Shown: one piece after another, positions 1 to 20,378 of the stretch
How the letters are laid out: each line of letters starts with the position of its first letter
Numbering within the stretch: position 1 is the stretch's first letter
Virus record (IMG/VR): IMGVR_UViG_3300050821_012639
Location: 1-20,378 of that record
Source: a virus
Reading direction: 5' to 3' (one strand)
Length of the DNA: 20,378 nucleotides
Made by a program: the position numbers and the translations under genes
Notes under the pieces: generated by a model
What the model was told of the DNA's origin: nothing
The model's database searches: none
The model's input: only the letters and a program-made list of their open reading frames with translations

Positions 1-58
1 GGGTTAACCGTATAACGGTTTAGCAAACCGCCGCCTTCAGCCACTCGGCCACCCCTCC
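1..58 (-). tRNA. tRNA-Ser(GCU), 5' part; 3' part lies outside the window
   Basis: Read on the minus strand, the sequence starts GGAGGGGTGGCCGAGTGGCT at 58, the usual acceptor and D-arm start of a bacterial tRNA-Ser. The anticodon stem is GCGGT/ACCGT and the anticodon GCT lies at 24-22. The long variable arm typical of tRNA-Ser begins as the gene runs off the window. This copy keeps its natural 3' half, so it is the functional tRNA after integration. Its 5' half and upstream 41 bases are the part duplicated at the other end of the element. The integrase gene reads towards it on the same strand. Confidence 0.9.
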
Positions 59-99
59 ACCGAAGAGCGGGTGCACGGCGTATGCGGCTTAAGTTCTAG
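19..99. repeat. attL: left attachment-site direct repeat
   Basis: Bases 19-89 match 20281-20351 with one difference (C68 versus T20330). After three mismatches the match GTTCTAG continues to 99 and 20361. The repeat starts in the anticodon loop of tRNA-Ser, runs to the tRNA 5' end at 58 and extends about 41 bases upstream. It is in the same orientation at both ends, as expected after site-specific recombination. The integrase gene starts 82 bases further in. The calling of attL versus attR is arbitrary. Confidence 0.88.
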
Positions 100-157
100 A
101 GTTCCACGCCAGCCCGGTCAACCGACCGGTTAACGTCGCCTGGGAACAAGCCGCGAA

Positions 158-195
158 CTGGCACCGGTTTTGGCACCGGTCTATCTCTTGGCACC
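158..195. promoter_or_regulatory. Putative integrase arm-type sites, left end
   Basis: Three GGCACC motifs lie at 160-165, 172-177 and 190-195, the last inside the 3' end of int. The block GGCACCGGTTTTGGCACC at 160-177 is exactly repeated at 20143-20160 near the other end, in the same orientation. Paired, spaced repeats flanking the core are what tyrosine integrases of the lambda type bind with their N-terminal domain. This role is inferred from position and duplication only. Confidence 0.5.
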
Positions 196-1320
196 GAAGG
201 CCGCTTCAATCGCCTCCGCTGCCTTGTCGTCGCGCGCCGCGAACCTATGGGCGTAGACCTTCAGCGTCGTCGCAGCATTGGCATGACCGATGCGCTGCGA
301 GACGGTCAGTACATCGAGGCCGGCTGAAATCAGCGCGCTAACGTGCGAGTGCCGCAGCGCGTGTAGCATAACCTTGGGAAGCTTCCTTGATCGGCTGATG
401 CGAGCCCAATCCCGGCTTAGGTTGTTCGGAGGGATTGGGCTGCCGTCGATGGTTGAGAAGACGAGATCGTCCGCCTCAAGGCGTCCCATGCCGAGCTGAA
501 GCCGAAGGGCGAGCTGCGCTGCGCGGTGCGCTTTCAAGGCGTCGATTGTCGAAGCCGGTAGCGACACGTTGCGCCGCGATTGCCGGGTCTTTGGCGCTTT
601 GAAGCGCAGGCCGGCGCGGGTCTGCTCGAGGCTGCGCTCGACCCGTAGGACGCCGCGATCGAAATCAATCGTTCCCCAGGTCAGCGCCAGCAGTTCGCCG
701 CGGCGTAACCCTGTCCCGATCGCCACGGTAAAGATCGGTCGCAACCAGTGATCGGAAAGCTTTGTCATGATCTCTGCAACCTCATCGGAGGTCAGGATCG
801 TGACCTCACTGGCCTTGATTTTCGGCGGCTCGGCCGCGCTGGCGACATTTCGGTTGACCTTTTCCAAGCGCAAGGCGACCGCGAGCCCACGGTGTAGGAC
901 ACGGTGCGCGTGCCTGACGGTCTGCGCAGACAGCGGGCGCCCGTTCTTACCGCCCCGGTTCAATAGCGTATCGTGCCACTCCTCGATCTGGGCAAGCTTT
1001 AGGCGTTGAAGCGGCGTCGCGCCGAGGTAGGGGATGATTTGCTGCTCTGCGAGCTGCTGATAGCGCTCGACCGTTTTCCCGCTCAAGCCGTGATTGCCGC
1101 CGAGCCAGGTCCGCAGATGCTGCGCGACGGTCACCTTGCTCGGGTCGATGCCGTTTCCTTCGACCTCGGCAGCGATTAAACGGGCGAGCTCTTTCTTCGC
1201 TGCCGCTCGGTCGCCGCGGAAGGTGACATACCGGGTCCGTCTTGAACCGTCAGGGGCGCTAGCTGCTTCGTATTTGAGCCTGTAACCTTTGCCGCGCTTG
1301 GTAATGCTGCCCTGGCTCAT
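181..1320 (-). CDS. int: Tyrosine recombinase / phage integrase
   Basis: A 379-residue site-specific recombinase that would integrate the element into tRNA-Ser and, with an excisionase, remove it. An N-terminal AP2-like arm-binding segment (about 1-60) is followed by a SAM-like core-binding domain (about 62-155) and a C-terminal catalytic domain. Catalytic residues are visible: R206 in GTGLRRGELLAL, H320 and R323 in HALRHSH, H346 in RIGHANAATT and the nucleophile Y356 in LKVYAHRF. The length is normal for the family and the gene looks intact. ATG at 1320 overlaps the stop of the upstream ribbon-helix-helix gene by four bases and has a GGAGGTGA ribosome site, so the two are translationally coupled. 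The gene ends 82 bases from attL. Confidence 0.96.
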   Translation of the reverse strand: MSQGSITKRGKGYRLKYEAASAPDGSRRTRYVTFRGDRAAAKKELARLIAAEVEGNGIDPSKVTVAQHLRTWLGGNHGLSGKTVERYQQLAEQQIIPYLGATPLQRLKLAQIEEWHDTLLNRGGKNGRPLSAQTVRHAHRVLHRGLAVALRLEKVNRNVASAAEPPKIKASEVTILTSDEVAEIMTKLSDHWLRPIFTVAIGTGLRRGELLALTWGTIDFDRGVLRVERSLEQTRAGLRFKAPKTRQSRRNVSLPASTIDALKAHRAAQLALRLQLGMGRLEADDLVFSTIDGSPIPPNNLSRDWARISRSRKLPKVMLHALRHSHVSALISAGLDVLTVSQRIGHANAATTLKVYAHRFAARDDKAAEAIEAAFGAKR

Positions 1321-1811
1321 TTGTCACCTCCGTGGGGGCCGTTGATCTCACGGTCCGCTTGCTCGAGCTGATCCATAAGCGGGCCTCCGTACCTCCGCCG
1401 CAATTGCGCGTCGTGATCAGTGGGAAGGTTGAGCCGACTATCACCCCGATAGCCGAGGTCGCTGATCATCTGGCGGACCATCATGGCCGGTTGTGACGTT
1501 TCGTCAGGGACCTTCACATGTTTAAGCAGCTCAGTTATGGCTGCGGACCCGCCTCCGCGCCGGATCGCGTCGCATACGAGGCGCGCCAGACCCGCTCTCT
1601 CGCCGAAAGCTAAGGAAAAGGTCTCGTCGAGCATTTGCTCGTCGCGAAAGCTGGCCTCCAGCCGGAGCTCGACCTCGTTTCCAAGTGGTCGGTCGTTCCG
1701 CTGAGCGGCTTGGCTCAGCTTGTTGAACAGCTCACCTCTGACCCGCGTCGACATCGCGATTCGTTCGTTGGGATCGCGCTCGACGCGGGGCCTACCCCTG
1801 CGTTCAGCCAT
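1317..1811 (-). CDS. Ribbon-helix-helix (Arc-like) DNA-binding protein
   Basis: A 164-residue protein whose first 50 residues fit an Arc/MetJ-type ribbon-helix-helix fold: a basic lead (RRGRPRVERDP), a strand (RIAMSTRV), then helices around ELFNKLSQAAQRNDRP and LGNEVELRLEASF. The remaining 110 residues match no family I recognise. ATG 1811 is preferred over the adjacent GTG 1814 because GAGGC lies about eight bases upstream. It is the first gene of a two-gene unit with int. It faces an excisionase-like gene across a 136-bp region holding operator-like repeats, so it probably represses one or both promoters there. No CI-like repressor was found, so this protein could be the lysogeny regulator (inference). 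Confidence 0.7.
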   Translation of the reverse strand: MAERRGRPRVERDPNERIAMSTRVRGELFNKLSQAAQRNDRPLGNEVELRLEASFRDEQMLDETFSLAFGERAGLARLVCDAIRRGGGSAAITELLKHVKVPDETSQPAMMVRQMISDLGYRGDSRLNLPTDHDAQLRRRYGGPLMDQLEQADREINGPHGGDK

Positions 1812-1856
1812 CACTGCCTCGTCGATAAAATCGCATCCAATACCGAAATAGGCTCA

Positions 1857-1924
1857 TTTTAGTGCTCTAGCAATAAATTATTTTACCCGGCGCCCGCCAG
1901 TATGCTATTTAGTGCCCAGAGCAC
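1857..1924. promoter_or_regulatory. Divergent control region with repeated operator-like motif
   Basis: The gap between the divergent ribbon-helix-helix and excisionase-like genes is AT-rich. TTTAGTGCTC begins at 1858 and TTTAGTGCCC at 1908. The second is part of an inverted repeat, GTGCCCAGAGCAC (1912-1924), and the first lies in the imperfect palindrome TGCTCTAGCA. A possible -10 element TATGCT (1901-1906) sits just before the second motif. Two copies of one motif flanking a promoter suggest binding by the neighbouring regulator. No -35 element was convincingly placed. Confidence 0.4.
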
Positions 1925-1947
1925 AAATTGTCCCTAGGGGATGTGTC

Positions 1948-2166
1948 ATGTCCATTTTCGACGCCGACCCGGGCGGCATGTCTGCATCGCCGATCGAGCG
2001 CCGCACCTACAGTCTCGCAGAGGTGGCTCAGCTTCTCGGAATTTCACGAAATAGTGCCTATGTGGCGGCGCGCAATAACGACTTGGGGGTACCGGTGATC
2101 CGGGTCGGGTCTCGGATGCTTGTCTCTCGTGTCGCGCTTGATCGCCTCCTAGACGGCGGCGTGTAG
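1948..2166 (+). CDS. Excisionase-like helix-turn-helix protein
   Basis: A 72-residue protein with the pattern of small MerR-like/excisionase DNA-binding domains: YSLAEVAQLLGISRNSAYVA (helix-turn-helix), then GVPVIRVGSRMLVSRVALDRLL (wing and closing helix), about residues 20-70. ATG 1948 is chosen because AGGGG ends seven bases upstream, and the longer frame from 1912 lacks such a site. It is transcribed away from int across a shared control region, the usual place for a recombination directionality factor. It could also be a transcriptional regulator of the plus-strand genes. The fold is clear; the exact role is inferred. Confidence 0.72.
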   Translation: MSIFDADPGGMSASPIERRTYSLAEVAQLLGISRNSAYVAARNNDLGVPVIRVGSRMLVSRVALDRLLDGGV

Positions 2167-2173
2167 CGAGCTC

Positions 2174-2371
2174 ATGGCGACGGCGTCACGCACCCCGCGA
2201 CGTGCAGCTATAGAGCACGCATACGTTCAATGGCTGACGGAGCACCGGGGTATGTCGCCTGACGACGCGCTCATTGTAGCGCGCCGACCGCGTCCGCGAC
2301 CCTTTGAACAGAAACCGAGGCCGGTCACCTACCGGGACAACGTCGTGCCTCTGCGACGGCGGATGGCCTGA
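2174..2371 (+). CDS. Small basic hypothetical protein
   Basis: A 65-residue protein starting at ATG 2174, seven bases after the excisionase-like gene, and ending directly before the ATG of the next gene. It is Arg/Pro-rich in the C-terminal half (RRPRPRPFEQKPRP) and has a short helical N-terminal part. No family was recognised. The tight spacing on both sides supports a place in the early operon. The ribosome site is weak, so translation may depend on coupling. Confidence 0.55.
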   Translation: MATASRTPRRAAIEHAYVQWLTEHRGMSPDDALIVARRPRPRPFEQKPRPVTYRDNVVPLRRRMA

Positions 2372-2782
2372 ATGTCCGACAGCGACCATCCTTTGGTCAC
2401 CCGGCGGCTGGCCAAACTGCGCCTGCGGATTGGCCGAGTAGGGTTAGACGTAAGCCTTACGCTCGCCGAAAAACCTCAAAACCGCATATCGGCTCCCACG
2501 GCCCAGGTGATCACCGCGGCCGCGATTAAGTCGGCGACGTTGCGCAAGCGCCGTCAGCGCGAACGCGAGCGCACTGAATTATCCACGGTCACGAGAGGGG
2601 TGACACCTGTCACGCCTGGTCACGCTGATGTCACGCTTTCGGGTGTGACAGGCGTGACACCGGTCACGCCGGCACCCAAGGCGTTGGGGCCCGGCTGGCG
2701 CAGGATCGGCAACGCTATTCAAAGGGTTGCGCAACCGTGGGCACAAACGGAAACGGGCGTGACAGGGCGTGACAGGGCGTGA
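2372..2782 (+). CDS. Unrecognised early protein with VTP/VTG repeats; possible first half of a split gene
   Basis: A 136-residue protein starting at ATG 2372, one base after the previous stop codon. The N-terminal 50 residues are unremarkable. Residues 53-66 are strongly basic (KSATLRKRRQRERERT), and residues 70-98 repeat the triplet VTP/VTG. That repeat is the coding face of a DNA array of GTGACA motifs. The frame stops at 2782 inside three 10-bp units (GGGCGTGAC plus A or C), overlapping the next gene by 14 bases. Removing one unit would join the two frames into one 266-residue protein. The iteron-like DNA inside a coding region recalls lambda O, where the origin lies in the initiator gene, but no initiator domain was recognised. 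Confidence 0.6.
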   Translation: MSDSDHPLVTRRLAKLRLRIGRVGLDVSLTLAEKPQNRISAPTAQVITAAAIKSATLRKRRQRERERTELSTVTRGVTPVTPGHADVTLSGVTGVTPVTPAPKALGPGWRRIGNAIQRVAQPWAQTETGVTGRDRA

Positions 2783-2808
2783 CCGGGGCGTGACAGGTGT
2801 CACGTCCT
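2587..2808. repeat. GTGACA/TGTCAC iteron-like array (candidate origin)
   Basis: About a dozen copies of TGAC-centred motifs on both strands fall in two clusters, 2587-2667 and 2755-2808. Palindromic versions are GTGACACCTGTCAC (2600-2613), its reverse complement GTGACAGGTGTCAC (2790-2803) and GTGACACCGGTCAC (2654-2667). Between them lie tandem 10-bp GGGCGTGACA units at 2755-2784. The density is far above chance and it lies inside genes, so the DNA itself may be a binding array for replication or partition. No initiator gene was identified, so this is only a candidate. Confidence 0.5.
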
Positions 2809-3182
2809 ACGTAAACGTAGAAAAGAACTTATACGAGAAAAAGGAACCGTCTCTCCAAGAGGAAGCCGCTGCGAGCGCGCGCGTAAAGCTGTCCCCGCAT
2901 AACGCGAGGCTAGCGCGATCCCTGGGCTTGGACCCAGCGCAGATGGTCAAATTTCTCTGGTTCCAAGCTCGCCTCAAGCAGGCGGTAGACGAGGCCTACC
3001 CCCAAGCCACCTATCTCCTCGAGCAAATGCCCGATGAACGAGTTGTCTTGTGGTGCAACGAGATGGCTTCCCCACCGGGCTCGGTCACGCACCACCTTGA
3101 AGTGCTCGACCGTCGCCGCAGGTCGGCACAGGCCAATCTCCTACTCACGATCCCGGGTGCACGGAGGGAGGACGCGGCATGA
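2769..3182 (+). CDS. Unrecognised protein; possible second half of a split gene
   Basis: A frame of 137 residues from GTG 2769 to the stop at 3182. The first 12 residues are still encoded by the GTGACA array, and there is no ribosome site before the GTG. After a charged linker (EKNLYEKKEPSLQEEAAA) comes an alpha-helical part, about residues 40-137, with the segment SLGLDPAQMVKFLWFQ. No family was recognised. The lack of a start signal and the repeat at the junction suggest the real product begins at 2372, with the frame changed by slippage in the 10-bp units. The stop overlaps an ATG that opens only a 12-codon frame. Confidence 0.55.
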   Translation: MTGRDRGVTGVTSYVNVEKNLYEKKEPSLQEEAAASARVKLSPHNARLARSLGLDPAQMVKFLWFQARLKQAVDEAYPQATYLLEQMPDERVVLWCNEMASPPGSVTHHLEVLDRRRRSAQANLLLTIPGARREDAA

Positions 3183-3203
3183 CAATCGCCAAGGGGGTGC
3201 AGA

Positions 3204-3857
3204 ATGCTCAGGATTAAGGTCGACACCCGCCAATGGGAACGGGGCTTCGATCAGCTTGCACGGAAGGTGCTGCCGCAAGCGATGGCGCAAACGCTCAATG
3301 CGGTTGGCGCCGAAGCGATCAAAGCCGAGCGCCAGGCCGAATTCCAGCAGCTCGATCGCCCGACGCCCTTCACCACAAACCAGGGTCTTCGTCTTAAGCT
3401 GGCCCGCAAGACCGACCTCGAGGCGGTCGTCTATATCCCGCCGATCCAGTCGCATTATCTCGCTCCTGAGATCGAGGGCGGCCTGCAGGTCTTGAGCGGC
3501 AACAGCCAAGCGATCCTGAGACCGATCAACCAGGCGACCAACCAATACGGCAACATCCCTCGTAACCTATTGGCCCGGTTGCGAGGTCGGCCTGATGTCT
3601 TCGTTGGCCGCGTGAAGGGCGTCGATGGGGTCTGGCAACGGCTTACTGTCAAACAAGGTCAGCGCCACGCTAGGCGCCTCGGGTTGAAATCGACGCCATC
3701 ATCGGCACCGCGGTTGAAGCTGCTGATCCGCTTCAGTGATCCAGTCGAAGTCAAGACGCGCTATCGCTTCGGAGAGGCGACCCTCCGCGTGGCGCGGCAG
3801 ATGATCGGGCCCGAGCTGCAGCGGCAGTTGAGGAAAGCTTTGACGGCCGCGAGATGA
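3204..3857 (+). CDS. Phage minor tail protein Z-like protein
   Basis: A 217-residue protein starting at ATG 3204 with AAGGGGGTG about seven bases upstream. The N-terminal helix (FDQLARKVLPQAMAQTLNAV), the following basic segment, the middle turn FVGRVKGVDGVWQRL and the basic amphipathic C-terminal helix (GPELQRQLRKALTAAR) follow the layout of lambda gpZ-type tail completion proteins. Those are about 190 residues and act where the tail joins the head. The resemblance is in layout and style, not in a diagnostic motif. It lies directly upstream of the terminase genes, an unusual place for a tail protein in lambda-like order. Confidence 0.45.
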   Translation: MLRIKVDTRQWERGFDQLARKVLPQAMAQTLNAVGAEAIKAERQAEFQQLDRPTPFTTNQGLRLKLARKTDLEAVVYIPPIQSHYLAPEIEGGLQVLSGNSQAILRPINQATNQYGNIPRNLLARLRGRPDVFVGRVKGVDGVWQRLTVKQGQRHARRLGLKSTPSSAPRLKLLIRFSDPVEVKTRYRFGEATLRVARQMIGPELQRQLRKALTAAR

Positions 3858-3917
3858 GCCCTGGAACTCCTAATCGATTGATATCACGGGTCCTTCGGGA
3901 GGGTTTTCTGCTCGCAG

Positions 3918-3952
3918 GTTTCACGCCGCGCGGGATTTTCCAAGAGTGAAAC
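3918..3952. repeat. Inverted repeat GTTTCAC...GTGAAAC upstream of the terminase genes
   Basis: GTTTCAC (3918-3924) is mirrored by GTGAAAC (3946-3952) across 21 bases, in the 138-bp gap before the small terminase gene. The same GTTTCAC word recurs as a tandem pair in the gap at 7000-7023. It may be a regulatory site for late genes. No promoter hexamers were confidently seen. Confidence 0.3.
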
Positions 3953-3995
3953 GCCTCGCGCTTTGTCGAATCGACGCCCGGTGGGAGGGGCGCGC

Positions 3996-4568
3996 ATGAG
4001 TGAGGTCGTCACGAAAAGCGAATACGCGCGGCGTCATGGTGTGACGCCGGGTGCCGTGACAGCCTGGCTCGCGCGCGGTCACCTGTCGGCCGAAGCGGTG
4101 ACGGCCGATGGCCGCATTAATGTCGAGATCGCCGACGCGCAGCTGCGCGAGCGGCTCGACCATGCTCGGCACGCGACCGACGTCGATCATCCTCCCGCCG
4201 GCGACGACGCTGTGACGACGCCGGCCGCGGCCGCATTGATCGAGCGTCAGCGCCTCCAGCGAATCGAAGAAAGCGATCTCAGGCTGCGCCGTCTTCGCCG
4301 CGAGGAGCTCGAGCACGCGGGAACCCTGGCGAACGTCGACACCATGGGGAAGGTAATCGGCCGCAGGCTTCAGGAACTGTGGGCGTCGCTCGAGCGCTGG
4401 GGCCAGGATCAACTCCTCGCTGAGCTCAGGCGCGACATCGCCGCCGGCGGTAACGGGATCGAGGTTTGGCGCCGAGAGGTCCGAGCCTTCCGGGCGGCCC
4501 GCGCCGAGGCTGATGAGCGGCTCGCCGTAGCGCTTCCCGAGCTTATCGGCATGGCCGGCGATGTCTGA
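3996..4568 (+). CDS. Terminase small subunit (Nu1-like)
   Basis: A 190-residue protein likely to bind the packaging site and recruit the large subunit. The N-terminal region is a winged helix-turn-helix of the Nu1 type: VVTKSEYARRHGVTPGAVTAWLARG with a following strand (DGRINVEIADAQLRERL), about residues 4-54. A long charged helical region follows (RQRLQRIEESDLRLRRLRRE), matching the self-association part of the family. ATG 3996 has GGGAGGGG upstream and is preferred over the longer frame from 3963. The stop overlaps the start of the large subunit by eight bases, the common terminase arrangement. Confidence 0.8.
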   Translation: MSEVVTKSEYARRHGVTPGAVTAWLARGHLSAEAVTADGRINVEIADAQLRERLDHARHATDVDHPPAGDDAVTTPAAAALIERQRLQRIEESDLRLRRLRREELEHAGTLANVDTMGKVIGRRLQELWASLERWGQDQLLAELRRDIAAGGNGIEVWRREVRAFRAARAEADERLAVALPELIGMAGDV

Positions 4569-6531
4569 GCTGCTGGTCGCCAATGTCGAGCGCCTCGCGC
4601 TTCAGCTCTTCGCCCAGGCGGCGCGGCCGGCGCCCCCGATCGATCTCAACGCCTGGGCGGTTGAGCACATGGAATTCGGTCCCGACTCACCGTTTCCTGG
4701 CCCCTACGACCCCGACCGCCTGCCGTTCTTCCGACGGGTGCTCGAGGTGCTGGGGCCCGACCATCCCTCGCGCCAGGTTGTTCTCCTCAAGTCCGCCCAG
4801 CTGGGCGGAACGCTCTTGGCTCAAATATTCGTCGCGGCCTCTATGGACCTCGACCCTGGCGGCATCCTTCACGTCCATCCGAGCGAGCCGAACGCGACCG
4901 GCTACGCCCGCACGAAGTGGCGCCCGATGCTTAGGTCCTGTCGCCGGCTTGGGCAGATATTCGAACTGCGACAGAGCAAAGAGGGCGGCAACTCGACGCT
5001 TCACCAGGAGCGGCGCGATGGCCTTGGCTGGCTCCGGATCAGCGGGGCGAACAGCGCGGCATCGCTGTCGATGTATTCGGTGAAGCGCTTGGTCAAAGAC
5101 GACCTCAGCAAATGGGAGGACAACGAAGCCGGCGACCCTGAGGCGCAGGCGGAGAGCCGGACGAAGGCATTCAGGGATGCCAAGATCCTCGCGATCGGGA
5201 CCGGCCTGCTCAAGGGCAGGTGCCGAACCACGGCCGCGTTCATGGCTGGCACCCAGGAGCACTGGCACGTTCCCTGTCCGCACTGCGGCCATCGTCACCC
5301 GCTCGAGCCCGAGAATTTCATCGCGAACATCGATCCGGAGCACCCCGAGCGGGCGTGCTTCACCTGCCCCGACTGCGGCGGCGTCATCGATGAAAAGCAC
5401 CGCGCCAAGATCGTCGCGGCCGGCGAATGGGTGGCGCACAAGCCAGGCGCCGCCGACGTGAGCTTTTTTGTATGGGCCGCTTACGCGCCCTTTGAGCCGT
5501 GGGAGCGGATCGCCCGCGCATATTTGGAGGCGAAGGACGATCCGAAAAGCGAGCAGGTTTGGTGGAATGACACCGCCGGGCGAGCTTACGAGCTTCCTGG
5601 CGAAGCCCCGGCCTGGCAGGAACTGAAGGACCGCGCCGAGAAGGCCCAGCGCTTGCGCGGGGTGGTGCCGATCGGCGCGCTCCTGCTCACGCTTTCCTTT
5701 GACGTTCAGGACGATTATGTCGACGGCGTCGTCGTGGGCTGGGGCCGGGATCTGAGGCGCTGGATTGTCGATCGGGTCCGCGTGGAAGGCCATATCTCGA
5801 CCCCGGAGACGCGCGCTGAGCTCAATGAGCTCGTGGGCCGGTCGTGGCCGACCGCGGTTGGGTCTCGCCGGCGGGTCGATCTCACCGGGATTGATGCCAA
5901 CGCGTGGACCGATGACGTCTTCGATTGGGCCAAGACTTTCCCCAAATCGCGGGTCGTCATGGTCCGCGGCGTTGCCGGCGATGCGGCTCCCTCGCTCGCC
6001 ATCGTCCGCAAAGAACGCCGGCGCGACGGAAAGCTCGTCAAATACGCCGGCCGTTTCTTCAACGTCGGCGTCAATGGCCTGAAGGGTGGTCTCTACAAGT
6101 TCCTGCGGGTCACCGACCCCGATCAGCGTGGTTATGTCGATTTCCCGGCCGGTCTCGAGGACGATTTTTACGAGCAGCTGACCGCCGAGAAGCGCACCGC
6201 GGTCATCGACCGCAAGGGGTTCACGATCTACCAGTGGATCAAACCCCGCTCACTCCGGAACGAAATGCTCGACTGCGCCGTCTACGCCGAGGCGCTCGCG
6301 GGAAAAATTGGGTGGCGCACCTTCACCCCGGCGCAGTGGGCCTCGATCGAAGCCGAACGCGAGGTCGCTGCGGCACCGGTCTCAGCCCAGTCCGATCTCT
6401 TTGCGGCGCCCGTGACTCCATCGCCAGCGAGCACCGAGCCGCCAGCGCCGGCCGAGCGCGCGCCACCGTCTCCCGAGAAAGCTGCTCCTGTGCCCAGGTG
6501 GATCAGCCGATTTGCCGGTCGGCAACTGTAG
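4561..6531 (+). CDS. Terminase large subunit, lambda gpA family
   Basis: A 656-residue packaging motor and nuclease. The N-terminal ATPase shows a Walker-A-like segment KSAQLGGT at residues 77-84, and DDLSKWEDNEAGDPE fits the region following the B motif. A zinc-ribbon-like insert has CPHCG near residue 239 and CPDCG near 270, as in gpA-type proteins. The C-terminal nuclease domain begins with LTLSFDVQDDYVDGVVVGWG, where D381 is the likely first metal ligand, and continues with DLTGIDANAWTDDVFDW. The last 50 residues are a Pro/Ala-rich tail ending in a basic helix, which in lambda contacts the portal. Length and motifs are complete. No portal gene follows, which is abnormal for this family. 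Confidence 0.93.
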   Translation: MSELLVANVERLALQLFAQAARPAPPIDLNAWAVEHMEFGPDSPFPGPYDPDRLPFFRRVLEVLGPDHPSRQVVLLKSAQLGGTLLAQIFVAASMDLDPGGILHVHPSEPNATGYARTKWRPMLRSCRRLGQIFELRQSKEGGNSTLHQERRDGLGWLRISGANSAASLSMYSVKRLVKDDLSKWEDNEAGDPEAQAESRTKAFRDAKILAIGTGLLKGRCRTTAAFMAGTQEHWHVPCPHCGHRHPLEPENFIANIDPEHPERACFTCPDCGGVIDEKHRAKIVAAGEWVAHKPGAADVSFFVWAAYAPFEPWERIARAYLEAKDDPKSEQVWWNDTAGRAYELPGEAPAWQELKDRAEKAQRLRGVVPIGALLLTLSFDVQDDYVDGVVVGWGRDLRRWIVDRVRVEGHISTPETRAELNELVGRSWPTAVGSRRRVDLTGIDANAWTDDVFDWAKTFPKSRVVMVRGVAGDAAPSLAIVRKERRRDGKLVKYAGRFFNVGVNGLKGGLYKFLRVTDPDQRGYVDFPAGLEDDFYEQLTAEKRTAVIDRKGFTIYQWIKPRSLRNEMLDCAVYAEALAGKIGWRTFTPAQWASIEAEREVAAAPVSAQSDLFAAPVTPSPASTEPPAPAERAPPSPEKAAPVPRWISRFAGRQL

Positions 6532-6540
6532 GCGCGCGCT

Positions 6541-6981
6541 GTGTGTAGCCCGGACGATCTTCGCGCCATCGCGACCGCCCTGGAGAACGGTCGCGTCGAG
6601 GGCGTTTCAAACCCTGCGAAAGTCGCCGGTGAGGTTCGGCGCTATCTGAAAGAGGCGCGCGATGGTTTGAGGCTCGAGGCCGCGCTTGGACTGACACCAG
6701 GCCCTGGCAAGCGCGCCTGGTGGACCAAAGAGGCCGAGAGGTATCGCAACGACCAGATCCGTGAGTGGGCGTGCGACCTCTCTGGGCTGAGTTTGCGTAA
6801 AAAAGCACAGGTGATCGCCAAGTTAGGCCGTGATTACCAGACCCGTGGGTTTCGCCTCGATCAGCGCCGCCAGGCCGAGCCCTCATCAGCCGATCCGAGC
6901 CGCCGGCGGATGCGCGCCATCCTGGAAACGGGAGCACCTTTCCCAGGGGTGCGGGAGATCCAACGAATCCTAAAAATGTGA
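6541..6981 (+). CDS. Conserved-looking hypothetical protein in the packaging block
   Basis: A 146-residue, mostly helical, strongly charged protein. The only start available after an in-frame stop is GTG 6541, nine bases after the terminase gene, so translation is probably coupled. Visible segments are VAGEVRRYLKEARDGLRLEAALGL, split by a Gly/Pro turn (TPGPGK), and REWACDLSGLSLRKKAQVIA. The C-terminal tail reads GVREIQRILKM. Lambda-like phages have the head-tail joining protein gpW and the portal here, but this protein resembles neither. Function is unknown. Confidence 0.65.
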   Translation: MCSPDDLRAIATALENGRVEGVSNPAKVAGEVRRYLKEARDGLRLEAALGLTPGPGKRAWWTKEAERYRNDQIREWACDLSGLSLRKKAQVIAKLGRDYQTRGFRLDQRRQAEPSSADPSRRRMRAILETGAPFPGVREIQRILKM

Positions 6982-6999
6982 CATGAGCTCTGTACGCTT

Positions 7000-7023
7000 G
7001 TTTCACACCTATTCGTTTCACAC
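7000..7023. repeat. Tandem GTTTCACAC direct repeats
   Basis: GTTTCACAC occurs at 7000-7008 and again at 7015-7023, a 15-base period, in the 81-bp gap before the next gene. The same core word forms an inverted repeat at 3918-3952. A two-site activator or repressor could bind here. Nothing in the window identifies the binding protein. Confidence 0.35.
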
Positions 7024-7062
7024 GCTGCTCGCGATCCTCTGCTGAGCAACGGGAGATCGCGC

Positions 7063-7248
7063 ATGGTTCGCCTTCCCATCCTGATCGAGAAAGACCTGAA
7101 CGTCCGTATCGGCGCCGCCGCTGTTCGGCTTACGCCGAGCCAGGCGATGCAGGCCGCCGAGCAGCTCATCCGCAAGGGCACGAGGGCGATGATGGTCGAG
7201 GAAGCGCTGACCGAACCACCTAAGCGGCCGCGTCGCCAGGCTCATTGA
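7063..7248 (+). CDS. Small hypothetical protein
   Basis: A 61-residue protein starting at ATG 7063 with GGGAG eight bases upstream. The pattern is a short strand (RLPILIEKDLNVRI), a long helix (SQAMQAAEQLIRKGTRAMMVEEAL) and a basic tail (PPKRPRRQAH). No family was recognised. It ends 29 bases before the next start and shares the transcription unit of its neighbours. The first start after the GTTTCACAC repeats is that of this gene. Confidence 0.55.
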   Translation: MVRLPILIEKDLNVRIGAAAVRLTPSQAMQAAEQLIRKGTRAMMVEEALTEPPKRPRRQAH

Positions 7249-7277
7249 CCCACGCATCATTTTCTTGGAGCAACCTC

Positions 7278-7595
7278 ATGAGAAACCTTTCTCGGCCGGC
7301 CTCCTCTTCGCGACTTGCCACGCGCGGAGTTGATCAGCGCCGAGCGAGCCCCCCGCCGGCAAACGGCGGCCGGCGGGGGCGTTTCGACCATCTGGGGAAC
7401 TTGGTCGACTACGGCGGCGGCGGGTCGAGGCTCAACAAGCCGCAAATACAAGCCATGTGGAGTGCTGCCTTCGCGACGGTCGGTGTCACCGCCAGCGAGA
7501 ACAATCGATCCAGCAGCTCGCGGCCTGCGAAGAACGGCGCTGCTTCGGAGTGGGATCGCGCACTCGTCAGAGCAGGACTGATCAAGGTGCGCTGA
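7278..7595 (+). CDS. Hypothetical low-complexity protein
   Basis: A 105-residue protein. ATG 7278 is chosen because GGAG ends seven bases upstream; a TTG at 7245 would lengthen it by 11 residues. The N-terminal half is rich in Arg, Ser, Pro and Gly, with no predicted fold. The C-terminal part (IQAMWSAAFATVGV, then SEWDRALVRAGLIKVR) looks helical. The minus strand is also open here, but the plus frame has the ribosome site and fits between two close neighbours. Function is unknown. Confidence 0.45.
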   Translation: MRNLSRPASSSRLATRGVDQRRASPPPANGGRRGRFDHLGNLVDYGGGGSRLNKPQIQAMWSAAFATVGVTASENNRSSSSRPAKNGAASEWDRALVRAGLIKVR

Positions 7596-7601
7596 GCCAT
7601 C

Positions 7602-7895
7602 ATGTCCTTGACCTTCGAGATCGATGACCTACCCGTCGAGATCGTCGATCGGCGCGCCAAGCTCGCCCTAGTTCTCGGGAAGCATCGGGACCTGCGGGAG
7701 CAATTCGCCGAGGCCGCTCTCGAAATGGACGAGGCGACGCTCGCAGACGTTCGCGCTCGGCTTGCCGATGCTGATGAAAAGATCGAGGCAGCGTACGTGG
7801 GCCTGCGCGATGCGACGCAACGCTTCGGCGCGAACGTGTGCGCGGCCATTCGGTCGCTGCTCGAAGAACCAGAACCAGCCCAACAGGGGATTTGA
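7602..7895 (+). CDS. Hypothetical helical protein
   Basis: A 97-residue, acidic, mainly alpha-helical protein starting at ATG 7602, six bases after the previous stop. It opens with a short strand-like part (SLTFEIDDLPVEIV) followed by long helices around RDLREQFAEAALEMDEATLADVRARL and a C-terminal helix with QRFGANVCAAIRSLLEE. Its size and helical content are in the range of head-tail adaptor or tail assembly chaperone proteins, but no motif supports either. It ends two bases before the next ATG, so the two are probably co-translated. Confidence 0.6.
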   Translation: MSLTFEIDDLPVEIVDRRAKLALVLGKHRDLREQFAEAALEMDEATLADVRARLADADEKIEAAYVGLRDATQRFGANVCAAIRSLLEEPEPAQQGI

Positions 7896-7897
7896 CC

Positions 7898-8866
7898 ATG
7901 CTGATCATCATCACCGCGTTACCGAAAGAGGTCGAGGGACCACATGCCGAACTGGAGGCGGCGCTTGCCCGCCGCCGCGATCTGCAGCGTCGGGGAGTCG
8001 AGTCCGCAGCGGCGGAGCCGCCCGCGGCCAGTGCCCTAGAGGCGGCTCGGGCCGCTCTCGAGGATGCCGAGCTGGATTTCGCCCTCGCGACCGATGAGGA
8101 TGAGAAGGCGCTGCGCCAGGTGCGCGATCGCCGTCGTCGCGAATTCCAGGAGGCCGAGGAATTCCTACAGCGTGTTCAGCAGCTGCGGCGTGGCATCGCG
8201 CAGCGCGCCGAACGCACCGATACCGAGATTTTGACCGATAAGGGTCCTTTCGACGCCGCCTGCGCGCCCTTCTGCAACGAGGTCCTGGCCGAATACCGCG
8301 AATTGCTTCGTCGCGCCGTGTTTGGCGGCGACGGGGCGATACCTCTCGCGCGGGCGTTGCGGCTTGGCTACGCGCTCCTTGATGCACTGCCGATGACGGG
8401 CACGCTCCGCTCCGTGCTCGACGAGGTCAATATTTCCGATATCGGTCCTGCACCCGGGCGCCCATTTCCGCACTTCATCAAGGGCGCCGCGGCTTGGCCC
8501 GATGACGATGATCGCGCCGGCGTTTCGCTTCGGCGCTGGCAGGACGACGCGGAGATTGTCGCGCTGCACGCTCTCCTAAAGCCGTTTGGCGCTACCTACA
8601 CGATGGCGACCGCGCAGGTTCGCCAGATAGAGGCGAAGCGGGCGAGGGAAGCGCAGGCCGCGCCGGCGTCGGCGAAAGCGTCGCACCTACCGCGGCCGAA
8701 GACGGTGTCCGCAGAGGAGTTCATGGCCTCGCAGCCGACCGCTGAGGAACACCGCGCGATCATGCAAAAGGAAAACCTGGAGCGCATCGAGAAGAACAGG
8801 GTTTACCCGCCGCTGGGCGAAACGACGTTCCACGGCAACCCGCGCTTCGCCGGTCAGAGGATCTAG
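7898..8866 (+). CDS. Hypothetical coiled-coil protein
   Basis: A 322-residue protein starting at ATG 7898, with AGGGG eight bases upstream. Residues 15-120 are an almost continuous charged helix with heptad-like spacing and an Ala-rich, acidic middle (ARAALEDAELDFALATDEDE). Residues 120-250 look globular, with FDAACAPFCNEVLAEYREL and PFPHFIKGAAAWPDDDDRAG. The C-terminal 70 residues are charged and low in complexity, ending YPPLGETTFHGNPRFAGQRI. It sits where a phage of this type would have portal, protease or scaffold genes. The long helix could suit a scaffold, but nothing proves that. Confidence 0.65.
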   Translation: MLIIITALPKEVEGPHAELEAALARRRDLQRRGVESAAAEPPAASALEAARAALEDAELDFALATDEDEKALRQVRDRRRREFQEAEEFLQRVQQLRRGIAQRAERTDTEILTDKGPFDAACAPFCNEVLAEYRELLRRAVFGGDGAIPLARALRLGYALLDALPMTGTLRSVLDEVNISDIGPAPGRPFPHFIKGAAAWPDDDDRAGVSLRRWQDDAEIVALHALLKPFGATYTMATAQVRQIEAKRAREAQAAPASAKASHLPRPKTVSAEEFMASQPTAEEHRAIMQKENLERIEKNRVYPPLGETTFHGNPRFAGQRI

Positions 8867-8874
8867 GTCCTCAA

Positions 8875-9282
8875 ATGGCCGCCGTCGTCGCTCTCCACAG
8901 CCAAGAGGTCCTCCGCGCCCGACATCGCGCGGAGTGGACCAAGCATTTGTTCCTAACCCTGCGCTCGGCGCTCGGGGCTTGGCACGACGATGGGAATAAC
9001 GGCTGGACCGAGCTCGAGAAGCACCTCAGCGAGCAGCCGCTTCACCTTCGGAGCGCGACCCTGGGCGTGTGGCGGCGCTTGACCGAGGTCATCGAGGACC
9101 TCGGCGCCGCTGGGGGTGATGTCGCTATTACCGTCGCTATTACCGACGCTATTGCCGGTCGCCGCCGCGCTGTCAGCAGGGCATGCCTCTTCGATGAGCT
9201 GGGGCGATTCGCGAACGAGCTCCTCGGCGTAATCCACGACGCAGAGGATGCACCCGACAGCGACAGAAAACCTACCGAGTAG
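8875..9282 (+). CDS. Hypothetical protein with internal 12-bp repeat
   Basis: A 135-residue helical protein starting at ATG 8875, nine bases after the previous gene. Helices lie around LRARHRAEWTKHLFLTLRSAL, LRSATLGVWRRLTEVIEDL and ACLFDELGRFANELLGVIHD. Between them, residues 83-94 are encoded by three tandem 12-base units, giving VAIT-VAIT-DAIA. It ends 11 bases before the baseplate hub gene. No family was recognised. Its place before the gpP-like gene might suggest a tail role, but this is only context. Confidence 0.6.
   Translation: MAAVVALHSQEVLRARHRAEWTKHLFLTLRSALGAWHDDGNNGWTELEKHLSEQPLHLRSATLGVWRRLTEVIEDLGAAGGDVAITVAITDAIAGRRRAVSRACLFDELGRFANELLGVIHDAEDAPDSDRKPTE
9121..9156 (+). repeat. 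Tandem 12-bp repeat, three units
   Basis: GTCGCTATTACC occurs twice without change (9121-9144), followed by GACGCTATTGCC (9145-9156). The unit is a multiple of three, so unit number can change without breaking the reading frame of the host gene. It probably arose by slippage. Confidence 0.7.
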
Positions 9283-9293
9283 CCGAGGGGGAT

Positions 9294-10424
9294 ATGCAGA
9301 GTACCGCGAGCGATGTCATCACGGTCAAGTCGAACGGCCAGGCGATTGGCGGCTGGACCGGCGCCAGGGTCACGCGTGGGATCGAGCGGTTGCCCTCGGG
9401 CGTGGCCCTCGAATTCACCGAGCTCTACCCGGGCCAAGCCTCTCCTGCCGTCATCGACCCCGGTAACACGGTCCAGGTCTATCTCGGGCCCGATCTGATC
9501 CTCACCGGCTACGCGAACCTCTATTGGCCGCACGAAGACCAAGGCACGCACATCGTCCGCGCCGAGGCGAGGTCAAAGACGCAGGACCTCGTCGATTGTT
9601 CGCTCGCTCCACCGGCGGCACTGCCGCCCTGGTATTTTCACGCTGCTTCGTTCAAGGCGATCGCCGAGCAGCTCTGCAACCCGTTCAAGATCCAGGTCGT
9701 TATGCCGGACGGGGATGTGTCGCTGATCACGGCGCCGAATGGCGCGTCGATCCCGCCCTTCTCTGTCAATCCAGGAGAGACGCCGGCCGAGCTTCTCGAG
9801 TACATGGCTCGGACCGTCCAGCTCCTGATGTATGATGACCCGCAAGGGCGTCTCGTGCTTGCGAAGGTCGGCACGACGCGAGCGGGTTCATCTCTGGTCG
9901 AGGGTGTGAACTGCGAGGTCGCGGAAGCAAGGTTGTCCGACGATCAGCGCTACTCTCAGATTTATGTCGTCGGCCAAGCGCCGGTGAAGGGTTCGGTCCC
10001 GCCGGTCCTCAATATCGAGGCGTCAGCGCAGGACACTGGCGTAAAGCGCTACCGGCCCAAATTGATCGTGATGGATATGCCGGGACCTGATCTGCGGTTC
10101 GCTCAGCAGCGCGCGAATTGGGAAGTCAGCCGCCGGATCGGTCGATCGATGATCGTCGACGTGACGGTGACCGGTTGGCGCGACGGCAACGGCGCGCTTT
10201 GGACGCCCAATACGATTACGAACTGTTCGCTGCCGAGCATGAAGGTCGAGCGCGACATGCTCATCGCCGAGGTTGCGTGGCTGATGAGCGATGCCGGACA
10301 AACCGCCCTCTTGACGCTGATGCCGCCTGAGGGCTTCCAGCCGCAGCCTTTCTATTTCAACCTATTGCCGGGCTACCAAGACCCGTCACCGACCGAAACG
10401 CGGCCAGAAAATTTGGGGACGTAA
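9294..10424 (+). CDS. Phage baseplate hub protein, Mu gpP (gp44) family
   Basis: A 376-residue protein of the contractile-tail baseplate hub, which joins tail tube to spike. The N-terminal beta-rich domain starts VKSNGQAIGGWTGARVTRGI and continues with FTELYPG, the typical opening of Mu gpP-like proteins, followed by VYLGPDLILTGYANLY. A middle domain holds AIAEQLCNPFKIQV and ETPAELLEYMARTVQLLMYD. The C-terminal part has GNGALWTPNTITNCSLPSM, usual for the last gpP domain. Length matches the family. ATG 9294 has AGGGGG upstream, and the stop directly precedes the ATG of the spike gene. The sheath, tube, tape-measure and other baseplate genes normally found beside it are absent. Confidence 0.85.
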   Translation: MQSTASDVITVKSNGQAIGGWTGARVTRGIERLPSGVALEFTELYPGQASPAVIDPGNTVQVYLGPDLILTGYANLYWPHEDQGTHIVRAEARSKTQDLVDCSLAPPAALPPWYFHAASFKAIAEQLCNPFKIQVVMPDGDVSLITAPNGASIPPFSVNPGETPAELLEYMARTVQLLMYDDPQGRLVLAKVGTTRAGSSLVEGVNCEVAEARLSDDQRYSQIYVVGQAPVKGSVPPVLNIEASAQDTGVKRYRPKLIVMDMPGPDLRFAQQRANWEVSRRIGRSMIVDVTVTGWRDGNGALWTPNTITNCSLPSMKVERDMLIAEVAWLMSDAGQTALLTLMPPEGFQPQPFYFNLLPGYQDPSPTETRPENLGT

Positions 10425-10994
10425 ATGAACCCGCGACTTTGGGATACCTATGACCAGGCTGATCGGTTGCACTTCCGCCAGCGGAACATGCTGGGACATG
10501 GCACTGTCACCCTCGTCGATGACACAGGGCCAGTCCAAGACCTGCAGTACGAGGGATATCCGACCGAGCTCCGCTACGCTGGCAACTACCACCCGCTAGG
10601 CCTCGTCTCAGTGCCCCTACAGGGCGCGACGCTGTTTACTCTCCACCAGGGCGGGCAGCGGGCCTTTAACTCCGTCGTCGGCGTCATGGACGCTCGCTAT
10701 CGGCCGACTAGTCATCAGCCGGGCGAGTTCTCGCTCTACATGGTCGACGGGGCCGGCAATGACGGCGCCGGCGGGACCATGTGGCAGATCCTGCAAGGGC
10801 TGATGGGGGCTGTCTGCAAGCTCTTCGGCAAGACGATGGTGATTGGCGACGGCACCAACACCACGATGATCGACGTCTATGGCAAGACCTCGGTGACCAT
10901 CCACAGCCCGAGCATCAACCTGACGAATGGCGGGGTCCCGAGCCCGGTCGTCACGTTGGCTGGGCCGTCGACCGTGGTTCGCGCGGATGCCTAG
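10425..10994 (+). CDS. Phage baseplate spike protein, Mu gp45 / gpV family
   Basis: A 189-residue membrane-piercing spike of a contractile tail. The N-terminal part (YEGYPTELRYAGNYHPLGL, then GGQRAFNSVVGVMDARYRP) is the OB-fold-like domain of Mu gp45. The C-terminal 60 residues become a regular beta-helix (GKTMVIGDGTNTTMIDVYG, SVTIHSPSINL, PSPVVTLAGPSTVV) that would form the trimeric needle. It starts at the base after the hub gene stop, and both proteins belong to one complex. The next baseplate genes of Mu (gp46, gp47, gp48) do not follow; the block ends here. Confidence 0.85.
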   Translation: MNPRLWDTYDQADRLHFRQRNMLGHGTVTLVDDTGPVQDLQYEGYPTELRYAGNYHPLGLVSVPLQGATLFTLHQGGQRAFNSVVGVMDARYRPTSHQPGEFSLYMVDGAGNDGAGGTMWQILQGLMGAVCKLFGKTMVIGDGTNTTMIDVYGKTSVTIHSPSINLTNGGVPSPVVTLAGPSTVVRADA

Positions 10995-11247
10995 TCGATT
11001 GCGATGAACGTCTTCATCTGCGACGGGTGCGTCGTGCTCGATGGGAAAATGGTAGGATGCTAATTGAGTGGTAGCCCGTGGGATGTCACCGATGAGGGCG
11101 GGGCGCTATGCGACAAATCGAATCCGCGCTCGATCGCCGGTTTGCCCGTCGGAGATGCCGGGTGAGGCTATCCCCCCGACGTCGATCGGAAACATTTGCG
11201 GAATGTCTGGTCGGCTGCCATCGATGCCGGATCGATCAGAGTTCATA
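10995..11247. promoter_or_regulatory. Gap between spike gene and Panacea gene, with two inverted repeats
   Basis: These 253 bases hold no convincing gene; very short frames are present but lack ribosome sites. Two perfect inverted repeats with five-base spacers stand before the Panacea gene: ACATT-TGCGG-AATGT (11192-11206) and ATCGAT-GCCGG-ATCGAT (11220-11236). The second ends 11 bases before the start codon, where a repressor would block transcription or translation. Autoregulation by the downstream pair is a reasonable inference. Confidence 0.4.
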
Positions 11248-11763
11248 ATGATGGCGTTGCGTGCTCCGTACGATGGGCGAGCCGTGGCCAATCTCCTACT
11301 GGATGTCGCAGAGGAGCACGGGGAATTTCTAACTCAGCTTTCGCTCTACAAGATCTTGTATTTTGCTCAGGGCTGGTACCTAGTAGAAAAGGGACAACCA
11401 TTAGTAAAACAAGATTTCGAGGCGTGGAAATACGGTCCAGTGATCAAGGCTGTTAGAGATGAATTTCACTCATTTGGCGATCGACCCATTAGAACACGGG
11501 CCCTAAAGCTAGATATTTATTCAGGAAATAAAATCGAGATCAAACCTGAATTCCCTGATGAAGACAGGCGCTTCGTTAGCAATATCTACCTCGTGTATCA
11601 CGTACACGATGCCTGGAAATTATCCGAGATGACGCATGAAAGGGGGTCACCCTGGGATCGCCTGTGGAACACAGCGCTGCCAATTGGGCGCCTGGCTCTC
11701 AGACTGCGTAACGACGATATCAAAGCGCACTTTGATGGCCTCCCCAAACGACTTCGGGTATGA
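11248..11763 (+). CDS. Panacea-domain (DUF4065, SocA/PanA-like) antitoxin
   Basis: A 171-residue protein with the Panacea domain, found in antitoxins that neutralise many unrelated toxins and in phage-associated proteins. Diagnostic segments are YDGRAVANLLLDVAEEHG, then LSLYKILYFAQGWYLVEKG (about residues 30-48) and FEAWKYGPVIKAVRDEFHS. These match the K-hhYFAqgw and AW.yGPV patterns of the family. The domain fills most of the protein, ending with ERGSPWDRLWN. ATG 11248 or the adjacent ATG 11251 fits the usual family start; the frame open upstream to 11068 looks non-coding. The gene is AT-richer than its neighbours, a sign of separate acquisition. Another gene begins 30 bases downstream, the usual antitoxin-then-toxin arrangement. 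Confidence 0.85.
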   Translation: MMALRAPYDGRAVANLLLDVAEEHGEFLTQLSLYKILYFAQGWYLVEKGQPLVKQDFEAWKYGPVIKAVRDEFHSFGDRPIRTRALKLDIYSGNKIEIKPEFPDEDRRFVSNIYLVYHVHDAWKLSEMTHERGSPWDRLWNTALPIGRLALRLRNDDIKAHFDGLPKRLRV

Positions 11764-11793
11764 TCGAGTGATCGCCTCTCCCGGAGCTTCGGT

Positions 11794-12540
11794 ATGGCTG
11801 GAGTTCTTTTTCTTAACGTCCTCGATGTTGCTCGCGCTCTAGGTTTCAGCCCGCTAAGTGCGACCCCAGAGCAGGTGGCCGAGTGGCTTGCGAACGAATA
11901 CAACACTAACCGCGGCGGAGGCTTCAATTATGATCCGGCCATCCGCGCTACATTTGACTTGTTTAGGGGTGCCATAACCGCGGAGAGAGCTATCGAATAC
12001 TGTGGAACCCTGGGGAATCCGAAAGGTCGAAAGGCGAATACGGAGGCGATTGCTGAGGTCTGCCCCTACGCAGTCGACAATATTTCGACCTGCTATCACA
12101 TCGGGTTCACCGCGGTCGCAGTAGGACGATTCGCGGACTCCACGGTCTACATCGGCATCAAAGCGCCGATGGTTCGCGTGAACCGGCGCGAAGCTTTTGT
12201 CGTGATGCCGGGTTTCCGGAAGGGTCATAGACCGACGGAAGTGCAAATCGATCTTGCTTGCTCAATCGCACTGGCAACCTTTGCTCGTGATGATTTTGCA
12301 GGAGCAGACTTCGAGTATCTGTATGCGGGTCCCGGCGCGAGCGGAAAGCGCGAGTTTCGGGCGATACTCGGCCGCGATCGAAAAATATTTGATCGCGACA
12401 GCATCGATTCGCTTCTCGACGTTTATGTGAATGGCGTCGCGCTTGCAGCGAAAGCGGGTGCCGACATCCGACCGCCTAAGATGGATGGCTATAGGATTAT
12501 TGATCCTCGTGAGCCCGGCTTCTGGGATTCTCCGGGGTGA
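11794..12540 (+). CDS. Unrecognised protein paired with Panacea; candidate toxin
   Basis: A 248-residue, probably soluble protein starting at ATG 11794, with GGAG eight bases upstream and 30 bases after the Panacea gene. A helical N-terminal third (VLDVARALGFSPLSATPEQV) precedes a central beta-rich part with YAVDNISTCYHIGFTAVAVG and VYIGIKAPMVRVN. After KREFRAILGRDRKIFDRDSI, the C-terminal part ends GYRIIDPREPGFWDSP. No Fic, RelA-like, RelE-like, PIN or other toxin motif known to me is visible. Panacea antitoxins are known to pair with many toxin folds, so position makes this a candidate toxin, perhaps of a new type. It could also be an unrelated cargo gene. Confidence 0.65.
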   Translation: MAGVLFLNVLDVARALGFSPLSATPEQVAEWLANEYNTNRGGGFNYDPAIRATFDLFRGAITAERAIEYCGTLGNPKGRKANTEAIAEVCPYAVDNISTCYHIGFTAVAVGRFADSTVYIGIKAPMVRVNRREAFVVMPGFRKGHRPTEVQIDLACSIALATFARDDFAGADFEYLYAGPGASGKREFRAILGRDRKIFDRDSIDSLLDVYVNGVALAAKAGADIRPPKMDGYRIIDPREPGFWDSPG

Positions 12541-12566
12541 TCAGGGAGTTCGACTAACTGGAGCAC

Positions 12567-12764
12567 TCACCTCGCCAATCGAGACAACAGTCGACGGATA
12601 GCCGGCGATAAGGGCTTTCCGGTTGCCACCAGGCGACGCTTCACCGGGCGGACCGGCAAAACTACGATTTCATCGCCTGTCGGCCGGCGTTGTTGCTCGC
12701 GTCGCAACTCCTCCATACGAGCGCGGATCGCGGCAAAATCGTCGGCAGCGCGCGGCTGTAGCAT
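12567..12764 (-). CDS. Small basic hypothetical protein
   Basis: A 65-residue protein on the minus strand, ATG 12764, with GAGGGG about seven bases upstream. It has a charged helix (DFAAIRARMEELRREQQRRP), a short strand (EIVVLPVRPVKRRLV) and a basic C-terminal helix (SPAIRRLLSRLAR). No family was recognised. It is the last of three closely spaced minus-strand genes and converges with the Panacea partner gene 26 bases away. Confidence 0.5.
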   Translation of the reverse strand: MLQPRAADDFAAIRARMEELRREQQRRPTGDEIVVLPVRPVKRRLVATGKPLSPAIRRLLSRLAR

Positions 12765-12815
12765 GTTTCCATCCCCTCATCTCTTTGTCCTTAGGGGAGC
12801 ACTCTAGCGCGCGCA

Positions 12816-13058
12816 TCAGTCGGGTTCATCAGGGATGTGTTCAGCGGGTGCGGAGGCGATTTCTTCGGCCTGAATTTCCCGCATCCGATCACCAATCGAG
12901 GCCAGATCCTTGAAGACACTCGTCGGTGTTGAGCGGGGCCGCGCCTCGACCCAGCGCGGAACGCAGGTCAACAGCGCGGTGAGAAACTCGCTGCTGTGGC
13001 CGCCGCACCAGCGGCAGATGCCGTCGATAAAATCATGTTCGCGGACCATCTCTTCCAC
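12816..13058 (-). CDS. Small hypothetical protein with CxxC motif
   Basis: An 80-residue protein read from GTG 13058; ATG 13049 is an alternative start. The N-terminal EHDFIDGICRWCGGHSSEF has a CRWC pair that may bind a metal together with nearby His residues. The C-terminal half is acidic and helical (FKDLASIGDRMREIQAEEIA). No family was recognised. The start lies six bases after the stop of a small membrane-peptide gene, so the two are probably coupled. Confidence 0.5.
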   Translation of the reverse strand: MEEMVREHDFIDGICRWCGGHSSEFLTALLTCVPRWVEARPRSTPTSVFKDLASIGDRMREIQAEEIASAPAEHIPDEPD

Positions 13059-13064
13059 CGGCCG

Positions 13065-13172
13065 TCACCGACCGATGAAAGCGTTAAACCAGAGGACCGC
13101 TGCTACGTATCCAACCCCCGCTACAAAGGCGACGCTTCCCAATCCAATCAATGTACCGGCAAACCATTTCAT
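13065..13172 (-). CDS. Single-span membrane peptide (35 residues)
   Basis: A minus-strand frame from ATG 13172 to TGA 13065 encoding 35 residues. After MKWFAG comes one hydrophobic helix (TLIGLGSVAFVAGVGYVAAV) and a short tail ending FNAFIGR. This is a clean transmembrane span with codon use like its neighbours. The ribosome site is weak. The following gene begins six bases after its stop. Upstream (13180-13260) the DNA is AT-rich and could hold the promoter of the three-gene unit. Confidence 0.45.
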   Translation of the reverse strand: MKWFAGTLIGLGSVAFVAGVGYVAAVLWFNAFIGR

Positions 13173-13378
13173 CCGAGATCGCCACAAATTTAATGGCCGT
13201 GGGTCAGCATTCGGCACAACCAATAAAATACACAAAGAATTTTATGCTTAATTCTTCGAGCTGTTGGCGCGCTTCCTGAGCAAGAGGTGGCGATCATCCA
13301 GTCGGAGCCAAATCCGTAGCTCGCGAGAAAATTAGCCCGGTATTTGATTTGGATTAACCATAAATTGTCTTGCACCTC

Positions 13379-13402
13379 CTCGACTAACTCCTCGTAGTCG
13401 AG
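13379..13402 (+). promoter_or_regulatory. Hairpin overlapping the ribosome site of the next gene
   Basis: CTCGACTA (13379-13386) pairs perfectly with TAGTCGAG (13395-13402) around an eight-base loop. The 3' arm contains most of the GAGG that could serve ATG 13407, so folding of the mRNA would limit translation. It has no U-run and is not a terminator. The remaining 13173-13378 region holds no gene I can support. Confidence 0.35.
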
Positions 13403-13406
13403 GCCG

Positions 13407-13604
13407 ATGAATGAGCTGACCGCCTTTAAGCACTACTTTGATGCCGTGGAGGCCGCGGAAACGCCAACGTGGCGCTCGGTCTTCATGCTGGGTTTGATGT
13501 GTGCTGCTGCAGTCAGTCATGGGAGTCTGGTGGCGTTTGTCGACGACACCGGTTACGGCACTGATTGGCCCGACCCTCGAACGACGGATGCACCTTCCCG
13601 ATGA
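13407..13604 (+). CDS. Small hypothetical membrane protein
   Basis: A 65-residue protein from ATG 13407. One hydrophobic segment (SVFMLGLMCAAAVSHGSLVA, about residues 24-43) is followed by a short acidic, Pro-containing tail (DDTGYGTDWPDPRTTD). The stop TGA overlaps the ATG of the next small gene as ATGA, which supports both as a coupled pair. A hairpin covers its ribosome site. The minus strand is also open here, so the call is moderate. Confidence 0.42.
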   Translation: MNELTAFKHYFDAVEAAETPTWRSVFMLGLMCAAAVSHGSLVAFVDDTGYGTDWPDPRTTDAPSR

Positions 13605-13753
13605 CCACTTTCGCCCCCGTCGGCAAGGTTGGCACCGGCATGCCCTACAGCGTGATCAGCACCAAGCGGCGCAAGGGTAATAAGCATGGCTCCGCGCTCG
13701 TCGGCCTCATCGTGCTCCTGGCCGTTTGCGCCTTGGTTTGGAAGCTGCTTTAG
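13601..13753 (+). CDS. Single-span membrane peptide (50 residues)
   Basis: A 50-residue protein with a polar N-terminus, a basic patch (STKRRKGNKHG) and a C-terminal transmembrane helix (ALVGLIVLLAVCALVWKLL). ATG 13601 overlaps the previous stop by four bases, so translation is probably by re-initiation. The basic stretch before a C-terminal anchor predicts the N-terminus in the cytoplasm. No family was recognised. The 265 bases after it, to 14018, hold no gene I can support on either strand. Confidence 0.45.
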   Translation: MTTFAPVGKVGTGMPYSVISTKRRKGNKHGSALVGLIVLLAVCALVWKLL

Positions 13754-14018
13754 CCTGGCGTCTTCCGGGTTGTTCCCGCTCTGCTATCGATTGGTGGAAC
13801 CGCCGACGGACGCGCGCCTCGAGAGCGAGACGTGCTCGCCTTTGGCGAAATCGGGCCCATCGTACGCGCAGATCATAGAACCAGACGCGCGCGAGCAACG
13901 GCCCCTACTTGTGGATTTGGACGAGTCGATAGCGCTCCATTTGGCGTAGAGCATAGGTCACGAGGGAGGAGCTGCGCGAGCGGCTTGCGACCGCCCGGCG
14001 ACCGCAGCGCCCATTTGT

Positions 14019-14174
14019 TTACAGCTCGTTGTTAAGGAGCGTTTGCCTCAAGGCACGCTCGTAGGTAGATGGGTTCCATACACCTCTGATCCCGACCGAC
14101 ACGAGAAACAGGGTCACGGCCACCATGGCGACGATCCACGCCTTGCTAAGCGCGTGCAGTTGATACTCCGACAA
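14019..14174 (-). CDS. Single-span membrane peptide (51 residues, TTG start)
   Basis: On the minus strand, TTG 14174 is preceded six bases upstream by AGGAG, a near-ideal ribosome site, and opens a 51-residue frame to TAA 14019. The protein has a polar start (SEYQLHALSK), a clear membrane helix (AWIVAMVAVTLFLVSVGI) and a charged tail (WNPSTYERALRQTLLNNEL). There is no ATG in the frame upstream. It diverges from the plus-strand gene at 14400. Function is unknown. Confidence 0.5.
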   Translation of the reverse strand: MSEYQLHALSKAWIVAMVAVTLFLVSVGIRGVWNPSTYERALRQTLLNNEL

Positions 14175-14399
14175 TTCCAGCTCCTCAACGTAGGCCCGCG
14201 AGGTTCTTGCATCCCGCGTGCCGCCGGCGCATGCTGCGCGTAGCCCTTCACAAGGCTATGCACAGAGCCATCATGCTCAACTCGTGTCCGGCGGCCGTTG
14301 TCGTATGTCCAGGGGGAAACCCTAAAGGGCAACGGGGACGACTCTGTGCGTCTTGTGAACCGCCGGGCTCTTGGCGTCCCGTCACAAGGAGCACAGAGC

Positions 14400-15125
14400 A
14401 TGACGACCGACAAAGACCATTCTGAAAAGCCATCCAGCCGTAAGCCGCAAATCCTGATTACCGAGGAGCAGTTTGTCGCGACGGAGAGAGCCATCGTCGA
14501 TCTACTCGCCAAGCGAATGGCTCTAGACGATCTGGAGCGTGAGGCGGTGGAGCACAGCGAAGCGCTGAGGATTCAAAAAACTCAGATCGATCCGCTCACC
14601 GACGAAATCTTTGATCTTTACGCGGACATCTGTGCGTCGCCGCCGCTGGACCGGCGTACCGCCCTGATCAAGCTGCGCCTCGCCGTCATCCCATCTCTGG
14701 GATTCGATGCATCGGACGAGGGATACGGAAGCTTGCTCCAGGTTTCCGCCTTTCTCGACGGCGGGAAGCACGCGTACGTGCCGCTGCCCAGCGGCCTGAG
14801 CCGACTTCAAAAAATGATCGTGGTAGAGGAACAAATTCGATCGCTGGCCGTCAGAATCAGCGACGCGGCCGACAACTTCAGTTTCTGGCTCGAGAAGCAA
14901 GAGCAGGACGTTCGGGAGCTCGCCGGCGGCGTCGACCTTGAGGAGATTTACCGCCTCTACCACAAGATCGATGACGGCGTACCCGACACCCTGCGTAATC
15001 AGATCACCAACACGCCCCCGGCCAGCCTTGCCGAGGCGATCGCACTGCTCGAGCTGGCCGCCCCATCCCTAGACGCGGTGATCGCCGGGCTCCGCGCCAT
15101 CGCGGAGAAAGGGGGTGTGGCATGA
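14400..15125 (+). CDS. Hypothetical helical protein
   Basis: A 241-residue, largely helical and acidic protein. ATG 14400 has AAGGAG eight bases upstream and is preferred to the open frame from 14298. Segments include LITEEQFVATERAIVDLLAK, a charged helix to residue 60 and SRLQKMIVVEEQIRSLAVRI. An Ala/Leu-rich C-terminal helix begins SLAEAIALLELAAPSLDAVI. No catalytic motif or membrane span is visible and no family was recognised. The stop overlaps the start of the next gene by four bases, so the two form a translationally coupled pair. Confidence 0.7.
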   Translation: MTTDKDHSEKPSSRKPQILITEEQFVATERAIVDLLAKRMALDDLEREAVEHSEALRIQKTQIDPLTDEIFDLYADICASPPLDRRTALIKLRLAVIPSLGFDASDEGYGSLLQVSAFLDGGKHAYVPLPSGLSRLQKMIVVEEQIRSLAVRISDAADNFSFWLEKQEQDVRELAGGVDLEEIYRLYHKIDDGVPDTLRNQITNTPPASLAEAIALLELAAPSLDAVIAGLRAIAEKGGVA

Positions 15126-15600
15126 GCGCGCGCAACAAACAGCACCCGATCACAAGCCTGCCGTTCGTGTTCGACCATGCGCCGACATCCCGACGCAACT
15201 CGAAACGGAGCTTTTGGCACGTTACGCCGTCGGGCGACTACGGTGAGGACTGTAGGACCGGCTCTCGCTACGCCGTCGAGTACCTGCGCGTTGTGGCGGA
15301 GGAGGATAAGGCGGTTTATCGCAGCGGGGGGTGGCTCGCGCTGATCGTCGGTGCCATGCGCAAGGCTCTCGCCGACGGTGAGCGGTCTGGTATCGAGGGG
15401 GATTTCTCCAAACCATCGGGTTCGCCGCGAAATTCGGATGGAGGCAGGCCGAGCAGCTGCACCTGGACACCGAATTTTATTGGCGAATGGAGGGCAAAGG
15501 GTCGCTCGTCAACCAGCGGCCCGATGGCTCCGTGGTGATCGAGCAGCCGGACGGCACGCGCGCTGTCTATCGCAAGGTAGAGCCCGCCACGGGGAACTGA
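15122..15600 (+). pseudogene. Hypothetical gene broken by a one-base frameshift
   Basis: ATG 15122 overlaps the previous stop as ATGA. The first frame runs to 15538 (138 residues). After the five-G run at 15397-15401 its sequence becomes low in complexity. The frame one base back stays open and protein-like from the same point to TGA 15598: GFLQTIGFAAKFGWRQAEQL, then EFYWRMEGKGSLVNQRPDGS. Adding one G restores a 159-residue protein. The N-terminal part has FWHVTPSGDYGEDCRTGSRY and YRSGGWLALIVGAMRKAL. No family was recognised. The break may be a real mutation, a sequencing error in the G run, or programmed slippage. A terminator follows 54 bases downstream. Confidence 0.65.
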
Positions 15601-15653
15601 TCAGGGTCAGCCAGCGTTATCACAGCTGCACCTAGTAGCTTCCTCTCGCACCT

Positions 15654-15683
15654 CCCGGCGTCGCCCTGCGGCGCCGGGTTTTT
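15654..15683 (+). terminator. Rho-independent terminator
   Basis: A perfect seven-base GC stem, CCCGGCG (15654-15660) with CGCCGGG (15672-15678), is followed at once by TTTTT and then CTTT. It lies 54 bases after the restored stop of the two-gene unit at 14400-15600 and would end that transcript. Confidence 0.8.
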
Positions 15684-15750
15684 CTTTGCTGGCTTCTCGG
15701 CAGTGCGTAACAAAAAATCCCGTGGCGCGCGAACACGGACGAGAATAAGC

Positions 15751-15854
15751 TTAACAACGGCGCGAGACGACCCCAAACCTCGGCCGCGCTGCTTCCCGGA
15801 AGCGAGCCCGGCCGCCCCCCGCGTGCCGGGCTCTTCCGTTTCTACGGCCCGTAC
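15751..15854 (+). repeat. Double-hairpin repeat, copy 1
   Basis: This begins TTAACAACGGCGCGAGACGA. It then forms hairpin GCTTC-CCG-GAAGC (15791-15803) and directly after it a nine-base stem GAGCCCGGC (15804-15812) / GCCGGGCTC (15825-15833). It ends CGTTTCTACGGCCCGTAC. Related copies lie near 17280 and 17444. Stems are kept while loops differ, which suggests a structured RNA or a mobile repeat. No U-run follows the second stem. Confidence 0.55.
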
Positions 15855-15968
15855 CGTAAGCGCCGACCCTGCCACGGGTGATCGGTCGGCACGATGGATG
15901 CAAGCGCGTGATGACGCGCGAGGCAACGTTATGCTGCCATCGCCAAGCGGATGATGGGGAGGCGGAGC

Positions 15969-16055
15969 ATGCTGACTTATGCGGACTATCTGGCAGCGGC
16001 GCTTACGGTCGGTTGCCTCTGCGCCGTGCTGTATGGCGTTTTGTTCATCCTCTAG
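15969..16055 (+). CDS. Single-span membrane peptide (28 residues)
   Basis: ATG 15969 to TAG 16055 encodes 28 residues: a short polar start (MLTYADYLAA) and one hydrophobic helix (ALTVGCLCAVLYGVLFIL) to the end. GGAGG and CGGAG lie just upstream, a strong ribosome site. ATG 15951 in the same frame would add six residues. It is followed 29 bases later by an even smaller membrane peptide. Short hydrophobic peptides occur as type I toxins, as holin-like proteins and as subunits of membrane complexes; nothing here decides between these. Confidence 0.5.
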   Translation: MLTYADYLAAALTVGCLCAVLYGVLFIL

Positions 16056-16084
16056 GCGCGGACAAGTTGCCGGGCAAGGGCGAG

Positions 16085-16153
16085 ATGGTCGTGATGACGG
16101 TCTTGCTGGCCGTCTTGGTCATCAGCCTCTGTGCGCTATTCCTCCTCCTGTAG
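16085..16153 (+). CDS. Single-span membrane peptide (22 residues)
   Basis: ATG 16085 to TAG 16153 encodes 22 residues that are almost wholly hydrophobic (MTVLLAVLVISLCALFLLL after MVV). AAGG lies five bases upstream. The frame is open further upstream but is not protein-like there. Its distance to the preceding peptide gene suggests a shared message. A frame this short can occur by chance, but the fully membrane-like composition and the similar neighbours argue for a gene. Confidence 0.4.
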   Translation: MVVMTVLLAVLVISLCALFLLL

Positions 16154-16230
16154 CCGAGCGGGCGCAGCGGAAGCGCTAGCGTAGGGAAGCGGGTCGAGGG
16201 CAGGGTCAGAGGAGACAGCGCCTCCAGGAG

Positions 16231-16341
16231 CTAGCGCGGCTGCTCCAGCTTGCGGACCCGCTGCTCGAGGACTTCGATCTGCGTAGCTAATAGAGCGCCG
16301 TAAGCGCCGACGAAGATGGCCCGGCTACGGAAGAAACAGTC
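16231..16341 (-). pseudogene. Probable 3' part of the 79-residue membrane protein gene, out of frame
   Basis: A minus-strand frame without a start codon reads FFRSRAIFVGAYGALLATQI, then EVLEQRVRKLEQPR, to TAG at 16233-16231. It lies in the frame next to the preceding membrane protein gene, whose frame stops at 16325. Removing one T from the TTT run (16334-16336) joins the two into a 110-residue protein with a further membrane segment and a charged C-terminal helix. Confidence 0.4.
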
Positions 16342-16564
16342 GAACGCTCATGCACGCGGCGGAGAGCCCCGAAAACCCAGCGGCCCATTTGTTCATAACG
16401 GCCGAAAATCGGATCGCTCTTAGGTACGGGTCGCCTTCCGGCACATCTCCATCCCAATAGAGGCGTTGACGCGGTAAGCGTCTCAGGGCGGAGAGAAACC
16501 AGAACACCGCCGCGACAAGGGCGAACACCGCCGCGCTGATTTCCAAGAACCTAGCGCGCGGCAC
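16325..16564 (-). CDS. Small membrane protein, probably truncated by a frameshift
   Basis: A 79-residue protein from GTG 16564. One membrane helix near the start (FLEISAAVFALVAAVFWFL) is followed by a basic turn (RRLPRQRLYWDGDVPEGDPY) and a second hydrophobic part (MNKWAAGFSGLSAACMSV). GTG 16564 begins two bases after the upstream gene's stop, which supports the start by coupling, although no good ribosome site is present. The C-terminus VRLFLP is probably the product of an extra T at 16334-16336; see the downstream open frame to 16231. No family was recognised. Confidence 0.55.
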   Translation of the reverse strand: MPRARFLEISAAVFALVAAVFWFLSALRRLPRQRLYWDGDVPEGDPYLRAIRFSAVMNKWAAGFSGLSAACMSVRLFLP

Positions 16565-16566
16565 GG

Positions 16567-16710
16567 CTAACCCGCGAGAACTCGGACGAGATGGCTGATC
16601 GCCTCCAGCTGTGCTTCGCTTTTGATCTCGCCAAGATTGCGCATGAGGTTGAAGAGCATTTGCGGCGTCTGCCCCACCTCATTCGCCGACCAGCATGTCG
16701 AAGACCACAC
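16567..16710 (-). CDS. Small helical hypothetical protein
   Basis: A minus-strand frame from GTG 16710 (47 residues), with GGGAGG seven bases upstream. GTG 16677 is an alternative that gives 36 residues and follows directly on the stop of the overlapping 21-codon frame. The core is a helical segment, QTPQMLFNLMRNLGEIKSEA, then QLEAISHLVRVLAG. A one-base change near 16681 would instead join it to the upstream short frame as one 58-residue protein. It ends two bases before the next start. Function is unknown. Confidence 0.45.
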   Translation of the reverse strand: MWSSTCWSANEVGQTPQMLFNLMRNLGEIKSEAQLEAISHLVRVLAG

Positions 16711-16744
16711 GTCGACGCCTCCCGGGTTTGGGCGTTTTGTCCAT
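16679..16744 (-). CDS. Short basic frame, possibly the N-terminus of the next protein
   Basis: ATG 16744 to TGA 16679 encodes 21 residues: a basic start (DKTPKPGRRRR) and a hydrophobic end (VVFDMLVGE). It begins three bases after the stop of a membrane-peptide gene and overlaps the following gene. It may be translated alone. Its style and position also fit the N-terminal part of the following protein separated by a one-base shift. Confidence 0.3.
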   Translation of the reverse strand: MDKTPKPGRRRRVVFDMLVGE

Positions 16745-16747
16745 CCG

Positions 16748-16855
16748 TCATAGAGCCAAAGCGACCGCTACCAAGGCAAGGATCAAAAGGACCAGCGGCA
16801 GGCTCCTGATCAAGCTGTCAGGACTTGGCGGTGTTCGTCGCCGGTTGCCGGCCAT
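16748..16855 (-). CDS. Single-span membrane peptide (35 residues)
   Basis: ATG 16855 to TGA 16748 on the minus strand encodes 35 residues. A basic, Pro-rich start (AGNRRRTPPSPD) is followed by one long hydrophobic helix (LPLVLLILALVAVALAL) at the C-terminus. It is the first gene of a compact minus-strand series running to 16231, with gaps of three bases or overlaps. The ribosome site is weak (GAG). The 256 bases upstream, to 17111, hold no gene I can support. Confidence 0.45.
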   Translation of the reverse strand: MAGNRRRTPPSPDSLIRSLPLVLLILALVAVALAL

Positions 16856-17111
16856 ATCTCAGCATCGCGTCATTTGCGACGCGGGGTCAACCTCATCGCC
16901 TGGTGTCGCCCAGCGGCGCGCCGGGCTTTTGTTCGGCAGCGGTAGCGGTGCGCGCGACGCCGAGGCGCGGCTAGGTCTGGCCGCTGAAAAACCGGGCCTC
17001 ACCGCGGCGCGGGACGCGTTCGGCATCGATCTTGCTGGATCGAGCCGGTCGATTAGCGCCCACGACAGTCACTCACTACTAAAGCGCGGAGCGCATTGGG
17101 GAGAGTTCCCG

Positions 17112-17222
17112 ATGGGCATGAAGCTTTACTGGATCACGTTAGGCGCCACGCTGCTGGTCTTGGCGGTACTCCTCCTCAACAACGTTGTGAGGCGGGGTCG
17201 GGATCGACACGGCCAGCACTGA
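17112..17222 (+). CDS. Single-span membrane peptide (36 residues)
   Basis: ATG 17112 to TGA 17222 encodes 36 residues, with GGGGAG eight bases upstream. After MGMKLYW comes a membrane helix (ITLGATLLVLAVLLLNNVV) and a basic tail (RRGRDRHGQH), a typical C-in topology by the positive-inside rule. The frame is open from 16695, but the upstream part is not protein-like. It is followed by two double-hairpin repeats. It shares size and design with the other micro-membrane proteins here but not sequence. Confidence 0.5.
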   Translation: MGMKLYWITLGATLLVLAVLLLNNVVRRGRDRHGQH

Positions 17223-17279
17223 TGGCTGGCGCCAGAGGGCTCTTTTCCCCGTGACGCGCCCACCGCAACGGGAATACGG

Positions 17280-17390
17280 TTAATACCGGCGCGAAAGGTG
17301 ATCTCCCTTGGTCTTCCATCGCACTCTTCCCCCGACGAGGGAAGAGAGCCCGGCACCTCGCCACGAGTGCCGGGCTCTGTCCCTTCGGGC
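17280..17390 (+). repeat. Double-hairpin repeat, copy 2
   Basis: This begins TTAATACCGGCGCGA, like copy 1. Hairpin one is CTCTTCCC (17324-17331) / GGGAAGAG (17339-17346). Hairpin two is a perfect 11-base stem, GAGCCCGGCAC (17346-17356) / GTGCCGGGCTC (17367-17377). The stem sequences differ from copy 1 in a compensated way while the layout is kept. Confidence 0.55.
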
Positions 17391-17443
17391 TAAACCAAAA
17401 TTAAGCATCAAATTCTTTGCGTAATTTACGGGTGTGCTGAGAT

Positions 17444-17560
17444 CTTGATCGCGGCGCGTGACGACCCCCACAACCCGGATCGCGCCGCTTCCCCACCCGG
17501 AAGCGAGCCCGGCCTTTCTCCCCGATTGTGCCGGGCTCATCTGTTTCTAAGGCCCGTACA
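17444..17560 (+). repeat. Double-hairpin repeat, copy 3
   Basis: Hairpin one is GCTTCC (17487-17492) / GGAAGC (17499-17504). Hairpin two is GAGCCCGGC (17505-17513) / GCCGGGCTC (17530-17538). The end CTGTTTCTAAGGCCCGTAC is nearly the same as in copy 1, as is the stretch GCGCGTGACGACCCC before the hairpins. It lies 14 bases past the stop of the NUMOD3-like gene on the other strand, so it could also end that transcript. Confidence 0.55.
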
Positions 17561-17573
17561 GCTCCGCTGCTCT

Positions 17574-17936
17574 CTAGCTTTTGGCGGTATCCCTATTCTT
17601 GCGGCGCCTTTTGGCAGCCTTCATGCTCGCTACTATCTTGGCTCGCATCTCCGGATCAGCCCACCGCTTCTTGGCCGCCGCCCCTTGTTTTTGACGCGCA
17701 ACCGGATCGGCGTGAATCGCCCGTAAGTGGGCGACCATTCTTTCGCGTATCGCAGGATCAGCCCATCTAGCTTTTGAGACTTCACTCATCTTTTCTCGGC
17801 TAGCCGGGCTGCGGATCGCGGCTCTGATTCTCGCCCCTGTTACCGGATCGGCCCATCGCGCCTTCGTTATGGCGCTTTGTCTCTCACGCATTTCAGGGGT
17901 GGCCCGCGGTCGGGGGTTAGCACGGCTCGGTTTCAT
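17574..17936 (-). CDS. NUMOD3-like repeat protein
   Basis: A 120-residue, very basic protein built of repeats of about 24 residues around the motif KARWADP (copies SAITKARWADPVTGARI, SEVSKARWADPAIRERM and AAKKRWADPEMRAKI, plus weaker AIRSPASREKM and AIHADPVARQK). This is the pattern of NUMOD3-type modules, DNA-binding helices normally attached to GIY-YIG or HNH homing endonucleases. No nuclease domain is present, so it is a stand-alone repeat protein or a nuclease remnant. ATG 17936 has GGGGGA just upstream; GTG 17978 would add 14 residues and overlap the preceding gene. It ends in a lysine/arginine-rich tail (KAAKRRRKNRD). Confidence 0.65.
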   Translation of the reverse strand: MKPSRANPRPRATPEMRERQSAITKARWADPVTGARIRAAIRSPASREKMSEVSKARWADPAIRERMVAHLRAIHADPVARQKQGAAAKKRWADPEMRAKIVASMKAAKRRRKNRDTAKS

Positions 17937-17958
17937 TTCCCCCGGGGGCCCATTGTTG

Positions 17959-18258
17959 TTACGCCCGTTGGCGATCACGATCAGCGGCCGGTTTATGGCG
18001 CGCAGGGTGCGAACTCTCGGTCACCTTTATTGAAGGCCTCGGCTGAGGCCACAGGCGCCGCAAAAGCCGGAGGGACAGCCAAAAAAAGCCGACACCGAAG
18101 ACGAGAGTTATCGGGTCGGTGAGGCGCAAAATCCATGATGTCGGGGCGAATGCAAGCGAGGCTGGTGCACCCAGGCCGATCAGGATCGCGGTCGACAACA
18201 CTTCAGCCCCGACAATGGCGACGAAGAGGCTAAGTGTGATGCGACCGATTTTACGCAT
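17959..18258 (-). CDS. Small membrane protein, two spans
   Basis: A 99-residue protein from ATG 18258, with AGGA about nine bases upstream. Two hydrophobic segments are visible: ITLSLFVAIVGAEVLSTAIL (about residues 7-26) and ITLVFGVGFFWLSLRLL (about 50-66). A basic, polar cytoplasmic tail follows (RRLWPQPRPSIKV). It precedes the NUMOD3-like gene and the two may be co-transcribed. No family was recognised. Confidence 0.6.
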   Translation of the reverse strand: MRKIGRITLSLFVAIVGAEVLSTAILIGLGAPASLAFAPTSWILRLTDPITLVFGVGFFWLSLRLLRRLWPQPRPSIKVTESSHPARHKPAADRDRQRA

Positions 18259-18410
18259 GCATTGATCCTGGAAATGAAGCCGCGGTCAGCGTCTACTCGG
18301 CATCCTACAAGCAGGACTGGTGCCAAGGGAGGGATGCACGATCGGTGAATTATCGCTCGGCTTCGGTGATCATCAGGCGGGAGCGGACAGCCACTTGGTG
18401 GAGGACGGCG

Positions 18411-19766
18411 TTATTGGCAGTTAACTTGGCACTCGACCTTAGAGATTGTCGGCGGATTGTTGACGGTTTGCACCAAAATCAAGGTGTCGCCCCGCTTCCA
18501 GAAGAAATTGCAAGTGGGCGAAGGTGCCCCGGAACATGACTCCCGCTCGGGGAAACATGGGTTGTCCTTACTTGGATCGCACCGTTGCGCTTCAGCCGGC
18601 AGCACCGGCCCGTATCCGAGGGCGATGAGGCTACGGCGCCCGCTGGCATAGGCCGTCTTGTCTGGGAAGACCGGTGCCCCTGCGCTGGGCCGCGTGCCGG
18701 GGTCCGGAGGCGGGGTCACCGACGCAATTGCTGCCGCCTTATCCGGGGGTGGTGGTGTACCTGTTGGCGGAGACGACCCCGTTGACGACTTGTCGACCGC
18801 GGTACTTTCCTTCTGCACTGGGGGCGGAGGAGCGGGAGCCGCGGAAGCAGGCGCGGGCGGGATGACGGCTGCCACGGGGACCGGGTTGGGCGGCACCGCC
18901 GTATTCGCCGCCGTTTGCTGCGGCGTCGCGCCTGGAAGCGTAAGCGTCAAGGTGCCAGCGGTGTTGTCCGTCGTCCAGGAAGCAAATCGGGACAGGAAGC
19001 TTTGGCCGAGCAGCGGGCCGCCCGCGGACGGAGCGACGCTTGCGACGACGTCGGTGAGGGTCTGATCCCCGACTTGCAAGCTGTGCAGCTTAAATCTCAT
19101 GCTTGGCAGCTTTGACCCGTCAGCAAGCGTATAGACTTGTTTGCCAATATAATCGCTTTCCTTTACCGTTCCCGATCGAAAGAGGACCGAGACTACGTCA
19201 GCTGGCAATACAACATCGGCCGCGCCACTATCTAAAGTAAAATCAATACTGATGACGCCATTGATACGCACTGGGACTTGAAACGTGCCGCCATTCTTTG
19301 TCATTGCAACCGTGAAATTTCCACTCGCACCAGTCGGCGGAGGAACTGGCGGTGTTGCTGCATCTCTCGCTTTCTTTGCCGCAATCGCGGCACGCTTCTG
19401 CCGAAGACGTTCCGCTTCTTCTTCGTCGCGGATGGGCTGCTGCTGCTGTAAATATTGCTGTTGTTGTTGATATTGTAGCTGTTGCTGTTGATAAATCTGT
19501 TGTTGCTGGCGCTGTTGGAGTTGCTGTTGTTGTTGGAGTTGCTGTTGTTGAATGCTCTGATTGATTATCGCGCCTACCACACCATTGAAAATTCCCATTC
19601 CATTATTGTATTGGGCAAAAGCTGCTGGTGTAGGTACAACGAAGCTCATCACCGCGCAGAAAACCAAAGATACCACATCAACTATTCTAAATGACGTCTT
19701 TCTTCTATAACGATGCGTGTTGCTGCATCCTGCAGCGTTTTGATTGTTTTGCATCCGAAAGGTCAT
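18411..19766 (-). CDS. Exported retropepsin-like aspartic protease with Q-rich and Cys-rich regions
   Basis: A 451-residue protein from ATG 19766 (AAGAG upstream); a TTG at 19820 would add 18 residues. A long basic N-region and a hydrophobic stretch ending PTPAAFA|Q (residues 45-52) form a signal peptide or anchor. Residues 66-110 are mostly glutamine. A clan AA aspartic protease domain follows: VRINGVISIDFTLDSGAADVVLP, with catalytic D179 in DSGA, then ADGSKLPSMRFKLHSLQVG and GGPLLGQSFLSRF, about residues 150-255. A Pro/Ala-rich linker leads to a C-terminal domain of about 80 residues with several Cys (RCDPSKDNPC, ERESCSG, SPTCNFFWKRGD). Such single-domain proteases act as dimers. It is AT-richer than its surroundings, suggesting acquired cargo. 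Confidence 0.8.
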   Translation of the reverse strand: MTFRMQNNQNAAGCSNTHRYRRKTSFRIVDVVSLVFCAVMSFVVPTPAAFAQYNNGMGIFNGVVGAIINQSIQQQQLQQQQQLQQRQQQQIYQQQQLQYQQQQQYLQQQQPIRDEEEAERLRQKRAAIAAKKARDAATPPVPPPTGASGNFTVAMTKNGGTFQVPVRINGVISIDFTLDSGAADVVLPADVVSVLFRSGTVKESDYIGKQVYTLADGSKLPSMRFKLHSLQVGDQTLTDVVASVAPSAGGPLLGQSFLSRFASWTTDNTAGTLTLTLPGATPQQTAANTAVPPNPVPVAAVIPPAPASAAPAPPPPVQKESTAVDKSSTGSSPPTGTPPPPDKAAAIASVTPPPDPGTRPSAGAPVFPDKTAYASGRRSLIALGYGPVLPAEAQRCDPSKDNPCFPERESCSGAPSPTCNFFWKRGDTLILVQTVNNPPTISKVECQVNCQ

Positions 19767-20140
19767 GGACGAGCTCTTTTGGGTCACAAGGGGGCACGTA
19801 TCTGAATCGATAAAGCTCAATTTCGAACGATAATCGTTGGTTTAAGGTGGCGCAAGCGGTTCAGCTAAAGATAGCTAAGCCATCCACCCGCGGCTGCGCT
19901 CAAACTAAGGGGGTCGGAGAACGAGAGGCGACCACTATTTTGTGAGTAGCCTGTTTGTGGGGGCGCTGCGTGTTTTATACGACTACGGATCTCGCCCGAT
20001 GATCACCGAGGCAGCGCGCGTCCGGTCAAATGGTCGTTCTCTGGTCGCGCACGCCAGCGGATGTCCGTGCCGTCGCCCCTTCGTCGGCGGGCGGTTATGG
20101 AGTTGCTGACGCGGCGAGAGGTAAGCTGACTAAGGCGGCG
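19767..20140. other. Intergenic stretch at the right end
   Basis: These 374 bases hold no gene I can support. The longest frame with a plausible start (GTG 19848, 31 codons) lacks a separate ribosome site and is not protein-like. The part nearest the protease gene is AT-rich (CGATAATCG, TTTAAGG) and may carry its promoter. From about 19970 the sequence is ordinary GC-rich DNA leading into the arm sites. Confidence 0.5.
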
Positions 20141-20160
20141 TTGGCACCGGTTTTGGCACC
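20141..20160. promoter_or_regulatory. Putative integrase arm-type sites, right end
   Basis: GGCACC occurs at 20143-20148 and 20155-20160 with the same 12-base spacing as at the left end. The 18 bases from 20143 to 20160 are identical to 160-177. They lie 121 bases from the attR core; the left copy lies about 60 bases from attL. Joined in the excised circle, they would form two arms around the core. The role is inferred. Confidence 0.5.
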
Positions 20161-20190
20161 CGACTCCTTTCGTTAGGAATTAAAAGCTTA

Positions 20191-20225
20191 GATTTTCGCG
20201 CGCGCGAAAATCGCCATATTGGCGA
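20191..20225. repeat. Two adjoining palindromes near attR
   Basis: Bases 20191-20212 form a perfect 22-base palindrome: GATTTT, then alternating CG/GC, then AAAATC. It overlaps by two bases a second inverted repeat, TCGCCA-TAT-TGGCGA (20211-20225). The block lies between the arm sites and the attachment core, where host factors or excisionase often bind. It could also fold as an RNA hairpin, with short T and A runs at its feet. Confidence 0.6.
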
Positions 20226-20280
20226 GACATTCCGCGGCTTTCCGGTATCGGAGCCTGTTTTTCGGTACAGCGGAAACCAT

Positions 20281-20320
20281 TTTAGCAAACCGCCGCCTTC
20301 AGCCACTCGGCCACCCCTCC
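20281..20320 (-). pseudogene. tRNA-Ser(GCU) 5' fragment
   Basis: The minus strand repeats the first 40 bases of tRNA-Ser, from GGAGGGG at 20320 to the anticodon loop at 20281. It then changes to unrelated element sequence. The fragment lacks the variable arm, T arm and acceptor 3' strand and cannot make a tRNA. It is the original chromosomal 5' half left behind after integration. Confidence 0.85.
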
Positions 20321-20361
20321 ACCGAAGAGTGGGTGCACGGCGTATGCGGCTCCCGTTCTAG
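20281..20361. repeat. attR: right attachment-site direct repeat
   Basis: This matches 19-99 with four differences over 81 bases, in direct orientation. Bases after about 20361 share nothing with the left end and are flanking chromosome, the original upstream region of the tRNA gene. Bases before 20281 are element DNA. Confidence 0.88.
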
Positions 20362-20378
20362 TGTTTGGGTTGGGGCAA

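Follow-up and report, generated by a model that had tools for sequence, protein, structure and literature searches.

A probable divergent SocAB-type toxin-antitoxin pair in a virus record, with a toxin predicted to carry a PD-(D/E)XK fold

SocAB of Caulobacter crescentus is the founding type VI toxin-antitoxin (TA) system, whose toxin SocB jams DNA copying, and it is, to our knowledge, among the few TA systems that target the replication clamp. A motif of the form Qxx(L/M)F is the clamp motif. A review describes SocB as occupying the clamp cleft via the usual clamp motif (PMC9690074). The PanAT study places SocB in toxin cluster T10 and states that PanA acts usually by direct binding and that other Panacea antitoxins neutralise their toxins without ClpXP or Lon (PMC8832971). 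RipA of Streptococcus pneumoniae is likewise a TA toxin with suppressor mutations in the hydrophobic pocket of the clamp; it differs from SocB in that, according to its authors, the two share no homology in sequence or structure (PMC12795458).

The DNA analysed here, called the window, is the whole 20,378-base IMG/VR virus record IMGVR_UViG_3300050821_012639 (positions 1-20,378; locus L001). It holds a Panacea antitoxin gene adjoining a probable toxin gene, as in PanAT systems (PMC8832971). The arrangement is that of SocAB (type VI; NCBIfam models NF047745 and NF047746): a SocA-type Panacea antitoxin comes first and a toxin of similar length follows, which is homologous to the SocB model and its relatives via intermediates and profile comparison and belongs to a group in which many members bear a hydrophobic tail. 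It differs from SocAB of C. crescentus in that both window proteins score below the NCBIfam cut-offs and the toxin has lost the acid of (D/E)xR that six SocB relatives keep. The pair is probably a divergent SocAB-type module, in which a non-catalytic PD-(D/E)XK toxin would place its tail on the DnaN clamp and SocA would neutralise it. The features concerned are as follows.

11230-11244, plus strand: one-mismatch GTTCN7GTTC-like (LexA-box-like) site, 3 bases 5' of the SocA start (pattern; P 0.068)
11248-11763, plus strand: SocA-type Panacea antitoxin gene, 171 aa (PF13274, NF047745, identity to SocA neighbours of partner homologues)
11764-11793, plus strand: intergenic gap of 30 bases, with GGAG at 11783-11786, 7 bases ahead of the next ATG (sequence)
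11794-12540, plus strand: SocB-like toxin gene, 248 aa, predicted PD-(D/E)XK fold (homologues, SocB relationship, predicted fold)
12037-12039, plus strand: Asn82, invariant in 14/14 aligned toxins (alignment)
12166-12168, plus strand: Pro125, at the position assigned to the strand-2 Asp of PD-(D/E)XK (alignment; placement inferred from strand order)
12211-12219, plus strand: Gly140-Phe141-Arg142, at the place of (D/E)xK (alignment; placement inferred)
12517-12537, plus strand: C-terminal tail of low model confidence (residues 242-248), in which Phe243-Trp244 takes the LF/MF place of relatives; candidate clamp-binding motif (pLDDT, alignment)

An earlier note on this DNA had read the first gene as a Panacea-domain protein and the second as a separate gene starting 30 bases after the first stop with its own ribosome site; the matches of the first gene and the spacing listed above bear out both statements. 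The product of 11248-11763, whose mechanical frame opens earlier at GTG 11068, matches Pfam PF13274 (Panacea) at E 3e-20 and is specifically SocA-like, with a match to NF047745 at E 9e-40. Its 136.2 bits fall short of the 190-bit equivalog cut-off. The SocAs of L002, L012, L020 and L029 score 141-162 bits with the same model, the SocA beside a closer SocB relative (L018) reaches 263 bits, and two Panacea antitoxins followed by genes that are not SocB-like (L026, L027) score 83.5 and 97 bits. The window antitoxin is 53-61% identical to the SocA genes adjoining close homologues of the partner. A sequence search of SocA against the PDB gave a best match of only 0.09.

The partner gene is real, as judged from 55-60% identical proteins in Methylopila, Sphingobium and a third genome. 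A genome contig search returned homologues in Methylopila turkensis (L002, 60% identical to the window protein) and Sphingobium ummariense (L003, 55%), and when 385 genomes of the class were searched with a profile of the three, a fourth window-type toxin emerged (L012, 57% identical to the window). A profile of four recovered a distant relative (L020, E 3.9e-5) from 297 genomes of the order to which the Methylopila genome belongs; from 296 of the Sphingobium genome's order it brought back just the starting genome. Neither tblastn (E up to 1) nor peptide patterns matched the partner in phages, plasmids or IMG/VR, and the SocA search alone led to L029, its closest relative among viruses. The best PDB sequence match of profile A3 (0.0072) was to an unrelated secreted protein. 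Left out of all counts were L005 (E 0.417, one stop) and the weak partial matches L013 (3.8e-4, one stop), L014 (0.0015), L015 (0.0054) and L016 (0.0057); by eye, L013, L014 and L015 fall within other genes. Duplicates were merged (L004, L011 and L019 with L002; L021 with L003; L022 with L008), and L010 and L017 are a single broken copy in G385.

The earlier note found no toxin motif in the partner and took it for an unrecognised protein, possibly a new kind of toxin. The first statement holds for Pfam, PADLOC and PHROGs, where no known toxin motif was found, and gives way at NCBIfam, where the protein has a weak but collinear match to SocB (NF047746, E 0.18, 10.8 bits, residues 80-207 on 78-203). 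The second does not stand, for the curated model, profile-profile comparison and intermediates together identify the partner as distantly related to SocB, with which SocA is known to pair. NF047746 matches the Methylopila homologue, 60% identical to the window protein, at 1e-6 and the viral intermediate L029 at 7.5e-8; it gave no match to L003 or L012. Across 385 genomes it matched in six (L006, L007, L008, L009, the broken L010 and Methylopila), one of them above the cut-off. Further SocB relatives are L018, from IMG/VR, and L023, which a combined toxin profile picked out of 299 genomes of the phylum. When viral contigs were scanned with a SocA alignment, 17 loci were obtained, to which five were added from 110 phage and 20 plasmid records matching SocA; a SocB-like gene lies downstream of SocA in three of these 22 loci (L024, L025, L029). 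L029 was chosen as a bridge because the window-type profile (1.4e-11) and the SocB profile (1.3e-5) match it alike.

Profile-profile comparison of the four window-type rows with eight SocB relatives scored 57.3% (P 1e-4, 193 columns), rising to 97.1% (P 5.9e-11) with L029 added and 97.8% (P 9.1e-13) with both L029 and L020; the best of 100 column-shuffled controls for each reached 1.1%, 0.8% and 0.8%, respectively. Thinner alignments gave 6.7% and 36.8%, and 27.6% and 74.1% (best controls 3.9% and 5.1%). Compared directly, the four close window-type toxins are 10-18% identical to six SocB relatives. Plain profile searches fail to part the two clades from decoys: the four-row window-type profile, with or without L020, put no SocB relative above decoys (L018 E 8.3); a six-row SocB profile gave L002 an E of 0.69, on a par with the best decoy (0.85), and did not list the window protein; and an eight-row SocB profile found L029 (1e-5) and L002 (1.2e-4), with the window protein at 0.17, behind a decoy at 0.13. 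The homology therefore rests on the curated SocB model, the profile-profile comparison and the intermediates. By these sequence comparisons the product of 11794-12540 is a very divergent SocB relative, and the homology is well supported by computation. As the protein misses the NF047746 equivalog cut-off (10.8 against 210 bits), which three SocA-linked SocB relatives also miss (132-169 bits), it is assigned to a SocB-like branch and not to the SocB equivalog itself.

Genomic linkage agrees with this pairing. A survey of the neighbours of partner homologues had been proposed in the earlier note, which would have given up the pair if they never sat beside Panacea genes; a SocA gene lies directly upstream in all ten full-length loci that came from toxin searches (L002, L003, L012, L020, L006-L009, L018 and L023). 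L024, L025 and L029 are not independent here, since they were found through SocA. Pairwise identities of SocA and toxin correlate across 11 pairs (r 0.93), a correlation that shared ancestry alone could yield. The earlier reading thus stands in that a probable toxin is linked to a Panacea antitoxin, with foreign composition and in a virus record; it is not supported as to an unrecognised kind of partner.

AlphaFold, given four sequences, produced one usable model of the window toxin (pLDDT 79.5, pTM 0.79); the other four models scored 68.9, 54.4, 45.1 and 36.4. In Foldseek, six PDB matches to the usable model reached E 0.001: ACE1, an Argonaute-associated Cas4-family protein, with four chains (best 8.8e-6), and one each for Cas4 SSO0001 and Dna2. 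VIA-align ranked Dna2 highest (Z 9.9, rmsd 5.0, 204 residues), followed by AdnA (9.4), MGME1 (8.8), ACE1 (8.6) and Cas4 SSO0001 (8.2), all of them PD-(D/E)XK enzymes. Against viral models there were 60 matches at 0.001, with PD-(D/E)XK in the name of 17 of 50 among the matches listed. The model made for a SocB relative (L018 plus four others; pLDDT 81.9, pTM 0.82) resembles the window toxin model in the order of its elements and finds the same PD-(D/E)XK structures more weakly: none of its PDB matches in Foldseek reached 0.001 (ACE1 came closest, 6.9e-3, probability 0.98), and VIA-align gave Dna2 (Z 8.2, rmsd 7.3, 194 residues), AdnA (8.1) and MGME1 (7.7). Because a Z near 8 alone is not strong, the fold call rests on the agreement of the top rows. 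The window toxin seems to be built on a Cas4/Dna2-like PD-(D/E)XK fold, an assignment well supported by computation. It shares this predicted fold with Cas4-family and RecB-type exonucleases (ACE1, SSO0001 Cas4, Dna2, MGME1, AdnA) and differs from them in its SocA linkage, in lacking the canonical catalytic residues, and in a window that holds no helicase, Cas or Argonaute partner.

The active site was followed through an alignment of 14 toxins, with the catalytic places assigned from strand order and alignment, not superposition. A nuclease of this fold would be expected to carry a strand-2 Asp and a strand-3 (D/E)xK; with the placement so inferred, the window toxin has Pro125, Gly140 and Arg142 instead. 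Asp occupies the strand-2 place in four of the 14 toxins (L007, L009, L024, L029). All 14 carry Arg, and none Lys, where (D/E)xK has its Lys. Two residues before this Arg stands Asp or Glu in six (L006, L007, L008, L009, L018, L023) and otherwise Gly in the four window-type toxins, Gln in L029 and L020, Phe in L024 and His in L025. The full catalytic set occurs in 0/14, the nearest being L007 and L009 with both acids and the Arg. From the alignment and the model, the window toxin is probably no longer able to cut DNA.

The C-terminal tail is a candidate for the clamp contact. Residues 242-248 of the window toxin have pLDDT below 50. In the last six residues of 15 toxins (the 14 aligned and the L010 fragment), [LMF]F occurs in nine tails against 0.40 expected and a hydrophobic pair in 12 against 2.86 expected, with 0/5000 shuffles as high in either case; these counts ignore kinship, and the four window-type sequences among them form one clade. 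The end of L029, QGTMFP, fits Qxx(L/M)F, and the tails of L012, L002 and L020 read ExxLF. The window tail reads GFW and is without the Gln, and the motif is absent from L007 (FNF), L024 and L025. The three close homologues of the window toxin end in LF, LFA and FF, from which the tail is taken to be conserved in the window branch.

The gene pair, its SocB homology, its SocA linkage, the predicted fold and the missing canonical catalytic residues are computed; we infer the toxicity of the toxin, its clamp binding and its neutralisation route. The toxin would be a SocB homologue with a Cas4/RecB-exonuclease-like PD-(D/E)XK body that has probably lost cutting, and the short hydrophobic motif of its flexible C-terminal tail would most likely dock in the cleft of the DnaN sliding clamp. 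Docked in this way, it would halt DNA elongation as SocB does. SocA would neutralise it by direct binding, and possibly also by delivery to ClpXP.

Other readings of the pair weigh the same evidence differently. It is unlikely that the toxin, sharing SocB ancestry and fold, acts on another target through its own surface, with the tail used differently in this branch; the divergent GFW tail, the lack of a tail motif in L024 and L025 and the low identity to SocB relatives (10-18%) would fit such a shift, whereas the LF, LFA and FF ends of the three close homologues and an antitoxin that remains SocA-like speak against it. Still less probable is an active DNA nuclease with an altered PD-(D/E)XK site, cutting DNA when free of SocA. 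Its structural matches (ACE1/Cas4, Dna2, MGME1, AdnA) are active exonucleases, and the SocB relatives L007 and L009 retain the strand-2 Asp together with a strand-3 Asp-x-Arg; against it, Lys has become Arg in 14/14 toxins, and Pro and Gly hold the two acidic places in the window toxin and its three close homologues, as placed by strand order and alignment. That the pair is a decaying cargo remnant, functionless in the element, is very improbable: other copies do decay, L010 having a cut SocA and a broken SocB, and a truncated prophage edge may be where this pair lies, but both frames are intact, the ribosome site is good, and full-length identity of 55-60% to three homologues suggests maintained function.

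The divergent SocAB-type reading can be carried one step further, tentatively, to all SocB-type toxins. These may be exapted Cas4/RecB-like PD-(D/E)XK exonucleases that lost catalysis and gained a C-terminal clamp tail, so that a DNA-binding pseudo-nuclease parked on the clamp would block the primer end; the window pair would then be an extreme branch without even the (D/E)xR acid. This pseudo-nuclease view of SocB is the interesting part of the analysis, and the proposed origin, a dead PD-(D/E)XK nuclease plus a clamp-binding tail, makes docking testable. In the open-access literature searched, no paper was found that ties SocB to a nuclease fold or to Cas4; the idea may all the same have been published already. 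The SocAB family itself is widened well past the reach of current curated models, including into virus records (the window, L018, L029 and Rhodobacter phage RC1).

The window carries an integrase gene and a GpA-type terminase gene (Pfam), the latter with its best match, among those listed, to Sinorhizobium phi2LM21 (41.3% over 87%). Mu-like baseplate genes extend to 10994, the last being a Mu gp45-like gene at 10425-10994 (Pfam) that comes just before the pair, in keeping with the earlier placement of the pair at the edge of the structural block. To the right of the pair, none of eight ORFs tested is a phage gene by Pfam, and 18411-19820 encodes a gag-type aspartyl protease (Pfam), from which it follows that the SocA/toxin pair may sit at a truncated prophage edge. 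The protease and the low GC at about 19081-20000 suggest that 12541-20378 is host sequence past that edge; convincing genes are few in this stretch. No tRNA was found in a scan of the window. Adjoining the integrase gene, 1317-1814 (minus strand) has a TraY-like DNA-binding match (E 7.3e-4) of 20.0 bits, just below the Pfam cut-off of 21.3 bits.

The deviating base composition claimed for the antitoxin gene was confirmed: its GC is 49.2% and its GC3 51.2%, against 64.3% GC for 3204-10994 and 77.5-81.1% GC3 in three phage genes. The partner gene lies between (55.7% and 57.0%). Among 994 windows of 516 bases, 29 have GC as low as the antitoxin gene, six starting at 11221-11341 and 23 at 19081-19521; the gene is thus not the sole such stretch in the window.

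Sites resembling GTTCN7GTTC, the alphaproteobacterial LexA box consensus, occur near some SocA starts. The window site is not significant alone (P 0.068), and one-mismatch sites number 17 in the whole window against 16.3 expected. Exact sites lie at L020:898-912 and L018:4406-4420, 11 and 27 bases ahead of the SocA starts, the two among 12 loci with an exact site within 30 bases (shuffle P 0.004 and 0.002); the remaining nine gave no clear support for a LexA box before SocA. The pattern is a hint of SOS control of some SocAB modules.

Several neighbouring loci deserve mention in their own right. In L010:223-1000 a 111-aa SocA frame is followed by a broken SocB-like frame, a decaying SocAB copy. 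The pairs of L002, L003 and L012 adjoin DNA-metabolism genes as judged by eye, which may be chance: a UvrB-like gene (L002:6917-9715), a ribonucleotide reductase small-subunit-like gene (L003:4390-5442) and a class II reductase-like gene (L012 from 2478). Just upstream of SocA in L023, a 311-aa frame (2744-3679, minus strand) has by eye the look of a DarG-type macrodomain-Panacea antitoxin; if it is one, two Panacea genes stand side by side. Finally, in Rhodobacter phage RC1 (L025:2496-3218) a 240-aa SocB-like frame with a TTG start follows SocA and matches NF047746 at 2.8e-20; the record annotates just its 3' part, 2889-3218, as a hypothetical protein.

What the first reader, a model, noticed from the sequence alone, without database searches (positions are those of the whole stretch)
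12567..18258. Cluster of very small membrane proteins on both strands
At least seven frames of 22-65 codons and two longer ones each encode one or two hydrophobic helices with little else: 13172, 13407, 13601, 14174, 15969, 16085, 16564, 16855, 17112 and 18258 (start positions). Several have strong ribosome sites or ATGA overlaps, and their sequences are unrelated. No endolysin or known holin is present. Such a concentration suggests a shared membrane-directed role (lysis control, superinfection exclusion, type I toxins) that standard gene finders would miss because of size.
Basis: partly seen in the sequence, partly recalled or inferred. Interest (0 to 1): 0.7.

Follow-up and report, generated by a model that had tools for sequence, protein, structure and literature searches.

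The report
Small membrane proteins in prophage cargo
A tRNA-inserted, partly decayed prophage of an alphaproteobacterium carries an unusually dense run of tiny, mutually unrelated membrane-protein genes; at least two belong to apparently unnamed protein families that also sit alone in chromosomes of one bacterial order, so they look like ordinary host-type cargo rather than a phage lysis or exclusion module.

Summary
The cluster is real and far above chance: 8 short ORFs with a strongly hydrophobic helix in 5.9 kb, against 0.14 in shuffles, 0.07 per kb in related host DNA and none in the first 11 kb of the window. The window is a complete IMG/VR record bounded by a 102-nt direct repeat of a tRNA-Ser gene: an integrated element with integrase, terminase and two Mu-type baseplate genes, but no recognised head, portal or lysis gene. 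The ORFs lie in its right-hand cargo half. Relatives of two (13407, 14174) occur as solitary short genes between unrelated genes in chromosomes of the likely host order, frame and length kept. None matches Pfam, PHROGs or NCBIfam significantly; they are unrelated to each other, on both strands, in several units. A shared lysis, exclusion or toxin role is therefore not supported; independent host-type cargo is the best reading. Function is unknown for all ten, and most have no confident relative. Upstream of the 240-aa cargo gene amid the cluster lies a strongly covarying C4-type antisense RNA whose pairing strand is complementary to that gene's ribosome-binding site. It falls below Rfam's thresholds and is probably the most testable feature here.

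The parts
1..103 (-). attL-like repeat: 5' half of a tRNA-Ser gene plus upstream DNA
   Evidence: 102-nt direct repeat, 87%; sub-threshold Rfam tRNA match; up to 96% identical to DNA of host-order genomes
20264..20365 (-). attR-like copy of the same repeat
181..1320 (-). tyrosine integrase
   Evidence: PF00589; related integrase beside the same tRNA in G426
4561..6531 (+). GpA-type terminase large subunit
   Evidence: PF20454, PF05876; relatives in IMG/VR 63-74% identical
9294..10994 (+). two Mu-type baseplate genes (gp44-like, gp45-like)
11068..12540 (+). Panacea (SocA-like) antitoxin-domain gene followed by a 248-aa partner gene
   Evidence: PF13274; the adjacent pair is conserved in G205 (partner 57% identical)
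12567..12764 (-). soluble 65-aa protein (RAADDFAAIRARMEELRRE), not membrane
   Evidence: relatives in roughly 20 of the 43 host-order genomes, often several copies
13065..13172 (-). 35-aa membrane peptide
   Evidence: KD maximum 2.07; weak possible 29-aa relative in G426, E 0.02
13407..13604 (+). 65-aa membrane protein, conserved family
   Evidence: 75-aa relative in G426 next to clpB, 47% identical, E 4e-13
13601..13753 (+). 50-aa protein with C-terminal helix, ATGA overlap with 13407
   Evidence: KD maximum 2.66; codon third-position GC 0.84; no relative found
14019..14174 (-). 51-aa single-helix membrane protein (TTG start), conserved family
   Evidence: relatives in G426, G408, G410, G409, G423; start signal -6.6
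14236..14402 (+). C4-type antisense RNA leader; the strand at about 14382-14399, with the ribosome-binding site, is the predicted target
   Evidence: fold z -5.05; covariation; duplexes
14400..15125 (+). cargo gene (241 codons from ATG 14400) downstream of the RNA, family unknown
   Evidence: low-confidence all-helical model
15122..15600 (+). second gene of that unit, apparently frameshifted near 15397
   Evidence: frame comparison
15654..15678 (+). terminator-like hairpin ending the 14400-15600 unit
   Evidence: pattern match; total number of such sites is near chance
15969..16055 (+). 28-aa membrane peptide with strong start signal
   Evidence: KD 2.45; -10.3 kcal/mol
16085..16153 (+). 22-aa membrane peptide
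   Evidence: KD 3.03
16325..16564 (-). 79-aa protein with two hydrophobic segments
   Evidence: KD 2.38; no relative found
16748..16855 (-). 35-aa membrane peptide
   Evidence: KD 2.66; no start signal found
17112..17222 (+). 36-aa membrane peptide with good start signal
   Evidence: -7.2 kcal/mol, codon third-position GC 0.81
17959..18258 (-). 99-aa membrane protein
   Evidence: KD 2.3; no relative found

Best explanation
The ORFs are real small membrane-protein genes carried as accessory cargo in the right half of a tRNA-Ser-integrated, partly decayed prophage. They come from the same pool of short orphan genes found between ordinary genes in chromosomes of the host order. Each probably acts alone in the inner membrane, as small single-helix proteins commonly do (for example as an accessory subunit or modulator of a larger membrane protein), for the benefit of the lysogen rather than the virion. 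Shown: excess over chance, boundaries of the element, in-frame similar-length chromosomal relatives for two of the ten. Inferred: translation of all ten, the individual membrane functions, and benefit to the host.
For: Excess over shuffles and over real DNA. Boundaries and phage genes. Family of 14174 in five host-order genomes, with conserved AL..AW and, in most, VWNS..Y..L, beside unrelated genes. Family of 13407 beside clpB. Differences fall most often at third codon positions: 24/22/38 for 13407, 21/13/26 for 14174 against G426. The soluble neighbour 12567 is dispersed through the host order. No family-library match, no mutual relatedness.
Against: Most of the ten have no confident relative. 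Why so many membrane peptides sit together is not explained by cargo acquisition alone. No expression data.
Confidence: 0.55

Rival explanations
1. A phage membrane module: unrecognised holins, antiholins, spanins or superinfection-exclusion peptides acting at lysis or at entry of a second phage.
For: Location in a prophage; small size and single helices; overlapping pair 13407/13601; exclusion proteins are often short membrane proteins (general knowledge).
Against: No endolysin or other lysis gene among the ORFs tested; 13407 and 14174 have chromosomal relatives outside evident prophage settings; both strands, several units.
Confidence: 0.15
2. Hydrophobic toxins, type I or similar, at least for the 22-36-aa peptides 15969, 16085, 16855 and 17112.
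For: Size and composition resemble known short hydrophobic toxins (general knowledge); strong start signal at 15969. Panacea antitoxins can neutralise small membrane toxins (PMC8832971) and one lies at 11068.
Against: The Panacea gene has its own conserved adjacent partner, 11794. No antitoxin RNA or toxin-antitoxin arrangement was seen near these peptides, though this was not searched exhaustively.
Confidence: 0.1
3. Decay products: fragments of larger lost membrane proteins or chance frames in relaxed cargo DNA.
For: The element is incomplete and a neighbouring gene is frameshifted; start signals of six frames are ordinary.
Against: Chance alone gives 0.14 where 8 are seen; the two with relatives keep about their full length; no match to larger membrane families.
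Confidence: 0.15

Closest known systems
Prophage accessory (moron) genes
   Same: Short, individually arranged genes in a variable zone of an integrated prophage, outside the structural genes
   Different: Here most encode tiny membrane peptides, two with clear relatives in host-order chromosomes; no function shown
Bacterial small membrane proteins in general (PMC10903887)
   Same: Single helix, under about 100 aa, easily missed by standard annotation
   Different: The families of 13407 and 14174 match no model in the libraries searched
C4 antisense RNA of phages P1/P7 (Rfam RF01695) and sRNA-Xcc1 (RF02221)
   Same: Structured leader whose internal strand is complementary to the ribosome-binding site of the next gene; relatives found here precede an ORF6N-domain gene (L123, PF10543 E 6e-19) and a weakly Rha-like gene (L118, below Pfam's cut-off)
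   Different: The window copy scores only 24.7 bits for sRNA-Xcc1 (cut-off 53) and does not match the C4 model; it precedes a cargo gene with no antirepressor match

Membership tests
Integrated prophage | Site-specific integrase and flanking att repeats | tested here: met
   PF00589 integrase; 102-nt tRNA-Ser repeat at both ends
Integrated prophage | Complete set of head, tail and lysis genes | tested here: not met
   Only terminase genes, a minor tail protein and two baseplate genes recognised; several ORFs have no match and could hide others
Holin/endolysin lysis cassette | Endolysin near small membrane genes | tested here: not met
   No lysis enzyme among ORFs scanned with Pfam and PHROGs
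Holin/endolysin lysis cassette | Membrane peptides match known holin families | tested here: not met
Type I toxin | Antisense RNA antitoxin on or beside the toxin mRNA | not tested
   Only Rfam, promoter and terminator scans were made; no candidate seen
Type I toxin | Toxicity on expression | not testable with these tools
   needs experiment
Panacea toxin-antitoxin pair (11068/11794) | Panacea-domain gene beside a conserved partner | tested here: met
   toxicity and neutralisation not tested
C4 antisense RNA family | Match to the curated Rfam model at its cut-off | tested here: not met
C4 antisense RNA family | Internal strand complementary to downstream ribosome-binding site | tested here: met
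   -26.5 kcal/mol with its own target; -7.4 when the L058 target is paired with the window strand
C4 antisense RNA family | Conserved structure with covariation | tested here: met
   93.3% of cells paired against 34-42% when slid; 35 pairs with double changes; the alignment was fitted to the model, which favours it

The most novel reading that the evidence does not exclude
The cluster is a coordinated set of unrelated membrane micro-proteins that a prophage has assembled to remodel the lysogen's inner membrane, with neighbouring cargo under control of a C4-type antisense RNA.
Probability: 0.07. Interest if true: 0.7.

Novelty: new member of a known kind. Interest (0 to 1): 0.38.

Why it matters
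It gives two apparently unnamed small membrane-protein families with a defined host range, short enough to test directly, and shows that prophage cargo zones can hold many genes that annotation misses. It also shows a C4-type antisense RNA, known from phage antirepressor control, placed in front of an unrelated cargo gene.

Tried and rejected
Plasmid and phage record collections: no DNA match to 11000-18400; tblastn of the 240-aa gene and the protease gave nothing useful. IMG/VR scans with the 240-aa, 248-aa, protease and 99-aa proteins found no relatives. The class-wide sample of 385 genomes gave no convincing relative of the membrane peptides or the 240-aa gene, so the families seem confined to the host order; the sample is thin. 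An alignment of the 14174 family was too divergent for a viral scan. The 35-nt motif at 13219/17399 was not found elsewhere. Padloc gave only weak, non-credible matches. Structure models of the 240-aa and 248-aa proteins were too poor to search. A reading of the conserved leader as a short coding frame was considered: a frame is open in both copies with some protein similarity, but the substitutions are compensatory in helices, so RNA is preferred.

Full report
What the window is. It is an entire IMG/VR record of 20378 bases. Its two ends carry a 102-nt direct repeat, 87% identical. The repeat is the 5' half of a tRNA-Ser gene with its upstream DNA; Rfam's tRNA model matches it weakly, and genomes of one alphaproteobacterial order match it at up to 96%. 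One of these, G426, has a related integrase beside the same tRNA. The element holds a tyrosine integrase, a helix-turn-helix gene, a minor tail protein, small and large (GpA) terminase genes and two Mu-type baseplate genes. No head, portal or lysis gene was recognised, though several ORFs match nothing. I read it as a partly decayed integrated prophage.

Is the cluster real. All ten frames exist. In 12541-18400, 10 ORFs of 20-100 aa reach a hydrophobicity of 1.6 and 8 reach 2.0, against 0.88 and 0.14 in dinucleotide shuffles. Because shuffles ignore real gene structure, I also counted real DNA: none at 2.0 in window 1-11000, 13 in 181 kb of host-order contigs, 7 in 117 kb of related IMG/VR contigs, and never more than 2 in any host stretch of the same length. 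Poisson P is about 2e-8. Some host contigs were fetched because they hold relatives of these very proteins, which makes this control conservative. Start signals are strong for 15969, 17112 and 14174, intermediate for 13407 and ordinary for the rest.

What the proteins are. None matches Pfam, PHROGs or NCBIfam significantly (the three shortest were not sent to NCBIfam), and they are not related to each other. To look for relatives I joined the peptides with X spacers into one query, which saves searches but leaves short peptides with little statistical power. Protein 13407 has a 75-aa relative in G426, 47% identical, E 4e-13, lying beside clpB. Protein 14174 has relatives in G426, G408, G410, G409 and G423, each a short gene among unrelated genes (the G410 contig was not read in full); G423's is the weakest (E 3e-5). 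They share AL..AW before the helix and, in most, VWNS..Y after it. Base differences are commonest at third codon positions, as expected of coding sequence, but the sequences are too diverged for a proper rate test. Protein 13172 has only a suggestive relative (E 0.02). The remaining peptides have none.

How they most likely work. Relatives as solitary chromosomal genes argue that at least these two serve the host, not the phage. I infer that each sits in the inner membrane and modifies a larger membrane protein, but no partner is identified. The soluble neighbour 12567 has relatives in roughly 20 of the 43 host-order genomes, which also points to a shared pool of short host genes. Lysis, exclusion and toxin readings remain open for the peptides without relatives, and decay remains possible for some. 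Gene naming in the relatives' neighbourhoods (clpB, amidase and so on) is my reading of the translations, not a library scan.

The RNA amid the cluster. A stretch of about 170 nt before the 240-aa gene (14236-14402) is 75% identical to a stretch before a different gene in G423. It folds far better than shuffles (z -5.05), and with only these two sequences nine pairs already change on both sides with none broken. A model of it found further copies in alphaproteobacterial genomes. On 16 matches, 93.3% of cells pair against 34-42% for slid controls; the alignment was fitted to the model, which inflates this, but the slid controls share the alignment. An internal strand pairs both with an upstream strand and with the ribosome-binding site of the next gene (-26.0 and -26.5 kcal/mol; mismatched pairings between the two sequences give -7.4). 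In L123 the next gene has an ORF6N domain (E 6e-19) and in L118 it is weakly Rha-like, below Pfam's cut-off; such domains occur in phage regulators including antirepressors (general knowledge). This is the arrangement of the C4 system of P1 and P7, where the RNA blocks translation of the antirepressor message (PMC12197685). The window copy is below Rfam's cut-offs, so I call it C4-type in mechanism, not a member of the Rfam family.

Novelty and weight. Tiny membrane proteins in prophage cargo are a known kind; the two families are apparently unnamed new members. The density is unusual, and the RNA gives a clear test. Interest is moderate.

Noticed in passing
14236-14402: C4-type antisense RNA in front of a cargo gene, with three-strand complementarity and relatives across alphaproteobacteria, below Rfam cut-offs.
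   Followed up: yes
11068-12540: Panacea antitoxin-domain gene with a conserved adjacent 248-aa partner of unknown fold, probably a toxin-antitoxin pair.
   Followed up: partly
15122-15600: Gene apparently interrupted by a frameshift near 15397 (run of G), either a pseudogene or an assembly error.
   Followed up: partly
15758-15854, 17280-17387, 17452-17559: Three related modules ending in GAGCCCGGC...GCCGGGCTC hairpins; in the loci held, the hairpin pattern occurs only once outside this element (L012).
   Followed up: partly
13219-13253 and 17399-17433: Inverted pair of a 35-nt A+T-rich motif (AATTAAGCATNAAATTCTTTG), upstream of 13172 and of a hairpin module; not found in viral contigs.
   Followed up: partly
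17574-17978 (-): 134-aa protein with repeated RWADP..R motifs, resembling modular DNA-binding repeats; no significant library match.
   Followed up: no
18411-19820 (-): Aspartyl-protease-domain protein with a long glutamine-rich stretch, at the right end of the element.
   Followed up: no
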